In this document: positions 1-61,978 of the stretch, piece by piece
Layout of the letters: every line of letters starts with the position of its first letter
Numbering within the stretch: position 1 is the first letter of the stretch
IMG/VR virus record: IMGVR_UViG_3300033153_003306
Location: 1 to 61,978 of that record
Length of the DNA stretch: 61,978 nt
Strand: one strand, 5' to 3'
DNA from: a virus
Translations under genes and position numbers: made by a program
Notes under the pieces: generated by a model
Databases searched by the model: none
What the model saw: the letters and a program-made list of their open reading frames with translations, nothing else
Told to the model about the DNA's origin: nothing

Positions 1-197
1 GCCCTTGCACCCCATTTGTTTTTTTGGTATGCAAACCATTTTTCTTGGAAAGGGAACATAACAGGAACTTTTTCATACTTCCATTCTTCGCCTTCATGTT
101 CACCAGAATACCTTATAACATAAAGGTCTGTAAATAAATCACAAAATGCTAAAATATATCTTCTTGTTAATGAATATTGTGCGTCACTACTTCTCAT
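1..197 (-). CDS. Virion structural protein, N-terminal part (runs off window)
   Basis: The ATG is at 197 and the frame stays open to the window edge, so only about 65 N-terminal residues are visible. They read MRSSDAQYSLTRRYILAF and continue with CDLFTDLYV, then VPVMFPFQEKW. The pattern of a short N-terminus, an aromatic-rich helix and V-P-(V/I)-x-F recurs in small structural proteins of T4-like phages, but I cannot assign a T4 gene number. It sits directly downstream of the M20-like peptidase gene with an 8-nt gap, in the late structural block. The reading frame is clear; the function is a weak inference. Confidence 0.6.
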   Translation of the reverse strand, partial: MRSSDAQYSLTRRYILAFCDLFTDLYVIRYSGEHEGEEWKYEKVPVMFPFQEKWFAYQKNKWGAR

Positions 198-205
198 TTA
201 TATCC

Positions 206-1951
206 TTAGTGCATGTGTGGGTATTGATTATTAAAAGGTGAATTTAATTCTCCATCATCTATAAAATCTCTACGGGGGTTAGACATTCTACCTCTATTAG
301 TAATTCGTCTATTATTATTTCCCTTACCACCTTTTTTACTATTTTTATCTTTTTTAACTTTCTTAAAGATACCATATGCTGTGTGTTCGTTCCAAATACC
401 TCTATCATGATGTTTCCAATCTTCAAATCCAATTTCTTGGTATGCTTGTAATACGAATTCATCAACTATATCATCATCTTCAAATTTAGTAATATTTACC
501 ATATCATTATATTCTTTGTCCGTATATCTTACAGCACATACTTTCCAGTTGTTGAAATCTTGATATTTTTTCTTACCTTTTCCAACTCTGTCTAAGAATG
601 CTTTCATTTTCTTTAATATTTTTGGTGGTATTGGTTCTTTTTTCTCATCATCATCTAAACCTTTCATTATATTACCATCATCGTAATCTGAATCGCTATT
701 TGCTAAATCTATTTCTTCCCATCCATCGGCATCATCATCATCATATTCATCATCCCAATTATTATTTGCTGCACCACTTCTAGTACCAGCACCGTGATAT
801 CCACTACCATAACCACCATATTCTTCTTCATACCAATCATCGTAGCTTGAGCTATTAGCTCTACCACCATAACCACCTTGATATACTTTATTTTCAGGTT
901 TAAGGTCAAATCTTGGTAAATCACCAGCTAAGAATGTTCTAAGGAAATCTAATACTCTTTGCCATTCTTTAATAATAAGATGTTCTGCTGCTCTATGCTC
1001 ATTATAATAACCAACACTAAAGTTAACACCACATACAGTTTCGCACAATGTACAAATATCTGTAAATGATGACCTGTTTGGTTCACTAAAGAAAGTGTTT
1101 TTATTTATGAAGTTTCTAAATTCTGATGAACCAACATAATAACATTTATAATCAGTAGCACCTTGTCTATCTAACTGTATAAAGAAATTATGATTATCTT
1201 GTATATGTTTATGTAATTCTTTATCGCCATTCACTAATGCTTTTGCACCTATTCTACCAACTTCTTCATAATTAGTAATAAGAATTGAATGACCTGTTTC
1301 TTTAGCTATTAAATAAAGCATAGCAATACCTGCTCTATCATCAGCACCCAAACCACTATGTGGATTAGATGGGAATACTTTACCTTCCTTAATATGCGGA
1401 TTTGCGTATTCATACTTTGGACCGTTACCATCCCATACTGTATCAGCATGTGCAAGTAATAGAACTCTTTTTTCAGGTGGTAAACTACCTTCTATATAAT
1501 GATAGTTTCCATCAGTAGCACCAAATTTTTCAAATACTTCTGCTGTTCTATTCAATGGAAGTTTTAAGAAATCCATTAATACTTTTAAATCACCTGTAAC
1601 TGGTTGGTCACTTGTATATTGTGGTATTTTATAATGTGTATCATTCCACCAGTCAACAATACCAGTAACTTGTTTTTCGGCTTCTGAATAATTAGTTACA
1701 TCTTCTGGTTCAGCCCTATCAGTTAAAATATTATATATTTCTGTTAATGTTACTATTTCTTTTGGTGTTGCATCTTTACTTCTTATTATTTTAATATACT
1801 CTTTAGAAAAATGAGTCCAAAATGAACTATCAGTATATTCTATATCTAATAATTCTTCTAAAACTAAGATAAACTTATCTCTTGCAACATTAATAATTTT
1901 AACTTTATTCTTGTTTTTATTTTTCTTACTTTTTCTCTCTAATAAATCCAT
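206..1951 (-). CDS. M20/M28-like zinc metallopeptidase with acidic Gly-rich C-terminal region
   Basis: This 581-residue protein has a Lys/Asn-rich N-terminus, then a co-catalytic zinc peptidase core. Metal-ligand motifs appear in family order: HAD at 168-170, SGLGADD with Asp204, the catalytic and ligand pair Glu229-Glu230 (EEVG), Asp261 (QLDRQG), and a late His (H319 or H324 in NEHRAAEH). That is the M20/M28 layout of aminopeptidases such as peptidase T. From about 350 a Gly/Tyr/Asp-rich stretch (GGYGGR, GGYGSGYHG, runs of Asp) leads to a Lys-rich tail. Such an enzyme among neck genes is unusual; it could act on virion or host peptides. The fold call is good; the substrate is unknown. Confidence 0.75.
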   Translation of the reverse strand: MDLLERKSKKNKNKNKVKIINVARDKFILVLEELLDIEYTDSSFWTHFSKEYIKIIRSKDATPKEIVTLTEIYNILTDRAEPEDVTNYSEAEKQVTGIVDWWNDTHYKIPQYTSDQPVTGDLKVLMDFLKLPLNRTAEVFEKFGATDGNYHYIEGSLPPEKRVLLLAHADTVWDGNGPKYEYANPHIKEGKVFPSNPHSGLGADDRAGIAMLYLIAKETGHSILITNYEEVGRIGAKALVNGDKELHKHIQDNHNFFIQLDRQGATDYKCYYVGSSEFRNFINKNTFFSEPNRSSFTDICTLCETVCGVNFSVGYYNEHRAAEHLIIKEWQRVLDFLRTFLAGDLPRFDLKPENKVYQGGYGGRANSSSYDDWYEEEYGGYGSGYHGAGTRSGAANNNWDDEYDDDDADGWEEIDLANSDSDYDDGNIMKGLDDDEKKEPIPPKILKKMKAFLDRVGKGKKKYQDFNNWKVCAVRYTDKEYNDMVNITKFEDDDIVDEFVLQAYQEIGFEDWKHHDRGIWNEHTAYGIFKKVKKDKNSKKGGKGNNNRRITNRGRMSNPRRDFIDDGELNSPFNNQYPHMH

Positions 1952-1953
1952 AA

Positions 1954-2835
1954 TTATCTCTCAAGTTTGCTTGTTGGTTTAGTATATATTTTAAATTCAA
2001 AGTTATATCCATTATTTATACAACTTTGTTCTTTTAATAAATTGTTATGTAAATCTTTACTATAAGTCCACGTACTTTTAACTTCTATAATAGTATTTGT
2101 AGATTTGATATAAAAATCTGGAAAATATCTACTTTTTTTACCAATTTTAGTATACCAAATTTTACCTATGTTTTTTTGTGTTGGGTGTATAATTATATCA
2201 TTTTCTAAACCACCATTAGAAAAATATTCATCTAAAAAATTATTTTCATAACCCTGTATTTTAATATCTTTCCCCGATGGGAGTGTATAATTTTTATTAT
2301 GATAAGAACTTTTTTGTTGTTTATTAAAAACTTTCTCGTTTTGCATAGGATTTTCACAATCATATTTTTCAATACAGGTATTAATAGATTTTTCTTTAAA
2401 TTTGTTAGTACCCATATACCATTTAGATTTATATTTTGTTATACAAGTTTTAATATATTTTTCTTTAACGTCCTCATTTTGCATAGGATGTTCGCAATCA
2501 TATTTATCAAGACATGTATTTTTTCGTTTGTTTACTATTTCTTTAACATGTTCGGGTGTTCTATCGCTGTGAATTTTTTTTAATTTTTTTATAACATCTA
2601 AATTTTTTGACACATTAGAAACATTATACATACTAAGACATGTATTTTTTCTTTTTTCTTTAATGTTTTCATTTTGCATAGGATTTTCACAATCATATTT
2701 ATCAAGACATGTATTTTTTCGTTTTCCTTTTACTTTTTTGTAGTATGAATTTTTACAAGTATCACAACATAAAAATATTTTATTATTTTTAGCATTAAAA
2801 TTAACACTACATTCAGTACAAGTTTTTATAATCAT
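1954..2835 (-). CDS. Putative freestanding homing endonuclease, PD-(D/E)XK-like
   Basis: The 293-residue protein opens with a zinc-finger-like CTEC/CCDTC pair, followed by five degenerate copies of a ~25-residue unit (N/K-T-C-(L/I)-x-K/M-Y-(D/N)-x-x-N-P-M-Q-N-E-x-x-x-K). These units are typical of DNA-binding regions of phage homing endonucleases. The C-terminal ~90 residues contain RYFPDFYI followed by IIEVKSTW, a P-D...E-x-K nuclease signature. The gene is slotted tightly between gp14 (3-nt gap) and the peptidase gene (2-nt gap), as expected for a mobile endonuclease gene. Codon use is very AT-rich. The nuclease family is inferred from motifs only. Confidence 0.65.
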   Translation of the reverse strand: MIIKTCTECSVNFNAKNNKIFLCCDTCKNSYYKKVKGKRKNTCLDKYDCENPMQNENIKEKRKNTCLSMYNVSNVSKNLDVIKKLKKIHSDRTPEHVKEIVNKRKNTCLDKYDCEHPMQNEDVKEKYIKTCITKYKSKWYMGTNKFKEKSINTCIEKYDCENPMQNEKVFNKQQKSSYHNKNYTLPSGKDIKIQGYENNFLDEYFSNGGLENDIIIHPTQKNIGKIWYTKIGKKSRYFPDFYIKSTNTIIEVKSTWTYSKDLHNNLLKEQSCINNGYNFEFKIYTKPTSKLER

Positions 2836-2838
2836 ATT

Positions 2839-3888
2839 TTATCTCCCAAACCGACTCGATGGGCGAGTATTAGTATCTCTTGCATGGTCTTCCGTTTCAT
2901 CAAGAACATCACCATCTTCAAGAGCTTCTTCAATAATTTCATTTGTAACATCAAGTACAAGTTCATTAAGGTCTTCAAGGTCGGCAAGTTCAGGAATTTG
3001 GTCAGTAATATTATCACTAACATCAACATTACTATTATAATCATATAATGATACATTAAACACATAACTAAGGTTTCTATTAAACATTAAATGTGGTGGT
3101 GTATCGTTAACATATTCTATTTGATATAGTTGTTCTAACTTAGGTATCCATAATAAATCAGTTATCTTAGGTCTGATATCTACTATCTTTGTAATTGTAA
3201 TTGTAAAATCAGTAGGTACTAATTCTTCATCTATTATATCAACCCCATCGTTTGGTGTTAATGTAATTTCAGTTCTCCAAACAAATATTTGTTCTTCACC
3301 TACCCATGTTTCTATTTCGTTATAAGCAATAGCACTAACGATATAATCTGCATTATTAGTAGCTTCACCACAACCTGCTAATGTAACAGTATCACCAGTA
3401 TTTATATCTGTGTATAAATCTTCGGCTGTAAGGTCTTGATTATAGAAGTAAACAGTGTCATCTTGAATAAATGTACTGTGTTCCATAGTTTCAGCAATTT
3501 CAAATGTTCTTTCATGTTCAATATAAACAGTGTCGTGGTCTACCATATTTTGGAAATATGACATTGGTGCATAATATGTAAGTTCACCTTCGTTAATAAA
3601 TGAAAAACCATTACTAACAAAATTATGTGATATATTATCATCTACAACATCAGGATTCCACAGTAAAACTTCAAAAGCTCTATCAAGAACCTTTGTTCTA
3701 CTTTCACCAAAGAATTCATCTGTGTTGAAGTGGTCTACTGTAATATAATATGCTTTATCCCCATATAACCTAAGTATATCACGATATATAACATCCATCA
3801 AAAGAAAATCTTTTGAGTAGTTATCGGTATTCATGTCGTTGTTATAACGCCACGCATTTCCAGGTGTTGGGAAAGGACTATCTGCCAT
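2839..3888 (-). CDS. 14: Neck protein, T4 gp14-like
   Basis: 349 residues. The N-terminal third (a helix with IYRDILRLYGDKAYYI, then DEFFGES) and the later segment YQIEYVNDTPPHLM followed by YVFNVSLYDYNSN match the arrangement of gp14 neck proteins of T4-like phages: conserved 'IYG...YYIPR', 'FGED' and 'Y-x-I-x-Y-V-x-x-x-x-P' followed by 'F-x-Y-S-N'. T4 gp14 is about 256 residues, so this one is longer, with an acidic C-terminus (EIIEEALEDGDVLDETEDH). gp14 with gp13 closes the DNA-filled head before the tail joins. Its N-terminus overlaps the upstream zinc-finger gene by 11 nt. The match was made by eye. Confidence 0.65.
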   Translation of the reverse strand: MADSPFPTPGNAWRYNNDMNTDNYSKDFLLMDVIYRDILRLYGDKAYYITVDHFNTDEFFGESRTKVLDRAFEVLLWNPDVVDDNISHNFVSNGFSFINEGELTYYAPMSYFQNMVDHDTVYIEHERTFEIAETMEHSTFIQDDTVYFYNQDLTAEDLYTDINTGDTVTLAGCGEATNNADYIVSAIAYNEIETWVGEEQIFVWRTEITLTPNDGVDIIDEELVPTDFTITITKIVDIRPKITDLLWIPKLEQLYQIEYVNDTPPHLMFNRNLSYVFNVSLYDYNSNVDVSDNITDQIPELADLEDLNELVLDVTNEIIEEALEDGDVLDETEDHARDTNTRPSSRFGR

Positions 3889-4450
3889 TATTTGCCTTTT
3901 TAATTTCTGCTTCTAAGTCATAAACATCTTTTATTTCGCCACTCATAACTTTATCCGATAATAAGTTTAAAAATTTATATATATCTTTTGTTAATGATTT
4001 ATCTAATTTTTTTTGAGCTTCTATCATTAAAGTGCCTATTATTTTGATTAGTTCGGATTTATTGTATATTTTTTTTCTTTTGCGTTTAAAATAGATGTTC
4101 ATTATTTGTCCAATAACATATGACGCAATAGCAATATTCATCATCGCATCTTCGTTCAATATATTTTCATATAATCTTAATACATTAGTCTTCATTACAT
4201 TCCCTACAGTATTTATTATTCCGTTATTCATCGGCATTACATCTGCACCAAACTCACCATCTTTAATTCTACCTTCATTTCTTTTATTATAACAATCTTT
4301 ACACATTACACGCATTTGTTGTCGTTTGACACAAAATTCACATAATCCTTTACCACAATCATCACAATTAGTAGTAGCCGTATCACCACATGTTGCACAA
4401 CCTTTGCCTTCTTTCAATAGTTCTTCATATAATCTATATAAATTATTCAT
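3878..4450 (-). CDS. Putative packaged zinc-finger protein with two capsid-targeting-like leaders
   Basis: 190 residues. The N-terminus MNNLYRLYEELLKEG fits the leader shared by many genes here, with a possible prohead-protease cut after LKE. A B-box-like zinc domain follows: CATC, CDDC, CEFC, CKDC between about residues 18 and 55. A second leader-like segment, MKTNVLRLYENILNED, lies at residues 86-101; its Met codon (4195) follows AGGGAATGTA, so an internal start is possible. The rest is helical and basic. Its start overlaps the stop of the upstream gene in an ATGAATAA arrangement. I read it as two internal-head-protein modules in one ORF; the function is unknown. Confidence 0.6.
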   Translation of the reverse strand: MNNLYRLYEELLKEGKGCATCGDTATTNCDDCGKGLCEFCVKRQQMRVMCKDCYNKRNEGRIKDGEFGADVMPMNNGIINTVGNVMKTNVLRLYENILNEDAMMNIAIASYVIGQIMNIYFKRKRKKIYNKSELIKIIGTLMIEAQKKLDKSLTKDIYKFLNLLSDKVMSGEIKDVYDLEAEIKKANNGR

Positions 4451-4694
4451 TATGTGCTCTCCACATTTTCATCAATTTTATTTTAGTCTTTAATGGTACA
4501 CCACTAAGACAGCTACAACCACCATTAGTTCTTTGCCCTGTTTTATTTTTAGCAAAATAACAACCATGATTACCGCAGTCACGTCCTGAAAGTTCTTTGA
4601 TGATTTCTTCTTTCTTATCGTTTTTTAATAAATTTTCAAAATCGACATTACTTTCGTTTAATACTTCTTCATATAGTTCTTGTAAGTTTGTCAT
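4443..4694 (-). CDS. Small Cys-rich protein with capsid-targeting-like leader
   Basis: 83 residues. MTNLQELYEEVLNES matches the shared leader, with a putative cut after LNE. The body has a compact Cys/Gly cluster, DCGNHGCYFAKN then GGCSCLSG, with four cysteines that could bind one metal ion, and a basic helical end. The start overlaps the 3' end of the CCA-adding enzyme C-half gene by 26 nt. No enzymatic motif was recognised. Its leader and its place in the block suggest a packaged internal protein; that is an inference. Confidence 0.55.
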   Translation of the reverse strand: MTNLQELYEEVLNESNVDFENLLKNDKKEEIIKELSGRDCGNHGCYFAKNKTGQRTNGGCSCLSGVPLKTKIKLMKMWRAHNE

Positions 4695-5883
4695 ATTGTT
4701 CCTTTAAGCTTTCTTCTATAGTAGAGTTAACTTCTCGTATCTTATCATCTATAGCTTTTATATTATTTATATTTATATTGTTGTCTAAAACCCAATCTAA
4801 CACATTTTTTCTTATTATTCCTAATCTTTTTCCTGGTCCAATACCAAGTACATCCATTATATGCTTACCATTAACAACTGTTTTAATAACATCTAATGCG
4901 TTTTTATCTTTAAATCTATCTTTCATTTTATCTACAAAGTCTGTTACACGTTTCCATCTTACAGGGTTAAATGCGTGTAGTCTTGATTTAGTATCTGCTT
5001 CTGAAACTTTATACAGAACATCCCAATAAGGACTATCCATAATATTCATAACCTTAGAACCTTTCATTTTCCATAAATCATGAACTTTCATATGATGTTC
5101 TGACACATACTTCAAACAGTTCTTAGTATTGTTGTCAAGTTTTAATCTTTTAGCTATTTTATTAATTCTTTCCATACCTGCTGCTTCATGACCGTGATAG
5201 TGCCAACCTGTTTCATCACTTGATTGTGTATCAAGTTTACCTACATCATGGAATAATATTCCTAAATTAACCATAGGGTCTGAACTATCAGCAACTCTTA
5301 ATGCTTGTAAGCTATGTTTAAACACATTCCCTTCTGGGTGATGTTTTTCAGTTTGTGGTAAGTCATCTAATTCAACTATTTCGGGTAATATATGTTGTAA
5401 TAATCCTGTTTCTTTTAATATAATAATAGCATTAGCAAACTGTTTACCATTACCTGCCATTTTCATTAGTTCTTTAACAATTCGTTCAACTGCTTGACCT
5501 TTTATATTAGATGAGTTAGACTTAATAGCATCCATTGTCTCTGGGTCTATTTTAAAGCCCATTCTCGAAGCAAATCGCACAGCCCTTAACATTCTTAGGT
5601 AATCCTCTTGGAATCGCTTATTTGGGTCTCCTACGGTTCTTAAAACCTTATTCTTTATATCACCATGACCATCAAAATGGTCTATAACATTACCATCCTT
5701 ATCAACAGCCATAGCATTTATAGTAAAATCTCTTCTTTGAGCATCTTGTTTGTAATCCATAACAATTTTTACACTTGATGGATATCTTCCACTGTGTACT
5801 GTTTCCCATTCAACAACTTCATATTTAGATGGGTCTAAATGGTCAGGATTATTAGAATTATATTTTTCTATTTTATTTGTCAT
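4669..5883 (-). CDS. CCA-adding enzyme / poly(A) polymerase, C-terminal half (split gene)
   Basis: 404 residues corresponding to everything after the first part of a class II tRNA nucleotidyltransferase head. It begins ahead of SGRYPSSVKIV and contains QRRDFTINAMAVD (residues 49-61), GDPNKRFQEDYLRMLRAVRF (neck and head motifs), then an HD phosphohydrolase domain (HSLQAL, FHDVGK, HHPEGN, EHH). The nucleotidyltransferase motifs GGxxRD and DxD are missing here and lie in the gene at 6777-7172. A GIY-YIG endonuclease gene separates the halves, and its stop overlaps this ATG (AATGACAAATAA). The two halves probably work as two polypeptides. Whether it adds CCA or A-tails cannot be told from sequence. 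Confidence 0.85.
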   Translation of the reverse strand: MTNKIEKYNSNNPDHLDPSKYEVVEWETVHSGRYPSSVKIVMDYKQDAQRRDFTINAMAVDKDGNVIDHFDGHGDIKNKVLRTVGDPNKRFQEDYLRMLRAVRFASRMGFKIDPETMDAIKSNSSNIKGQAVERIVKELMKMAGNGKQFANAIIILKETGLLQHILPEIVELDDLPQTEKHHPEGNVFKHSLQALRVADSSDPMVNLGILFHDVGKLDTQSSDETGWHYHGHEAAGMERINKIAKRLKLDNNTKNCLKYVSEHHMKVHDLWKMKGSKVMNIMDSPYWDVLYKVSEADTKSRLHAFNPVRWKRVTDFVDKMKDRFKDKNALDVIKTVVNGKHIMDVLGIGPGKRLGIIRKNVLDWVLDNNININNIKAIDDKIREVNSTIEESLKEQYDKLTRTI

Positions 5884-6712
5884 TTCTATTTTTTCTTATA
5901 AATTTATAACCTTTTAGTTTTCCACTGTTTATTGTTCTATTATATTTACCCGATGCTTCTATTGTAGATATGGATACCTTATTTTTTTTAGCCCAATCTT
6001 TTATAAAAATTATGTTATCATCTATTATTATGTTATCTTTTATAATAGTATATGTATATTTAATTAATTTATTTCTCATATTATAAACTGCTTCTTTTGT
6101 ATGTTTTTTACCGTACATGCCATTATTAGAACCTTTCATTGAACCATTTTCTATTATATGTTTTTTTCTCTTTTCATTAATTTCTTTTGAAGTCATTAAT
6201 TTTACAAAATTATTTTTATATGTTGGATTATCACATCTTTTTTTAGCAGACTTACTCATTTTTTCTTTTGTTATTTTGTTTCGTTTTTGACCTATTCGTT
6301 TATCTGTGTATTTTTTAACTCTTTTATCATCAATAGTTAAATCTTTATTCCAAGGTATCTTACCTTTTTGGGAATCACTAATTTTTTTATAAATTTTATC
6401 TTTTTCAGGATGAAATTCTAATATATATCCACCTCTACCACCAATTACCATATTATAAGTTTCTTTATCAGTTATAAAATTTTCATTTACAATCCATTGT
6501 TCAACATCATAGGCTGTTTGTTTATCTATAAAATCAAAAATAATTTCTTTTTTAAAGTTTTCTATTCCATACTTTTTCTGTGCTCTTTTAAGATGTTTAC
6601 CACTACCCATATAATCATCATTTAAATTATCTGTAGAATGAACCCCGATATAAATTTTATTATTCTTAAGATTTATTATACTATATATAGTATTATGTTT
6701 ATGTTCTTTCAT
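5873..6712 (-). CDS. GIY-YIG homing endonuclease inserted in the CCA-adding enzyme gene
   Basis: 279 residues. The GIY-YIG domain is at the N-terminus: [19 protein letters not shown], then DYMGSGKHLKRAQKKYG, an Arg/Lys-rich helix, and a Glu-containing segment. A NUMOD3-like DNA-binding segment (NNGMYGKKHTKEAVYNMRNK) lies near residue 200, followed by a helix-turn-helix-like end (KNKVSISTIEASGKYNRTI). It has its own late-type promoter (6740-6747), and its stop overlaps the start of the downstream enzyme half. Only about 64 nt upstream and none downstream remain for an intron core, so this looks like a freestanding gene rather than an intron ORF. Confidence 0.85.
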   Translation of the reverse strand: MKEHKHNTIYSIINLKNNKIYIGVHSTDNLNDDYMGSGKHLKRAQKKYGIENFKKEIIFDFIDKQTAYDVEQWIVNENFITDKETYNMVIGGRGGYILEFHPEKDKIYKKISDSQKGKIPWNKDLTIDDKRVKKYTDKRIGQKRNKITKEKMSKSAKKRCDNPTYKNNFVKLMTSKEINEKRKKHIIENGSMKGSNNGMYGKKHTKEAVYNMRNKLIKYTYTIIKDNIIIDDNIIFIKDWAKKNKVSISTIEASGKYNRTINSGKLKGYKFIRKNRNDK

Positions 6713-6739
6713 TTTAATCCTTTTATTATTTTATATCTT

Positions 6740-6747
6740 TATTTATA
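6740..6747 (-). promoter_or_regulatory. T4-type late promoter
   Basis: The minus strand reads TATAAATA, 28 nt before the ATG of the GIY-YIG gene at 6712. It matches the T4 late -10 consensus used with the gp55 sigma factor. It would drive the endonuclease and the downstream CCA-enzyme C-half. Confidence 0.6.
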
Positions 6748-6776
6748 AAATAATTTCGACAAGATGGTAAATATTT

Positions 6777-7172
6777 TTAAACTTTTCTTACATATTTTGG
6801 TGTTTTATAATTATCGTGACGAAAATTTGCAATTTCGTAAGTAAAACCACCTTCATTAATAACCATAATCCCGAAGTCTTTATTTTTTCCTATATTGAAA
6901 GTTTTAAAGTATTTTTCTAAAATATCAACATCTACATTTGTGGCTATATCTATATCATCAGGTTCTTTATCGCCTGTTATTATGTCTCTTATAGCCCCAC
7001 CGACTATGAAAGCCCTTGGATTTTTTATATTATGTTTTTTACCAATTTCTTCAATTTCTTTTAATAAATCAACACCAACCTTTAACATAGGAATTCTATC
7101 AATGTAACCTTGCCAATCATTAATAGTTGTTTCTAATAAGTTTATATATTTTTCTGTTATTAGTTTATTCAT
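6777..7172 (-). CDS. CCA-adding enzyme / poly(A) polymerase, N-terminal half with capsid-targeting-like leader
   Basis: 131 residues. I place the start at 7172 because this ATG overlaps the upstream stop (AATGAATAA) and begins MNKLITEKYINLLE, the leader shared with neighbouring internal-protein genes. The body is the class II nucleotidyltransferase catalytic core: FIVGGAIRD (55-63) and DDIDIATN (72-79, catalytic Asp73 and Asp75), then TYEIANFRHD. The ORF stops soon after (TPKYVRKV), before the RRDFTINAMA motif found in the downstream half at 4669-5883. It is split by the GIY-YIG gene. The leader implies this half may be packaged in the head, which is unprecedented as far as I know. Confidence 0.8.
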   Translation of the reverse strand: MNKLITEKYINLLETTINDWQGYIDRIPMLKVGVDLLKEIEEIGKKHNIKNPRAFIVGGAIRDIITGDKEPDDIDIATNVDVDILEKYFKTFNIGKNKDFGIMVINEGGFTYEIANFRHDNYKTPKYVRKV

Positions 7173-7620
7173 TCCAATTACCTGCATTATTCATCCTAAG
7201 TTGTGCATCATGTTTATAGTTGTTAAACACTATACGAAAATTATGAAGATTATATTCACCACCTTCAACCGCACTACCAAGTATACTACTACTTCGATTA
7301 AAAGCTTCACCATTAAAAGGTCTTGTAAGGAAATCAACGACTATATTTTGTCTATCAGGAAAAACACGACTATCTACAACACTTAACATAGTTTCAATAT
7401 AATAATTAACACCAGTCCTACTCCATAACAACCCATTATCGGTTAATTCATCACGTACTGTCCACCCTTCCATATTAAAAGTGTGTATTATTTTAGATAG
7501 TTTTGAAAGTGCATCTGAATCATTTTCAGGTGTGATTTTTTCTTCATCATCTAACTTACCCGAATCAATATCTTCCCAACCTTCAAGTAAATCTACATAT
7601 TTAGTCATTAGTTTATTCAT
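7165..7620 (-). CDS. Putative internal head protein, one WEDIDS-type domain
   Basis: 151 residues: the leader MNKLMTKYVDLLE, then at once GWEDIDSGKLDDEE, then a single domain of about 120 residues with the family features GW-x-V (EGWTVRD) and a LLWS motif. A prohead-protease-type site (L-x-E or LLE before Gly-Trp) would remove the leader and leave a mature domain starting at GW. The ATG overlaps the stop of the upstream paralogue. The first ~85 bp are identical to the start of the next gene upstream. I recognise no enzymatic motif; the packaging role is inferred from leader and context. Confidence 0.6.
   Translation of the reverse strand: MNKLMTKYVDLLEGWEDIDSGKLDDEEKITPENDSDALSKLSKIIHTFNMEGWTVRDELTDNGLLWSRTGVNYYIETMLSVVDSRVFPDRQNIVVDFLTRPFNGEAFNRSSSILGSAVEGGEYNLHNFRIVFNNYKHDAQLRMNNAGNWNE
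7537..7620. repeat. 84-bp perfect direct repeat, copy 1
   Basis: This stretch is identical to 8364-8447. It encodes the leader and the GWEDIDSGKLDDEE linker at the start of two adjacent paralogous genes. It indicates a recent duplication or gene conversion; recombination between copies would delete one gene. Confidence 0.9.
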
Positions 7621-8447
7621 TGTCTACTCATTTCTCTTGTTGTGTATTTAAAATATTCTTTAAACCATCTAACAAAACCTTCAACATTTTCTCCCAATGT
7701 TCTGTCAAGTCTTCCAAATATAAGTCTTAAATCATTAATAGCGTCGCCATCATGTGGTATTGTGGTGTAATGTGATTCCATAGTAATATTATTATGTTGG
7801 TCAATATACATACTAACTTTAATATCATAATCATGGTAATCAGAAGACCATAATAACTCTTGGTCTGTTAACCTATCACTAACATACCAACCATCAATGG
7901 TTATATCGTATATAGCATCAATTAAATCAACGAATAATACTTCTGAGGATACATTTTCTTCATCATCTAACTTATCTGAATCAATATCTTCCCAACCTTC
8001 ATCTAACTTATTATAATATTCTAATGCCATTGATTCCCATAGTTTATACTTACATTTATGATATTCGTCTAAGGTATTATCAATATTATTATTCCAAGGA
8101 CTTTCTTTCGCTATAACAAACATATCAGTATTATCCAGTAACCAACAAGTGTGTGTTCCTGTTGTATAGTTAAAATACTGATGATTAATAATATCACCTT
8201 TATCATTATTAAGTTTTATATGTAACAGATGCCCACCACCATTATCCCGATAAGTTGCTGTTATATGGTGATGTCTACCTTTAATAGTAAAATCACCATA
8301 ATCATCGAATAAAGTACAAATTTCTTCTATCTTATTTTTTAGTTGGTCACCACCGCTAAATTCTTTTTCTTCATCATCTAACTTACCCGAATCAATATCT
8401 TCCCAACCTTCAAGTAAATCTACATATTTAGTCATTAGTTTATTCAT
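7617..8447 (-). CDS. Putative internal head polyprotein, two WEDIDS-type domains
   Basis: 276 residues. A longer frame exists upstream, but the ATG at 8447 overlaps the preceding stop and begins with the conserved leader MNKLMTKYVDLLE, so I start there. Unit 1 follows GWEDIDSGKLDDEE and contains HITATY, NHQYFNYTTGTHTCWL. Unit 2 begins after KLDE (Glu150) with GWEDIDSDKLDDEE and contains GWYVSD and LLWSSDY. Unit 1 is a clear paralogue of unit 1 in the next gene (NHQFFNYTIGQHSCWL). Cutting after each x-x-E would release two ~135-residue proteins. Function unknown. Confidence 0.65.
   Translation of the reverse strand: MNKLMTKYVDLLEGWEDIDSGKLDDEEKEFSGGDQLKNKIEEICTLFDDYGDFTIKGRHHHITATYRDNGGGHLLHIKLNNDKGDIINHQYFNYTTGTHTCWLLDNTDMFVIAKESPWNNNIDNTLDEYHKCKYKLWESMALEYYNKLDEGWEDIDSDKLDDEENVSSEVLFVDLIDAIYDITIDGWYVSDRLTDQELLWSSDYHDYDIKVSMYIDQHNNITMESHYTTIPHDGDAINDLRLIFGRLDRTLGENVEGFVRWFKEYFKYTTREMSRQ
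8364..8447. repeat. 84-bp perfect direct repeat, copy 2
   Basis: Second copy of the repeat at 7537-7620, offset by 827 nt. It covers the 5' end of the gene at 7617-8447. Confidence 0.9.
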
Positions 8448-9276
8448 TATTATTTGCCAAATATCTATGTAATTGTCTATCAAAAATTTGTAATGCTTCC
8501 AACGTGTTTGAATGTGAATTATTAGCAATTTGATAATATATAACATGTCTGTGTTTTGAATCGTCATATCGTGATACTAATGTGTTACCATTTAGTCTAA
8601 AGTTTATTTTTAATGTTGCCCCATCACCACTTTTGATAAATCTTATAAAATCAATACCAATAGAAAATCCCCTCCAACCATGAATAAATACATCCCTATA
8701 AATAGCTGATACATCTTGCATAAATTCATCAAGAGTAAAACTATCGTTAACTTCTCCACTATCTTCGTTTTCTTCATCATCTAAGGCATCACTATCGATA
8801 TCATCCCAACCTTCTTTTAATTTCGTAACATCTTTCTTTTTATTATAATAGTTCTGTACCATCATATTCCATATATGATACCTACAATTTTGATATTCTG
8901 TAGTTACATCATCAAAAGTTTTATTCCAATCATTAGTTACGGCATTCACCCACAACGCATGTGCATCCTTGCGTAACCAACAACTATGTTGTCCTATTGT
9001 ATAATTAAAAAATTGGTGATTAATCAATTCACCATCATTAAATAGTTTTATGTGCATATTATCAAAACCACCTTGATTCACGTATTCTGCTGATAAAGTA
9101 AGGTGATTACCTCTAATATTAAAATCGTCACCATCTTTTTCGAATAACTCACAAAGTTTTATAATATTAGATTCTATGGTATTAACTCCAACTTGTTCTT
9201 CCTTATCTAATGAATCACTATCAATATCTTCCCAACCTTCAAGTAAATCTATATATTTTGTAAATAGTTTATTCAT
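8440..9276 (-). CDS. Putative internal head polyprotein, two WEDIDS-type domains
   Basis: 278 residues with leader MNKLFTKYIDLLE, then GWEDIDSDSLDKEE and a first domain sharing NHQ-F-F-N-Y-T and C-W-L blocks with the downstream paralogue. A second linker follows KLKE (Glu155): GWDDIDSDALDDEE, then a domain with IHGWRGF. The start overlaps the stop of the upstream gene (TAATG). The predicted cut sites are (L/I)-x-E before Gly-Trp. It belongs to the five-gene expansion described under findings. No known domain was recognised. Confidence 0.65.
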   Translation of the reverse strand: MNKLFTKYIDLLEGWEDIDSDSLDKEEQVGVNTIESNIIKLCELFEKDGDDFNIRGNHLTLSAEYVNQGGFDNMHIKLFNDGELINHQFFNYTIGQHSCWLRKDAHALWVNAVTNDWNKTFDDVTTEYQNCRYHIWNMMVQNYYNKKKDVTKLKEGWDDIDSDALDDEENEDSGEVNDSFTLDEFMQDVSAIYRDVFIHGWRGFSIGIDFIRFIKSGDGATLKINFRLNGNTLVSRYDDSKHRHVIYYQIANNSHSNTLEALQIFDRQLHRYLANNNE

Positions 9277-10331
9277 TAGAATCCTGGTCCACCTGCCGCA
9301 CCACCATCAGCACCTAAAGTAACACTACTATCACTTGGTGGGTTAACTAAACCTTTTACATCACTTGTACCACTTGGTACTATAACAGATTGTTTTCTTA
9401 CCTTATTCTTTTGGTCTTTTTCTAATGCTTTCTGTTTCTTAGTTTCTGTGTTATAATGATTAGCAACCATATTATCTAATCTTGATTCTTTTATATATTT
9501 TAAATTATGTTCTTGTACCCAATGTTCAACACCTTTATATAATATTTTTACTGTTGGAAAGTTGAGTTTATCATTTCTACCAATAACGTCGACAATCGCA
9601 CCTTTTGGTACTATTGTTTCTACATCAGCATCAGCAAATTTACCTATATCGTAATAATCTCTTTTTTCTACAGGCTCTTTTAATACCGCTTTCTTAGAAC
9701 TACTTTCTTCTAATACATCACTACAGTAAGGGCAACTAAAATCTTCTGTTAATCCAAAGTGATAACTTACACCACCACAATTAGGACACATTAATTGATT
9801 ATCATCATCACAATCTTCATCCATAAATGGTTCAATACTTTCTTTATTAATAGTAACAAAGTTGTTCATAAAGGTATCATTATCAATTACAAAGTCATGC
9901 TTCTTATTAGTTCTTTTCTTAATAGCAGAAGAAACATAAGAATTATACTCATCTTTGTTAAGTAAATAGAAATACTCACCTCTGTAAATAGTACTTGGTT
10001 TGTTGTTAGTATCAAATGCATCAACATCAACCTTACTTGCAAACAAGTTACTACTTTCACTAATACTATCAGCGTCAGGTCTATCAGCATTTATAATATC
10101 ACCAATAATCTTTGAATATTCTTTAGGATTACTAATACCAATCTTATTAGTTGCATTAACAGGTAATGAGTCAGCATTCGTATCAGTATTATCCATCCAA
10201 TCTTTTAATTTTAATAAACCTTCAACTCCATCAGTTTTTCTGATATCGTTAAGGTGTTCTTTCATTTTATCTGAAAGGTGTGTTAGTTTTTGTTCTAACA
10301 TACTTTTAATTTCTTCTTTTGTATATATCAT
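9276..10331 (-). CDS. Hypothetical late protein with a zinc ribbon
   Basis: 351 residues, unrecognised. It starts with a helical segment (MIYTKEEIKSMLEQKLTHL) without the packaging leader. A zinc ribbon (CPNCGG...CPYC, residues ~180-205) sits in the middle. An SH3-like stretch follows (PKGAIVDVIGRNDKLNFPTV, then KGVEHWVQEHNL), and the end is Gly/Ala-rich (GGAAGGPGF). A late promoter word lies 30 nt upstream (10361-10368). Lying inside the internal-protein block suggests a virion or head-assembly role; that is only context. Confidence 0.55.
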   Translation of the reverse strand: MIYTKEEIKSMLEQKLTHLSDKMKEHLNDIRKTDGVEGLLKLKDWMDNTDTNADSLPVNATNKIGISNPKEYSKIIGDIINADRPDADSISESSNLFASKVDVDAFDTNNKPSTIYRGEYFYLLNKDEYNSYVSSAIKKRTNKKHDFVIDNDTFMNNFVTINKESIEPFMDEDCDDDNQLMCPNCGGVSYHFGLTEDFSCPYCSDVLEESSSKKAVLKEPVEKRDYYDIGKFADADVETIVPKGAIVDVIGRNDKLNFPTVKILYKGVEHWVQEHNLKYIKESRLDNMVANHYNTETKKQKALEKDQKNKVRKQSVIVPSGTSDVKGLVNPPSDSSVTLGADGGAAGGPGF

Positions 10332-10360
10332 ATTAATCCTCTTATTATCTTGTATATTAT

Positions 10361-10368
10361 TATTTATA
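10361..10368 (-). promoter_or_regulatory. T4-type late promoter
   Basis: TATAAATA on the minus strand, 30 nt before the ATG at 10331, in a 42-nt intergenic gap. It would drive the zinc-ribbon gene and the two- and one-domain internal-protein genes below it. Confidence 0.6.
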
Positions 10369-10373
10369 ATTAA

Positions 10374-13064
10374 TTATTCAGCAATTCTGGACAATACCCG
10401 ATTATTTAACACATTTAGACACAATTCACTAATTCTTTCGTATTCTGTATTTACATTAAAACTACCAGTAAATAGTGCTGATAGTTCTTTACCAAGTTCA
10501 TTAAATGTTGTTAGTAAAAAATCGAACACGGTATCATCATCTACCCCACGACTACCACCAGAATTATCAGTATCCCATAAATTTATAGTTATAGTATTTT
10601 TATCATTTGATAGGGTTATATTATTATCATTAATAGTAATATTCCAATTGTCTGCATGTTGTTGTCTGATATCATTTAGTACACGGTTCGTTATATCTGT
10701 TGTAAACTCCCTAATTGTTATACCATTTTCTACACGCTTTACATTTTCTTCATCATCTAACATACCTGAATCAATATCTTCCCAACCTTCTTGTAGTCCT
10801 ATATCAGTATATTCTTCAACAATTCTACGTACATCGTTATCTAACATTCTTATCAAACTATCACCAATAACATGATAATTATTACCGAAATCAAGATTAT
10901 CACCAACATAACTATCATATTCGTCATCGCTATCAATATAAACTTGTGCTAAAAAGTTAAAATTTCCATCAACAAAAGCCAATTCGTCAAGGGGTGATAA
11001 ACTCAATGGTCGTATTTTTACAACAACTTCATGGTTTGATAACTCTATATAATGCAAATTATTTACTTCTAAAAAGTTTCTATTCCAATCCTTAAAAAAT
11101 TCAGAACGTTCTAAATAATGACGAATCATTCTACTAGTGATTTGGTTTAGCATTTGTTTATTTGTGGTATGTGTTAGTGTTCTTCTTGGTTGTCCTTTTG
11201 GTATAATTTGTTCTTCATCATCTAATGCGTCACTATCAATATCTTCCCACGCTTCGCTAAGTTCAAACAATTTTCTCATCACTTTTAAATAAAATCTACG
11301 ATATATACCAAATATACTATCTAATGGTGAGTCAGAAGACCAATGTTCATTACCATTAACAAACGTAACTCTATTATTAATTTTTATTCTTCCAAAAAAT
11401 TGGTAAACCCCTTCTGATGCTAAACTATCATCGTGTAAATTTAAATCATCTGTTACCCAAGGTTCGATAATTATTTTATCTTTACCATTAATAAATGTAA
11501 CAATATGTGGGTTCGCACTTTGAAGTCTTTCTTCTCTTGTTAAATGTTTCCAACCACTAGGAATTTTTGTTAGTATATTAAGTGGTTCACCTAAACCATC
11601 AACATAATTCTCTAATGTTTGTTGTCCTGGTGTTGTAATATTTTCTTCATCATCTAACTTAGCTGAATCAATATCTTCCCAACCTTCACTTATTTGTTTT
11701 TTAGCATTATTTAGTACTCTGGTTAATAACTGGCTAAATATTTTGTGATTTTCACCAACTGCACCACCAGTATTACATCTTTTACTAAACAATCCATTAC
11801 CATAATGCACATCATCTTTTAATAAAGCTGAATAGAAATGATAATCCATAACCCCTGTATATTCAGCACTTAAAGGATTAACAGTTTGATTAATAGGTAA
11901 TGCGGAGAAGAATATTTCCCATCCATCCTTACGTAAATATAAAAATCTTCTACTGCTTGTATTATAAGTGGGGGTATTCCAATTATATTCTACTTCCCAA
12001 CCATTCATACTTGGCGCATCTATCCAACTTCTATTAATAGCACCATTGATGTTACGCATTATTAGACCTAACATATCGTCATTAGTGAATACTTTTTCAG
12101 GTTTTTTGTTTGATTTATCTTCTTCATCATCTAACTTAGCTGAATCAATATCATCCCAACCTTCATATACACTCCCTGTAATATGTGTTTTATTAAACAT
12201 TTTCCCTAAGTGATGTACACCCATATCACTTTCCATTTTTTCTATAAACTCGTCAACAGTGCGACAAGACATATATGCCCCGAAAAAAGTAGCGCTATTG
12301 TCTTCATGTTTTTTATAAACCTTTGGTACTACACGATTTGCACTACTACCTTCATCTATAAATATTTGTATGTGTATTTTATATTTAGGGTGGCTCCACA
12401 CCATTTTGTTATCACCGATGTAATTAACAACCCATCCATCAATAGCCCATTTACCACTAACAGATTTAATATGCTTTATTATGTTTTCACGCGTAATGTT
12501 TGGAAGTGTTTTACTTTCTTCATCATCTAACTTAGCTGAATCAATATCTTCCCACGCTTCATTTAATGGTATTTTATAACCATTATCAATAAAATTGAGG
12601 TATCTTCTAGTAACATTAGTCATAACTACTCTCATTAGGGATAAATATAGCTCTGATTGTGCCCTGGTATTATCATATTTTTGAAATGGTATTACTCGTT
12701 CACCATATATAGAGTCAACATATGCTTTATCATCTTCTACCCCCATTGTAGTTTTTGCTTTTATTAACATTTTTTCTTCACTACCATAAAAAGGTATTGT
12801 TTCAAATATTAAATTTTTATCCCAATCCCACCAAGTAATATATAATTTTTTGGACGTATCTAAATTGGTAATTTGAAAATCTATGTTTTTAAATAGGGGG
12901 TCTTTTTTTCTATCTATAGCGACAGTGGTTGCAAACTTCTTTGCATAGTCGTATAATAGGTTGGGGTTCTGTTCTTCATCATCCAATGCAACTGAATCAA
13001 TATGATGAACATGCTCTTCTTCTAATATATATTCTTGATATATTTCATCTATTTGTTTTGTCAA
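10374..13064 (-). CDS. Large putative internal head polyprotein, six WEDIDS-type units
   Basis: 896 residues. The start is a TTG at 13064, preceded by AAGGAGG at 8 nt; no ATG fits. The leader MTKQIDEIYQEYILEE is followed by HHIDSVALDDEEQ, a variant linker. Five more linkers follow predicted cuts at Glu169 (AWEDIDSAKLDDEE), Glu301 (GWDDIDSAKLDDEE), Glu460 (GWEDIDSAKLDDEE), Glu604 (AWEDIDSDALDDEE) and Glu759 (GWEDIDSGMLDDEE). Units are about 130-160 residues and diverged, but several keep GW-x-V and W-S blocks. The residue before each Glu fits (L/I/V/Y)-x-E. I infer proteolytic maturation in the prohead into six polypeptides. Confidence 0.7.
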   Translation of the reverse strand: MTKQIDEIYQEYILEEEHVHHIDSVALDDEEQNPNLLYDYAKKFATTVAIDRKKDPLFKNIDFQITNLDTSKKLYITWWDWDKNLIFETIPFYGSEEKMLIKAKTTMGVEDDKAYVDSIYGERVIPFQKYDNTRAQSELYLSLMRVVMTNVTRRYLNFIDNGYKIPLNEAWEDIDSAKLDDEESKTLPNITRENIIKHIKSVSGKWAIDGWVVNYIGDNKMVWSHPKYKIHIQIFIDEGSSANRVVPKVYKKHEDNSATFFGAYMSCRTVDEFIEKMESDMGVHHLGKMFNKTHITGSVYEGWDDIDSAKLDDEEDKSNKKPEKVFTNDDMLGLIMRNINGAINRSWIDAPSMNGWEVEYNWNTPTYNTSSRRFLYLRKDGWEIFFSALPINQTVNPLSAEYTGVMDYHFYSALLKDDVHYGNGLFSKRCNTGGAVGENHKIFSQLLTRVLNNAKKQISEGWEDIDSAKLDDEENITTPGQQTLENYVDGLGEPLNILTKIPSGWKHLTREERLQSANPHIVTFINGKDKIIIEPWVTDDLNLHDDSLASEGVYQFFGRIKINNRVTFVNGNEHWSSDSPLDSIFGIYRRFYLKVMRKLFELSEAWEDIDSDALDDEEQIIPKGQPRRTLTHTTNKQMLNQITSRMIRHYLERSEFFKDWNRNFLEVNNLHYIELSNHEVVVKIRPLSLSPLDELAFVDGNFNFLAQVYIDSDDEYDSYVGDNLDFGNNYHVIGDSLIRMLDNDVRRIVEEYTDIGLQEGWEDIDSGMLDDEENVKRVENGITIREFTTDITNRVLNDIRQQHADNWNITINDNNITLSNDKNTITINLWDTDNSGGSRGVDDDTVFDFLLTTFNELGKELSALFTGSFNVNTEYERISELCLNVLNNRVLSRIAE

Positions 13065-13077
13065 TCGACAATCCTCC

Positions 13078-14025
13078 TTAATCTAGTGAATCATCGTCTT
13101 CTAATATTGGAGTAAGTCCTTCTTGCACACAACTAATAAAATAATTCACATCTAAATCTTTTGGTTTTTTTGGGTCGAAATCTGGTTCGTATGGTATGAT
13201 TCTTTCTTCTAATATTTGTTTTCTATCTCTACGAGTTTTCACAACTCTTATATTTAAAGCACCTTCATAGAATATTGTAATTTTATATTTCCAATTACTA
13301 ACTCTTGAACCTCTTCTGCCTTCTTCATCACTAATTCTCCAAAGTGCTAAACTTGGATACATATTACTTCCATATCCTGAACGAATTTGCTTATATGTAA
13401 ATCTTTGTTTTACACCCTTAACAACATAGTAAGCATTACGACTCATTACTTTATTAGAGATTGTTGCTCTCATTTGTTCTTTATCTGCGAATGTATATAG
13501 TTTATGTCCTAATTCTTTGCTTTCTTCTTTATCTATATCACTATGGTCTAATTTATCCCAACTTCTTTCTTCGTTGATAGTAGGGTTATTAAGTGGGTCA
13601 AATTCTTTTAGTTTCTGACGAATACTACCCAATGATAGTTCATGTATTATTGTTCCTATTAGTCGTTCATAGTCTGCATCAGCATCCCACGTTGCATCAA
13701 ATGGTATAGTGTATTCGTCTAAAAGGTCACCACCACGTGCAATAGCACATACAATACCATGTGCTCCTTCCCAAAAAGGTGTAGTATATATTAATATCTC
13801 TGATTTAGGGTTTGACCATTCCCAAGCACCCGCAAAACTTAATTCTAAACTCCATCCATTAATTTCGTGATTTCTTAGTCTATCGTTTAGTTCCCAACCA
13901 TATCTGTATAATTCTTTTGGTCCATCTGTTTCTACATTTTCTTCATCATCTAATGCACTACCATCGATATCATCCCAAGCTTCATTAACTATATCATTAT
14001 ATTCATCTGTTATAAAAAATTTCAT
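13078..14025 (-). CDS. Putative internal head polyprotein, two WEDIDS-type units
   Basis: 315 residues. The leader MKFFITDEYNDIVNE is followed by AWDDIDGSALDDEE, and unit 1 contains INGWSLEL and WEWSNPKSEILIY. A second, diverged linker near residue 154 (INEERSWDKLDHSDIDKEES) opens unit 2, which is more basic (VVKTRRDRKQ) and ends in a very acidic tail (EDDDSLD). The gene lies between the six-unit polyprotein and another leader-bearing gene, with 12-13 nt spacings. It is of the same family as its neighbours; the function is unknown. Confidence 0.65.
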   Translation of the reverse strand: MKFFITDEYNDIVNEAWDDIDGSALDDEENVETDGPKELYRYGWELNDRLRNHEINGWSLELSFAGAWEWSNPKSEILIYTTPFWEGAHGIVCAIARGGDLLDEYTIPFDATWDADADYERLIGTIIHELSLGSIRQKLKEFDPLNNPTINEERSWDKLDHSDIDKEESKELGHKLYTFADKEQMRATISNKVMSRNAYYVVKGVKQRFTYKQIRSGYGSNMYPSLALWRISDEEGRRGSRVSNWKYKITIFYEGALNIRVVKTRRDRKQILEERIIPYEPDFDPKKPKDLDVNYFISCVQEGLTPILEDDDSLD

Positions 14026-14037
14026 TTTATATTCATC

Positions 14038-14562
14038 CTATGTTTTAGGTGTAAATTTATCATACTTCGACCTTAGTTGTTCGAGCTTACGTGTTATATC
14101 TTTAATATAATCGTCTATAGCTTCATCTTCTGTTACGTGCATAGCGAAATTAGACATGTTAAAATCACCAAGTTCTGTGTGTATCACATTACCATCAATA
14201 GTACAATCGTATTTAAACTTCCAATCTAATATCTTCTCGTATTTGTCACCAGGTTGTGGGTATATTAATTCTGTATTCATTTTAATAATTGCCACATGGT
14301 TTGTGTGTCTAATAGGTACATTAACATATAATGTTCTTTTTGAATTAGTAATTATGCCTTGCATCTCAGGCATGTAATGTATCTCACACCATGTAGGCAC
14401 TTTATTATTTTCGTGTATTCGTGTGTGTATTGCATGTACTATATTTTCTAATTGTACTTCACAAGATGGACTGTTAAAACTATCTTCTTCTTCGACACTC
14501 CAATCAACAACCCCATCGGCTTCTGATAATAATTGTTTATAAATATCATTTATTTTGCTCAT
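14038..14562 (-). CDS. Putative internal head protein with leader and acidic linker variant
   Basis: 174 residues. MSKINDIYKQLLSEA fits the leader with a cut after LSE. The next residues, DGVVDWSVEEEDSF, look like a diverged W-(acidic) linker. The body shows no known motif; it has a beta-rich look with TLYVNVPIRHTNHVAI and ends basic (RSKYDKFTPKT). It heads the internal-protein run directly downstream of the 14572-15246 gene. Packaging is inferred from the leader. Confidence 0.5.
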   Translation of the reverse strand: MSKINDIYKQLLSEADGVVDWSVEEEDSFNSPSCEVQLENIVHAIHTRIHENNKVPTWCEIHYMPEMQGIITNSKRTLYVNVPIRHTNHVAIIKMNTELIYPQPGDKYEKILDWKFKYDCTIDGNVIHTELGDFNMSNFAMHVTEDEAIDDYIKDITRKLEQLRSKYDKFTPKT

Positions 14563-14571
14563 GTTTTATCC

Positions 14572-15246
14572 TTATATTTTAAACGCCATATCATTAAAGT
14601 CGTTCTTTACATAACAGTTAGTTCCTGACATGTGTTGAAACTCTAATACATATTGAAGTTCTTTACTTCTTAATGAATGTTTGTATCTGTCACCTTTTGA
14701 AATGTTTTGAATAATATTAACACTTTCAGGGTTATGGCATTCAACAATGTAATGGTTCTTCATAGGGTTAAACACTATTTCGTTTTCATATACTTTACCT
14801 GTTTTGTCGTGATTAACTAATAAGAACTCATTTTTCTTTTGTTCTATAATGAATGTCTTATATTCTCTTCTACCCATAGCATAATGTTCTTTAATAGCAC
14901 CTTGGTCTTTGGCTTCTATCTTTGGAAATATACTAAAGAATTCAGTAGACTTTTGACTATCTACAATTCCTGTCTGATTAAAGATTTCATCAGCATCTTT
15001 CATACTTCTAACATATTCAGCACCACTATCTCTTCTAGTGAAGTTTTGTTCGTGGTCATACTCTTCTACATCGTCTGTATATCTTTTCTTCGTCTTTTTC
15101 ACTACTGCTTTACCAGGAATATTCTTAACATCATCATAAGCATTAGGTGATACAGTTGCTTCTTCTTTTTCTTTCTTCTTCTTATCACATTCTAATAGAC
15201 CTTCTGGGTATTTGTCTTTAATGTGAAGTATATCTTTCATTTTCAT
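14572..15246 (-). CDS. Hypothetical late protein
   Basis: 224 residues, unrecognised. The N-terminus is highly charged (LLECDKKKKEKEEA), followed by KTKKRY and a mixed C-terminal domain (YKTFIIEQKKNEFLLVNHD, NHYIVECHNPES, ELQYVLEFQHMSG) that looks beta-rich. A late promoter word lies 36 nt upstream. It separates the baseplate genes from the internal-protein block. No function can be assigned. Confidence 0.55.
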   Translation of the reverse strand: MKMKDILHIKDKYPEGLLECDKKKKEKEEATVSPNAYDDVKNIPGKAVVKKTKKRYTDDVEEYDHEQNFTRRDSGAEYVRSMKDADEIFNQTGIVDSQKSTEFFSIFPKIEAKDQGAIKEHYAMGRREYKTFIIEQKKNEFLLVNHDKTGKVYENEIVFNPMKNHYIVECHNPESVNIIQNISKGDRYKHSLRSKELQYVLEFQHMSGTNCYVKNDFNDMAFKI

Positions 15247-15281
15247 GTTATATCCTTATTATTTTTATTTAATTATATAGT

Positions 15282-15289
15282 TATTTATA
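15282..15289 (-). promoter_or_regulatory. T4-type late promoter
   Basis: TATAAATA on the minus strand, 36 nt before the ATG at 15246, in a 48-nt gap between the gp54-like gene and the hypothetical late gene. Confidence 0.6.
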
Positions 15290-15294
15290 AAAAG

Positions 15295-16443
15295 TTACTT
15301 CCCTTTTTCACTACTATTAATAACTTCTTTGGTATCATTATTAGTTTTTAACCACTCATAAGTATTATTATACATATTGTAAGTCATACTTGCTAATTCA
15401 CTTAGTGAAAGGTCGTGATTAGAATTATCAAAAGATTCTTCTTCTAATCCTTGGAATGTGAACATGACTGCTCTACTCAGGAAGTCGCCTTGTTTATTAT
15501 CAAGTGAATAGTTCTGCATTGAATCTAACTGTACATTATAGAATGTTTTAGTGTTTATCTTAAATTCGTTATAAGTAGATGGAACATGGTTGTTTAATAC
15601 TGGGTTATCATTATTACCTAGGTGATGCATTGACTTATACGATGTAATTCTAATTTGAAATTTGTTTTCTCTTGTATTATTAAAATATTTTGAATATTCT
15701 GCCATGTAATGTAAGAACCTATCAATATTACCTCTCATATCATATGTAAAGTTAATTGTAAGATGTGGGTCATAATGTTGGTTATTAATAAATGTTAAAT
15801 CTTGACCAAATCTACTAATGGTTGCTTTCTTTGATGTAAAGTTAGGAAACTGAACACTATCAACCATATAGTTTAATAGTATCTGATAGTTTTTAGGTTC
15901 TGTTATATCTGTATTATTAGTATAAGTGCCTCGTGCAGTCTCATTAGATGATTTTACAAAATTTACATCTCTACGAGATAACACATTATAATCTCTTGGT
16001 GTTAAATTTTCAGCAGGTACTTCGTTTCTTAAATTTACAGAATTATTAGTAGAATCAGAACCTTTTTTAGTTCTTATAAATTCCACGTAAAACCTATTGT
16101 TATTAACAAACTCATTATGGAATGTATTAATAAATATTTCTTTAGACATCATTGGAGTCATATGTGATAAGTCATCAGCATCATCAACATCAGGGTGATA
16201 ATTTGCTGATACACCGCCTCTCAAAAATAATCCATACGTAAAGTCTAAAGCATATTGAACCGCCGCACCAACAAGACCAGGTTGATATAGATTATTACTA
16301 TTCATTAAAGCTTTTCGTATTTCACTATCACCATAACCATATAAATAACCTTTAGTTTTTTCAGCTAAAGCTCTTGTCCAACTATGATGTGTTCTATCAT
16401 AATCATATCCAAATTGTGTTTTATCACTATTAAAAAATGCCAT
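15295..16443 (-). CDS. Baseplate tail-tube junction protein, gp54-like
   Basis: 382 residues. The central and C-terminal regions look like the tail-tube fold used by T4 gp19, gp48 and gp54: MVDSVQFPNF, then a beta-rich stretch with LTINFTYDMRGNIDRFLHYM, and NVQLDSMQNYSLDNKQGD followed by AVMFTF. It lies downstream of the hub genes (gp27 and gp5 OB). T4 gp54 is about 320 residues. It would form the ring from which the tail tube polymerises. gp48 is assigned separately to 18544-19503, so gp54 is the more likely role, by position and fold only. Confidence 0.5.
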   Translation of the reverse strand: MAFFNSDKTQFGYDYDRTHHSWTRALAEKTKGYLYGYGDSEIRKALMNSNNLYQPGLVGAAVQYALDFTYGLFLRGGVSANYHPDVDDADDLSHMTPMMSKEIFINTFHNEFVNNNRFYVEFIRTKKGSDSTNNSVNLRNEVPAENLTPRDYNVLSRRDVNFVKSSNETARGTYTNNTDITEPKNYQILLNYMVDSVQFPNFTSKKATISRFGQDLTFINNQHYDPHLTINFTYDMRGNIDRFLHYMAEYSKYFNNTRENKFQIRITSYKSMHHLGNNDNPVLNNHVPSTYNEFKINTKTFYNVQLDSMQNYSLDNKQGDFLSRAVMFTFQGLEEESFDNSNHDLSLSELASMTYNMYNNTYEWLKTNNDTKEVINSSEKGK

Positions 16444-16447
16444 ATTT

Positions 16448-16771
16448 TTATCCTATATTATTTTTAAGAACACAACCTAACCAAATACCTGCATTTGGAT
16501 TGATTCCGTCACTGTTATCGTTTAAGAACTGTACCCATACTTCATCATCAACATCAGGTATATCGCCTGTTCTATATAGTGAAGGAGCACAATGGTCTAC
16601 CCATATACCAAAGTCTTTCTTTTTAAACTTATCTTCTATATCATGTACACCAATAACTCTAACATACAATCTTTCTCTGGCTAAAGGGTCTTGGTTGTTT
16701 AATACTTTACCTATAAATATTCCATTTAAGGAAACATCAGTATATTCTATATCACTTTTCATTATTTCCAC
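16448..16771 (-). CDS. Baseplate spike OB-fold protein, gp5 N-terminal domain-like
   Basis: 107 residues. NGIFIGKVLNNQDPLARERLYVRVIGVH is the pattern of the gp5/VgrG OB-fold (G-x-V-x-x-x-x-D-P-x-x-x-x-R-(V/L)-x-V-R-V-x-G). It is followed by WVDHCAPS, a GDIPDVDDEVWVQF strand and GIWLGCVL. The lysozyme and beta-helix parts of T4 gp5 are absent, so this is a stand-alone OB domain. Its start overlaps the end of the gp27-like gene, as expected for a hub pair. Confidence 0.75.
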   Translation of the reverse strand: MEIMKSDIEYTDVSLNGIFIGKVLNNQDPLARERLYVRVIGVHDIEDKFKKKDFGIWVDHCAPSLYRTGDIPDVDDEVWVQFLNDNSDGINPNAGIWLGCVLKNNIG

Positions 16772-18057
16772 TTAATTAAATTATTACTACTATACATATC
16801 ACTATTTATACCATCAGTTACAGCCATTATTTCTTGTAAGTAGGTTTTTGATGTAAACACGTGTTTAATACCACTAATCAAGAATTTTCCTGTATATACA
16901 TCATCGGGTACATGATATTCTTCGTTTTCAGTATTAACTGTTAATTGACTAGGTATGTCAATACTTATAATTTGACCAATTTTTCTATCAATATATCCTT
17001 CTACACTTATTCTAATTTCATACATATCAAGTAACATTCTATTCAATTTGGTATCCATATATCCTTGAAGGTACTCTTTACAATTACCACAAGGGCTAAT
17101 ATCTGTTGTGTTAGTTTCGTAATTACCCAACATTTCTTTATTTACACATAAGTATTCAGATAGTTTAGTACCCAAGTTCTTAGTATCAGTAATATTCTTT
17201 TCGTGTGTATCTACGGTATTACTTTCTAAATCAATATAACTATATGTAGACTTAAAGAAACCTTTATTAGCCATCTTCATATAATTAGGAACTTTCATAA
17301 ATTGCATTGTTATTACTTTGTTGAAGTTTCTATTAGATGAAAATAAACTATGATTTTCTTTTACTGTCTTATCTACAGGGGGTGGTATATATGTTTCCAT
17401 ATTATCGTATATGCCCAAAGCACCTTCAAATAAACTAGGTATTGTTACAAAGTTTAATGTTCCGTCTAAATTCTGAAAGAATAATACACCAGCTCTGTTA
17501 CCTTCTGCAACAACATAATCACTCATATCAGTTAAACTTTTCAATGGTGTCCATTTTGGTGTTGTGTAAGTAATTTTTTTAACATACTTTTCATAAAACT
17601 TTGGCTCTACACCAACTGTATTACATAAATCATTAGCAATTTGTTTAAATGTCTTATCGTGAAATGCCTTACTCACAGGGGTTGTATACGCGTTTAACAT
17701 ATTCCCAGCGGTAAAGTATACACAAACGTCACGATATGGCTTCTTTGATAGGTCTATCGGCATTTGAACGCTTTTATATACATCGAATGTATAATCATTA
17801 TAAAATGGTTGTATTGTATCATATAATTCATCAGCAGTCTTAGGTAACACAGGCTTTTCTATTGTTATTTCTAACTTATCACCCATCATAGGCATAACAT
17901 TCTGCCAAAAATCTCTATCTGTTATAGTAAGTTCCCCTATTATATGTGGTGTAAATATATTTTGTGATATAATCAGTTCACCAACTTCTATAATATCCAA
18001 TGGGTGTTCTGTACCATCACTTTTAATATATGTAACTTTTGTTAATACGTTAGACAT
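16762..18057 (-). CDS. 27: Baseplate central hub protein, gp27-like
   Basis: 431 residues, a size close to T4 gp27 (391). The N-terminus has the hub-type beta domain (VGELIISQNIFTPHIIGELT, DRDFWQNVMPMMGDKLEITI). A middle domain resembles the T4 gp27/late control D fold (FHDKTFKQIANDL, DYVVAEGNRAGVLFFQNLDG). The C-terminus has RKIGQIISIDIPSQ and GKFLISGIKHVFTSKTYLQE, the typical 'sGi-x-H-x-F-x-x-x-x-Y-x-Q' motif. It forms the trimeric cup on top of the spike and overlaps the OB-domain gene downstream. Confidence 0.75.
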   Translation of the reverse strand: MSNVLTKVTYIKSDGTEHPLDIIEVGELIISQNIFTPHIIGELTITDRDFWQNVMPMMGDKLEITIEKPVLPKTADELYDTIQPFYNDYTFDVYKSVQMPIDLSKKPYRDVCVYFTAGNMLNAYTTPVSKAFHDKTFKQIANDLCNTVGVEPKFYEKYVKKITYTTPKWTPLKSLTDMSDYVVAEGNRAGVLFFQNLDGTLNFVTIPSLFEGALGIYDNMETYIPPPVDKTVKENHSLFSSNRNFNKVITMQFMKVPNYMKMANKGFFKSTYSYIDLESNTVDTHEKNITDTKNLGTKLSEYLCVNKEMLGNYETNTTDISPCGNCKEYLQGYMDTKLNRMLLDMYEIRISVEGYIDRKIGQIISIDIPSQLTVNTENEEYHVPDDVYTGKFLISGIKHVFTSKTYLQEIMAVTDGINSDMYSSNNLIKWK

Positions 18058-18544
18058 TGTTTGCTTTATCCTTTAATGCTTTAATATAGTTAGTAATGTA
18101 ATCAGGGTTTATTATTTTAATTTGTCTTTTCCTATTGTAATGTTCAAATAATAAGTCTTGGTATGTTCTTAGGTTATAGTAACCTTGACCATCACCATTA
18201 TCATCGGGTACATCATTGTTATATAATTCATCTGCTAATTCTAATATATCATTATCGTTTAATATCCAATCGAAAGGATTGTTTATTTCATTAACTAATA
18301 ATATAATCCACCAATAATTAGGGTTATTATATAAGTCAAGTGCTATTCTATCTAATCTGCTATCTCTTGGTACTACATAATCATCTAACCATTCTTCTTC
18401 TATTACAGTATTCCATCGTCTTACGTTACTTAACTCTGGCATTGTAATTTTATTAGTCTGATAGTAGTCGAATTTGATATCTTCATCATCTAAGTAATCA
18501 GTAAAGTTTATTTCATATGTTTTTAATAAATCAAAAAAGTGCAT
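18050..18544 (-). CDS. 53: Baseplate wedge protein, gp53-like
   Basis: 164 residues (T4 gp53 is about 196). The core DSRLDRIALDLYNNPNYWWI followed by ILLVNEINNPFDW is the LysM-like motif of gp53: D-x-x-A-x-x-x-Y-x-x-P-x-Y-W-W-I-I-L-x-x-N-x-I-x-x-P-F. The C-terminus is basic. It lies between gp48 and gp27 with short overlaps on both sides, in a baseplate operon. It clamps the wedges around the hub in T4. Confidence 0.75.
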   Translation of the reverse strand: MHFFDLLKTYEINFTDYLDDEDIKFDYYQTNKITMPELSNVRRWNTVIEEEWLDDYVVPRDSRLDRIALDLYNNPNYWWIILLVNEINNPFDWILNDNDILELADELYNNDVPDDNGDGQGYYNLRTYQDLLFEHYNRKRQIKIINPDYITNYIKALKDKANNV

Positions 18545-19503
18545 TATTTTCCCTTTATTTTATTGATTACAGTTGTTTGTTTGACTTCATTATGGTCAAT
18601 AACATCTAATATCTTTAAAGCTGCTTCAATTGTGCCATCATCATTTTCACCAACACCCGATACTGTAGGTTTAATAAGTGGGTGCATACTAGAAAATGAT
18701 AAACTTAAATCATAACCAATAGTATTACCATCTATATAGAATGGTATATCTTCCCTGCCATCGTGAACAATTGGTTTAATTTTAACACTTTTTAAATTAA
18801 GGTAGTAGTATTCATAAGTTAATGAAAGTGTCTTAGTTTTATTATTAGGTCTTGGTGTAACAATAGTTACATCGAAATTCATAGGTGATTTTAAATAAGG
18901 TACTATCTCACCAATCAAACTATTGGTTATTCTACCAGGCATCGCAGCATATTTAAATAATGTTGTAATCATTTTAATTTTCTTTGCTTCGTCAATATTA
19001 TTAGCTAATAATTTAAAATCAAAATCTTGTGTTATGAATGATGGTGATTGAAATACATCAACTAGTCTTGGGTCTTGCCAAAAACCAGAACCAATACCAA
19101 GTTGTTCTTTTCCAGTACCATAAATTTTTCCTAAACCTATAGCTTCAGTCAAACCATCAAGATATGTCCCCCCTACTGTATCTGCAATACCCAAAACAGC
19201 TTCAACAACCATTTTACTAGCTGCTGTAGTATCCCCTGTTACTGCTGTAGTTACCGCTAATGATTTTTTATTCGCATAAGTAGGTGAGTTACTATATGAT
19301 AATGATTTAGGAACATATGTTATAAAATGAAATTTATATTCTTTTGCTACATTTTTATTGTTATTAGCATCCCCAGATTTTTGTAATTTAAATTTGTATG
19401 GGTATGCGCTTATAATCATATACGGTGTATCTGGTGATGTTGTACTATTACCATCTCCATATATATCACTTGGGTATGTATAAATATTTGCATTCAATGC
19501 CAT
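18544..19503 (-). CDS. 48: Baseplate tail-tube cap protein, gp48-like
   Basis: 319 residues. It starts YTYPSDIYGDG and, after a low-complexity middle, carries SPSFITQDFDFKLLANNIDE, AKKIKMITTLFKYAAMP, YLKSPMNFDVTIVTPRP and DLSLSFSSMHPLI. This order (YP start, F-x-F-x-L-x-x-x-x-x-x-E, I-x-x-I-I-x-x-F-K-x-x-x-x-P, P-x-x-F, L-x-L-x-F-x-E-x-x) is that of gp48 of T4-like phages. It sits directly downstream of the tape measure gene and upstream of gp53. Confidence 0.7.
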   Translation of the reverse strand: MALNANIYTYPSDIYGDGNSTTSPDTPYMIISAYPYKFKLQKSGDANNNKNVAKEYKFHFITYVPKSLSYSNSPTYANKKSLAVTTAVTGDTTAASKMVVEAVLGIADTVGGTYLDGLTEAIGLGKIYGTGKEQLGIGSGFWQDPRLVDVFQSPSFITQDFDFKLLANNIDEAKKIKMITTLFKYAAMPGRITNSLIGEIVPYLKSPMNFDVTIVTPRPNNKTKTLSLTYEYYYLNLKSVKIKPIVHDGREDIPFYIDGNTIGYDLSLSFSSMHPLIKPTVSGVGENDDGTIEAALKILDVIDHNEVKQTTVINKIKGK

Positions 19504-19514
19504 TTAATTCTCCT

Positions 19515-22004
19515 TTAATACCTTACGAAGTCAACTTCTACAGGTTTTATTACTTCTTTTATAGTTTCTTTATTTTCGCTTGGCGGTGTTATTATAGTAT
19601 TTTGGTTCAATGCCACAGCTTTTTCTTGTTTATTTTCCGCTATCTTTTTCTGAATAGGTTCTACTATTTTTTCAAACCATAATAACGAATCTTCTTTAGC
19701 ATTTGATGGGTTAAATGTTCCTTGTATGCTATCCGTAGTAGATTTAAAAGCTTCTTTTATAGCATCTACTAATTCATTCATATTATCACCCTTTTTACTA
19801 ACCATTATAGCATCACCTTCATCAATTGGCGTTACCTGACCAGCTTTACTAATATAACCATCATTTATTTTTGGATTTATTTGCATAGATTTTCCATCAT
19901 CAACTTCAACATCCCCACCTCCAAAACTAAATGAATCCATCATAGACTTCCAGCTATTTCTTACAGCGGTATCAAATTTAACAATAGAACCGACATCCAT
20001 ATCTAATTCTGGCTTACTTGCTTCTGCATCATATAAAGAACCATCGTCATTAGTTAATTCGAATTTACTTTTAACACCCTCTTTATTACGTACTTTGAAC
20101 TCGTTGAATACATCACCCTTGTCAGATGATGATATCATAGAGTATATTAAATTAGCAACATCAGGGTCATCATCTTTTAACACCATATAATAACCTAAAA
20201 AATCTCTGATATTATTGGCGGTTGGTGATGCAATCACCATATTTGCTTTTTTCATAGCAAATAAAGCAGTTCGTTGATTCTTCCATTTCATAGTAGTAAA
20301 ACCTTTATTAATCAAATCACGTTTTTCGTAACCTAAAGATTCTGCTTCATTTATTAAATGTTTATTTTCACTTTTTGCGAATTCATTAGTTTTATCAACA
20401 GTCATATATGCAGCCATAGCCACGGCAGCACCAGTACCCACAATTCCAATAGCTTCTATTACAGCAGTCGCTTGTGCACCGACCTTTGTGATTTCTTTAC
20501 CATATTGTATCGTTTTTATTGTTAGTTGTTTAATACTTTCCCATGTACCTTTCTTAACAACTTCCTGACCTATTTTTTGTGCACCCTTTTCTGCTAATTT
20601 TCTGGCGGCTCTTTCTGCTAATTTCTTCCTTACCCAATCGAGACCCATTTTAGCCATCCAACCTTCCGTCATACCAGGTGAATAACCGTCGCCTTTTTCA
20701 CCTTCTACACCTTCTGCACCTTCACCATCAATACCCATTCCACCACTACCACTAGCACCAGCAGAATGCATCCACATGTCTTTAGGGTCTATATTTTTTG
20801 CTGTTGCTTCGGATTTGAAATCTTTATCTTCATCTTTTTCTGAACTGTCGGTATTCTTAGCAATTTTAGCTAATATTTTAGTTTGTTTCTTTTCTTCTTT
20901 TAATGATGCTTTAGCTTGTTTCTTATCTTCTTTAGTTTGTTTCTTTTCTTCATCTTTTACAGTATCTTCATTAACACCACCAATACCCATTTTCTTTTCA
21001 GTAAATTGTCGTATTGATTTTAAATCGGATTTAGCCATGTAGCCATCTTTACCAACTGATTTCTTAACTTGACCACGAACATCTTTTTCAAAACCTGTAA
21101 GTTGTTCTTTTTCCTGTTCTTTTGTTAAATCGTCACTCATACTTTCTTGGAAGTTAGCAACCATTTGTGATATTAAATCTTCATGTCTATCTTCAAGTTT
21201 ACTACCACCAAACATTTGTTTAATCATCTTTCCATGCTTTGCACCTGCTCTACCAGCAACATTCTTAGCATCGAACATTCCTTTACCCTGGAATACTTTA
21301 TCTTTCTTTAAATCTTCTCTTTGGTTTCTTAAGTATTGGTCTAAAGCATTTTTAAGTTGACCTATATGTTCTTGCCCTGGTGTATATCCTTTAATACCAG
21401 TAGCTTTTTCAAGCTTTACATCATTTTTCTTAATTTCTTTTAAGACTTTTTCTATTTCTTTTACTGTACTATCAGTTTTAGTTGTTACAATTGGTACATC
21501 ACGAATATCTTTAATTAATTTTTCAAAACTATCAGTATCATCCTGAACTTTCTTTATGAATGCTTTTCCTAATTTCTTTTCTTCATCTGATAGTTTACTT
21601 TCTTTTCTATCGTGTTCTTGTTTTAATCTTTCTTCTTGTTTTAATCTAACATTTAATATTTTTTCATAATCAGCAATCTTTTTGAACAATTCTTTATTGA
21701 ATTTTTCAGATACTTGTTCTTTTGTTGTTTCTATTATATGGACTGCATCCGCAATAAATATGTCAAGTTCTCTTGTTGTTTTTCGTTTACTTCTTGGGGC
21801 TGTTGTAGACCAAAAGGCGTAAATTTCGCCTATAATACCGCCAACTGCTTTCTTAACAGCTTCTTCGGGGTCGCCTATCCATTTTCTTTCCCATGATTCA
21901 ACAACACTTATACTTGTAGCATTTTTTAGTATATCTCGTTTAGCTTCGGTTTGAAGCCTTTTTAATGTACTATCTATTGTTGTTTTTGCTGTTATTGTTG
22001 CCAT
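19515..22004 (-). CDS. 29: Tail length tape-measure protein (T4 gp29 counterpart)
   Basis: 829 residues, the longest tail protein here. It is strongly alpha-helical and Lys/Glu-rich over residues ~100-400 (coiled-coil-like, e.g. EEKKQTKEDKKQAKASLKEE). A Gly/Glu-rich hinge (SGGMGIDGEGAEGVEGEKG) follows, then a hydrophobic segment near residue 510 (EAIGIVGTGAAVAMAAYM). The layout and its position just after a frameshifting chaperone gene and before gp48 identify it as tape measure. T4 gp29 is 590 residues, which suggests a longer tail here. Confidence 0.75.
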   Translation of the reverse strand: MATITAKTTIDSTLKRLQTEAKRDILKNATSISVVESWERKWIGDPEEAVKKAVGGIIGEIYAFWSTTAPRSKRKTTRELDIFIADAVHIIETTKEQVSEKFNKELFKKIADYEKILNVRLKQEERLKQEHDRKESKLSDEEKKLGKAFIKKVQDDTDSFEKLIKDIRDVPIVTTKTDSTVKEIEKVLKEIKKNDVKLEKATGIKGYTPGQEHIGQLKNALDQYLRNQREDLKKDKVFQGKGMFDAKNVAGRAGAKHGKMIKQMFGGSKLEDRHEDLISQMVANFQESMSDDLTKEQEKEQLTGFEKDVRGQVKKSVGKDGYMAKSDLKSIRQFTEKKMGIGGVNEDTVKDEEKKQTKEDKKQAKASLKEEKKQTKILAKIAKNTDSSEKDEDKDFKSEATAKNIDPKDMWMHSAGASGSGGMGIDGEGAEGVEGEKGDGYSPGMTEGWMAKMGLDWVRKKLAERAARKLAEKGAQKIGQEVVKKGTWESIKQLTIKTIQYGKEITKVGAQATAVIEAIGIVGTGAAVAMAAYMTVDKTNEFAKSENKHLINEAESLGYEKRDLINKGFTTMKWKNQRTALFAMKKANMVIASPTANNIRDFLGYYMVLKDDDPDVANLIYSMISSSDKGDVFNEFKVRNKEGVKSKFELTNDDGSLYDAEASKPELDMDVGSIVKFDTAVRNSWKSMMDSFSFGGGDVEVDDGKSMQINPKINDGYISKAGQVTPIDEGDAIMVSKKGDNMNELVDAIKEAFKSTTDSIQGTFNPSNAKEDSLLWFEKIVEPIQKKIAENKQEKAVALNQNTIITPPSENKETIKEVIKPVEVDFVRY

Positions 22005-22010
22005 TTATTT

Positions 22011-22909
22011 TTACCTGTTTTCATTTCCGATTGTTTTTATTGTCATCCAATATTCAACGTCAAATTCATAAGGATACATGCCATCGATTTCATCGTGACT
22101 GTAACCAATTACTCGCTTCATTAGGAATCTTCTACTAATAAAATCCTCTAGCGATAAATCAGTTACACTTGTACGAAAAAATGAGGTTCATCTACCACTA
22201 CTTTATAATCCTTTTTACAATTTGGACAAACTTTATCATCTTGTAACCAAAAGTTTATTTTCTTTGATGCTAAAAATTCTAACACCTTAGAATAATCATT
22301 TGGTGTTATGTTATTATCTACAAATTGTTTAATATCTTCTAAATCCACATCTTCATATGCTACATCATCAATAATTAACTTATCGATACTGTTTATTAGT
22401 ATGTTATGTGCGGCGCTGAAATATTCACCTTCTTTAGTATCTCTTATAATTTCAAGTTCTTTCATATAAGGTAATACGTTGAATGTAACAATTGTACCAT
22501 TTTCCAAATTGTAACTAAATTCTGTTTCAATTACTTCTGGTTCTGTTTTAATGTGGTCTATTACTGAAATAGTATAACCATCAATCCACCAACTACAATG
22601 TGGGCAAGAATGTGGTCTTGCTATTGTAGGGTCATAACTAATACTTCTTAAATATGATAAAGCGAATAGAAAATCTGCTTTACCTAAACTATCAACTGTT
22701 TCATAATCATCAGGATGCACACAAGCCTTAAATAATTTAAAGGTTTCGTAATTCCATACATTATCATCATTAACTGTTGATGTTGCATTTAAGAATGTTC
22801 TAATCTCTTTTGTCAAATACTTACGAATTTTAATCGTTTTCTTTGAAAATTTTAATTCTAAATTCTGATAACTTTGTTCATAGTTTAGAATTCCTTCTGG
22901 TAACTTCAT
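22011..22909 (-). CDS. Tape-measure chaperone, -1 frameshift product (gpGT-like)
   Basis: This is the predicted long product of the 22163-22909 gene. At the slippery heptamer (genomic 22175-22181, minus strand U UUU UUC) the 0 frame would end three codons later. In the -1 frame it reads on for 54 residues (RTSVTDLSLEDFISRRFLMK to the end NENR) and stops at 22011-22013, 6 nt before the tape-measure ATG. The fused protein would have 299 residues. The arrangement matches the conserved gpG/gpGT frameshift of tailed phages. The extension has no start codon of its own near its beginning. Confidence 0.7.
22163..22909 (-). CDS. Tape-measure chaperone / baseplate hub assembly protein, gp26-like (0-frame product)
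   Basis: 248 residues. It contains a zinc-ribbon-like pair CPHC (after RPH) and CPNC near the end, with a helical middle. T4 gp26 (208 residues) is the nearest counterpart by position, directly upstream of the tape measure. In other phages this place is held by the gpG tail assembly chaperone. The end (EPHFFVQV) overlaps a U UUU UUC slippery site that would feed a second product. The start ATG at 22909 is preceded by an AAGGAG-type site. Confidence 0.6.
   Translation of the reverse strand: MKLPEGILNYEQSYQNLELKFSKKTIKIRKYLTKEIRTFLNATSTVNDDNVWNYETFKLFKACVHPDDYETVDSLGKADFLFALSYLRSISYDPTIARPHSCPHCSWWIDGYTISVIDHIKTEPEVIETEFSYNLENGTIVTFNVLPYMKELEIIRDTKEGEYFSAAHNILINSIDKLIIDDVAYEDVDLEDIKQFVDNNITPNDYSKVLEFLASKKINFWLQDDKVCPNCKKDYKVVVDEPHFFVQV
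22175..22181 (-). promoter_or_regulatory. Programmed -1 frameshift slippery site U UUU UUC
   Basis: In the 0 frame the codons are CAT TTT TTC, giving the canonical X XXY YYZ heptamer U UUU UUC on the mRNA. The 0-frame stop is 10 nt further on; the -1 frame is open for 54 codons up to the tape-measure gene. Confidence 0.7.
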
Positions 22910-22924
22910 TTTTTAACTCCTTGT

Positions 22925-23341
22925 TTATATTGTTATTTCTTTTGGTGTTATATTTAAGGCTATTTTTGAAAATGAATTATTAGGTTTGCCCATAGCCCAA
23001 CCTTCATTACCAAATATAACATCCATGTTTTCTATTTTTATCTTGAAACTATATAATAGTTCTCCTTGGTGATTTGACATTTCCAATTCTATAGTTCCCT
23101 TATCTTTCATTGCTATGGCTTTTATTATTTTTTCAGCTAAATCATATGTATTCAAGAAAGTGAAATTTATATCTTGCCATACACCATCTTTAAAAAATGG
23201 TGGACTTGCTTCTTCACATAGAAACCTTGTATCAATATCCCAAGATTTTGGGAATTTCACATTGAATCTGTTTGTGAATATACCAACTTTAAATATCTCT
23301 TTAAAGTCCTGTAATGTTGTAAATTCGGTTGGTTCTATCAT
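22925..23341 (-). CDS. Hypothetical tail protein
   Basis: 138 residues, beta-rich. FKVGIFTNRFNVKFPKSW and later YSFKIKIENMDVIFGNEGW loosely resemble the tail-tube fold. The gene is immediately upstream of the tape-measure chaperone, a usual place for tube or tube-associated proteins. No confident family match. Its start overlaps the stop of the upstream small gene. Confidence 0.5.
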   Translation of the reverse strand: MIEPTEFTTLQDFKEIFKVGIFTNRFNVKFPKSWDIDTRFLCEEASPPFFKDGVWQDINFTFLNTYDLAEKIIKAIAMKDKGTIELEMSNHQGELLYSFKIKIENMDVIFGNEGWAMGKPNNSFSKIALNITPKEITI

Positions 23342-23628
23342 TTTTTAACTCCTATTTTTTTAAGTATCTGATTGACTTTACTGTCAATTGTTCCATATTC
23401 ATATGTGTATAAGTTTGATTCTTCCTCTTCATTTATTAGATGAAACATATATCTACCATCACCATCACGATAGTATTCGAAATAAGTATTCTCTTTAATG
23501 AAAGCAATTCTATCCTCATCTTTATGAGTAGTAGTAAAACCTTCATTCAAGAATGTTTTTTCGATTTGGTGTATCTTATCTTTATCCAAGATAACACACT
23601 CCATATATAGTTCCATTATGTTATCCAT
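23338..23628 (-). CDS. Small hypothetical protein
   Basis: 96 residues, acidic, unrecognised. The beginning (MDNIMELYMECVILDKD) partly resembles the packaging leader but lacks the x-E cut site at the right place. The rest looks mixed alpha/beta (RIAFIKENTYFEYYRDGDGR). It overlaps both neighbours by a few bases, so it is probably translated as part of the operon. Confidence 0.5.
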   Translation of the reverse strand: MDNIMELYMECVILDKDKIHQIEKTFLNEGFTTTHKDEDRIAFIKENTYFEYYRDGDGRYMFHLINEEEESNLYTYEYGTIDSKVNQILKKIGVKK

Positions 23629-24125
23629 TAGTTCTTATAGTTAATTATAAATTCATCAAACAATCCCATTATTAAGTTATCATTCAACTTAACATAGATA
23701 CTGTATAATTCTTCGTTAACCACCCCTTTATTGTGTATAACAAATGATTGTGTACGATTTGCCTTAAATACTGCTAAAGGTTCTAATTCTGCACGTATGG
23801 CGTTGGGAACTGTTTGTTCGTGCCATATCTTGTAAAGCTTTTTAATCTTTCCTTTGAATATACTATTAATTCCAAGGTCTAAGTCCTTATGGTCTTTACA
23901 TTCTATACTGAATGGGAAGAACTCTTTTGCTATTCCTAATTCAATATCACCGTTAGCACTTGTGAATACACCACTAGAAGAATCTCTCTTTGGGTGTACA
24001 TTGTCATTATTTACTGCTTCCACTAACAACTTATACTTGGAATTAAATTCCATTAAGTGCTTGTGAATCTGTTTGGCAATTTTTGTTTCAAACTTCTTGC
24101 CTTTCTCTTTTGCATAACTACTCAT
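23628..24125 (-). CDS. PD-(D/E)XK nuclease, possible Holliday-junction-resolvase type
   Basis: I start at the ATG at 24125 (MSSYAKEKGKKFETKIAKQI), which has GAGGAAATAG upstream, rather than a longer frame overlapping the previous gene. 165 residues. The signature is an N-terminal Glu helix (KKFETKIAKQIHKHL), then NGDIELG, and FSIECKDHKD (E-x-K), the restriction-endonuclease-like fold. A basic C-terminal region follows. It could be a resolvase or repair nuclease. It sits in the tail gene run, away from the replication genes. The substrate is not evident. Confidence 0.55.
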   Translation of the reverse strand: MSSYAKEKGKKFETKIAKQIHKHLMEFNSKYKLLVEAVNNDNVHPKRDSSSGVFTSANGDIELGIAKEFFPFSIECKDHKDLDLGINSIFKGKIKKLYKIWHEQTVPNAIRAELEPLAVFKANRTQSFVIHNKGVVNEELYSIYVKLNDNLIMGLFDEFIINYKN

Positions 24126-24154
24126 CCTATTTCCTCTTTGTTTAATTCGTTTCT

Positions 24155-24445
24155 TTACATGTCTTCCCAAACACCATCATAACCATCGACATCAAGTATT
24201 TTAACTTTGAAATCTTCCTCGTTCATTCCTAAGTTTTCAGCAATATCAATTTTTATATCTGTTATCGCTTGTCTAACTTGTTGGTAATTTTCATCATTTA
24301 TTCTGTCTTCATCATCACCAACTGGTGTTTTTTGTCTATATGCTACTGCTAATTTGTAAATTGTTATTTCATCTTTAATTTCGTGAAATTCATTCAATTT
24401 TTCTTCTTTTAATGTTTCTTCGTACAACGTTTCTAATTTTTCCAT
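24155..24445 (-). CDS. Small protein with capsid-targeting-like leader
   Basis: 96 residues. MEKLETLYEETLKEEKLNE fits the leader with a cut after LKE. The mature part is acidic and helical (DEDRINDENYQQVRQAI, NLGMNEEDFKVKILDVDG). The leader occurs here far from the main internal-protein block, inside the tail genes. No motif was recognised. Confidence 0.5.
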   Translation of the reverse strand: MEKLETLYEETLKEEKLNEFHEIKDEITIYKLAVAYRQKTPVGDDEDRINDENYQQVRQAITDIKIDIAENLGMNEEDFKVKILDVDGYDGVWEDM

Positions 24446-24471
24446 ACTTTATCCTTGTTATTTGTTATTTG

Positions 24472-25203
24472 TTAGTTCGTTTCTTTAACGTACATCTTCT
24501 CAAAGTTTACATTAACATCTTTCATTACAATGCTTCCTTTAGAACCACTAATATCAAAATCCCAATCATTAAACCCTATGAACTGACAACCATCTAATAT
24601 AATAGCTGCTTTCTTAGTTGAGAATGTATATATACCACCCTTATCAGCATCATATATCAATGGAAACACATAAACATTAAACTTTAATGTATCAGGGTAA
24701 ATCCCCAATCTGTGTTTATCGGGACTATGGTTTAAATATAGAATGTGGTTAATAAACCTTGAAATGTGCATGTTATTACTTTCTATTACTTTAAACTTTG
24801 CCATATTCTTAGTACCAGTATCTAACCCAGTAGAATAACTTTTTATCTTATTCATAATGTTTTGACTTGTAAATGTTTGTGATTGCCCAGGTATAGAAAT
24901 ATCCAAGGTGTTTATTGTGAATAATTTACCTAAGTAAGCACCCCAATCATTACCTTTATAATCCATAGTCACATCTTTTAGTATTGATGTGGGAAAAGTT
25001 CCTTTAATATCATCGTTAATTCTATTAAAATCATAATGCACATATACCAATTCAGAATTAAATCTGTAATTAGCGTGACTATTATCTAAGAAGTACTGAT
25101 TATTTCGCCATTCTGTAAGAGCACTTGGTTCTACATCAGGTCTTCTATCAGGATACCCCATATCAATGTTTAATTTTGCCTTAATTGTTTCAAAGTCTGC
25201 CAT
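24472..25203 (-). CDS. Virion protein, tail-tube-fold-like
   Basis: 243 residues. The C-terminal half (KFNVYVFPLIYDADKGG, AIILDGCQFIGFNDWDFDIS, VMKDVNVNFEKMYVKE) resembles the end of tail-tube proteins, where an 'F-x-G-C-x-P' strand and a 'D-V-x-V-x-F-x-x-M-Y' strand occur. The N-terminal half is unique. It lies directly after the gp13-like gene. It may be a tube-like completion or junction protein. Confidence in the fold is moderate, in the role low. Confidence 0.45.
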   Translation of the reverse strand: MADFETIKAKLNIDMGYPDRRPDVEPSALTEWRNNQYFLDNSHANYRFNSELVYVHYDFNRINDDIKGTFPTSILKDVTMDYKGNDWGAYLGKLFTINTLDISIPGQSQTFTSQNIMNKIKSYSTGLDTGTKNMAKFKVIESNNMHISRFINHILYLNHSPDKHRLGIYPDTLKFNVYVFPLIYDADKGGIYTFSTKKAAIILDGCQFIGFNDWDFDISGSKGSIVMKDVNVNFEKMYVKETN

Positions 25204-25207
25204 AATA

Positions 25208-25933
25208 TTATCCTACGTAAAAATCTGCTGGTTCGTTGTATACTAAGTATAGTTCTTCTTCTGACTTCTCTTGCATTTCTTGTCCCATGCTTAATGCGAA
25301 ATCTGCATCAAGTGTCATACCACTTGGTAAAGGAGTAGAACCATAAAGTTTAAGGTTTGTTGCAACTCTAATCCAACACAATGCTAAAGCATATTTTTTA
25401 ATCCAAGGATGTGTCCATACACCATTATCTTCTTCATCAGGGTCAAACAAATAAGCATAACCGTGAATAATAACATTTGTATCAAATCTTGGAGGTGCAT
25501 CAAGTTTTACTGTATTATCAGTTTCAGAAAAATTGAAACTTCTTTCTTTCTGTAACATTTTTCTTGCTGATTGTATCCATGCTCTTGTCATGTAAATATC
25601 TAAAAGATTATAACCTGCTGTGTTTCTATAAGCACTATTGAAAATACTGTTATCAATAATGTGTCTTTCAACACTAAAAATATCAAGCGGGTTACTTGTT
25701 GCAATTATATCAACAACACTTCTAGTTCTAAAAGGCATATCATAATCTGTTTCATCGCCTTCTAATGCTAACAACATATAGAATTCTTGTGATGCCATAC
25801 TTGCATGTTGTTCAAAGAATTCAATGGATTGTATAATCAACTGTTCCATCTGTTTTCTTGTTATGTATATTTCCCTAATTTCCAAACCTAATTGGGTTTC
25901 AAGATAATCTATTAAATCTGATTGTAGACTCAT
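25208..25933 (-). CDS. 13: Neck protein, gp13-like
   Basis: 241 residues. It starts with a helical segment with EIYITRKQMEQLIIQSIEFF. The C-terminus is the diagnostic part: WIKKYALALCWIRVATNLKL, STPLPSGMTLDADFALSMGQ, EELYLVYNEPADFYVG, matching the gp13 pattern 'K-Y-a-x-A-l-x-K...LPGG...E...P-x-D-F-x-(I/V)-G'. gp13 with gp14 closes the portal. Here the two are about 22 kb apart, unlike T4. A late promoter lies 33 nt upstream. Confidence 0.65.
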   Translation of the reverse strand: MSLQSDLIDYLETQLGLEIREIYITRKQMEQLIIQSIEFFEQHASMASQEFYMLLALEGDETDYDMPFRTRSVVDIIATSNPLDIFSVERHIIDNSIFNSAYRNTAGYNLLDIYMTRAWIQSARKMLQKERSFNFSETDNTVKLDAPPRFDTNVIIHGYAYLFDPDEEDNGVWTHPWIKKYALALCWIRVATNLKLYGSTPLPSGMTLDADFALSMGQEMQEKSEEELYLVYNEPADFYVG

Positions 25934-25965
25934 TTATTTAAATCTCCATTTATTCATTATATATT

Positions 25966-25973
25966 TATTTATA
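25966..25973 (-). promoter_or_regulatory. T4-type late promoter
   Basis: TATAAATA on the minus strand, 33 nt upstream of the gp13-like ATG (25933), in a 60-nt gap. A near-copy one register away overlaps it. Confidence 0.55.
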
Positions 25974-25993
25974 TAATCGAGTATGTTATTTAT

Positions 25994-26548
25994 TCATGTA
26001 TTACTTTGTCTGAACCAATTTGCACGACTTTTCCAACCTTTTAGGAAAACTGAGTTCTTTGGTTTAGCAGTTACTAAATTTTCATAATACTTAATTCGTT
26101 CATCAACTAAGGTATTACTAAATATGTTATTGTTTATTTGTTGTAAATGTGTGAGTGTTTCATTACCAAATATACCATCAACAGCAATATCAACATCCCC
26201 ATCATTGTTATGTGTATTTATAGCTTTTTGTAATATTTTTATAGACCTTTTAACACCCATATTAACTGCCATATCAAAAACTTGATGTATTATAATATCA
26301 ATAATATCAGCATCTTCCAACCTATAACAACTTGCCTGTTGGTAGTAATCAGCATCATAAACTATACGAGCTATTTCTATTGCGTGAAATAATTTACTCT
26401 TATCGTAGAACCTTTTTACCAATTTAAAAGCATGTTCATCATGTTTGATGGTAATACCATATATAGTTTCACCACCACTATCATTAGGATGGTTACTATA
26501 ATTTCCTTCAAACGTCATTAATTGATTAAAAAAATTTTGTGGTAACAT
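25994..26548 (-). CDS. Endolysin, GH108-type N-acetylmuramidase
   Basis: 184 residues. The N-terminus FEGNYSNHPNDSGGETIYGI is the glycoside hydrolase 108 signature (E-G-x-Y-x-x-x-x-x-D-x-G-G-x-T-x-x-G-I), with catalytic Glu in FEG at about residue 14. A C-terminal region with VDGIFGNETLTHL resembles a peptidoglycan-binding repeat. There is no signal peptide, so it would need a holin or be virion-borne. It has its own late promoter (26572-26579). The family call is strong. Confidence 0.85.
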   Translation of the reverse strand: MLPQNFFNQLMTFEGNYSNHPNDSGGETIYGITIKHDEHAFKLVKRFYDKSKLFHAIEIARIVYDADYYQQASCYRLEDADIIDIIIHQVFDMAVNMGVKRSIKILQKAINTHNNDGDVDIAVDGIFGNETLTHLQQINNNIFSNTLVDERIKYYENLVTAKPKNSVFLKGWKSRANWFRQSNT

Positions 26549-26571
26549 AATCTATCTCTCCAATTTATTAT

Positions 26572-26579
26572 TATTTATA
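26572..26579 (-). promoter_or_regulatory. T4-type late promoter
   Basis: TATAAATA on the minus strand, 24 nt before the lysin ATG and just downstream of the terminator hairpin at 26596-26617. Confidence 0.65.
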
Positions 26580-26595
26580 AAAAGGGGAAATAAAA

Positions 26596-26617
26596 AAGGG
26601 GCTTTTTATAGCCCCTT
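26596..26617 (-). terminator. Rho-independent terminator
   Basis: The minus strand forms AAGGGGCT-ATAAAA-AGCCCCTT followed by a T-rich run. It ends the transcript of the 26635-27012 gene before the late promoter of the lysin gene. Confidence 0.85.
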
Positions 26618-26634
26618 GTAAATAATAAAAATCT

Positions 26635-27012
26635 TTACTTTTCTTTTAAGATTTTTTCTAAATCTTTTTTCTTCATACCGTGAGTATTAATTCCCAGTTC
26701 TGAAACTTTAGATTTCATTTCAAGATAAGTTAATTCATCTTTATCTTTTTTAACAGGTTTAGATTTTTTAGGTTTTACGTCAACCTTTTCAACCTTTTCA
26801 ACCTTTTCAACCTTTTCTTTTTTAACAACAGGTTCATCGGGTACTAATTCAAAATATTGTCCATATTCTCTGACAACCTTCCAAGGCATTTCTCTAACAC
26901 TACCAGGTGTCATTTTATATAGTCTACCAAAAGCATTTAAGAAAAATGGTCCTTGTTTACCCTTTTTACTCTGTTTCATTTTTACTTTTACAAGTTTGTT
27001 GTTTGCAGCCAT
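26635..27012 (-). CDS. Basic protein with KVE repeats and SAP/HeH-like C-terminus
   Basis: 125 residues, strongly Lys-rich. The N-terminal ~60 residues form a small beta-rich domain (GPFFLNAFGRLYKMTPGS). A repeat (EKVEKVEKVEKV) encoded by four exact 9-bp units (26782-26817) follows. The C-terminal ELTYLEMKSKVSELGINTHG and MKKKDLEKIL look like a SAP/HeH helix-extension-helix DNA-binding motif. It could coat or bind DNA. It is the last gene before a terminator. Function inferred from composition and motif. Confidence 0.55.
   Translation of the reverse strand: MAANNKLVKVKMKQSKKGKQGPFFLNAFGRLYKMTPGSVREMPWKVVREYGQYFELVPDEPVVKKEKVEKVEKVEKVDVKPKKSKPVKKDKDELTYLEMKSKVSELGINTHGMKKKDLEKILKEK
26782..26817. 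repeat. Four tandem 9-bp units
   Basis: aaccttttc repeated exactly four times on the plus strand, encoding KVE triplets in the 26635-27012 gene. Copy number is prone to slippage in frame. Confidence 0.9.
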
Positions 27013-27014
27013 GT

Positions 27015-27227
27015 TTAGCTCCTTTCTTTAGTTTTAACAGAATAGTATGCTTCAAAAGGCACTAAACTTTTCATAGGTTTACCACTTCTTGAATCGACAC
27101 ACACAATAATAAAATTTTCAGTATCCCATAATTCTATCTTCCCTCTTAACGTAACTCCGTTTTTTAGGAATACTTCAAGTACCTTTCCTTTATTTTCTTG
27201 GAAAAAAGTGTTTCGTGTAGCACTCAT
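27015..27227 (-). CDS. Hfq-like Sm-fold RNA-binding protein
   Basis: 70 residues. It has an N-terminal helix, then Sm1 (VLEVFLKNGVTLRGKIELWD, closely resembling the Hfq pattern V-x-(V/I)-(F/Y)-L-x-N-G-(V/I)-x-L-x-G-x-I-x-x-x-D) and a final Sm2-like strand (SLVPFEAYYSVKT). The length (70) is that of the Hfq core. The usual Y-K-H of Sm2 is replaced by VPFEAYYSV. It could bind phage or host small RNAs or mRNAs. It lies between the helicase group and the basic protein, with a good AAGGAG site. The family call is moderately strong. Confidence 0.7.
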   Translation of the reverse strand: MSATRNTFFQENKGKVLEVFLKNGVTLRGKIELWDTENFIIVCVDSRSGKPMKSLVPFEAYYSVKTKERS

Positions 27228-27247
27228 TTTATTCTCCTTTATTTATA

Positions 27248-27577
27248 TTATTTGATTGTAGCACGAATATTCAATGTTTCTATTGATTTGTATAAATCGT
27301 GCTCTAGATTTTCTATTAAGGCACTATCTTCATAAAAAATAAAATGCCCATCAGTTGTTTCTTGTGCTATGTATGATGAGTCTTCTAGCCATTCACAAAA
27401 AGTATAATAATCGTCACCATCATCGGGTTTAACTATAACCACACTTGTCTTTTCAGTTTCGAATAACTTTTTATCAATTACACCATCATATAAATTTGTT
27501 TCATAATCTATTAACTCATTGTGTTCTTCACAATCAGCGATTGATTTTTCATAATTTTGGTTATAAGTATTGTGCAT
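27248..27577 (-). CDS. Small hypothetical acidic protein
   Basis: 109 residues, acidic, unrecognised. It contains TSVVIVKPDDGDDYYTFCEW and SSYIAQETTDGHFIFYEDSA, suggesting a mixed fold. It sits between the helicase gene (10-nt gap) and the Hfq-like gene (20-nt gap), within the same transcription unit. No function assigned. Confidence 0.5.
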   Translation of the reverse strand: MHNTYNQNYEKSIADCEEHNELIDYETNLYDGVIDKKLFETEKTSVVIVKPDDGDDYYTFCEWLEDSSYIAQETTDGHFIFYEDSALIENLEHDLYKSIETLNIRATIK

Positions 27578-27587
27578 CTTTCACTCC

Positions 27588-29027
27588 TTACATAGTGGAA
27601 ACGAACCAATCTTGTTCTTTATCCGCTACTTCTTTTGCTTTTTTATTTATATCTGCTTGGGTCTTCTCTTGGTTATTTATAACTTGAATATCCACATTTC
27701 CGAAGTTTATATCGTATAATCTTTGTTTATGCTTAGAAACCCCAATCATTGTTCTTGTCCCAGTTTCTACATGACTACGGGATTTAATAAGTTTCCATAA
27801 ATAAACAGAGTTTATATCGTTTGTAAGATATTGCTGTATATTGTTTTTAATTTCAATTTGTGAAATAAAAGTATCAAGGTTTTGTGGAATAGCATAACTA
27901 TCACCAACATCCTCATTTCCGATATCAGCATCAACACCTTTTGCTTTTACTTTGTGTTCTGTCTTTCTATTTGATTGAACAGCAGAAATAATAGGCAAAT
28001 TCATATCAATACCAATCTTCTGTCTTACTTCTCTACTAATTTCTTTCATAGTAACATATGTATTACTTCTATCTCTAACATTTAAAGCAGTCATAATACC
28101 GATATAATCTATAATAAGAATATCAGGAGTAAAACTTTTTACAGAGTAAAGTTCTCTTAACCACATTTTACAGTCAATTACACTTGCATCTGAAAACTGA
28201 TGAATTTCAATTTGTCCCATATTAGGATTTTTTTCATCAAACACTTCAAATTCTTTCATTACAATATTTTCGCCAGCTACTTGCATATCGTAAGTACCCA
28301 AATTTAGAAGATTTGCATCGATTCTTGCTAAATATTCTTCACACGATATTTCAAGTGTTGCTATGGCGACATTCAAGCCTTGTCTAGCAAAACAAGCGGC
28401 AAGAAATGCCATTGATAAGGTTTTACCCATATTTGTCGGTGCTAAGAAACAAGTTAATGTTTTTGTTTTAATACCCCCTGTCAAATCATCAAATGGTTTG
28501 AAACCTGACATAATAGTATTTTCCATTTTCAATGCTCTTACTCTTTTCAGTCTATCTTCATTAGCATTCCAAGTCATCGAATAGTCGTCTTCTTCAAACT
28601 TTATATTCAATGCTTCTTCTATAATACCTTGTGCTTGTCTATAAGAATCAGGCGATTGATTGCTTTTTTTAATCATTTCAAGACTTACATTTAGACCATT
28701 CCTGAAAGAATTCATTTTAGCCCATTTTTCAGTTTCTTGTATAAGTATCGGAGTTGCTATATTCATATTTTGAGCATTTAGCATATCAATATATTTTAGT
28801 AATTCATCTGCCCCTTCTCTTTTATTAAGTTTGTAATCACCGTGTATCATAAGCTTCAAGGTATCAAAACTAACTGGACTATCATCGTTAACGCACTTAT
28901 CTATATAATAAAATAAGCTTTGTGCTTCGTAATGCTCAAAATAGTCGGATTTTATTTTAGTTATGGTTTTTCCCATGAAGTCGGGATTACTGACAAGATT
29001 GTGTACTATATAATCTTCTTTATTCAT
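27588..29027 (-). CDS. 41: Replicative DNA helicase, gp41/DnaB family
   Basis: 479 residues, matching T4 gp41 (475). The N-terminal helical domain is followed by the RecA-type core: GFKPFDDLTGGIKTKTLTCF, Walker A APTNMGKTLSM, a catalytic Glu region ATLEISCEE, and Walker B DILIIDYIG. A motif with AVQSNRKTE and a C-terminal arginine-rich segment (KSRSHVETGTRT) follow. It is the 5'-3' hexameric helicase of the replisome. It lies close to UvsX, as in recombination-dependent replication modules. Confidence 0.9.
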   Translation of the reverse strand: MNKEDYIVHNLVSNPDFMGKTITKIKSDYFEHYEAQSLFYYIDKCVNDDSPVSFDTLKLMIHGDYKLNKREGADELLKYIDMLNAQNMNIATPILIQETEKWAKMNSFRNGLNVSLEMIKKSNQSPDSYRQAQGIIEEALNIKFEEDDYSMTWNANEDRLKRVRALKMENTIMSGFKPFDDLTGGIKTKTLTCFLAPTNMGKTLSMAFLAACFARQGLNVAIATLEISCEEYLARIDANLLNLGTYDMQVAGENIVMKEFEVFDEKNPNMGQIEIHQFSDASVIDCKMWLRELYSVKSFTPDILIIDYIGIMTALNVRDRSNTYVTMKEISREVRQKIGIDMNLPIISAVQSNRKTEHKVKAKGVDADIGNEDVGDSYAIPQNLDTFISQIEIKNNIQQYLTNDINSVYLWKLIKSRSHVETGTRTMIGVSKHKQRLYDINFGNVDIQVINNQEKTQADINKKAKEVADKEQDWFVSTM

Positions 29028-29262
29028 CTATTTCCTCTTTTTTTAATCTTGTTTTTCTTGAATATTCATCTAAATTATACATTGATATACACCACAAAAC
29101 TAAATTCATAACAAAATAGTAATACATTCCACCTTTTAGCGAGTATCCCATCCACATAACACATGCTGATATATAGAATAATGGTGCGTAATAACTCTGT
29201 TTATTGTATAAGAATATACCAATAATAGTTGTAATGGAAGCTAAAAATTCCAAAACTTGCAT
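29020..29262 (-). CDS. Small membrane protein, three transmembrane segments
   Basis: 80 residues. Three hydrophobic segments (FLASITTIIGIFLY, APLFYISACVMWMGYSL, YFVMNLVLWCISMYNL) are followed by a charged tail (DEYSRKTRLKKEEIDE). The Tyr/Trp-rich pattern is reminiscent of half a PnuC-type transporter, but the protein is too short to call. Its end overlaps the helicase start by 8 nt. Confidence 0.55.
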   Translation of the reverse strand: MQVLEFLASITTIIGIFLYNKQSYYAPLFYISACVMWMGYSLKGGMYYYFVMNLVLWCISMYNLDEYSRKTRLKKEEIDE

Positions 29263-29280
29263 ATTTCCTCCGTGTGAATC

Positions 29281-30246
29281 TTACAGATTCACTGTTCTGT
29301 TTAAAACTTGATAGATGTCTTTGATAACATCAAATAAATCTTCTTCTTCGTTTGTAAGTTCATCTTCTTTAAATTTTAAATAATGATAGAACTTTGTAAA
29401 AAATTTAACTGTATTTTTAAAATTTTGCAGTTTTGAGTTTCTATCATAGTCGGTGTTTATAGTGTCCACCATATCATAATACTTTTCTTCTATTTCAGAA
29501 CCTTCTAAATCTTCGAGTACGTCATATTGTTTTATAAACATTTTATCAAGTAGGGCTGCTTTTCTACTACCATACTGTTGTTTCAAATACATATTAAATT
29601 CTGTACCGATGTATGATTCAAATTCGTACTTTTCATAATCACCGCCAACCTTAAATTGTACATCTTGTAACTGTGTTTTAGGCGGATTGAAAGTATCTTG
29701 TCCTTCGATTAGTCTTGGTATTGGTCTTCGTTTAGGTTCTTCTGATTCTTCTATAAAATCATCAAATTGTTCAACTAAATCATTAGGGTCTTGATTATCC
29801 ATAAATCCTACATATTGTGCCATTCTATTAGCAGTAAGAGTTTTTGGTCTTAATGCTTCCATATCAGAAGGAGTTTCTTCTTGTGCTTCTGCCATTTGTG
29901 CTTCTGCTAATTGTTCTATATAGTCTTGGGTAACAGTATTATCAGATTCGTGTCTTATAACTTCTACAGTTGGTGAATGTTCAGATACAACCCCACCACT
30001 ACCAACATCCACATAATCTTCAATTAAACTACTTCTTGATTCTAATTCTTCTTGTGATGCTTCTGATGTTAAAGAAGGTTTTGTTCTTTGTGGTATAATA
30101 GGATTACTAACTTCTTGAATTGCTTTAATTGTAGCTTTTTCTTGGTTAGATGGTGTTGTAACCATCCCCATATAATCACTCATTCTATCATTTGAAAGAA
30201 CTTTTTCTTTTAATGGTGCTTCATTTTGAACTAATTCATCACTCAT
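29281..30246 (-). CDS. Hypothetical acidic protein with an internal duplication
   Basis: 321 residues, unrecognised, located between UvsX and gp41. The N-terminal half is disordered and acidic. Two similar motifs stand out: KVLSNDRMSDYMGMV near residue 15 and KTLTANRMAQYVGFM near 134. The C-terminal ~130 residues are helical (QYGSRKAALLDKMFIKQYDV, FTKFYHYLKFKEDE). Its position would suit a recombination or helicase-loading accessory factor, but there is no sequence match to gp59. Confidence 0.5.
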   Translation of the reverse strand: MSDELVQNEAPLKEKVLSNDRMSDYMGMVTTPSNQEKATIKAIQEVSNPIIPQRTKPSLTSEASQEELESRSSLIEDYVDVGSGGVVSEHSPTVEVIRHESDNTVTQDYIEQLAEAQMAEAQEETPSDMEALRPKTLTANRMAQYVGFMDNQDPNDLVEQFDDFIEESEEPKRRPIPRLIEGQDTFNPPKTQLQDVQFKVGGDYEKYEFESYIGTEFNMYLKQQYGSRKAALLDKMFIKQYDVLEDLEGSEIEEKYYDMVDTINTDYDRNSKLQNFKNTVKFFTKFYHYLKFKEDELTNEEEDLFDVIKDIYQVLNRTVNL

Positions 30247-30248
30247 TT

Positions 30249-31334
30249 TTATTCCTTAATTTCTTCTATAATTTCTTCTTCAAGTTCGGGTTCGTCTTTC
30301 TTCTGTTGATATTTATATATCTGACCCAGTTTTTCGTTTAAATTGTGTTTTTGTATAATTTCTTCCCACATTTTATCTGTAAGGTCTTTAATACGGTATT
30401 CATCTTCTCCAACTACCATATGAGCACCCAAACTACCACGGTTCTTTTTAGTAGCTATGTTATTATCTACAAGAGCTTCGTATAAACCTGAATATCTTAA
30501 TAAACCTCTATCATAATCTATTACGAATTTTACTTTAAACCCTTCTTTTGCAAAACGATTTTTCTTATTTGTTGCTGTAACTTCGATACCTTGAATTTTA
30601 TCACCATCTTTTATAGTCTTCTTCCAAAATTCTATAATAAAAGATGCTGCAAATTGACTACCTTTACCACCACCAACAATTCGTTGTGCAAACAAGCCTT
30701 GTGAATCATATTGATGATTAATCAAAAGCATAGGTATTCTTTTTCTAAATGCTCTGTTAAGAATCATTCTAAAGAAACCTTTAAGGTCTTTAGCTCTTGT
30801 CATATCTTGCTTAATATCACCATTTAATGTATCTTTAACTTCTTTTTCACTCGCAAGATTACCAATAGAATCAATAACAATCATAAGTTTAGAATTTTTA
30901 TCCGCAACTTCTATAATATTTAATAGTTTGTGGTTAAGAGCTTTTGTTGAGTGTATATCTTCTACGATAATAATTTTTGATGTATCCAAACCTGCTCTTT
31001 CGTATTCGGATATTTCAACATCACCTTCGGTGTCAATATAAATTATTTTCCACCCTTGTGAGATTGCACTTTTCATCGCTTGTTTTGTTATGTATGACTT
31101 TGATGAACTTGGGTCGCCAACAGCCTGAAATGCTCTATTATCAGGTATTCCTTTATAGAAATCACCAGTAATAAGCATGTTTAACATAACACTTCCTGTG
31201 TCAAAATACTCTAAGATTTTGTAATCATCTTTAGTATCACTAAGCCTTCTACTTTGCTTCAATACATCAGCGATTAAATTATCGAGAATGTCTTTAGATT
31301 TAGTAGGGGCATCACCTTTTTTAGGTCTTGCCAT
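30249..31334 (-). CDS. uvsX: UvsX/RecA-type recombinase
   Basis: 361 residues (T4 UvsX 391). Walker A is AVGDPSSSKSYI. Walker B is KLMIVIDSIGNL. The DNA-binding loop region includes LLINHQYDSQG and RIVGGGKGSQFAASFI, typical of UvsX. The C-terminus is acidic (EPELEEEIIEEIKE), as in RecA-family proteins that gate DNA access. It mediates strand exchange with UvsY and gp32, both also in this window. Confidence 0.9.
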   Translation of the reverse strand: MARPKKGDAPTKSKDILDNLIADVLKQSRRLSDTKDDYKILEYFDTGSVMLNMLITGDFYKGIPDNRAFQAVGDPSSSKSYITKQAMKSAISQGWKIIYIDTEGDVEISEYERAGLDTSKIIIVEDIHSTKALNHKLLNIIEVADKNSKLMIVIDSIGNLASEKEVKDTLNGDIKQDMTRAKDLKGFFRMILNRAFRKRIPMLLINHQYDSQGLFAQRIVGGGKGSQFAASFIIEFWKKTIKDGDKIQGIEVTATNKKNRFAKEGFKVKFVIDYDRGLLRYSGLYEALVDNNIATKKNRGSLGAHMVVGEDEYRIKDLTDKMWEEIIQKHNLNEKLGQIYKYQQKKDEPELEEEIIEEIKE

Positions 31335-31356
31335 ATGTATTTCCTCAAATTATTGT

Positions 31357-31839
31357 TTATATATTTTTCAAATTGTAACCAATATCTCCGCCTTTAGGCT
31401 TCAAATTGATTTTATAAAATTGGTACATTCCGCGTTCATCTTTGACTTCAAAATTAACGAAATATTCCTCTGTTCCTACATCACTAGTTGTTTGTATGTG
31501 ACCACCTGAAAAATCTATGGCTTTCCCTTTCTTAAAAATTAGAGAGAAACAATATCCTACGGGTTCGTAGTTATCAGGGTGATTTTCTGAGTTTTGTGCG
31601 AACATCATTGCTTTTTTAAACATGGCTTTTACATCATCTTTTAGCCTGTCATAGTCAATTTTTTCGCCACCAGGAACTTTAACTTTTTCCTTCTTCTCAT
31701 CTTTTTCTTGTGCTTGTTGTTGTACGCTTAATGGTTCATCATCATTCATTTGTTGTAAAACATCATTATTGATGTGGTCTTCAATATCTTCTGCGAGTTT
31801 TTTGCATTTTGCATTATACAATGATTTTAATGTCGGCAT
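31357..31839 (-). CDS. Hypothetical late protein
   Basis: 160 residues, unrecognised. An N-terminal helix (MPTLKSLYNAKCKKLAEDIE) is followed by a Gln/Glu/Lys-rich linker and a C-terminal beta-rich domain (PVGYCFSLIFKKGKAIDFSG, YFVNFEVKDERGMYQFYKIN). A late promoter word lies 24 nt upstream, unlike the neighbouring replication genes. The N-terminus is only weakly like the packaging leader. Confidence 0.5.
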   Translation of the reverse strand: MPTLKSLYNAKCKKLAEDIEDHINNDVLQQMNDDEPLSVQQQAQEKDEKKEKVKVPGGEKIDYDRLKDDVKAMFKKAMMFAQNSENHPDNYEPVGYCFSLIFKKGKAIDFSGGHIQTTSDVGTEEYFVNFEVKDERGMYQFYKINLKPKGGDIGYNLKNI

Positions 31840-31862
31840 ATTTTATACTCCATTTTTACTAT

Positions 31863-31870
31863 TATTTATA
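31863..31870 (-). promoter_or_regulatory. T4-type late promoter
   Basis: TATAAATA on the minus strand, 24 nt before the ATG at 31839, in a 43-nt gap. Confidence 0.55.
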
Positions 31871-31882
31871 AAAATGGATTCC

Positions 31883-32194
31883 TTATTTACTTTCAAATTC
31901 TTCTACAGTTATACTATTAATAGTTCTTAGATTTTCTTTTGTAAAACTTCTCCATCCACCAGCTTCAATATCGAAAACAGGTATAACTAAATCACTCACT
32001 TTTCTTTCTTTCTTTTCTAATGGTGTGCCATCTTCGTTAAGTCTTTTTACTTGAAATTCTTTTGGTATTAACATCGCATTTGTGGTAGCTTTCATTTTTC
32101 TTTGGCTACCGTCTTTCTTTAAAAACATAATTTCTACAGGTGTTTCTGATTCGTGTAGTAATTTTCTTAATTTTTTTTCTAATTTTTCGTTCAT
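31883..32194 (-). CDS. DUF2693-like small protein
   Basis: 103 residues. VEIMFLKKDGSQRKMKATTN, VIPVFDIEAGGWRSFTKENL and a central basic turn form the pattern 'V-x-F-x-K-x-D-G-x-x-R-x-M-x-(A/C)-T...V-F-D-x-x-x-G-G-W-R-S-F' of small phage proteins often listed as DUF2693. The role is unknown. It is the first gene after the early promoter at 32220-32248. Confidence 0.6.
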   Translation of the reverse strand: MNEKLEKKLRKLLHESETPVEIMFLKKDGSQRKMKATTNAMLIPKEFQVKRLNEDGTPLEKKERKVSDLVIPVFDIEAGGWRSFTKENLRTINSITVEEFESK

Positions 32195-32219
32195 GTGTTT
32201 GTCCTTTGTTGATTACTCT

Positions 32220-32248
32220 AATATACATAATAAATATGCGTTTGTCAA
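32220..32248 (-). promoter_or_regulatory. Sigma-70-type early promoter
   Basis: The minus strand has TTGACA (32243-32248), 17 nt, TATATT (32220-32225), then the DUF2693-like ATG at 32194. It is one of seven identical-box promoters in the window. Confidence 0.85.
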
Positions 32249-32268
32249 GTCTTATTTAAACTTTCTTT

Positions 32269-32577
32269 TTAATATAAACCTTTTAATATTTTATTAATTT
32301 TATCTTCTGATATTAATTCTTTTTTTAATTTTTTTCTTGTTTTTTGATATACAATACTTCTATATGGTAATTTATGTTTAACCCTGAATGTTATAGTTAG
32401 TATACCAACCATACAATCACCATTAAAATCATTACCATGTAATTTCCATAACATATTATTAATTTCTGAATATTTACCGTCTATTATTAAATCATCAATC
32501 GTATTAAATATGACATCTAATTGGTCATCAATATGTTTATTTTTGGTATGCTTCTTTAAATCATTTAATAAACTCAT
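32269..32577 (-). CDS. Small hypothetical protein
   Basis: 102 residues, Lys/Ile-rich, unrecognised. It starts MSLLNDLKKHTKNKH, contains GDCMVGILTITFRVKHKLPY and ends basic (KKLKKELISEDKINKIL). It lies directly downstream of the purA-like gene (7-nt gap) and just upstream of the early promoter at 32220-32248. It could be a nucleic-acid binder from its charge. Confidence 0.45.
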   Translation of the reverse strand: MSLLNDLKKHTKNKHIDDQLDVIFNTIDDLIIDGKYSEINNMLWKLHGNDFNGDCMVGILTITFRVKHKLPYRSIVYQKTRKKLKKELISEDKINKILKGLY

Positions 32578-32584
32578 AACCCTC

Positions 32585-33685
32585 CTATAATTTTACCAAT
32601 TTGTTTGCGTCATTACTGGTGTAGAAATTGTCAAAACCTCCAGCATACATAATTCTATCTAAGAAAACACCTGTTGGCATATTACCGAATAAAGTACCAC
32701 CAGCATATAAACTATAACAATCTTCTTTAATATCCATACAATTAACAACTACATATTTTTTACCCGCCCTATAATCGTGACTATTCTTCATCATGGCATA
32801 TTTTATAAGGTCTAAATCTAATACACCTGTTTTAAAATCACCTTGCCATTCATTAAATTTGTTTTGTTCATGTTCATTTATATATTCTGCTTCGTTCATT
32901 AATATATCATTACCATTTCCATGCTTTGTAAGGTATGACCTTGTGACATAGTAAACAGCATCTAAATTATTACGCATTTTAAAAATGTTTGTTACCCCTA
33001 CATTAGACCTTGTTACATGTGGAAATAATCCATTATGTTGGTCTAACAATAGTCCTTGACTGCCTTCATATATTATAACATCATACAACATTGTGATTTC
33101 TCTGTAATCTCTGACATGTTCATTATTTACTATATAATAACATTTGTTTAAGAAATCATCTAAAACTTCTTTATCAAGTGTTATACCATAATGATTACCA
33201 ATATTTTTCATTTTTTGTTCAAGTACTTTCGGGTAATATAAATCTTCAAAGAGAAGAGAAAACCAATCCTCTTCTCTCTGAAAAGTCTTACCAATACCAT
33301 GACCACAAGTACCATCGCTGATATTTGTTTTACATTCACGGTTGGCGAGAATCTCATACGGTGTGGTAATTGGGCACTTTGGATGTATGTATATTAAAGG
33401 TCTTATCTTTTTTAATATAAGGTCACGGTATTCATCCATAAATGAAAGTGGGTTAAACGTACAATATTCACTCCAGTATGTTGGTACCCCTTGCAGAACA
33501 CCCCCACCAAAGTTAGATACTATATGTTCTTTGCCGTCATAAATTACTTTATGACTTGCTTGTGAACCCCCACTGTATCTTACTACGATACAATTCTTAT
33601 CTTTATGTTTTTCACAAAGAGAGGATACAACCTTTCCTTTACCTTCGTCTCCAAACCCCAAGCCAATCACCGCATACGAAATCAT
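32585..33685 (-). CDS. Adenylosuccinate synthetase-like enzyme (phage PurA/PurZ family)
   Basis: 366 residues, shorter than bacterial PurA (~430) and close to archaeal and phage forms. Motifs: GLGFGDEGKGKVVSSL (P-loop with the catalytic Asp retained), GGSQASHKVIY, FGGGVLQGVPTYWSEYC (typical of phage forms), GTCGHGIGKTFQR, YEGSQGLLLDQ with FPHVTRSNVG, and TRSYLTKHGNG. PurA joins Asp to IMP; PurZ joins Asp to dGMP on the way to 2-aminoadenine DNA. Keeping the Asp favours PurA (or PurZ0-like) chemistry. No MazZ, DatZ or DpoZ was seen here. Substrate undecided. Confidence 0.8.
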   Translation of the reverse strand: MISYAVIGLGFGDEGKGKVVSSLCEKHKDKNCIVVRYSGGSQASHKVIYDGKEHIVSNFGGGVLQGVPTYWSEYCTFNPLSFMDEYRDLILKKIRPLIYIHPKCPITTPYEILANRECKTNISDGTCGHGIGKTFQREEDWFSLLFEDLYYPKVLEQKMKNIGNHYGITLDKEVLDDFLNKCYYIVNNEHVRDYREITMLYDVIIYEGSQGLLLDQHNGLFPHVTRSNVGVTNIFKMRNNLDAVYYVTRSYLTKHGNGNDILMNEAEYINEHEQNKFNEWQGDFKTGVLDLDLIKYAMMKNSHDYRAGKKYVVVNCMDIKEDCYSLYAGGTLFGNMPTGVFLDRIMYAGGFDNFYTSNDANKLVKL

Positions 33686-34545
33686 AATCCAATCACCTCC
33701 GTTGGAGTGTTAGTTTTAGTTTCTGTTAAGATTGGAGCTTTGGACACTCCATCTGTATGTTTAATTACCAATTCTGCTATAGTCATGGCAACATCTTCTT
33801 GATTTGCTACAAATTTAACATTATCACCAAGCATTGCTTTCCAACCATCTTGAGTTTCCTTAAAAGAACCGACTCTTGTACAAGTCATGTGCAAATGATA
33901 CACATTGTACTTTTCTTTGGCTTTTTCGAGTAGTTCGTCTGCGGTGCAATCTCCTTCTGCTTCACCCATGATGCTTACAAGAGATTCGTGTGATATGTTT
34001 TGGTGTGTGGGTTCGTCACCAATAGTAATTAGTAATCCTTTTTCGCCCCTTTTTTCCAACGCATCGTGCATTGTATGGTTTGCTGCGAAATACCAAGCTA
34101 AAAGATAACTTTCGCCATTGTTGTTCCCACCCCTACCTTCAAGGTATGTGTCTGTCAACCACTTATCAAGTAGTTCGTCATTACTTTCAAACTGCCCGAT
34201 TTGAAGCGGTGCACTGTCGTTGAAATGGTCACCTATCGCTAAGAATAGGATTTGGGGGTCTGGAACCCCCGCTTCCATAATCTTTTCCATAATCTTTGGC
34301 AGTCCTTCTTTTACCAAAAAGTGTGGAACTGTAAGCATTGAACCTGTTACATCCAAACCAAGTATAATTGGTACACTATTAGGGTGTTCTTCTGAGTCAC
34401 GAGATTCCCTTAATTGTACACCTGTTGGTATCATGGATTCACACAGCTTTCTGCTTTTAAAGATTTCTGCTTTGGATTTAGTGGCATACCCCATACTCGC
34501 TGAACGAAGTGCTCGGTCTGAAACCGAATAGCTACCGAATCCCAT
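33682..34545 (-). CDS. von Willebrand factor A-domain protein
   Basis: 287 residues. IILGLDVTGSMLTVPHFL is a vWA MIDAS start with D-x-T-x-S instead of D-x-S-x-S. RGGNNNGESYLLAWY and LLITIGDEPTH complete the metal site. The C-terminus (CTADELLEKAKEKYNVYHLH, WKAMLGDNVKFV) fits the vWA fold. It overlaps the purA-like start by 4 nt and is paired with the small helical gene upstream. G+C is visibly higher than in flanking genes, which suggests recent acquisition. vWA proteins usually work with AAA+ partners; none is adjacent. Confidence 0.75.
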   Translation of the reverse strand: MGFGSYSVSDRALRSASMGYATKSKAEIFKSRKLCESMIPTGVQLRESRDSEEHPNSVPIILGLDVTGSMLTVPHFLVKEGLPKIMEKIMEAGVPDPQILFLAIGDHFNDSAPLQIGQFESNDELLDKWLTDTYLEGRGGNNNGESYLLAWYFAANHTMHDALEKRGEKGLLITIGDEPTHQNISHESLVSIMGEAEGDCTADELLEKAKEKYNVYHLHMTCTRVGSFKETQDGWKAMLGDNVKFVANQEDVAMTIAELVIKHTDGVSKAPILTETKTNTPTEVIGL

Positions 34546-34895
34546 TACACCACCCCACCGAATAATGCTTTATATCTTTCTTGCCCTAGTTCAATCTGAA
34601 TACTAAGTAGTCTGATTTGAACGGCAATTTCGATATCTTTGTCTGCAAATTTTCTTCCATCAAAGTTCTTTGCGAGAACTAATGAAATTGCAGATTCTGG
34701 AGACATGTCGAGCATTTCTTCTCTTTCCATCTCAAGAGTTTTTCTTGTTTGAATTAGGTCTTCGACCATTCTTCTGTAAGACATTTCCGCATTATCTGTA
34801 ATTGCGGTTGCTCTTACTTGTTTGATGTCTTTAACACTCCTCTTTAGAGCTTCTTGAAAAAGACCATCTTGTTTTTTCTTGTCGTTGTCAGCCAT
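34545..34895 (-). CDS. Small helical protein paired with the vWA gene
   Basis: 116 residues, charged and helical throughout (DIKQVRATAITDNAEMSYRR, EMEREEMLDMSPESAI), with IAVQIRLLSIQIELGQERY at the end. Its stop touches the start of the vWA gene, and it shares its higher G+C. It is probably a functional partner. No homologue recognised. Confidence 0.55.
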   Translation of the reverse strand: MADNDKKKQDGLFQEALKRSVKDIKQVRATAITDNAEMSYRRMVEDLIQTRKTLEMEREEMLDMSPESAISLVLAKNFDGRKFADKDIEIAVQIRLLSIQIELGQERYKALFGGVV

Positions 34896-34915
34896 GGCTA
34901 GACTCCTTTTTTTGT

Positions 34916-36787
34916 TTAACTACTGATTAATAGTTCTAAATCTGTTTCTGTAAGTATTGGAATTTCAAGGTCGTTTGCTTTAGTCAACTTGCTACCAGCG
35001 TTGTCACCTGCTAATAAGAAATCAAGTTTACTACTTACACTACTTCTAACTTTCCCACCATTCTTTTCAATCATTTCTTTGAACTCATCTCTACTAAGAC
35101 TTAAAGTTCCTGTTATACAGAACGATTTACCTTTCAATATATCTGAATCTATTGATTTTTCTTTTAATTTAACTACTTGTGCCATTTCTTTATAGAATGA
35201 ACAGAACTCTTGTTTCTTTTGTAGTAACAATGTAGCTGTTTCGTCACCAATCCCTGATATTTTTTCAAGGTCGTGGTAATTCATAATATCACACATGTTA
35301 GGCACTGATTTATAAACATCAATTAGTTCTACTGATACTGATTTTCCAATGTTTCTTACATTAGCACCTCTTATAATCATATCTTGTGTAACATTTTTAG
35401 ATGCTTTTTTAATAGCATTTATAATTTTTTCTGCTGATGATTTTCCAAAACCATTAAGTATTTCGATATCTTCAACTTTCATAGTATATAAATCACTTGT
35501 TGTTTGAATTATATTAGCATCATATAATGATTCTATAGTAGCATCACTCACACCTTTAACATCAAGAACTTTAACCCACTTAGAAATTTTACCAACTTTC
35601 CGTGCTTTACAATCTGAATTTTCACACATTAAAAATGCACCATCTTTATGTAAAATAGACCCACACACAGGACAATTAGTAGGAGGCACATATGTCCCGT
35701 TAGGAATATATGTAGTCATGTGTGTAGGTATAATATCGCCACTTCTTGCTATACCTATAGTGGCACCAATGTTTATGTTGTGTTTTTCAATATAATCAAA
35801 ATTGTGAAATGTTACTCTTCTAATAGTTGCCTCGTTAAGTTCAATAGGGTCAACGATTCCAACAGGACACACAATACCATGACCTGAAACTTCTAATTCG
35901 ATATCTCTATTAATAGTAGAAACAATTTCGTTTGCTAATTTGTATGCAACTTTATGTTTAGGGTTCTTATCTGTCATTTCGTGATGCTCTGTATTGTTTA
36001 ATGTTATAACCAAACCATCAGAAAGATAAGGTTTTTCATCTTTTATATCTTTGTACATATCGATAAAATCTTTAATGTTAGCTTGACGTTCCAATAGACC
36101 AAATACTGGCGTTTCAAAACCTAAAGAACTAATATAATTAAATTTTTCTTGTTCGGTTTCAAAAAGATAATCACCGAGTATATCATAAGCCACAAAATGA
36201 ACATATTTTGATAAATCGAAATCTGCTTTTCTTGCAGAACTTATTAGTCCTGGAATTATATTTCTTCGGGATTTTGCTTGTTTTAAACCTCTAGCTTTTA
36301 AGGTTTCGTTCAATTTTTTAAAATTTTCTTTAGATATTACTAACTCACCTCTAACTTCTATTTCACCAATATCTAGTATTTGGTGTGGAAAATTTGCGAA
36401 TGTTAATGCTCTTGTTATATCTTGACCAAACAAACCATTACCTCTTGTTGCCCCACTTATGAAATTTTTATTATTATACTTTATGGCTGATGCACAACCA
36501 TCTAACTTGTAAGTTAGTAATGCTTGTCTATTATTTAACCATTGAATTAATTTAAGAATGTCTCTATACTTATCTAATGACATCATTGGAACTTTATGTT
36601 TAACTTTTACACCACTTTCCATACCAACAATATTAAAAACCTTACTTGTAGGATATAAATGTTTGCCCATATCTTCAAACGCATCAAATTCATCATCTGT
36701 AATTAAAGTATTACCATTATCGTATGCTTCTTTATACGTTTTATGTTGGTTTTCAAAATCTTGCATTGTTGTGGTTGTATCAGGCAT
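34916..36787 (-). CDS. ligA: NAD-dependent DNA ligase
   Basis: About 623 residues. I prefer the ATG at 36787 because GGAGAAAATA precedes it; the ATG 12 nt upstream has no ribosome site. The adenylation lysine is in LLTYKLDGCASAI (K-x-D-G), with SGATRGNG following. An OB region, a zinc finger (CPVCG and CENSDC), HhH repeats (VKGVSDATIESL, LNGFGKSSAEKI) and a C-terminal BRCT domain (ILKGKSFCITGTLSLSRDEF, GGKVRSSVSSKLDFLLAGD) are present. T4 instead uses an ATP-dependent ligase. An early promoter is directly upstream. Confidence 0.92.
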   Translation of the reverse strand: MPDTTTTMQDFENQHKTYKEAYDNGNTLITDDEFDAFEDMGKHLYPTSKVFNIVGMESGVKVKHKVPMMSLDKYRDILKLIQWLNNRQALLTYKLDGCASAIKYNNKNFISGATRGNGLFGQDITRALTFANFPHQILDIGEIEVRGELVISKENFKKLNETLKARGLKQAKSRRNIIPGLISSARKADFDLSKYVHFVAYDILGDYLFETEQEKFNYISSLGFETPVFGLLERQANIKDFIDMYKDIKDEKPYLSDGLVITLNNTEHHEMTDKNPKHKVAYKLANEIVSTINRDIELEVSGHGIVCPVGIVDPIELNEATIRRVTFHNFDYIEKHNINIGATIGIARSGDIIPTHMTTYIPNGTYVPPTNCPVCGSILHKDGAFLMCENSDCKARKVGKISKWVKVLDVKGVSDATIESLYDANIIQTTSDLYTMKVEDIEILNGFGKSSAEKIINAIKKASKNVTQDMIIRGANVRNIGKSVSVELIDVYKSVPNMCDIMNYHDLEKISGIGDETATLLLQKKQEFCSFYKEMAQVVKLKEKSIDSDILKGKSFCITGTLSLSRDEFKEMIEKNGGKVRSSVSSKLDFLLAGDNAGSKLTKANDLEIPILTETDLELLISS

Positions 36788-36816
36788 TATTTTCTCCATT
36801 AGTTTTAGTTATACAC

Positions 36817-36845
36817 AATATACGAAAATTAAATCATAATGTCAA
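36817..36845 (-). promoter_or_regulatory. Sigma-70-type early promoter
   Basis: TTGACA (36840-36845), 17 nt, TATATT (36817-36822) on the minus strand, about 30 nt before the ligase start. The downstream GTGTATAAC is shared with the promoter at 40664-40692. Confidence 0.85.
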
Positions 36846-36853
36846 GCTTTATT

Positions 36854-37117
36854 TTAATTATTTTCATCAACTATTTTTATAGCTTGTACAAAACCACTTC
36901 TATAATGATAACTTGGTTCTTCACCTGCAAAATGTCCACTATGTGCTCGACTATCATAATCTTCTAACAATTCTTTAACTTTTTCTTTTTTAAGATTCTT
37001 ATCGGCATTATACAAATAGTTATCAAGTCTGTTAAGAGCAAACCCTACCAACAGTCTATCATCTTTATCGTAAGCATACCTTAAATCTCTTCGTATTCTT
37101 TTTAAGTCTTCTAACAT
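36854..37117 (-). CDS. Small hypothetical protein
   Basis: 87 residues, helical and charged (MLEDLKRIRRDLRYAYDKDD, KVKELLEDYDSRAHSGHF), unrecognised. It ends just before the ligase promoter, and its start lies one codon after the stop of the 37-residue membrane ORF (TAA-ATG arrangement). It is the last gene of a cluster of small host-interaction-type genes. Confidence 0.5.
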   Translation of the reverse strand: MLEDLKRIRRDLRYAYDKDDRLLVGFALNRLDNYLYNADKNLKKEKVKELLEDYDSRAHSGHFAGEEPSYHYRSGFVQAIKIVDENN

Positions 37118-37231
37118 TTAACCCCCCCATATTAAATTTAATGTAAAATCTACTCCACCAAATAACAAATAAAATATAAACAAATATATTACAATATTAA
37201 AAGCTATTTCAACCTTAGTCCTTTTTTTCAT
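37118..37231 (-). CDS. 37-residue single-span membrane protein
   Basis: The ATG at 37231 has AAAGGATAAAG upstream. The product begins MKKRTKVEIAFNIVIYLFIF, is one hydrophobic helix, and ends LNLIWGG. Its start overlaps the end of the Cys-rich small gene, and its stop abuts the next ATG, so it fits the operon's spacing. Short basic-plus-TM proteins of this type are common host-takeover or lysis-control genes; no specific role can be given. Confidence 0.55.
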   Translation of the reverse strand: MKKRTKVEIAFNIVIYLFIFYLLFGGVDFTLNLIWGG

Positions 37232-37388
37232 CTTTATCCTTTAATGGTATATAATCTTGACAATCTACAATACTTAAAAATGTTTTCATGTAACAATGGC
37301 ACTTAAAGTTAGGGTCGTAATCCCAACATTTAGTATTACCACATGGTATCAATTTCTTTACCGATTTAATTCTTTCATTTTTAGTCAT
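37215..37388 (-). CDS. 57-residue Cys-rich small protein
   Basis: The ATG at 37388 follows GGCTAAA. The product starts MTKNERIKSVKKLIPCGNTK and has five cysteines (CGNTKCWDYDPNFKCHCYM, then VDCQD), which suggests metal binding, and a Lys/Asp-rich end. It overlaps the downstream membrane ORF by 17 nt. Continuous coding with good spacing supports a real gene. Unrecognised. Confidence 0.5.
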   Translation of the reverse strand: MTKNERIKSVKKLIPCGNTKCWDYDPNFKCHCYMKTFLSIVDCQDYIPLKDKDEKKD

Positions 37389-37409
37389 TTTAGCCTCTTT
37401 TTTATTTTA

Positions 37410-37610
37410 TTAGCAATCATCAACTTTGTAAGCAATATAACTACCTATAGCACCACACACACCAGCAATTATAATTATTATAGCTATGAATTTTCCCATA
37501 CAATCCAAAGAGTTAAAAGATTTTTTGTTAATATTTTTTAAAAAAATCCTATACCCTATATAACCACAATAAAACCATATAAACATAAAACCTGTAGCAT
37601 TTATTATCAT
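37410..37610 (-). CDS. Small membrane protein, two transmembrane segments
   Basis: The start at 37610 is chosen because GGAGGATTCATA precedes it; an upstream in-frame ATG lies inside that signal. 66 residues: MIINATGFMFIWFYCGYIGY, a basic loop (KNINKKSF), then KFIAIIIIIAGVCGAIGSYI and a short KVDDC end. Part of the cluster of small membrane proteins between the ligase and panD genes. Confidence 0.55.
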   Translation of the reverse strand: MIINATGFMFIWFYCGYIGYRIFLKNINKKSFNSLDCMGKFIAIIIIIAGVCGAIGSYIAYKVDDC

Positions 37611-37867
37611 TATGAATCCTCCCTTGCAATAGATATCCACTCATTAATACCCTCTACAAAGAATTCAGCCATTTCATCTTGAAATTCTGCGGCTTTATCT
37701 GTATCTATACCACCACCTTTCTTTTTGAACAAGTTTTGAATAGCCCCCCAACCTCTTACTTCTAATAATAGTTGATGACCGCCATCTTCTTGAATACCCC
37801 AAATTTGTGTACCCATATCATCATATGAAACTTCTGTTCCAATAAAATCTAACAATTTTTTATTCAT
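37610..37867 (-). CDS. Small hypothetical protein
   Basis: 85 residues, unrecognised, soluble. It contains GTEVSYDDMGTQIWGIQEDG, LLLEVRGWGAIQNLFKKK and an acidic helical end (DEMAEFFVEGINEWI). Its stop overlaps the next start by one base (TCATAATG) and its own start overlaps the upstream stop, so it is translationally coupled on both sides. Confidence 0.5.
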   Translation of the reverse strand: MNKKLLDFIGTEVSYDDMGTQIWGIQEDGGHQLLLEVRGWGAIQNLFKKKGGGIDTDKAAEFQDEMAEFFVEGINEWISIAREDS

Positions 37868-38139
37868 TATCCTACCCTCCAGTTTGGTATTAGTTTTTTA
37901 ATTAATTCTATAATATCATCAGCTTTTTCATCCCACCAATCATCGTGACATTCGCCAACTACCCCGCACCAACTAAGATAAATAAACCCGACTATCATAA
38001 CAGCAAATACTCGTGAACCAATAGCGGTTTCGTCAGAAGTAGTAAACATATAAGTTAGTGGTTCTGTAAACGATACAAACATGATAATTAGGTAAATCGT
38101 TATTATAATACTAAGAAAATATAATATAAATCCTTTCAT
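37867..38139 (-). CDS. Small membrane protein
   Basis: The start at 38139 follows GGAGGTATAGTG; an ATG 15 nt upstream would lie ahead of that signal. 90 residues with two hydrophobic spans (FILYFLSIIITIYLIIMFVS and SRVFAVMIVGFIYLSWCGVV) and a charged C-terminal end (DDWWDEKADDIIELIKKLI). No family recognised. Confidence 0.55.
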   Translation of the reverse strand: MKGFILYFLSIIITIYLIIMFVSFTEPLTYMFTTSDETAIGSRVFAVMIVGFIYLSWCGVVGECHDDWWDEKADDIIELIKKLIPNWRVG

Positions 38140-38141
38140 CA

Positions 38142-38513
38142 CTATACCTCCCACGGTCTTTTATTTCTTTTCTTATAGGTCTTATGTTTTTCATTAAATA
38201 TACTAACTAATACTTTGTGTAACATTGTAAATCTTAATACCCTACCATGACCGCTGAATTTGAATCTTGTTAGAAATGGTATTTCGGATTTTTCCACTTT
38301 TGGTAATTTACCACCAAATGTAAGTTCATCCCAACATCCATCATAAGAAATATCAAAATCATCAACATTATGTTTTAAAATCTTTAATATTTTTGTCATT
38401 TCAGAATTGCTCAGAATTTTTATATCTACAAACCACATAATCACTTCTACAATCACACCAGTCAATACACATATAATACTTATAAAAATCATAACTTCAA
38501 AAAATGCACCCAT
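38142..38513 (-). CDS. Membrane-anchored hypothetical protein
   Basis: The start at 38513 has GGAGGGAATA ahead of it. 123 residues: one N-terminal transmembrane helix (EVMIFISIICVLTGVIVEVI) and a cytosolic-looking basic domain (DISYDGCWDELTFGGKLPKV, FTMLHKVLVSIFNEKHKTYK). It directly follows panD. No function assigned. Confidence 0.55.
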   Translation of the reverse strand: MGAFFEVMIFISIICVLTGVIVEVIMWFVDIKILSNSEMTKILKILKHNVDDFDISYDGCWDELTFGGKLPKVEKSEIPFLTRFKFSGHGRVLRFTMLHKVLVSIFNEKHKTYKKRNKRPWEV

Positions 38514-38878
38514 TATTCCCTCCATAAAAATTTAAATTTCTTATTTTCATCGTCAGTTATTTTAATACCATTGACGATGTATTTTTCCCCTTCTTCTATT
38601 TGTTGATAAGATACAATTATAATCTTATCCCCAACTTCCCCCAATCTAGCCAAAGCACCGTTTAAACACACTTTGCCACTGTTTGCTTCCCCTTCTATGA
38701 TATAAGTGGTTGCTCGTTGTCCATTGTTTATATTCAACACGTCTACCTGCTCAAAAGGAAACATCCCACAAGCAACTAATAATTTTGGGTCAACAGTAAC
38801 ACTACCATCATAATTGATATTTGCTTCTGTTACCGTAGCATTGTGTATTTTAGACTTTAAAAAGTTAAAAAACTTCAT
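38513..38878 (-). CDS. panD: Aspartate 1-decarboxylase
   Basis: 121 residues (E. coli PanD 126). The self-cleavage site of the pyruvoyl enzyme is intact: NINYDGSVTVD, with Gly25-Ser26. Active-site residues line up: Lys9 region (KSKIHNATV), Arg55-x-x-Thr58-Tyr59 in GQRATTY, and Asn73 in CLNGALA followed by VGDKIIIVSY. It makes beta-alanine, the precursor of pantothenate and CoA. It is embedded among small membrane protein genes and followed upstream by a lipoprotein gene. A viral metabolic gene of this kind is unusual. Confidence 0.9.
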   Translation of the reverse strand: MKFFNFLKSKIHNATVTEANINYDGSVTVDPKLLVACGMFPFEQVDVLNINNGQRATTYIIEGEANSGKVCLNGALARLGEVGDKIIIVSYQQIEEGEKYIVNGIKITDDENKKFKFLWRE

Positions 38879-39218
38879 TTTTCTCCTCCATTTTGTAATT
38901 TTTAGGTAGCATTAATATAAAACTTCTATCCATTACCAAATCCTTATCTTTATATCGTTCTGCTACCTTGTCGGTAATATACAACTTTGGTATATTAATA
39001 TCAACAACTTCTTTCTCTATTGTTAATTTTTCGTGTTTACTTGTTATCTTTCCTGTTCTATTATCTCTAAATACACGATAATATATAATTACATCACCTT
39101 TCTTTGTGAATATTTTACCAATAGATGTGGAATAAGTTGTAGTGTAAACATTTAAATATTTCGGACTACAACTTATAAGCACAAACAATAGATATATAGA
39201 TATAAATTTATGCATCAT
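38865..39218 (-). CDS. Putative phage lipoprotein
   Basis: 117 residues. MMHKFISIYLLFVLISCSPK is a lipoprotein signal with lipobox L-I-S-C at residue 17. The mature part is basic and beta-rich (YTTTYSTSIGKIFTKKGDVI, KLYITDKVAERYKDKD). It would be anchored in a membrane of a Gram-negative host, a usual place for superinfection-exclusion proteins. The end overlaps the panD start by 14 nt. Confidence 0.65.
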   Translation of the reverse strand: MMHKFISIYLLFVLISCSPKYLNVYTTTYSTSIGKIFTKKGDVIIYYRVFRDNRTGKITSKHEKLTIEKEVVDINIPKLYITDKVAERYKDKDLVMDRSFILMLPKNYKMEEKNEVF

Positions 39219-39627
39219 CTACTTTTGTTAATTTAAGTTTCTTTCTCCACTTTTCGTAAAATTTCAAAGCTTCTTTATTAGTTTCAAATTCTTGGTGATT
39301 GTAAAGTTTATTCTCCATATACATTATAACATTTGGTTTTGTTACAGAATATATTACCTTATCGACTATTCTCTGATTAGATAGTTTAAACAAATAAGAT
39401 TTTTTAAACCATTCTACTAGTTGTTCGTCAGTTTCACACTTGAACCATTTATATCTATTACCATAGTGTGTGTATCCTTCTTCATACCAACCCAAAGGTT
39501 TAAGTTCACTACCCCACCATCTTTTTACGACAACTGGTTCATTTACCCATTTGAAATCATTTCTTTCACTAAGTCTTTCTTCTGCCATTGTAATTTTTAT
39601 AACAGCACTTTCTTTAATTGCTACCAT
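39208..39627 (-). CDS. Hypothetical protein
   Basis: The start at 39627 follows AAGAGGAGTGCATAC; a longer frame would overlap the upstream gene deeply. 139 residues, Trp/Lys-rich. RWWGSELKPLGWYEEGYTHY and FKCETDEQLVEWFKKSYLFK are prominent; the C-terminus (EFETNKEALKFYEKWRKKLK) is basic. Unrecognised. Confidence 0.5.
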   Translation of the reverse strand: MVAIKESAVIKITMAEERLSERNDFKWVNEPVVVKRWWGSELKPLGWYEEGYTHYGNRYKWFKCETDEQLVEWFKKSYLFKLSNQRIVDKVIYSVTKPNVIMYMENKLYNHQEFETNKEALKFYEKWRKKLKLTKVDDA

Positions 39628-39988
39628 GTATGCACTCCTCTTGTTTGTTATTAAAAACTGCTTGTGCTGAAAACACAAACTTATCTTGTACTGAGTAACC
39701 ATTCATAGATGGTTCTGTATATGTTACACATACATATCGTGGCTCGTAGTCTTGCGATATAACCATGTATGTGTTACTTGTAATCCCGATAATTATTTGA
39801 TTTGTACTACTGATAAAACTTATAGGTGATTTTAAAACCATTTTTTTAAGTTTTATTAAATCCCCATAGTACCCAATACTCAAACCAAGTCTATCGTATA
39901 TTTTTTCTTTTGAATGGTGTGTAAATACTAAAGAACCGCATATGTTCATCAGTTCTATTTTATTCAATTTATGAAGCTTTTTAAACAT
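39614..39988 (-). CDS. Hypothetical protein
   Basis: 124 residues. A basic helical start (MFKKLHKLNKIELMNICGSL) is followed by a beta-rich domain (IIIGITSNTYMVISQDYEPR, YVCVTYTEPS). Unrecognised. Its end overlaps the next gene's start by 14 nt. It belongs to the early operon headed by the promoter at 40664-40692. Confidence 0.45.
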   Translation of the reverse strand: MFKKLHKLNKIELMNICGSLVFTHHSKEKIYDRLGLSIGYYGDLIKLKKMVLKSPISFISSTNQIIIGITSNTYMVISQDYEPRYVCVTYTEPSMNGYSVQDKFVFSAQAVFNNKQEECIHGSN

Positions 39989-40005
39989 AATTCCTCCTTT
40001 TAAAT

Positions 40006-40188
40006 TTAAGCCTGTTCTTTTAGTTTTTGTTCTATAAGTCTCGCGTGTTCTCTATATATTGCAATTTCACGTATACTCATAGTTTTACCACTTTTAATTG
40101 TTGTTGCAATTTTAGAAATTATTCGTTCTGTAATAGTTCCATTATAAACAAATATATCCCAAGTTTTATTATCTATTCTTTTAAACAT
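40006..40188 (-). CDS. Small basic protein
   Basis: 60 residues: MFKRIDNKTWDIFVYNGTIT, then RIISKIATTIKSGKTMSIRE and a Glu/Lys helix. It may form a helix-turn-helix-like bundle but is too short to call. Its start touches the stop of the upstream gene. Unrecognised. Confidence 0.45.
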   Translation of the reverse strand: MFKRIDNKTWDIFVYNGTITERIISKIATTIKSGKTMSIREIAIYREHARLIEQKLKEQA

Positions 40189-40634
40189 TAAGCCACCTCC
40201 ACAACTACAGGTTCAGGTGCTTCTATTGGTCCACCATCATCAAAATCTAAAGCAAAATCTTCATCTTGAGCACCATCTAAACTCTTTTTATTTTTTTTGT
40301 CATAGTATGAGTTCTTCATTACAATGTAATACCAAGTAACATAAGATAGTTTAAGTGCCCAATGACTATTAGTTTTTGTATTAGAGTAATCTAATATTAC
40401 ATCTTCTTCTTTTTCTTGGACATCAATCATCTCACCATCTTTTCCAACGGTGTTGTCTGCGAGTTCCCCTCTTTCTTCAAAATATTGACGACATAGATTT
40501 AAAAGTTCATCCCAAAGTTTACGACTTTGGATTATACCTTTTCTTCTCTTTCCTTTATCAAAAATTATTCCATTGTTGCCATACGAAAAGTGTATGTTTA
40601 TATTCTCGGAATTTTGCCACCTATCTATATACAT
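40188..40634 (-). CDS. Hypothetical early protein
   Basis: 148 residues, first gene after an early promoter. The middle is basic (KGKRRKGIIQSRKLWDELL), then EEDVILDYSNTKTNSHWALK, and the end is acidic (FALDFDDGGPIEAPEPVVVE). The acidic tail and small size would suit a protein that targets a host enzyme; no homologue recognised. Confidence 0.5.
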   Translation of the reverse strand: MYIDRWQNSENINIHFSYGNNGIIFDKGKRRKGIIQSRKLWDELLNLCRQYFEERGELADNTVGKDGEMIDVQEKEEDVILDYSNTKTNSHWALKLSYVTWYYIVMKNSYYDKKNKKSLDGAQDEDFALDFDDGGPIEAPEPVVVEVA

Positions 40635-40663
40635 TTTAACCTCCTTTTGTTAAACTTATACAC

Positions 40664-40692
40664 AATATAAACAAAAAAAGAGCCAATGTCAA
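40664..40692 (-). promoter_or_regulatory. Sigma-70-type early promoter fused to a terminator
   Basis: TTGACA (40687-40692), 17 nt, TATATT (40664-40669) on the minus strand. The TTGACA lies in the loop and arm of the terminator hairpin at 40677-40699, so upstream transcripts end where the next one begins. Confidence 0.85.
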
Positions 40693-40699
40693 GCTCTTT
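40677..40699 (-). terminator. Rho-independent terminator overlapping a promoter
   Basis: Minus strand AAAGAGC-TTGACATTG-GCTCTTT followed by a T run. It ends the transcript of the 40721-40912 gene and contains the -35 box of the next promoter. Confidence 0.85.
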
Positions 40700-40720
40700 C
40701 TTTTTTATGTTTCAATATTT

Positions 40721-40912
40721 TTATTCTTCTAATAGTTTTTTAAGGTCATACAATAGCATATTATATACTGACATTCTCCCTAATTTTATACCTTCGTTTA
40801 GTACATCATCCATATCCTCATAATCTACTTCAAGTATTTTTAAGGAATCCCAACCCTTTTCTTTACAATTGGTATATTTTTCAATTATATTGTTTAGTTT
40901 TTCTTTATCCAC
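40721..40912 (-). CDS. Small hypothetical protein
   Basis: I place the start at a GTG (40912) overlapping the ribonucleotide reductase stop (TGTGGATAA), giving 63 residues: VDKEKLNNIIEKYTNCKEKG (first residue decoded as Met), then ILEVDYEDMDDVLNEGIKLG and a helical end. An earlier in-frame start would read through the reductase C-terminus. It is translationally coupled to the reductase. Unrecognised. Confidence 0.45.
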   Translation of the reverse strand: MDKEKLNNIIEKYTNCKEKGWDSLKILEVDYEDMDDVLNEGIKLGRMSVYNMLLYDLKKLLEE

Positions 40913-43900
40913 ACTTAGTCCAACCACAATGTTTACACACTGCACAACCACCTTCGAATATTAACATCGAATCACAATCATCAGCACCACATTTTTCTCC
41001 TGTAAGTGTGTCGTTAGGTAAATAAGCACCAAGTATTTTCTTTATCTGAAATATAAAAGAATATACAGGTGGTTCAATTTTGTCAATAGTTTTAATTATA
41101 TCAACAATAGGAACTCTGTGTCGTAACAACATTCCCAAAACTCTTGCAATTTTCACAACATTTGTTTGATTGTGTGCGTTATTCATAAGTTTTTCTAAAT
41201 GTCCATTCTTAATATGTTTTTTGGCTAATATTTGTAAATGCCCTAGTACGTCTTCTGTTAAAATGTTTGTTTCTGTACTATTCGTAGTTACTAATAAACC
41301 ATTAGGAAGATTTGTTTCCACATCAATAGGTATTGTAACGAGCCATTTTCTACCTTCACTTTTAATTATTTTAAGTTTTGCATCACTTTCTGTTGGAAAT
41401 TTATAGTTTTCGAGTATTTGCCATTTCTTCTTATCTTTTTCACTTGCATTTAAAACACCTTCTCTGCAACCATCTCTATATATAGTAACGCCTTTTAGTT
41501 TAAAATGATGCGCATACTTATATATTTCACTTATTGTTTCCATACTTGTTTCTTTCGGTAAGTTGATAGTAGAACTAATAGATGCTGAGATGTGCATTTG
41601 TATAATTGATTGTAGATGTATTCTATCTTTCCAATCAACCTCAGCAGAAGTTATAAAGTTTTCATTCTTTAAGTGTGCATCTTCGCCATAAATATTATTA
41701 TATTCTTCTACAAGTGGATGATAAACAGTATATGTTTCTTTCTTTCCATCTTTACCCGCTTGATGAACTGTTCTATCATAACCCATCATAAAAATAGGTT
41801 CAATTCCAGAACTCGTTCTTGCTATAATAGAAATAGAACCTGATGGGGCACATGTCGTAAACCCAATATTTCGTGTACCATACTTTTCTAAATCAGGTGA
41901 TAAATTAGGGAAATCTTTTTTAAATAAATTAAAATACTTATGATTTAACCAATTATCCCAATAATTAGAAACTGTATCTTCATCATCTTTAGGCATATAC
42001 TTTTGAAGAATACCACAAGCTCCTCGTTCTTTAGCCAATTCAATAGATTCAAAGATTGTGTTCGTATATAAACAATATCCAATCTTTGATAATTGTTCTA
42101 ATGATTTATGACTACCATACTTCATATTCATTCTGATAAACATATCAGCAAGTCCTGTAAACCCTAAACCAATTTTATTACTTAGTTCTGTGGCTTTACG
42201 ATTTATTTCTAATGGTTCTCTATCGGTATTTAATATATTGATATTGTCTAAAAATCTTGATGCAACTCTAACAGTACTATTAAATTTTTCATAATCAAAT
42301 TCTGCTTTATCTGTAAATGAGTTCTTAACAAATTTATTAAGGTCTAAACTACCAAGACAACAACTCGCACCATTTTCTAATGGTAACTCACCACAATTAT
42401 GAACCAATACACCTGATGAATTTAAATATTTATCATCATCCCATTTGGTAAGTATATAAAAATTATGATTATCCTCAACAGTTAAATCATATACATCTAC
42501 ACATTCAGAGTCAAAAGAATCAGTTATACTTTCAACATATACGGAATCATCTAAATACACATTGTTAGAATTTTTTTCTTTGTATAATTCTAAAAGTCTA
42601 TCCCCATTTTCATCATCCCATTCTTCTAATTTTTTATTTATTTTTTCTTCTGACCAATTATATCTCGCACCATTACCTAATATATTTGACCTTGAAGAAT
42701 ATAATGATAAATATTCTGTTCCTTTTAATTTTTGTATAGGATTATTTATACCACATCTTTTTGTTTTACTTTTATGTTCTTCTACAGTAATCAATTCTAA
42801 ATTATCGATATAATCAGTTGTAGAATTTCCATCTATGTGGTCGATGTTATGTGTAGTTCCATCATACTTAGAATTATAATGTTCATACATCATTCTATAT
42901 TGTTTATTATATCCACATGTTTTACTGTTAATAGTTCTGTAAGACTTTTCTGTATTTTTATCCGAGAAACTATAAAACTTTGATATTTCTTGGTTATATG
43001 ACTTTCCAGCTTCTATGTATGTTTTTCCATCTGGTAGTGCTAATAAATGGTCTGGTGTGCATTTAAAACTACTTCCGTCACTTAAATTTACCATTATTAT
43101 TTTTTTCTTTCCCGATTTAAAAGCTTTTGCTTTTTTTATTTCGACTTTCCATTGATTACGAGAACCATTTTTACGAGCAGAATACACAGGAAATTCTTCG
43201 TTTTTTTCTGTTAATTCTTTAATTGTTACACCATTTCTACCATCAGCAACAGCAACAATAGTATCACCGACAAAACAAGGATTTGTGCTAATAGCTCTTG
43301 TTTCTGGGAATACCCCAGCAGGTTCATCATTCACAATATTATCCCAAAACATAATTCCTGGTTCAGCACCACGCCAATTGGATTCAACAAATAAATCCCA
43401 AATTATTGTTGCTTTTTCAGTTCTTTTGAATTCTGTACCATCTTTTAATGTATACGACATTTCCCAATCAGCATCTTCGTTAACAGCTTTCATAAATTCA
43501 TCTGAAATTCTTATTGAAATATTTGCAAATTGTACTTTACTTTTGTCTGAACCACCTTTAACCCTTATAAATTCTATAACATCAGGGTGTGATATGTCCA
43601 TAGTAAGCATTAAAGCCCCTCTCCTGCCATATTGACCAATAATACCCGTTACCATAGAATATAAATCCATGAAGGATACAGCACCGCTTGTGGTCTTCGC
43701 AGAGTTGTTTACGGGTGCACCCGCAGGTCTTAGAGTAGATAAGTCAAATCCTACACCACCACCTTTACTAAATAATATTGCTTGTCTTTTGGCAGTTTCA
43801 AATATACTACCTATATCATCATTATCAATTTGAACAACATAACAATTTTTTAATGTTGCCGTTACATCGTTAGGGTTTCCGAGAGCATAAAGTATTCTAC

Positions 43901-44132
43901 CCGCAGGTATAAAATAGTTTAAACATTCCCTAAATTCTCCTTCCCAATATTCTCGTTTATCAGGTTCTTCCACTTCTACTATCGCTTTCGCTAATCTATC
44001 ACGCATGTCGTCTAAGGATGTTTCAAGTATTTCACCACTTTCAGCATCTATGATTGCATATTTCTTCATAAATACATCAGCAGCCAAACTATCACCGCCA
44101 AAATTCCTTAGAATCCTTGTAGTAGTATTCAT
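40905..44132 (-). CDS. nrdJ: Class II (B12-dependent) ribonucleotide reductase with intein
   Basis: 1075 residues, of which 294 are an intein, leaving a 781-residue enzyme. Features: NCYVVQIDNDDIGSIF, SKGGGVGFDLSTLRP, GRRGALMLTMDISHPDVIEF, the catalytic loop N-P-C-G-E (interrupted by the intein just before the Cys), TCAPSGSISIIA, and a C-terminal Cys-rich end (CGADDCDSMLIFEGGCAVCK, HCGWTKCG) typical of NrdJ. No separate radical-generating subunit is needed. It makes deoxynucleotides in any oxygen state, given cobalamin. Confidence 0.9.
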   Translation of the reverse strand: MNTTTRILRNFGGDSLAADVFMKKYAIIDAESGEILETSLDDMRDRLAKAIVEVEEPDKREYWEGEFRECLNYFIPAGRILYALGNPNDVTATLKNCYVVQIDNDDIGSIFETAKRQAILFSKGGGVGFDLSTLRPAGAPVNNSAKTTSGAVSFMDLYSMVTGIIGQYGRRGALMLTMDISHPDVIEFIRVKGGSDKSKVQFANISIRISDEFMKAVNEDADWEMSYTLKDGTEFKRTEKATIIWDLFVESNWRGAEPGIMFWDNIVNDEPAGVFPETRAISTNPCFVGDTIVAVADGRNGVTIKELTEKNEEFPVYSARKNGSRNQWKVEIKKAKAFKSGKKKIIMVNLSDGSSFKCTPDHLLALPDGKTYIEAGKSYNQEISKFYSFSDKNTEKSYRTINSKTCGYNKQYRMMYEHYNSKYDGTTHNIDHIDGNSTTDYIDNLELITVEEHKSKTKRCGINNPIQKLKGTEYLSLYSSRSNILGNGARYNWSEEKINKKLEEWDDENGDRLLELYKEKNSNNVYLDDSVYVESITDSFDSECVDVYDLTVEDNHNFYILTKWDDDKYLNSSGVLVHNCGELPLENGASCCLGSLDLNKFVKNSFTDKAEFDYEKFNSTVRVASRFLDNINILNTDREPLEINRKATELSNKIGLGFTGLADMFIRMNMKYGSHKSLEQLSKIGYCLYTNTIFESIELAKERGACGILQKYMPKDDEDTVSNYWDNWLNHKYFNLFKKDFPNLSPDLEKYGTRNIGFTTCAPSGSISIIARTSSGIEPIFMMGYDRTVHQAGKDGKKETYTVYHPLVEEYNNIYGEDAHLKNENFITSAEVDWKDRIHLQSIIQMHISASISSTINLPKETSMETISEIYKYAHHFKLKGVTIYRDGCREGVLNASEKDKKKWQILENYKFPTESDAKLKIIKSEGRKWLVTIPIDVETNLPNGLLVTTNSTETNILTEDVLGHLQILAKKHIKNGHLEKLMNNAHNQTNVVKIARVLGMLLRHRVPIVDIIKTIDKIEPPVYSFIFQIKKILGAYLPNDTLTGEKCGADDCDSMLIFEGGCAVCKHCGWTKCG
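42396..43277 (-). mobile_element. Intein with HNH homing endonuclease domain in nrdJ
   Basis: 294 residues (286-579 of the precursor). It begins Cys1 (CFVGDTIVAVADGRNG, block A), has block B (SSFKCTPDHLLALPDG) and ends with VLVHN followed by the extein Cys (block G). The middle holds an HNH domain, HNIDHIDGNSTTDYIDNLEL. A pre-block F (ECVDVYDLTVEDNHNFYI) is present. The +1 extein residue is the Cys of NPCGE, the predicted thiyl-radical cysteine. All splice residues (Cys1, His-Asn, Cys+1) are intact, so it should splice. Confidence 0.92.
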
Positions 44133-44171
44133 TAATTCTCCATATTTTTATTTAATTATTAGTAAATGAAC

Positions 44172-45185
44172 TTATTTTTTAGGTACTAATTCACCACTTT
44201 TTATTCGTGGGTCATCTTTTAAAACATATAATCGTTTGCCTGTGACTATATCTATCATCCTCTTCTTTCCTTTAGTTGTTCCTACCAATTCACCACTTTT
44301 TATTCGTGGGTCATCTTTTAAAACACACTCGTATTTATTAGTATATATGTTTCTCATCGTAGATTTTCCTTTAGTCGTTCCTACCAATTCACCGCTTAAA
44401 TATCTTGGGTCATCTTTTAAAACTCTTAAATTATTTCCATCTTTATCTTTAACAGATATTAAACCAGTAGCAACACCGACCAATTCACCGCTTAAATATC
44501 TTGGGTCATCTACCGAAATGCTTAATATAGTTCCTTCTTTATCTTTTACAACAACAACACCACAATTTAAATGAACTAATTCACCGCTTAAATATCTTGG
44601 GTCATCTACCGAAATGCTTAATATAGTTCCTTCTTTATCTTTTACAACTGCCATTCCTTTTGTTACAGGTACCAATTCACCGCTTAAATATCTTGGGTCA
44701 TCTACCGAGACCCTCAAATTATTCCCTTCTTTATCTTTTACAGGTACTGTTCCTTTAGTAACCCCAACTAATTCACCGCTTAAATATCTTGGGTCTGACA
44801 CATTCACTAAAAAATTATTCCCTTCTTTATCTTTTACACATACATTTCTATAAGTGTTAAAACCGCCACCGAGTATTAGGTTATAATTATCTTTTCTTTT
44901 AATAAACTTTTCGTTTACTAATTCTGCTTCTTTAGATATCATATCTTCTTTATTATCAAAATTAAAAAGAATTTCTTTTTTAAAATTTTCAATACCGTGC
45001 TTTTTCTGTGCTCGTTTTAAATATCTCCCACTACCCATATAACCATCTATTAGATTATTGGTAGAATGAATGCCTATATATATTTTATTATTTTTGGTGT
45101 TTGTTATTTTATAAACTATAAAATTTAAATTTTCATTTTTAATATATAAATTCCTCAAACTTTTTATAAGATAGTCCCATAGCAT
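44172..45185 (-). CDS. GIY-YIG homing endonuclease with seven [10 protein letters not shown] repeats
   Basis: Up to 337 residues. GIY-YIG core: [38 protein letters not shown]. Seven ~30-33-residue repeats follow, of the form [24 protein letters not shown]; the last two read [11 protein letters not shown]. The start is uncertain: the ATG at 45185 lies inside the upstream gene, and no better ATG/GTG precedes the GIY motif, so initiation may be non-standard or coupled. It lies next to the intein-bearing nrdJ gene. The repeats are probably DNA-binding modules. Confidence 0.75.
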
Positions 45186-45798
45186 CCATTAATATAATAA
45201 TTTCAAGAAGACATTGATTCTCACCACCCCCGACAATAGTAGCCCCATTATATTTCTTTAATATTTCAAAATCAAAATTCGGAACAGATATTACATGTTT
45301 TTCATTTTTTAGTAATTCCTTTAATTTACCAGTTATTTCTAATTTATCTATTTCTTCGTCTGATGCTTCGTCTGATGCCCAATATTGATTTTTTGTTAAA
45401 AAGTTAAAAACTGTTTTAACTTCTTCATGTGAAAATCCATCATCTATAGAATCTCTAAAAAAGCCATAGCCTTTTTCAATCCAAGTTACATCTCTTAACC
45501 TATTTCTAAGTTTATCTGAATAATCATTTAATGATGCCATATACCAATAAACAATATCCAAACCTTTATCTAACCCCATACCAACACCGTTATAAAAATA
45601 TAGAACTTCACCTTTAAAATTCTTTAAACTTTTGGCGAACTGTTCTATGGTAAATGGCATACCTTTGTTGTATATAGGTTGTATATCCACAATTATAAGT
45701 TTATCACCAGGAATTTTAATAGATTCGTGGTTATGTAAGGTTTCCCTATCTTTACTAAATCTTATTATATCTAAATATTTTTCACCGTTATCACTCAT
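45139..45798 (-). CDS. Hypothetical protein, conserved-looking
   Basis: The start at 45798 has GAGGGTACG ahead. 219 residues: [60 protein letters not shown] and [21 protein letters not shown] beta strand ending in Asp near the start, a Gly-rich loop and an acidic middle suggest a nucleotide-fold enzyme, but I cannot place the family. Its last 47 bases overlap the frame of the downstream endonuclease. Confidence 0.5.
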
Positions 45799-46147
45799 CG
45801 TACCCTCTTGGTCTTGTAATTTGACCACCGAAACCATCTACGGATTTCTGCCCCCCTTTAGGTATTATACTATATCCATCCCAATCAAAATCTTTTTCTA
45901 TAATTTCAGGTAAATATCCAAAATTTTTCTGATAATTAGGAATACCGTAACCAGTAACATAAAATAAATTACCAGTTTTTACATTAAGCATAAACTTACC
46001 AGAATAATCAACCATAACTTTATAGTATTTTTTACCAGGTAATACCGCTACTTTTGTTTCGGTACCACCTGATATGTCTGAATTGTGCGAATTTATTTTA
46101 GTTTGTAACATTAATGAAAATTCGTTTATATCTTTTTCGTAAATCAT
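45791..46147 (-). CDS. Hypothetical protein
   Basis: 118 residues. KYYKVMVDYSGKFMLNVKTG, LFYVTGYGIPNYQKNFGYLP: a beta-hairpin pattern seen in small conserved phage proteins whose role is unknown. Its end overlaps the next gene's start by 8 nt. Soluble, slightly basic. Confidence 0.5.
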   Translation of the reverse strand: MIYEKDINEFSLMLQTKINSHNSDISGGTETKVAVLPGKKYYKVMVDYSGKFMLNVKTGNLFYVTGYGIPNYQKNFGYLPEIIEKDFDWDGYSIIPKGGQKSVDGFGGQITRPRGYDE

Positions 46148-46353
46148 TTCTCTGTTCCATTAACTATATAGTCTAAATTTTCTTCCAAATATTTAACATA
46201 TTCATCAGAAATTGCATCAACATGTTCAGGTAAATACCATAAAAGATAATAAGGAATTGCAATTACATCAAAATTTGCACATGCACTTGAATTTTTAATC
46301 TTAATGGTTTTAGATTTTTTGGCTTTTACTTTTTGTGGTTTAATAGTCTTCAT
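46144..46353 (-). CDS. Small basic protein
   Basis: 69 residues from the ATG at 46353 (a GTG lies one codon upstream). A Lys-rich start (MKTIKPQKVKAKKSKTIKIK) precedes an acidic C-terminal half (HVDAISDEYVKYLEENLDYI). Only 9 nt separate it from the clamp-loader stop. Unrecognised; the lysine-rich tail could bind nucleic acid. Confidence 0.45.
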   Translation of the reverse strand: MKTIKPQKVKAKKSKTIKIKNSSACANFDVIAIPYYLLWYLPEHVDAISDEYVKYLEENLDYIVNGTEK

Positions 46354-46362
46354 CACTATTAT

Positions 46363-47337
46363 TTATATATTCTCTTTAAATTTTATCTGTTGTATTAGCG
46401 CCGCAAGACAACTTTTTAAATTTATTAATTTATCCGTGGTGTAACCATTTTTAAAAGAATAATCTCCTAGTATCAATGTAGCCCTAATAATATTATCATA
46501 ATCGTTTTCGATTATATTGTACATGTTCATATCAAATTCCCTAAAAAAACTTGAAGAGTCTATATCTATTGCTAACACTCTTAAAGCCTTTACATCTTTG
46601 TTTATAAGGGCTTTTAGTAGTTCATCTGATAAACCTTTACCAATTTCTAATATTGAGTCATCTATTACACCTTCACCATTTAAAATTTTGTATTGTTGTA
46701 AAATACCAACAATTTTTCTAAAATCTGGAAAATGTCTTATAACAAGTTCTGCTAATAGCTGACCATCAGCTTCCATATTTTCATTTTTAAGTATAGCTTT
46801 AATTCTTTTTATAAAATTGATAGTTAATGATTGTCTGTCTTCTCTTTTTGAAGGAATTAGGTTAAATGTTCCTTGTGAAAATCTTCCTTGTAGCGGTTCT
46901 ATTATCTTAGAAAGGTTGTTTGTGTTGAAAATAAACCTTGCATTACTTTCCATTTCTTCAATATAAACTTTTAAAGCTTCTTGAAAGGCTGGGGATATTT
47001 TCTCACATTCATCGATAAATACGATTTTATATGGTAGTTCACTATCATCCATACCATATGTTGTTATAAAACTTGTAATATCGTTTCTAAGTATTTCAAT
47101 ACTATTATATAAAGAACCATTAATCTCTAAATAATCTGCTTTTAATTCATTTGTAAGTACGTTAACAAATGACGTTTTTCCTGTTCCTGTATTACCATGA
47201 AGTAATATGTTAGGAATATCCTTTTCTCTGATACAATATTCTAAAAACTTTCTTAGTCTATCAGTAAGAACAATTTCATTCATTTGAGTCGGTCTGTAAC
47301 GTTCCCACCAAAGCGAACTTTGTTTATTATTTTTCAT
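46363..47337 (-). CDS. 44: Sliding clamp loader ATPase, gp44-like
   Basis: 324 residues (T4 gp44 319). AAA+ motifs: SLWWERYRPTQMNEIVL at the N-terminus, Walker A LLHGNTGTGKTSFV, Walker B KIVFIDECEKISP, sensor-1 RFIFNTNNLSKI, and the arginine finger in LQGRFSQG. It loads the gp45 clamp. The small subunit gp62 is not in the window under a recognisable form. A GIY-YIG gene sits directly upstream, and its ancestral stop overlaps this ATG. Confidence 0.9.
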   Translation of the reverse strand: MKNNKQSSLWWERYRPTQMNEIVLTDRLRKFLEYCIREKDIPNILLHGNTGTGKTSFVNVLTNELKADYLEINGSLYNSIEILRNDITSFITTYGMDDSELPYKIVFIDECEKISPAFQEALKVYIEEMESNARFIFNTNNLSKIIEPLQGRFSQGTFNLIPSKREDRQSLTINFIKRIKAILKNENMEADGQLLAELVIRHFPDFRKIVGILQQYKILNGEGVIDDSILEIGKGLSDELLKALINKDVKALRVLAIDIDSSSFFREFDMNMYNIIENDYDNIIRATLILGDYSFKNGYTTDKLINLKSCLAALIQQIKFKENI

Positions 47338-48348
47338 TTTCTTTATCCTTTTTTATTTTTAATTTTTCTCTCATTTTCTTTTTGGTTTTTTCTGTATGCT
47401 TTATACCTTTTCTAATACCAACTAATTCACCGCTTAGATATCTTGGGTCATCTTTAGATACTCTAAATCTTTTACCATCTTTATTCCTGTTTGTAAATGA
47501 ACTAATTCACCGCTTAGATATCTTGGGTCATCTTTAGATACTCTAAATCTTTTACCATCTTTATCTTTGACATTTACGTTTCCTGTTTGTAAATGAACTA
47601 ATTCACCGCTTAGATATCTTGGGTCATCTATTAAGACTTGTGATATGTTTCCTTCTTTATCTTTAACGGTTATAGTTCCTGTTAAATGATGCACCAATTC
47701 ACCGCTTAGATATCTTGGGTCATCTATTAAGACTTGTGATATGTTTCCTTCTTTATCTTTAACGTGCACAACACCATCTAAATTAGTTTTATAATCACCA
47801 CTTAAATATCTCGGGTCATCTTTTGTAACTTGGTGCGTCTTTCCTTCTTTATCTTTAATATAAAACATATCAGTATTAACATGAACTAATTCACCGCTTA
47901 AATATCTCGGGTCATCTTTTGTAACTTGGTATGTCTTTCCTTCTTTATCTTTTACTGTTACAACACCGTGCAAATTATGAACTAGGTCACCACTTAAATA
48001 TCTTTTATCGGTTTTATTAACTTTTAAATACTTTCCTTCTTTATCTTTAACAGTTACAGTCCCCGCACTATTAAAACCACCCCCGAGAATTATATTATAA
48101 GTATCATTTCTTTGTATAAATTCTTCATTAACTAACAGAGCTTCCATTTCTAACATCTCATCCTTGGATTCAAAATCAAATAAAATTTCTTTTGTAAAAT
48201 TTTTAATTCCATGTTTTTTCTGCGAGTTGATAAGATAAGTGCCTGACCCCATGTAGCAATCACACAAATTATCGGTTGAATGAACACCTATATATATTTT
48301 ATTGTTGATTTTGTTGGTTAATTTATAAACCAAATAATGTTTTTTCAT
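47327..48348 (-). pseudogene. GIY-YIG homing endonuclease with repeats, 3' end frameshifted
   Basis: The intact frame runs from 48348 to a stop at 47434 (304 residues): GIY-YIG core (YKLTNKINNKIYIGVHSTDN, DCYMGSGTYLINSQKKHG) and about seven [10 protein letters not shown] repeats. The last repeat lacks 16 bp relative to the copy before it, which shifts the frame to an early stop after KMTQDI. In the original frame the sequence continues through [20 protein letters not shown] and a NUMOD3-like end (EKTKKKMREK), with a stop overlapping the gp44 start. So the DNA-binding tail is lost. A late promoter precedes it. Confidence 0.75.
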
Positions 48349-48378
48349 TTGAACTCCTATAATTAAGTCTTATGTACT

Positions 48379-48386
48379 TATTTATA
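48379..48386 (-). promoter_or_regulatory. T4-type late promoter
   Basis: TATAAATA on the minus strand, 31 nt upstream of the GIY-YIG ATG at 48348, giving the endonuclease its own late expression. Confidence 0.6.
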
Positions 48387-48441
48387 AAAGTTGTTTTTCC
48401 CACCAAAAACTTAACGAATTATCCCAATTACTGCGTTTCAT
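48382..48441 (-). pseudogene. Possible remnant of the gp44 5' end
   Basis: A 19-codon ORF with AAAGGAG upstream encodes MKRSNWDNSLSFWWEKQLL. This resembles the first residues of gp44 (MKNNKQSSLWWERYRP): a basic start, then S-L-x-x-W-W-E. It is separated from the intact gp44 by the GIY-YIG gene. It may be what was left of the original gene start when the endonuclease inserted and rebuilt a new 5' end. It may also simply be a short peptide. Confidence 0.4.
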
Positions 48442-48460
48442 ATAAACTCCTTTAATAAAA

Positions 48461-48486
48461 CCAGTAGCGGTTTTACCCACTACTGG
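48461..48486 (-). terminator. Rho-independent terminator
   Basis: Minus strand CCAGTAG...CTACTGG hairpin followed by TTTTATT, directly after the stop of the 48497-48829 gene. Confidence 0.8.
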
Positions 48487-48496
48487 AAATAAAATT

Positions 48497-48829
48497 TTAT
48501 CGGATTAAACCCATTTCTTTAAAAAGATTTTCAATTATTTTTATTTCTTTTGAAAGTCCTTTAATCATATCACGTGACTCCAGTTTACGCACATGCTTAT
48601 GTTTGCATTTTTTAGGTTTAACAATCTTTTTTTGCTTTGGTACATCCCTTAAATCAAGTTGTATTTTTCTAGTACTACCATCAATAAAGGTTACATTAAC
48701 AAAATACTTAATGTATTTGTTAACGATGATTTCATCTTTTTCTACTTTTACAACATAATCAAGCTGTTCAATTTCGCTGATTCTTTTAGTTGCTAGTAGT
48801 AGTTTGCTTCTCAGTCTTTTGACTTTCAT
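48497..48829 (-). CDS. Small basic hypothetical protein
   Basis: 110 residues, strongly basic. MKVKRLRSKLLLATKRISEI, YFVNVTFIDGSTRKIQLDLR, then KKIVKPKKCKHKHVRKLESR. The central beta hairpin and basic tail suggest nucleic-acid binding. It has a good ribosome site and its own terminator. Unrecognised. Confidence 0.5.
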   Translation of the reverse strand: MKVKRLRSKLLLATKRISEIEQLDYVVKVEKDEIIVNKYIKYFVNVTFIDGSTRKIQLDLRDVPKQKKIVKPKKCKHKHVRKLESRDMIKGLSKEIKIIENLFKEMGLIR

Positions 48830-48854
48830 TTTTACTCCTTTGGTTGTTTATAAA

Positions 48855-49484
48855 TTATGAGTTATCCTCATTGTTTAATATTATATCAATAGATAACCTT
48901 ATACCTGCACACAGCACTTTAAATGCTGTCGCAAATTTGTAATATACATTTGCTATTTTTTCTTTACAATTACAACCTGTATCTTCATCAGTACAAAGTT
49001 GACCTTCTTCAATTAAACACGCATATGTATCAACTGTTGGTATATTAGGATTTTTTATATTATCATTGTTCTCTTTCCACATATCAACAAAACTATTTTT
49101 CTTAAAGTTTAAATCTCGCATAATACTTCTGTGTTCAGGTACGTGTCTTTCTCTTTCAATTAATTTTTTGTATTTCTTTCTAAAATCATTACCAGCTTTT
49201 ACAATTTCAAGTTCATATTTATCCATTATAACGTTGTAATTTTTTAGAGTTTTATGTAACCAAAATTCACAAGTTTTACTTTTATATAATTGGTCTGTTA
49301 TTGGGTCCATTCTATCGATTTTTGTATTGTCTGTATTTAAACATTTACTCATTTTACCATAATACATACAAGAATAACAATTTTTTAATTCGGGTCTATT
49401 AACACATCTTTTTTCATGTTTAAACATCTCTATTGGGTTTACTCTTGTAATACCACACCATTTACAAACATATTTTAAATTCAT
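48855..49484 (-). CDS. Cys-rich protein with zinc-finger-like motifs
   Basis: 209 residues. The N-terminus MNLKYVCKWCGITRVNP, with KHEKRC following, forms a C2HC-type finger. CYSCMYYGKMSKCLN and CEFW make a second Cys cluster. A helical basic middle (FRKKYKKLIERERHVPEHRS) and a third cluster (CLIEEGQLCTDEDTGCNCKE) follow. Probably a nucleic-acid-binding protein. It overlaps the small gene upstream. No family assigned. Confidence 0.5.
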   Translation of the reverse strand: MNLKYVCKWCGITRVNPIEMFKHEKRCVNRPELKNCYSCMYYGKMSKCLNTDNTKIDRMDPITDQLYKSKTCEFWLHKTLKNYNVIMDKYELEIVKAGNDFRKKYKKLIERERHVPEHRSIMRDLNFKKNSFVDMWKENNDNIKNPNIPTVDTYACLIEEGQLCTDEDTGCNCKEKIANVYYKFATAFKVLCAGIRLSIDIILNNEDNS

Positions 49485-49672
49485 TTTTTATCCTTTAGTT
49501 TTTTTAAATCTCTGCGAATTTCCATATATACTTCTCTTTTACCCACCCAAAATTCATAAATTTCTAAGTCTCCAAGGTCGTGAAAATGTTTACAATTTTT
49601 ATCAGCTTCTAACAAATTACGCCTATTAACAGCTATTAAATTATTCACATTGGTAATTAATATATCATTCAT
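49481..49672 (-). CDS. Small hypothetical protein
   Basis: The start at 49672 overlaps the UvsY-like stop (TTTTAATG), with GGAGGACTTTTA ahead. 63 residues: MNDILITNVNNLIAVNRRNL, KREVYMEIRRDLKKLKDKK. Short, basic-ended, helical. Unrecognised. Confidence 0.45.
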   Translation of the reverse strand: MNDILITNVNNLIAVNRRNLLEADKNCKHFHDLGDLEIYEFWVGKREVYMEIRRDLKKLKDKK

Positions 49673-50118
49673 TAAAAGTCCTCCCCATTTACCCATCTCA
49701 TGTAGGCAAATTTTTCTTTTATATCATATCGTTGATTATCTAATAGATTTTGTATTTTCTTAATAAATTCTATTATTAATTCGACAGCTTCTAAAATATT
49801 TTTATAGGATATAAGTATTTCGTCATTATCTAATTTGGTGTTAATTTCTTTTTCAGCCATATTATATATATTGCTTTCTCTGTGTATAAAGTATCTTATA
49901 CTACGAATTCTTTTAAATTCAGAAGTTAATGCTTTTAATCGTTTATTCCATTTATTGTAATGTTTTGCCCAATTATAAATTTTATTGACATTGTTAAAAT
50001 TCTTCTCCATGTCTTTATCTATTACTAAATCTACAACTGCTTCTTGTTCTAATAGTTCTAATTCTTTATATGCGTTTTCTATACTTTCGCTTGGTATAGG
50101 TTGAAAATCTTTACTCAT
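49672..50118 (-). CDS. uvsY: UvsY-like recombination mediator
   Basis: 148 residues (T4 UvsY 137), all helical. The features match UvsY: YNWAKHYNKWNKRLKALTSE in the N-terminal half, a YFIHRES segment, and the C-terminal AVELIIEFIKKIQNLLDNQR with RYDIKEKFAYMRWVNGED, aligning with T4's 'I-K-x-x-x-x-x-I-K-x-x-x-x-M-R-x-x-x-x-G' end. It would load UvsX on gp32-coated ssDNA. Both partners occur in the window. The similarity was judged by eye. Confidence 0.6.
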   Translation of the reverse strand: MSKDFQPIPSESIENAYKELELLEQEAVVDLVIDKDMEKNFNNVNKIYNWAKHYNKWNKRLKALTSEFKRIRSIRYFIHRESNIYNMAEKEINTKLDNDEILISYKNILEAVELIIEFIKKIQNLLDNQRYDIKEKFAYMRWVNGEDF

Positions 50119-50338
50119 CTGTACCCCAAAATCTTTCTCTTAATCCTTTGTATTTGCCCATATAATAAGCAAATTCTAATAATGTATAATGTCTGTGTGG
50201 GTTTGGGTGACAAAATGCTCTACCCATATTCACACTCCACCCCTTGTCATATATCTCAGCATGTTTATTTTCACCATTTATAGTAGCTTTTGGTAATTTT
50301 TTATATTCTTCATATGCTTCTATAATTTTATTATCCAT
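50111..50338 (-). CDS. Small hypothetical early protein
   Basis: 75 residues: MDNKIIEAYEEYKKLPKATI, GRAFCHPNPHRHYTLLEFAY, YKGLRERFWG. Aromatic- and His-rich, unrecognised. It is the first gene after the early promoter at 50365-50393 and overlaps uvsY by 8 nt. Confidence 0.5.
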   Translation of the reverse strand: MDNKIIEAYEEYKKLPKATINGENKHAEIYDKGWSVNMGRAFCHPNPHRHYTLLEFAYYMGKYKGLRERFWGTDE

Positions 50339-50364
50339 TTTAACCTTTTTGGTTGATTACATAT

Positions 50365-50393
50365 AATATAAACAAAAAAAGAGCTCTTGTCAA
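50365..50393 (-). promoter_or_regulatory. Sigma-70-type early promoter fused to a terminator
   Basis: TTGACA (50388-50393), 17 nt, TATATT (50365-50370) on the minus strand, with the -35 box inside the terminator hairpin at 50378-50400. Confidence 0.85.
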
Positions 50394-50400
50394 GCTCTTT
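50378..50400 (-). terminator. Rho-independent terminator overlapping a promoter
   Basis: Minus strand AAAGAGCT-TGACAAG-AGCTCTTT followed by T's, just after the rtcB stop. The hairpin holds the next promoter's TTGACA. Confidence 0.85.
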
Positions 50401-50407
50401 CTTCACT

Positions 50408-51592
50408 TTATCCTTTAATTACCGCAATAGGTCTCAATCTTGTAACAATTTCTATAAGGTCTTTTTGGTTTTCCATTACAACATCAATGTCTTTGTAAGC
50501 ACCTGGTGCTTCATCTAAGTCACCTAAATTTCTTATAGAATGTATAATACCTTGGTCATCAAGTCTTTTTTGTTCTGTTGCTAAATCTAATTCTTTCTTA
50601 GCTTTTGACCTTGAAAGAACTCTACCCGCACCATGTGAACATGAAGTAAATGATTCTTCGTTACCAAGACCTTTCACTATATACGATGCTGTACCTTGTG
50701 AACCTGGTATAATTCCTAATTCGCCTTTTCTTGCCGATGTAGCACCTTTTCTATGAACATATACATTAGAACCAAAGTGATTTTCTAAATTTGCATAGTT
50801 ATGTGCTATGTTTATCATACCATCAAGGTCTATTTTCTTATGTCTTATAGTGTCATTGAAAGCAAATGCTATTCTTTCCATCATAAGCTTTCTATTTGCA
50901 AACGCAAAATCAACAGCATAATTCATTTCTTCTAAATAACTTTTACCATCTTCTGTATCTAATGGTAAGAATGCTAATTTATGTGCTGTTGGTACACCAG
51001 CATGCCATTTCTTGTTATGGTATTCTGCTCTTTTATTGTAATAATCAGCAATTTGTTTACCAAGATTTCTCGAACCTGAATGTATCATTATCCATACATT
51101 ATCTTCATCATCTTTTTGTATTTCTATGAAGTGGTTTCCACCGCCTAATGTACCTAACGATTGTAATGCGTTGAAATAATGCTTGTTAACCATAGGCATT
51201 TCGTTTTTAAAGTTTCTATACTTTATAATATCAGGCATTAAAGATTTATCTTGTGCTACTTTATGTTTAGCGAAACCAACAGGTACTTCTGCTCTTATCA
51301 TACCCATTATTTTATGTATATATGGTTCGATTTCTTTAATGTTCCAAGGTGTTTTAACTGCACACATACCACATCCTATATCAACACCAACAGCATTAGG
51401 TATAATAACTCCTTTTGTTGCGAATACTGAACCTATAGATACCCCCATGCCTTGATGGGCATCAGGCATTAAAGCAACATGTCTAAATGTAAATGGTAAG
51501 TTGGCAACATTTTTAGCTTGTTCTAAAGCACCTTCTTCTATATCTTTCAACCACATTTTTATTGGTATTCTTGTTTCTGATAATACTTTCAT
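50408..51592 (-). CDS. rtcB: RtcB-type RNA ligase
   Basis: 394 residues. Metal and GMP-binding motifs of RtcB are intact: LMPDAHQGMGVSIGSV, AVGVDIGCGMCAVKT, TLGGGNHFIEIQ, HRKGATSARKG, GIIPGSQGTASYIV and SFTSCSHGAGRVLSR, with a His nucleophile expected in the last block. RtcB seals RNA ends with 2',3'-cyclic phosphate using GTP and Mn. In phages it may repair tRNAs cut by host defence nucleases, the role T4 gives to Pnkp and Rnl1. It is transcribed from its own early promoter. Confidence 0.92.
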   Translation of the reverse strand: MKVLSETRIPIKMWLKDIEEGALEQAKNVANLPFTFRHVALMPDAHQGMGVSIGSVFATKGVIIPNAVGVDIGCGMCAVKTPWNIKEIEPYIHKIMGMIRAEVPVGFAKHKVAQDKSLMPDIIKYRNFKNEMPMVNKHYFNALQSLGTLGGGNHFIEIQKDDEDNVWIMIHSGSRNLGKQIADYYNKRAEYHNKKWHAGVPTAHKLAFLPLDTEDGKSYLEEMNYAVDFAFANRKLMMERIAFAFNDTIRHKKIDLDGMINIAHNYANLENHFGSNVYVHRKGATSARKGELGIIPGSQGTASYIVKGLGNEESFTSCSHGAGRVLSRSKAKKELDLATEQKRLDDQGIIHSIRNLGDLDEAPGAYKDIDVVMENQKDLIEIVTRLRPIAVIKG

Positions 51593-51620
51593 TTATTCCT
51601 CCTTTTGTTAAACACACAGT

Positions 51621-51649
51621 AATATAATAAAAAAACCCCTCAATGTCAA
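51621..51649 (-). promoter_or_regulatory. Sigma-70-type early promoter fused to a terminator
   Basis: TTGACA (51644-51649), 17 nt, TATATT (51621-51626), followed by AAAGGAGG and the rtcB ATG at 51592. The -35 box forms the loop of the terminator at 51631-51658. Confidence 0.88.
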
Positions 51650-51658
51650 GGGGTTTTT
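51631..51658 (-). terminator. Rho-independent terminator overlapping a promoter
   Basis: Minus strand AAAAACCCC-TTGACATTGA-GGGGTTTTT with further T's. It ends the uvsW operon just before rtcB begins. Confidence 0.88.
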
Positions 51659-51666
51659 AATTTTCT

Positions 51667-51990
51667 TTAAGAATTTATTTCTTCTGCCTTTGGTTTAGTA
51701 GCTTTCCATAGGTAATCCCCCTTATCATTACTCATATGTACGAAATAATCTAACTTATCATCTCCATTATATCTATCAACATGGTCAAGAACATATGCTA
51801 ACAACCCTTCTTTAGAATCTCCGTCTTTACAATCAAATTCCCTAAAAAGTTGCTCTACATTATTATAACCAAAAAATAACGAACACATTTTTAGTTTAGC
51901 ATCTACTTCATCTTTACATTCAAACTTATAAGTTTTTTCACGTTTTTCATCACGTCTTTCATACGGGTCATACAATACTTCAAACTTCAT
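51667..51990 (-). CDS. Hypothetical protein
   Basis: 107 residues. MKFEVLYDPYERRDEKREKT, KMCSLFFGYNNVEQLFREFD, YNGDDKLDYFVHMSNDKGDY: mixed alpha/beta, acidic, unrecognised. Located between uvsW (10-nt gap) and the terminator at 51631-51658, so it is the last gene of that operon. Confidence 0.5.
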   Translation of the reverse strand: MKFEVLYDPYERRDEKREKTYKFECKDEVDAKLKMCSLFFGYNNVEQLFREFDCKDGDSKEGLLAYVLDHVDRYNGDDKLDYFVHMSNDKGDYLWKATKPKAEEINS

Positions 51991-52000
51991 AAGAAACTCC

Positions 52001-53470
52001 TTATATATTTACATCACTTTTTTCTACTGGAAAGTTTTCACCTTCGTATAGCTTCATTCTTTCTTTATAATGTTCTAACAAATAATTTTCATAATGACTT
52101 GATGGATATGAAAGATTATCTACTAAATCATATACATATAATATATCTTTATTTTTATGTAACCTTAATCCCCTACCTATACTCTGTGCGGTTCTAATAA
52201 AACTCTTTGTACTACTAGCAAATATAATGTTGTGTATGTTTGGTGCATTTATACCAACACTAAAAGTACCATAACTAGCTAATATGATAACATTGTCGTT
52301 TTCTTCGATTATTTTTCTTGCTCGTTCCCTTTCTTCTTTAGGAACACCACCATCAATATAAACTATTTTCCTATCAGGAAATCTTTGTTTAAATAATTCT
52401 TCTAACACTTTACCATGTTTTTCAATATATTGAAACAACACCAATGTATTCTTTTCGCATTTTTCTTTTACTAACTTTATAATATAATTATTTCGTATAT
52501 CACTACCACATATAAAATCTACTTCTGCATGATAATCTTTGTGAAAATTAACACTTGCCATTTGTCTTAAATGTTCAGGGTAGTTTAAATATTGAATATT
52601 AACTTGAATTGGTGATAGAATATCTTGTTCCCTTAATTCTACATAAGTTCTGTAAAGTTTAGGAACACCTAACTGCCCAACAACTGTGAAATAATCAGCA
52701 GTTGTATCTTTTACAATAGTTCCTGTTGTACCAATTCTGTATTCAGCTTTTTTAAGTTTTCCTAAAATAGTTGAAATTGATTTACCATCTGCTTCATGGG
52801 CTTCATCACAAATAACACAATCAAACACATCTATATCTTTTTGTTTCATTTTGTAAATACTTTGCCATGTAGATATAATTAGTTGTTCGGGGAATTCCTT
52901 TTTAACACCAGCATAAACCCGTCTTACATTATCTCGCATATCTTCTAAACCATATTCTTCAAGGTCTGAATACATCTGTTCGATTAGTCCTAATTTTGAA
53001 ACCAACAGTAAAACTTTTTTATTTATTTTTTTCATAAATTGTACTAATAGATATATAATGAAAGATTTACCTGTACCAGTTTTACTGATAATAACAGTAT
53101 TTCTTTTTGCTAATGCATCAAAAAAACCTTCTACTTGAAAATCACGTGGTTCGAATGGTTTTGGTAACTCTTCGATAAATTCTAATAACTTATCTTCGTC
53201 AAGTTCTCGTTCTAATTCAAAATTCATTTTAACTGTATATTTACCATCCCTTGCATATTCCAATATTCTTGGAACAAAACCTATAGGGCATAGTCCTCTT
53301 TTGTAAAACGAAATTTTACCATCCCAAATACCATTTCTGTATTTTGGTGAGAACCAATATTTATCTTTGTAAAAACTTAGATAGTTATGTAAATCATCAT
53401 AAAGTAAGGTGTCTGTACACCTGAGTCTAACTTCTGCGTGATTTACTTTTTCAATTGTAATATCATACAT
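52001..53470 (-). CDS. uvsW: UvsW-type DNA helicase
   Basis: 489 residues (T4 UvsW 503). An N-terminal domain with YWFSPKYRNGIWDGKISFYK, then superfamily 2 motifs: Q-like RDFQVEGFFDAL, Walker A IISKTGTGKSFI, DEAH box CVICDEAHEADG, motif III GTTGTIV, and motif VI SIGRGLRLHKNK. It unwinds D-loops and R-loops and promotes fork regression, and switches off origin replication late in T4 infection. The leader-bearing ART-like gene precedes it. Confidence 0.9.
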   Translation of the reverse strand: MYDITIEKVNHAEVRLRCTDTLLYDDLHNYLSFYKDKYWFSPKYRNGIWDGKISFYKRGLCPIGFVPRILEYARDGKYTVKMNFELERELDEDKLLEFIEELPKPFEPRDFQVEGFFDALAKRNTVIISKTGTGKSFIIYLLVQFMKKINKKVLLLVSKLGLIEQMYSDLEEYGLEDMRDNVRRVYAGVKKEFPEQLIISTWQSIYKMKQKDIDVFDCVICDEAHEADGKSISTILGKLKKAEYRIGTTGTIVKDTTADYFTVVGQLGVPKLYRTYVELREQDILSPIQVNIQYLNYPEHLRQMASVNFHKDYHAEVDFICGSDIRNNYIIKLVKEKCEKNTLVLFQYIEKHGKVLEELFKQRFPDRKIVYIDGGVPKEERERARKIIEENDNVIILASYGTFSVGINAPNIHNIIFASSTKSFIRTAQSIGRGLRLHKNKDILYVYDLVDNLSYPSSHYENYLLEHYKERMKLYEGENFPVEKSDVNI

Positions 53471-53493
53471 TGTTTTATTATTTCCTAAATTGT

Positions 53494-54030
53494 TTAGCGA
53501 TTATCTACAACTGGTATATTTTGTGCAAATCCTTTAATTGTTGTAATATCTTGTTGTGTTAACGGCTTACTCTGTGGGTTATTGATTAGTTCTATTTTTT
53601 CGATATAATCAATTGGTATGCCTTTTTGGGTAATTACCCGTTCCTCTGCTTGATTCATTGGTATTTCTTTATTAGTAAGTTTCTTATTACCCCAACCTCT
53701 ATAATTAACACCTTGTACATTGTACCTCATGTTAAACCAATGAAGTGGTATAATTTTAAACCGATTTTTTAATTTTCGTTTATCTAATACAATGCGAACA
53801 TTTGTACCAGTCCAATGTAAATTTTTATCCCTTGTGGTCGAAATACCTTCTGATGGATAACCATGTTGTTTAAATATTCTTGAACCTGAAACCTTTGGGT
53901 CAGTATTACCTTTGATTTTTTTATCTATAAGAATACTTTTTAGTTTATCCATTGTTGTGAAATGATATAAATTATAGTTAAAATCTTCTTCAAGAATACT
54001 TTCGTATAATTTAAATAAAACACCTTTCAT
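53494..54030 (-). CDS. Possible ADP-ribosyltransferase with capsid-targeting-like leader
   Basis: 178 residues. The leader MKGVLFKLYESILEED has a cut site after ILEE. The mature part has a pattern seen in ADP-ribosyltransferase-like folds: YNLYHFTTMDKLKSIL, ISTTRDKNL, NVRIVLDKRKL, AEERVITQKGIPIDYIEKIE (two Glu near the end). Motifs are H-x-T, S-T-T-R, E-E. T4 packages the ADP-ribosyltransferase Alt and injects it to modify RNA polymerase; this would be an analogue. The leader is clear; the fold is a motif-level guess. Confidence 0.5.
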   Translation of the reverse strand: MKGVLFKLYESILEEDFNYNLYHFTTMDKLKSILIDKKIKGNTDPKVSGSRIFKQHGYPSEGISTTRDKNLHWTGTNVRIVLDKRKLKNRFKIIPLHWFNMRYNVQGVNYRGWGNKKLTNKEIPMNQAEERVITQKGIPIDYIEKIELINNPQSKPLTQQDITTIKGFAQNIPVVDNR

Positions 54031-54242
54031 TATTCCTTAATCCTCATAAGGATTTCTCTACCTTTTTTAATGCTACTAAGAATATCCTCATCTTTAACTT
54101 GTTGCCAATATTGAGCATATCCGCTATCACCAAATAAAGGTTCGGTGACTTTGTCCCATGCGACCATTGCCACCGAATTAGTTTTTGCCCAAATAGCAGA
54201 TTCTATTTGACCAACATCTTTAATTAACTTATGTCTATCCAT
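54030..54242 (-). CDS. Small hypothetical protein
   Basis: 70 residues, helical. MDRHKLIKDVGQIESAIWAK, EPLFGDSGYAQYWQQVKDED, IKKGREILMRIKE. Start and stop codons touch those of both neighbours, so it is tightly coupled. Unrecognised. Confidence 0.45.
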   Translation of the reverse strand: MDRHKLIKDVGQIESAIWAKTNSVAMVAWDKVTEPLFGDSGYAQYWQQVKDEDILSSIKKGREILMRIKE

Positions 54243-55078
54243 TATTCACCGTACTTATCTTTACCAAATCTAACTATACCACCTTGTGTATCACCTATTA
54301 CTAAAACACCTTTTGTAAGTCTTGCTTTTTTAATAGTTCTACCTGGAAGTCTTTCTCTTAGTTTATCAAGATTAACATCTGGCATACCTTTTACTGTAAA
54401 CGATACGTCATCACATGTAATAGTACAAGTACCATCACCGCAAGAAAACCTAGTAACTTCTTTACCAATTAAATCTTTAGGGTTTTTAGTAGATGTTTCG
54501 TTAATTCTACCATTTCTTCTTGATGTTCTTTCTTGTTTATCAGATTCTAACAAACTTTCAATTTCATCAATCTTTCTATCGATTTTTCTTGTGTCGATAT
54601 TTTCAGAAATTGGACTTTTAGTTCGTGGGTTTCTTCTGCTTCTCTGTTTTTTAGTCCAACTTTCAGCCATTGGATTTCTTTCATCAGCATCACCATCATT
54701 AATTCCCATCCATCTTTTAAGTCTGTCACCAGCCTTAAATTCGTCAAGGTCACCTTCTTCTTTCAACTTCTTAGGTTTTTGTGTTGAATTATCACCTTTA
54801 CCAGGTGTTGATGGTTTTTCATTGGTTGCAAGTTTAAGGTCTTTTGGTGTAACATCCTTAGCTTTCATTTCTTCCCATAGTTCTTCACATTCTTTAAAGA
54901 ATCTACCTCTTTGTGGTAAATCCATTTCAGAAATAGATTTGATATGGTTCTTTCTCATTTGTTCTTGTACAAAAGCTTGATATTCAAAAATTTCTTTATC
55001 CTTATTATTTGCATATTCTTGTATTTGGATTCCATCAAGTTCATCTAAAACTTCTTGGTATTCATTTAATATACTCAT
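54242..55078 (-). CDS. Hypothetical early protein
   Basis: 278 residues. The N-terminus MSILNEYQEVLDELDG loosely resembles the packaging leader. A charged disordered middle (GKGDNSTQKPKKLKEEGDLD, KKQRSRRNPRTKSPISENID) contains possible x-x-E sites. The C-terminal domain has SCGDGTCTITCDDVSFTVKG and KKARLTKGVLVIGDTQGGIV. It is preceded by an early promoter. Unrecognised. Confidence 0.5.
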   Translation of the reverse strand: MSILNEYQEVLDELDGIQIQEYANNKDKEIFEYQAFVQEQMRKNHIKSISEMDLPQRGRFFKECEELWEEMKAKDVTPKDLKLATNEKPSTPGKGDNSTQKPKKLKEEGDLDEFKAGDRLKRWMGINDGDADERNPMAESWTKKQRSRRNPRTKSPISENIDTRKIDRKIDEIESLLESDKQERTSRRNGRINETSTKNPKDLIGKEVTRFSCGDGTCTITCDDVSFTVKGMPDVNLDKLRERLPGRTIKKARLTKGVLVIGDTQGGIVRFGKDKYGE

Positions 55079-55098
55079 TTTATTCTCCGAATTATTAT

Positions 55099-55127
55099 AA
55101 TATAATAACTTTTAGGGGCTTTGTCAA
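55099..55127 (-). promoter_or_regulatory. Sigma-70-type early promoter fused to a terminator
   Basis: TTGACA (55122-55127), 17 nt, TATATT (55099-55104) on the minus strand, then GGAGAAT and the ATG at 55078. The -35 box lies in the loop of the hairpin at 55111-55135. Confidence 0.82.
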
Positions 55128-55135
55128 CCCCTAAA
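55111..55135 (-). terminator. Terminator-like hairpin overlapping a promoter
   Basis: Minus strand TTTAGGGG-TTGACAAAG-CCCCTAAA, just after the stop of the 55140-56627 gene. The T run after it is weaker than at the other sites. Confidence 0.65.
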
Positions 55136-55139
55136 TTAA

Positions 55140-56627
55140 TTATTTTCTATTTTTAACTTTTTTTAATTGTTCTTGTAATTTTTTAATTTGTTGTTGTTGT
55201 AAGTTAATCTGTCTTTTATCACTTTCGTTTGTAAAAGAAGGATATACATCAGCACCAACACTTAAAGTACTACAACTGTTGTTACACCCAGGTACGCCAC
55301 AAGCACACGTTTCTGTAGTTGAAAGGTCACCTACAGAAGAACTGTCAACTCCTGAGTCGGAAGAAAGTTCTACTCTAATTGCTTCGGCTGGTAGAAAAGG
55401 GTCGTCTGCCTCTCCTACTAAATTTTTTCTAAGTTCATCTTTAGCTTTATCAATATCTCTTTCATCAGCACCAGATGTTAATTCTATGGCTGCAATTGCT
55501 GCTGCTTTTTCTTTTTCATCATTTTCTTTAATATCATTACAATATTCTTCTAATCTGATTAAATTCTTTGCAGTAGCGTCCCAGAAGTTTCTTCTAAGAA
55601 TAGCTTCTCTAACATCTTCCATAGCGATTTCAGGTTTTTTCTTACCCTTCTTCTTTCCACCGCCCATTTCCATACCAGCTAATGCATCAGCACCAAGTTC
55701 ATTTTTAAAGTTTTGTCCACCACCTTGTTCACCACCAGATTGGAAACCTTGTTCCCCTTGTAGTGACATAGCTTCTTCATCATCAAGTCCTTCAATACCT
55801 TGTGATTCTCCACCTTGTGGGTCAAATCCTTGTTCATCGCCAAAACCTTGTTCTTCACCATCATCACTTTCTTCGCCATCATCACCTTCATCATCAACAA
55901 TTTGTTGAAGTTTACTTTGTTGTTCTTCGGCATCTTTAAGTTCATCAGGTGTAATACTATCTGCGAAATCTTTTAGTTGGTTAATTTTTTGATTAAGAAG
56001 TTTTAGTTCTTGTACTAAATCTGTTTCTTCATCACTTTCTTCATCATCACCTTCTTCTTCACCATCAGCATCAATATCTACATCAAAACCGAAATCATCA
56101 TCATCATCTTTACCTTGGAATGGTGATTGGTTATCATTATAAATTTCGTCAGCTTCATAAATGTAATGACTTGCTAATGTATCCCAAGCATCTCTTCTTT
56201 TAATACATTCTAACAAATCAGGGTCGAAACCTTCATAAGCTTTGGTTTCTTTATATTTACCAAGTTTAGTAGGTGATGCATCTTTAGCTTTCATTTTCTT
56301 GTCAAGCATAACTTTACCAGGTTGACCACCTGAATGTTTACCAACAGCTTTGTTAGTAACATCTTCGGCACTTGTCTTCTTGTCCATCATTACTTTACCA
56401 GGTTTCCCCTTCATACCATCTTTAGATTGAAGAACAGTTCCGTTCTTTTTCATTCTTGCAATTTTTGATTGAAGTCTTATTTGGTTTCTTTGAAGATTTT
56501 TCAATCTATCTGAAACGCTAGAATTTTCATCAAGTTTATTACCAGAACCTTTATCTAACCCATCTCTTTTTTCTTTAAGAGATTTAAGCTGTTGAGTTAG
56601 CTTTTGTTTTTCTTGTAAGGTTAACAT
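55140..56627 (-). CDS. Acidic late protein with internal repeats, possible scaffold or core protein
   Basis: 495 residues. A basic helical N-terminus (LTQQLKSLKEKRDG) is followed by two copies of a PGKVMxDKK unit (KGKPGKVMMDKKTSAEDVTN and GGQPGKVMLDKKMKAKDASP). Two helical R-R-x-(A/F)-W-D-(T/A) segments occur (ECIKRRDAWDTLASHYIYEA and EAILRRNFWDATAKNLIRLE). Long Asp/Glu and Gly/Gln stretches lie between. A Cys cluster (CACGVPGCNNSC) and a coiled-coil end (QQQQIKKLQEQLKKVKNRK) follow. A late promoter is 43 nt upstream. It resembles head core proteins in composition, not by sequence. Confidence 0.5.
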   Translation of the reverse strand: MLTLQEKQKLTQQLKSLKEKRDGLDKGSGNKLDENSSVSDRLKNLQRNQIRLQSKIARMKKNGTVLQSKDGMKGKPGKVMMDKKTSAEDVTNKAVGKHSGGQPGKVMLDKKMKAKDASPTKLGKYKETKAYEGFDPDLLECIKRRDAWDTLASHYIYEADEIYNDNQSPFQGKDDDDDFGFDVDIDADGEEEGDDEESDEETDLVQELKLLNQKINQLKDFADSITPDELKDAEEQQSKLQQIVDDEGDDGEESDDGEEQGFGDEQGFDPQGGESQGIEGLDDEEAMSLQGEQGFQSGGEQGGGQNFKNELGADALAGMEMGGGKKKGKKKPEIAMEDVREAILRRNFWDATAKNLIRLEEYCNDIKENDEKEKAAAIAAIELTSGADERDIDKAKDELRKNLVGEADDPFLPAEAIRVELSSDSGVDSSSVGDLSTTETCACGVPGCNNSCSTLSVGADVYPSFTNESDKRQINLQQQQIKKLQEQLKKVKNRK

Positions 56628-56637
56628 AATTTATCCT

Positions 56638-57735
56638 TTATTTTAATTTATTAATTACTAATATATTATTATTTATAAAATTTAATTTCTTATATAGCTG
56701 TCCTAACATAATAAACTTATTATCTTCGAAAAATATTTTATCATATCCGCCTATATTGTCTATATTGTCTAATAAATCCTTCAAGTTGTTTAATACTTTA
56801 TAGCTATCTTTAGATTTATCCTTTATGATTGTGTCTATGTTATTTATAATTTTAGCATCAAAGTTGTCAAATATAAATTTTAAGCTTCTTGCAAATTCTT
56901 TAATGGCATCAATTAACAGACCTCCAAGGTTGTCTATACAATGTATTTTAACCCAATTATCAATTGCTTTTTTCTTAGTTTCTATAAAATCTACGAATTT
57001 ATGTGCTTCTTCTGACATTGGTAATTTTTTAATGTCTGAATATGTAATCGTGTTGGTAGTAAATCTTGTTATTAATTTGTTTATTACAGTGCTCGGTACA
57101 TCATCGTGACCTTTTAATAATGTAATATATTCTTTAATACTTGATATTTTAAAATCTGTTAGTGTGCTTGTTTGTTCTAAATGGTAATCCCTCATAATTG
57201 TATTAAGGGATGTAGTAAACGATTTAGGATTTGTTTTTTCTAATATTGGTACGTTATATATAATATGTATTTGGTCATTTATATCTTCTATTTTTCGCTT
57301 TAACTTGTTTTCAAATGTTTTATTTTCTACTTCTATTCTATTAAACTTTAATGGATTTTTGTAATAAAAACCCCCATATATTTTTTTAGATATAAAATGT
57401 AAATACACAAAAACATTACCTTCATCAAAGTAATTTTTGTTTTCTTTAAAAAAATCTTCCAATTCATTAAATACGAATGTTAATACTTCATCCCTATCAT
57501 CATCGGGTAAATATAAATCTTCAAATACAATATCATCATCCATCCATGATATACCCATTTTAATTTTATCAATAGATAAAGTGGGTACTTCCTCATAATC
57601 AAAAGGTTTCAATGAACAGAAATCTAAAAATTCCATAATATTTGAAAATGTTATATTACTATGTGTATCTAATATTGTAGTGGAAGAATTTTCTATTAAT
57701 TTTTCGTATTCTATATAACTCATTATATTACTCAT
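56638..57735 (-). CDS. Hypothetical late protein
   Basis: 365 residues, Ile/Asn/Lys-rich and mostly helical (KTFENKLKRKIEDINDQIHI, SLKFIFDNFDAKIINNIDTI), unrecognised. It has a late promoter 27 nt upstream, inside the hairpin of the gp32 terminator. The next late gene follows after 10 nt, so the two probably form one late transcript. Confidence 0.5.
   Translation of the reverse strand: MSNIMSYIEYEKLIENSSTTILDTHSNITFSNIMEFLDFCSLKPFDYEEVPTLSIDKIKMGISWMDDDIVFEDLYLPDDDRDEVLTFVFNELEDFFKENKNYFDEGNVFVYLHFISKKIYGGFYYKNPLKFNRIEVENKTFENKLKRKIEDINDQIHIIYNVPILEKTNPKSFTTSLNTIMRDYHLEQTSTLTDFKISSIKEYITLLKGHDDVPSTVINKLITRFTTNTITYSDIKKLPMSEEAHKFVDFIETKKKAIDNWVKIHCIDNLGGLLIDAIKEFARSLKFIFDNFDAKIINNIDTIIKDKSKDSYKVLNNLKDLLDNIDNIGGYDKIFFEDNKFIMLGQLYKKLNFINNNILVINKLK
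56670..56677 (-). promoter_or_regulatory. T4-type late promoter
   Basis: TATAAATA on the minus strand, 43 nt before the ATG at 56627, within the last codons of the upstream gene. Confidence 0.55.
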
Positions 57736-57746
57736 TTAAAAATAAA

Positions 57747-57791
57747 AGCCCCTTTTTAATCTATTTATAAGATTGGGATAAAAAAGGGGCT
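57747..57791 (-). terminator. Terminator of gp32 with a late promoter in its loop
   Basis: Outer stem AGCCCCTTTT/AAAAGGGGCT (ends at 57747 and 57791), inner stem AATCT/AGATT, and the loop holds TATAAAT. The outer arm is followed on the minus strand by TTTATTTTT. Confidence 0.75.
57762..57769 (-). promoter_or_regulatory. T4-type late promoter
   Basis: TATAAATA on the minus strand, 27 nt before the ATG at 57735, placed in the loop of the gp32 terminator hairpin. Confidence 0.65.
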
Positions 57792-57815
57792 ATAAAAAGC
57801 TAAACTAAAGACTCA

Positions 57816-58802
57816 TTATATACGAGTCTTAATAAATTCCATTTCAGCATCGTTTAAATCATCAGTTGATGGTGTTTCTTCAACCACAACACTATGTTCC
57901 TTTACAGGCACTGGTGCTGTTGTACCATTAAATGCTGGTGCATCTGGTGCTACTGGTGGTATATAAACACTTTCAGTTTTTGCATCATTATCTGATGATG
58001 CTGAATCTTGATGTGCATACGCAGGGTCGCCAGGTTTTAAAATATAACCAATTTTACTATAGATGAAATCACTTTCAAGATATTGTAACTCATTAGTATA
58101 CTCTTGTAAGTCATATGTTTCGCCTAAAATTCTATTGATTTCGTCTGGTGTTTCACCGACTGGCTTTTGTTCCTTGTAATAGAACGTAGATGCTCTATAA
58201 CTTGGGTAGATGCTATCGTCTGAAACTTCTACGATAAGTTTAAAATCCGCACCTGTTGTAGGATTAAAAGGATTTAGTTCCCTGAAATCAGGGTCAGACT
58301 TTGATGCTTCTGTTGGCTCAATACAGTTAAAAATTTTCTTATAGATAGAAATACCGTATTTGTATTTAAACACTTTTCCATTATTTTCAGGACTATCAGG
58401 GTCTCTTACTACTAATATGTTTGATACCCATTCTTGTTTAGGTAGCCAACCTTGTTTAGCGCGGTCTTGGTTAGCTTTGACTTTAGTACCCCAAAGTCCC
58501 CAACCATAATCACATATAGGACAAACACCTTTACCTTTTTCTAAGGTAGTTTTACAATTACCGAAAAGGTACTTCTTCTCTCCACCAGGAAAGTGTGTTA
58601 AACTATGTCCGTTGATTTCTACGAAGTTTAGTTTGGTTCTTACATCAGGTAAAAATCTGATAATGTAAGTTTTAGCTTTTTTCTTGTTAGGCGCCCAGAA
58701 TGTTGGGTCGTCTTTTCTTTTCTTGCTTACATCTTCTTTTGCTTTACTATCCCAATCGTAATTAGCATAATCGATGTTGTTCAGTTCGTTAGCACTATTC
58801 AT
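57816..58802 (-). CDS. 32: Single-stranded DNA-binding protein, gp32-like
   Basis: 328 residues (T4 gp32 301). The N-terminal self-interaction segment has DWDSKAKEDVSKKRK. The zinc site is HSLTHFPGGEKKYLFGNCKT with CPIC following, matching the gp32 His-Cys3 pattern. The OB-fold region has WVSNILVVRDPDSPENNGKV and KYKYGISIYKKIFN. The acidic C-terminal tail (TPSTDDLNDAEMEFIKTRI) would contact UvsY, helicase loader and polymerase. A structured leader and a late promoter word precede it. Confidence 0.92.
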   Translation of the reverse strand: MNSANELNNIDYANYDWDSKAKEDVSKKRKDDPTFWAPNKKKAKTYIIRFLPDVRTKLNFVEINGHSLTHFPGGEKKYLFGNCKTTLEKGKGVCPICDYGWGLWGTKVKANQDRAKQGWLPKQEWVSNILVVRDPDSPENNGKVFKYKYGISIYKKIFNCIEPTEASKSDPDFRELNPFNPTTGADFKLIVEVSDDSIYPSYRASTFYYKEQKPVGETPDEINRILGETYDLQEYTNELQYLESDFIYSKIGYILKPGDPAYAHQDSASSDNDAKTESVYIPPVAPDAPAFNGTTAPVPVKEHSVVVEETPSTDDLNDAEMEFIKTRI

Positions 58803-58887
58803 TTAGTACTCCTATGTTATATTTGCCATTCTGTGTTAGTCCTGACACCTTGAACTTACTGTTCTTTCAGAGCTAGAATGACACTTT

Positions 58888-58895
58888 TATTTATA
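58888..58895 (-). promoter_or_regulatory. T4-type late promoter
   Basis: TATAAATA on the minus strand, 85 nt before the gp32 ATG. The intervening leader can fold (58827-58832 with 58875-58880, and 58833-58836 with 58845-58848), perhaps an autogenous operator as in T4 gene 32. Confidence 0.5.
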
Positions 58896-58896
58896 A

Positions 58897-59518
58897 TTAT
58901 TTTATTCCAAATCTACTGATAAACAGCTTATAAAGTTTAATTGTTGCTAAAACATCTGTTGTGGCATTATGCCAATTCATTTTTTCATTTGGAAAGAAGA
59001 ATTCGTAAATATCTGATAGTTTGTGTGCTCTAAATTGTTTTCCGATACTTTTTTCAATTAATGGTATTAAACACATAACATCTATTCTTCTGTTTTGAAA
59101 ATACTTGTAAAATTCTTTGTAGTATTTATCATACCCTGGAGATAAATCGTGTTTTGGGTTATACACTCTTGCGAAAAAGTTTACTAATTTATAAACATCA
59201 AAACAAGTATTGTAACCACCTAAAACTAATCGGTTGTAATAATCACTTTTATATTCATTTATAACACCTAAAAGTTTTCCCATAGCTACTTCTGGGGTAT
59301 CAAAATTCTTAATAGTTTCACGATTTAAATTATTTACTGCTAATGCTCGGTCTTGTATAATATCAAAATCGTAAGGTTGCATTTTTAAATCATACACATC
59401 TGTAAAGCCACCTTCCTCTTTTTCTATACAAAAAGAAAGTTGTATTATTTCGTGTTCGTGGTATAAACCTGTTGTTTCCGTCACGTATCGAACCAAAAAA
59501 CATCCGACATAAGCACCT
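58897..59518 (-). pseudogene. DnaQ/DexA-like 3'-5' exonuclease, disrupted near the N-terminus
   Basis: The body (58897-59496, 199 residues if started at a TTG) is a DEDD exonuclease: TETTGLYHEHEIIQL (Exo I), GGYNTCFDVYKLV (Exo II) and WHNATTDVLATI (Exo III, HxxxxxD). The well-placed start is an ATG at 59518 with GGAGG ahead, reading MSDVFWFDT and then a stop. Joining the two would give the expected FDTETTG, but five extra bases (TGACG) intervene. As written, the catalytic Asp of D-x-E falls in the wrong frame. It is a real disruption, a recoding site or a sequencing error. Confidence 0.65.
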
Positions 59519-59525
59519 CCTTGTT

Positions 59526-59822
59526 TTATTTTTTAATTTTACTTTTTGCTATTTTATAATTTAATTCTTTTACAAACCATTCCACAGACTCCATAATTGT
59601 TTTGTTATCCTTAAAATATTCAAGAACACTTTTAACAAATTCAAATTCGACTATTTGATTTATTTCGTGTGTCATCACATCTTCATTTCCGTGAAAATGT
59701 TTAACATCCAAATCTGTAAACAATTCTTCATTAATTTTTACAAATTGTTTTTCTAAATTAAACTCAGGATGATTTTCAATCCATATTTTAAAGAATCCTT
59801 TATTTTCCATCTTTTTCTCCAT
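59526..59822 (-). CDS. Small hypothetical protein
   Basis: 98 residues, Lys/Glu-rich helical (FKIWIENHPEFNLEKQFVKI, SVLEYFKDNKTIMESVEWFV). Two ATGs 12 nt apart both have GGAG-type sites. The first overlaps the upstream stop. Part of the operon from the polymerase promoter. Unrecognised. Confidence 0.45.
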   Translation of the reverse strand: MEKKMENKGFFKIWIENHPEFNLEKQFVKINEELFTDLDVKHFHGNEDVMTHEINQIVEFEFVKSVLEYFKDNKTIMESVEWFVKELNYKIAKSKIKK

Positions 59823-60088
59823 TATATTTCCTCCATTTTTTCAAAATTAATTTTAACTCTTTCTAATATTTCGTCTAAACTTGTAAACAAATCATAACTA
59901 CCATATCTATCACCATTTTTATTCTTATAAACTACCAATAACGGATTTGGCTCTTTGAATTGGTTTACAGAGTGTTCTATTTCTATATCTGTTATAAAAA
60001 ACTCTTCAATTTCCCCTTTTTTACCATCTTTAAACCTGTACACTGTGTCACCAGCGTTTGCAATAAATTTTGCGTTACTTTCCACCAT
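59822..60088 (-). CDS. Small hypothetical protein
   Basis: 88 residues. GDTVYRFKDGKKGEIEEFFI, NPLLVVYKNKNGDRYGSYDL: an SH3-like beta barrel is plausible. It directly follows the polymerase gene, whose last codons hold its ribosome site (AAAGGAGAAGTAAT). It occupies the place where the rest of the polymerase would be expected. Unrecognised. Confidence 0.5.
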   Translation of the reverse strand: MVESNAKFIANAGDTVYRFKDGKKGEIEEFFITDIEIEHSVNQFKEPNPLLVVYKNKNGDRYGSYDLFTSLDEILERVKINFEKMEEI

Positions 60089-60089
60089 A

Positions 60090-61586
60090 TTACTTCTCCT
60101 TTAGTAAATTATCTATATTATAAATGTATTCATCTAACTTATCAGAATTATCTCTTGCAACTTTACGAACTTCAAACATTTGCTTAACAACCACAGGCAA
60201 TACACCTTTTATATCTTTTGTGTAGAACTCGCCATTTGGAGCCATAATTGCATTATTTTTAAGAAGTATACTTAATAGTCGATTACAGAACTCATTGTCG
60301 TGTAAAGCGATTAAATACTTTTTTAAGAATGCTTCTGTGTTTTCGTAACTTGCTGATTGATAACCTAGTGATTTTCGTAAGTCTAACATTTCTTCTGTAA
60401 GTTTTTCTTCTGTTATTAAAGTTTCGGGTGAAATATTCATTTGCATAATTTGGTGTGGGTAGCTACTAACAAGGTCAATTATAATTACATTATAATATCT
60501 TCCTGGACCATAAGGTAATGGTTTCGCAACATAACCACCAACAAAAGGTCTTTCAGTGTGTTTTTCAAATGGCAACATTCTTCCTTCTTTTCCCAAATAG
60601 TGATAAAGGTAACTATTCCATAATGCTTCACTGCTGTATATATCTTCGGGAAGTGCTTTCATAATGTTAGCCAATTCCATAGCTGTAATTAAAAGATGTT
60701 TCTTTTTATCAAGTCGCGCAAGTAATTCAACATCTTTTATGTTGTAATCTATAAAAGTTTCAAAATCGTCATCATACATTTTATAAAGTGGCACATCGTG
60801 TTCAATCTTACCTTCACTAAGTTCTTTCTGTGCACAATCTTCAAGTTTCATAAAACTTGTTTTAGTTTTTAAACCAGAGAAGAATATATACATCTCCATA
60901 TAATCTAAAACTTGAATAGTGTATAATTTACCAGTATAATTATTTACATTTTCTTCGTACCAATCTCTAATATAATGATTAATAGCTTTGTACTTAAATT
61001 TTATTCTATTAAGAATATATTGAACGTCGAAATTTTTAACATTCCACCCTGAAAGTATTTGAATTTGTTTGTTTGCGATTAATTTTAACATCATTTCGAT
61101 AAGATGTTCTTCGTTTACTGCTTGAAAATATTTTACATTTTTTTTCTTAGCTGTATATTCTTTTAAAGATAATGTATAATACACATCTTCTTGAACAGAA
61201 TATAATGTTACAGCATTTATTTTATATTCAGCTTTATCTGCTTCGGGAAATTTATCTTGTGTGTACACCTCAATATCTAAAAACCATGCATCAGGTGTTG
61301 AAATTACACTATCTTCACTAAATCGTTGTGCTATAAACTGATATGTAGGGTCAATAACACCACACAAATTATGTGGGAAATTCTTAACATGACTTCTATA
61401 ATCCCAAAGTTTGTTAAATACTAATTTCTCTACTTTATTTCCATATATATCTTTATAATTTCCATTGTGGGATAAAGTCCCAACCGTTGGTTTAAACCAA
61501 GTACTGCTTATTATAGTTTTACCTGTTTTTTCATCTTTGTAAGAAAAATAGATTTTACCTTTCTTCTGATAAACATTATAATACAA
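60090..61586 (-). CDS. 43: Family B DNA polymerase, N-terminal half (split, gp43A-like)
   Basis: 498 residues from a TTG at 61586 with AGGAGTAAATA ahead. It contains the N-terminal domain, the exonuclease (FLDIEVYT, Exo II LSGWNVKNFDVQYI, Exo III YNIKDVELL) and polymerase motif A (IIIDLVSSYPHQIMQMNISP). It then ends after NGEFYTKDIKGVLPVVVKQM and KLDEYIYNIDNLLKEK with a normal stop and a new ribosome site. Motif B (K-x-x-x-N-S-x-Y-G) and motif C (D-T-D) are absent and do not occur elsewhere in the window. T4 gp43 is 898 residues. The second half must be encoded elsewhere. Confidence 0.88.
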   Translation of the reverse strand: MYYNVYQKKGKIYFSYKDEKTGKTIISSTWFKPTVGTLSHNGNYKDIYGNKVEKLVFNKLWDYRSHVKNFPHNLCGVIDPTYQFIAQRFSEDSVISTPDAWFLDIEVYTQDKFPEADKAEYKINAVTLYSVQEDVYYTLSLKEYTAKKKNVKYFQAVNEEHLIEMMLKLIANKQIQILSGWNVKNFDVQYILNRIKFKYKAINHYIRDWYEENVNNYTGKLYTIQVLDYMEMYIFFSGLKTKTSFMKLEDCAQKELSEGKIEHDVPLYKMYDDDFETFIDYNIKDVELLARLDKKKHLLITAMELANIMKALPEDIYSSEALWNSYLYHYLGKEGRMLPFEKHTERPFVGGYVAKPLPYGPGRYYNVIIIDLVSSYPHQIMQMNISPETLITEEKLTEEMLDLRKSLGYQSASYENTEAFLKKYLIALHDNEFCNRLLSILLKNNAIMAPNGEFYTKDIKGVLPVVVKQMFEVRKVARDNSDKLDEYIYNIDNLLKEK

Positions 61587-61611
61587 TATTTACTCCTAAA
61601 TTGTTTGTCGT

Positions 61612-61640
61612 AATATACTAAAAATTTGTTATCTTGTCAA
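61612..61640 (-). promoter_or_regulatory. Sigma-70-type early promoter
   Basis: TTGACA (61635-61640), 17 nt, TATATT (61612-61617) on the minus strand, about 30 nt before the polymerase TTG start. Confidence 0.85.
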
Positions 61641-61978
61641 GTCTTTTTTTATAAGTTTCATATTTTTAGTTCCACATGTAACTTTATTTAAATCTAAATT
61701 GTTGAATTTGTCTAAAATGTGTGTACATACTTTATCAACTTTTCCACGGATAGGTTTCCAATTCATTAAAGTTGATATTTCGTGGGATTTCATTAAATTT
61801 ACGGATATATCTTTTAACATTTTATTCTCTTCATTAAACCCTTCTATTATAATAGCGATGTTTCCTGAGTCACAAATTACTGAATCAGGAAACCTTTTAT
61901 CCGCATTGTAAAACACTATGTTTAAATGTTTATATGGTTTTTCATAATAATCCACCCACATCGCCAATGCACCATACT
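61629..61978 (-). CDS. Hypothetical protein, C-terminal part (open at window edge)
   Basis: The frame is open to the window end, so the true start may lie outside; internal candidates are a TTG at 61967 and an ATG at 61961. At least 112 residues: WVDYYEKPYKHLNIVFYNAD, KRFPDSVICDSGNIAIIIEG, STLMNWKPIRGKVDKVCTHI, basic end. Mixed alpha/beta, unrecognised. Although the visible start reads YGALAMW, the rest does not continue like a polymerase palm domain. Confidence 0.5.
   Translation of the reverse strand, partial: YGALAMWVDYYEKPYKHLNIVFYNADKRFPDSVICDSGNIAIIIEGFNEENKMLKDISVNLMKSHEISTLMNWKPIRGKVDKVCTHILDKFNNLDLNKVTCGTKNMKLIKKDLTR

Follow-up and report, generated by a model that had tools for sequence, protein, structure and literature searches.

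Candidate modular internal polyproteins in a fragment of a T4-superfamily myovirus

Head-packaged and processed proteins of described phages

In phage T4, the internal proteins IPI, IPII and IPIII, together with Alt, are diverse proteins with a common N-terminal leader of 10-19 residues that has the layout Y-x-x-h-[IL]-x-E, and they follow the (L/I)xE cut rule of the T4 gp21 prohead protease. The leader of IPII and IPIII, which we examined as controls, is MKTYQEFIAE/A. The first 10 residues of the T4 CTS, MKTYQEFIAE, are enough for targeting. The chain is cut behind a short motif, on the C-terminal side of Glu; processing relies on residues 8 and 10, and Asp instead of the P1 Glu blocks it (PMC9026906). 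T-even internal proteins are a diverse set of defence proteins with only the CTS in common (PMC3012670). The five genes described here, named WEDIDS genes from a repeated motif, resemble those of T4 in leader layout and cut rule, in a late-gene setting near baseplate genes (as for T4 alt) and in their poor conservation between relatives. However, the T4 internal proteins have one mature basic domain per gene, whereas the WEDIDS genes have up to six units, many of them acidic, and a repeated WEDIDSxxLDDEE segment after the cut. A single basic domain is not a strict criterion for T4-type CTS internal proteins, Alt being larger.

Several LxE or IxE sites on one precursor are also found in T4 gp22 and gp67, and a cut at LIE/GEEPEDEDED of gp67 (also examined as a control) would leave an acidic segment, as at the WEDIDS junctions. 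Unlike the WEDIDS proteins, in which whole domains, predicted to be folded, lie between the sites, gp22 and gp67 have a scaffold role and end up as small peptides. Their genes are located by those of gp21 and gp23, whereas the WEDIDS genes are located by tail and neck genes and have no family match. The ejection (inner body) proteins of SPN3US and phiKZ are likewise paralogous internal proteins cut after x-E, and the cut of SPN3US gp53 at AQE/GWKET also leaves an N-terminal GW. Their rule, however, is AxE/SxE, and they have long propeptides and a single mature product per gene. Polyvalent proteins and P1 DarA, DarB and DdrB are head-packaged multidomain proteins, some of them processed, with the idea that many functions are delivered together; such packaged multidomain proteins are already known (PMC5512222). 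In contrast to polyvalent proteins, in which enzymatic domains can be recognised and a peptidase is often embedded, the WEDIDS units showed no recognisable effector domain, no embedded peptidase and no MuF/portal link.

CTS tagging (T4, P1 DarB), core proteins cut at several sites and packaged multidomain proteins are all known. A tandem array of domains under a single CTS, joined by a copied protease junction, was not found in the literature or collections searched, and that literature yielded no description of head polyproteins in phages with prohead-protease sites in tandem. The initial annotation of this DNA had regarded a polyprotein form with a conserved post-cleavage motif as apparently new; within that literature this holds for the tandem junction form, whereas multi-site cutting has precedents in T4 gp22 and gp67.

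The WEDIDS genes, their leaders and their units

The window, i.e. the whole stretch of 61,978 bases of virus record IMGVR_UViG_3300033153_003306, has 30% G+C and is probably a fragment. It carries myovirus genes (baseplate, neck, UvsX, DnaB, NAD ligase, RNR and polymerase), and no tRNA or Rfam match was found in it. Five genes on the minus strand, A (13078-14025), B (10374-13064), C (8440-9276), D (7617-8447) and E (7165-7620), stand with the late tail and neck genes. Between 7165 and 14025 they contain 13 copies of the motif, all of which had been noticed in the initial annotation and are confirmed here. The five genes had been described as adjacent; their number is correct, but they are not strictly adjacent because a motif-less gene (9276-10331, minus strand) separates B from C. 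This motif-less gene has an insertion of about 130 residues, with zinc-ribbon-like cysteines, relative to its homologue (L008:7792-8370). Gene D was listed as an ORF at 7617-8567, of which the likeliest start is at 8447. Gene B has a TTG start preceded by a strong Shine-Dalgarno sequence, AAGGAGG.

Each of the five genes begins with a CTS-like leader of 13-15 residues with the layout Y-x-x-h-[ILV]-x-E. These leaders are MKFFITDEYNDIVNE in gene A (13981-14025), MTKQIDEIYQEYILE in gene B (13020-13064), MNKLFTKYIDLLE in gene C (9238-9276), and MNKLMTKYVDLLE in both gene D (8409-8447) and gene E (7582-7620). The leader segments YEELLKE, YKQLLSE and YQEYILE are comparable to YQEFIAE of the T4 leader. 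The leader was also present on at least five further genes in the window that are unrelated to the five. Leader-bearing genes unrelated to the units, all on the minus strand, encode a cysteine-rich protein (3878-4450; MNNLYRLYEELLKE/G, with a second site, LYENILNE/D, deeper inside), a small protein (4443-4694; MTNLQELYEEVLNE/S), the 5' part of a CCA/polyA nucleotidyltransferase (6777-7172; same leader, MNKLITEKYINLLE) and a second small protein, adjacent to the WEDIDS genes (14038-14562; MSKINDIYKQLLSE/ADGVVDWSVEEED), which is without WEDIDS and may be a divergent single unit. Two more minus-strand genes have CTS-like leaders (24155-24445, MEKLETLYEETLKE; 53494-54030, MKGVLFKLYESILEE) and, like gene B, match a looser form of the pattern. 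In the window, 10 of 80 genes matched the strict pattern, with 0.36 expected (P = 4e-12), and in the relative described below 7 of 87 did so (P = 2e-7); the looser pattern gave P = 7e-5 and 0.0025, respectively. These P values are optimistic because the pattern was devised after seeing the leaders and because three of the ten strict window matches are the closely related copies on C, D and E. The earlier proposal of a prohead-type tag agrees with a leader that is CTS-like and common to unrelated genes, as in T4 IPII and IPIII.

The five proteins comprise 13 units of 123-162 residues (14.3-19.3 kDa), one to six per gene, in good accordance with the domains of about 130-160 residues and the single six-unit gene previously noted. 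According to the junction map, gene A encodes A1 (13567-13980), opening with AWDDIDGSALDDEE, and A2 (13078-13566, stop codon included), with the degenerate junction INEE/RSWDKLDHSDIDKEE. The six-unit gene is gene B, encoding B1 (12558-13019), with the junction ILE/ and a degenerate motif lacking Trp, EEHVHHIDSVALDDEE, followed by B2 (12162-12557; LNE/AWEDIDS), B3 (11685-12161; VYE/GWDDIDS), B4 (11253-11684; ISE/GWEDIDS), B5 (10788-11252; LSE/AWEDIDS) and B6 (10374-10787, stop codon included; LQE/GWEDIDS). Gene C encodes C1 (8812-9237; LLE/GWEDIDS) and C2 (8440-8811, stop codon included; LKE/GWDDIDS), gene D encodes D1 (7998-8408; LLE/GWEDIDS) and D2 (7617-7997; LDE/GWEDIDS), and gene E has the single unit E1 (7165-7581, stop codon included; LLE/GWEDIDS). 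Unit pI values range from 4.2 to 8.8, with many acidic units (pI 4.2-6.2).

C1 and D1 are 48% identical, and D2, E1 and B2 are related to one another. For the remaining cores, sequence comparison showed no clear relationship, and in a profile comparison of the two unit families the alignment was restricted to 17 motif columns. No known family was found for the units in Pfam, PHROGs, NCBIfam or PADLOC, fold searches gave no match below E = 1e-3, and neither blastn/tblastn against 50,697 phages nor protein patterns revealed meaningful relatives. Because most cores have no clear relationship and nothing in the databases matches them, we treat the constant part as the junction and the variable part as the domain, a division resembling that of the T-even internal proteins with their common CTS. 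The exact junction pattern found nothing meaningful in viral and genome contigs; a relaxed pattern found 25 viral contigs, all with unrelated acidic stretches and without a second copy or an LxE-GW junction. AlphaFold models predicted an alpha-beta5-alpha arrangement for D2 (mean pLDDT 72, motif about 50) and an alpha-beta6-alpha arrangement for C1 (mean pLDDT 61, motif about 35-42); the models are suggestive since they were built on 5 and 2 sequences, respectively. The post-junction segment, of low confidence (disordered) in both, may be a flexible tail.

Junction sequence and codon identity

The consensus of the 13 junctions is [LIV]-x-E / (G/A)-W-(E/D)-D-I-D-S-x-x-L-D-D-E-E. Eleven copies match the strict pattern W[ED]DID[SG]xxLD[DK]EE, which never occurred in 200 mononucleotide and 100 dinucleotide shuffles; the other two are the degenerate copies of A2 and B1. 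All 13 junctions have L, I or V at P3 and E at P1, with P2 free (LLE, LKE, LNE, VYE, ISE, LSE, LQE, LDE, VNE, INE and ILE), so that the (L/I)-x-E rule first noticed before each Trp holds throughout as [LIV]xE. For the eight internal junctions alone, the chance probability is about 4e-6 for L/I/V at P3 and about 1.5e-9 for E at P1. The sequence [LIV]xE[GA] occurs at 11 junctions and at just two other places in the 1916 residues of the five proteins. Non-junction [LIV]xE sites are not depleted in the cores (29 against 20.9 expected). Therefore, selective cutting would need flexibility or a P1' preference. Other leader-bearing genes are without WEDIDS; if their leaders are also cut, the motif cannot be a general requirement for leader cleavage. 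A WEDIDS-like sequence, GWEEIDL...GLDDDEKK, is present in an M28/M42-like peptidase (206-1951, minus strand) beside a neck gene and has no [LI]xE upstream.

The 14-residue junction segment is near-invariant even by codon, whereas most unit cores show no recognisable sequence similarity to one another. Identical residues of the motif have identical codons in 0.90 of pairs against 0.68 expected (p about 3e-4, which is the resolution of the test), and in 0.96 among the copies within gene B. For alignable core pairs the same-codon rate is 0.42-0.73 against 0.53-0.62 expected, i.e. near the codon-usage expectation. The junction copies therefore seem to be younger than the domains, or more strongly homogenised, like a recombination cassette, and protein-level constraint alone is weakened as an explanation of motif invariance. 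The repeat extends no further than P1 on one side and the last Glu on the other. Codons at P3 vary (TTA, CTT, CTA, GTA, GTT and ATA) and all encode L, I or V; P2 codons also vary between junctions. That P3 and P1 are kept outside the identical-codon stretch and in the degenerate copies still argues for function, and cassette copying and junction function are compatible. The acidic WEDIDS-LDDEE segment had been suggested to act in docking; given that its near-identity is partly at the DNA level, cassette copying contributes to it and docking is not the sole cause. We tentatively propose, at somewhat less than even odds, that the copied cassette of about 42 bp combines a protease site with a constant N-terminal tail, so that any domain recombined behind it would be packaged, released and injected; true polyproteins would then load the head, and multi-effector cargo could be assembled under one leader in plug-in fashion.

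A syntenic relative and the explanations weighed

A 75-kb relative, IMGVR_UViG_3300001580_000017, shares gene order with the window for the neck, OB, tail and hub genes, with 59% identity in the neck alignment. The WEDIDS island is missing from this otherwise syntenic contig, as expected because internal proteins evolve fast and share only the CTS (PMC3012670). Neck, hub, OB and MCP markers led to no further relative; each search gave either this contig again or no match. The capsid protein of the relative is a gp23 of the T4 type (E = 8.8e-74), in which GKSLKE/S aligns with the T4 gp23 maturation site GSFLTE/A (L-x-E). Its nearest gp23 among named phages, those of Campylobacter phages, is only about 28-29% identical, and the relative therefore belongs to a deep branch of the T4 superfamily. 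No model of the gp21-type (S77) protease matched on the window or on the relative, both of which are fragments that end before gp21. The capsid protein with its aligned L-x-E site supports the presence of a gp21-type protease at the level of the clade. The peptidase at 206-1951 was rejected as a candidate prohead protease, being M28/M42-like and not S77. In the relative, gp23 is preceded by a protein of 434 residues, in the place of gp22, and before that by a 523-residue protein; the contig ends about 3.3 kb upstream of gp23.

Leader-like starts were also seen in the relative. The 523-residue protein two genes upstream of gp23 (L018:6201-7772) begins with MLKIIETTLWDVYTDNLKE/S (YTDNLKE/S). A protein with the leader MSNKLIEAYSDIVLE/S (L010:9847-10347) has a match to the Hdf-like antirestriction family phrog_1620 that is too weak for reliance (E = 0.016). 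Two similar leader-bearing proteins (L009:9709-11031 and L008:8807-10000) start with MNLLEQFKLLFE/KKD and MKLQEQYKLLFE/KKD, and the former matches phrog_17056, of unknown function.

We read the five genes as probably encoding CTS-tagged, modular internal (ejection) proteins, organised as polyproteins cut in the prohead, in a myovirus of the T4 superfamily. The CTS-type leader of 13-15 residues would carry the chain into the prohead core, where the prohead protease would cut after (L/I/V)-x-E; this would detach the leader and release one to six domains of 14-19 kDa. The freed domains, alpha/beta in the two modelled, would each start with the flexible acidic tail (G/A)WEDIDSxxLDDEE, remain in the mature head and leave with the DNA; their most likely site of action is the host cell. 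Cutting the 104-kDa chain of gene B to domains of 15-18 kDa may ease passage through the tail. We infer a protease in this genome, cleavage, packaging and ejection from sequence, and from the examples of T4 IPI and Alt we would guess that the units serve anti-defence or takeover in the host. A polyprotein strategy had been proposed at the outset and is partly supported; the leader, the [LIV]xE junctions, the modular units and the L-x-E site of gp23 in the relative favour it, as do the late-gene setting, the absence of the island from the relative and the low-confidence motif tail of both models. We count against it the lack of gp21 on either fragment, the 29 non-junction [LIV]xE sites, the many acidic units and the lack of a family or fold match. 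If the polyprotein reading is true, this would be a polyprotein route as in RNA viruses, with several proteins delivered under one packaging tag, so that few genes could deliver many proteins into the host. The fixed junction would also be a sequence handle for finding new injected effectors, and the locus a natural case of multi-cargo phage-head loading.

Alternatively, the leader alone may be removed from a CTS-tagged chain and the junctions may be uncut flexible linkers, the ejected product then being a whole multidomain protein comparable to polyvalent proteins or N4 vRNAP. The N4 virion RNAP is packaged unprocessed and two of the present junctions are degenerate. Large packaged multidomain proteins exist (PMC5512222), and in SPN3US the ejection proteins have N-terminal propeptides trimmed off (PMC10052503). 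However, the internal junctions obey the P3/P1 rule of the leader cut exactly, with P2 free, and the near-invariant segment is preceded by one kind of cut sequence whether it stands behind a leader or inside the chain; we consider uncut linkers rather unlikely. It is quite improbable that WEDIDS is a linear motif through which each domain of non-virion tandem-repeat proteins docks to a partner from the host or the phage, with the preceding E coincidental or ancestral. [LIV]xE stands directly upstream of all 13 copies, including both degenerate ones, and a CTS-type leader is present on all five genes, although the motif is near-invariant over diverged cores, the M28-like peptidase has its similar sequence with no [LI]xE ahead, and the leaders of other genes occur without WEDIDS. 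The repeated junction could also mainly reflect recent DNA copying by recombination at a repeat of about 40 bp, in which case its conservation would say little on function. The same-codon rates of the motif agree with this, as do cores that are mostly too diverged to compare and, in comparable pairs, have synonymous sites near the codon-usage expectation. Such copying as the main cause is very improbable, since the repeat stops at P1 and the last Glu, P3 codons differ yet always give L/I/V, and the degenerate B1 and A2 still have [LIV]xE.

The window is rich in homing-endonuclease-like genes. The CCA/polyA nucleotidyltransferase gene (4669-7172, minus strand) is split into 6777-7172 and 4669-5883 by a GIY-YIG/NUMOD3 homing endonuclease (5873-6712), and Rfam detected no group I intron. 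Further genes of this kind lie at 1954-2835, 44172-45185 and 47434-48348, the last assigned solely by N-terminal similarity to the others. The large-subunit ribonucleotide reductase (40905-44132, minus strand; 1075 aa) has HNH endonuclease matches at residues 378-459 approximately, suggesting a possible intein.
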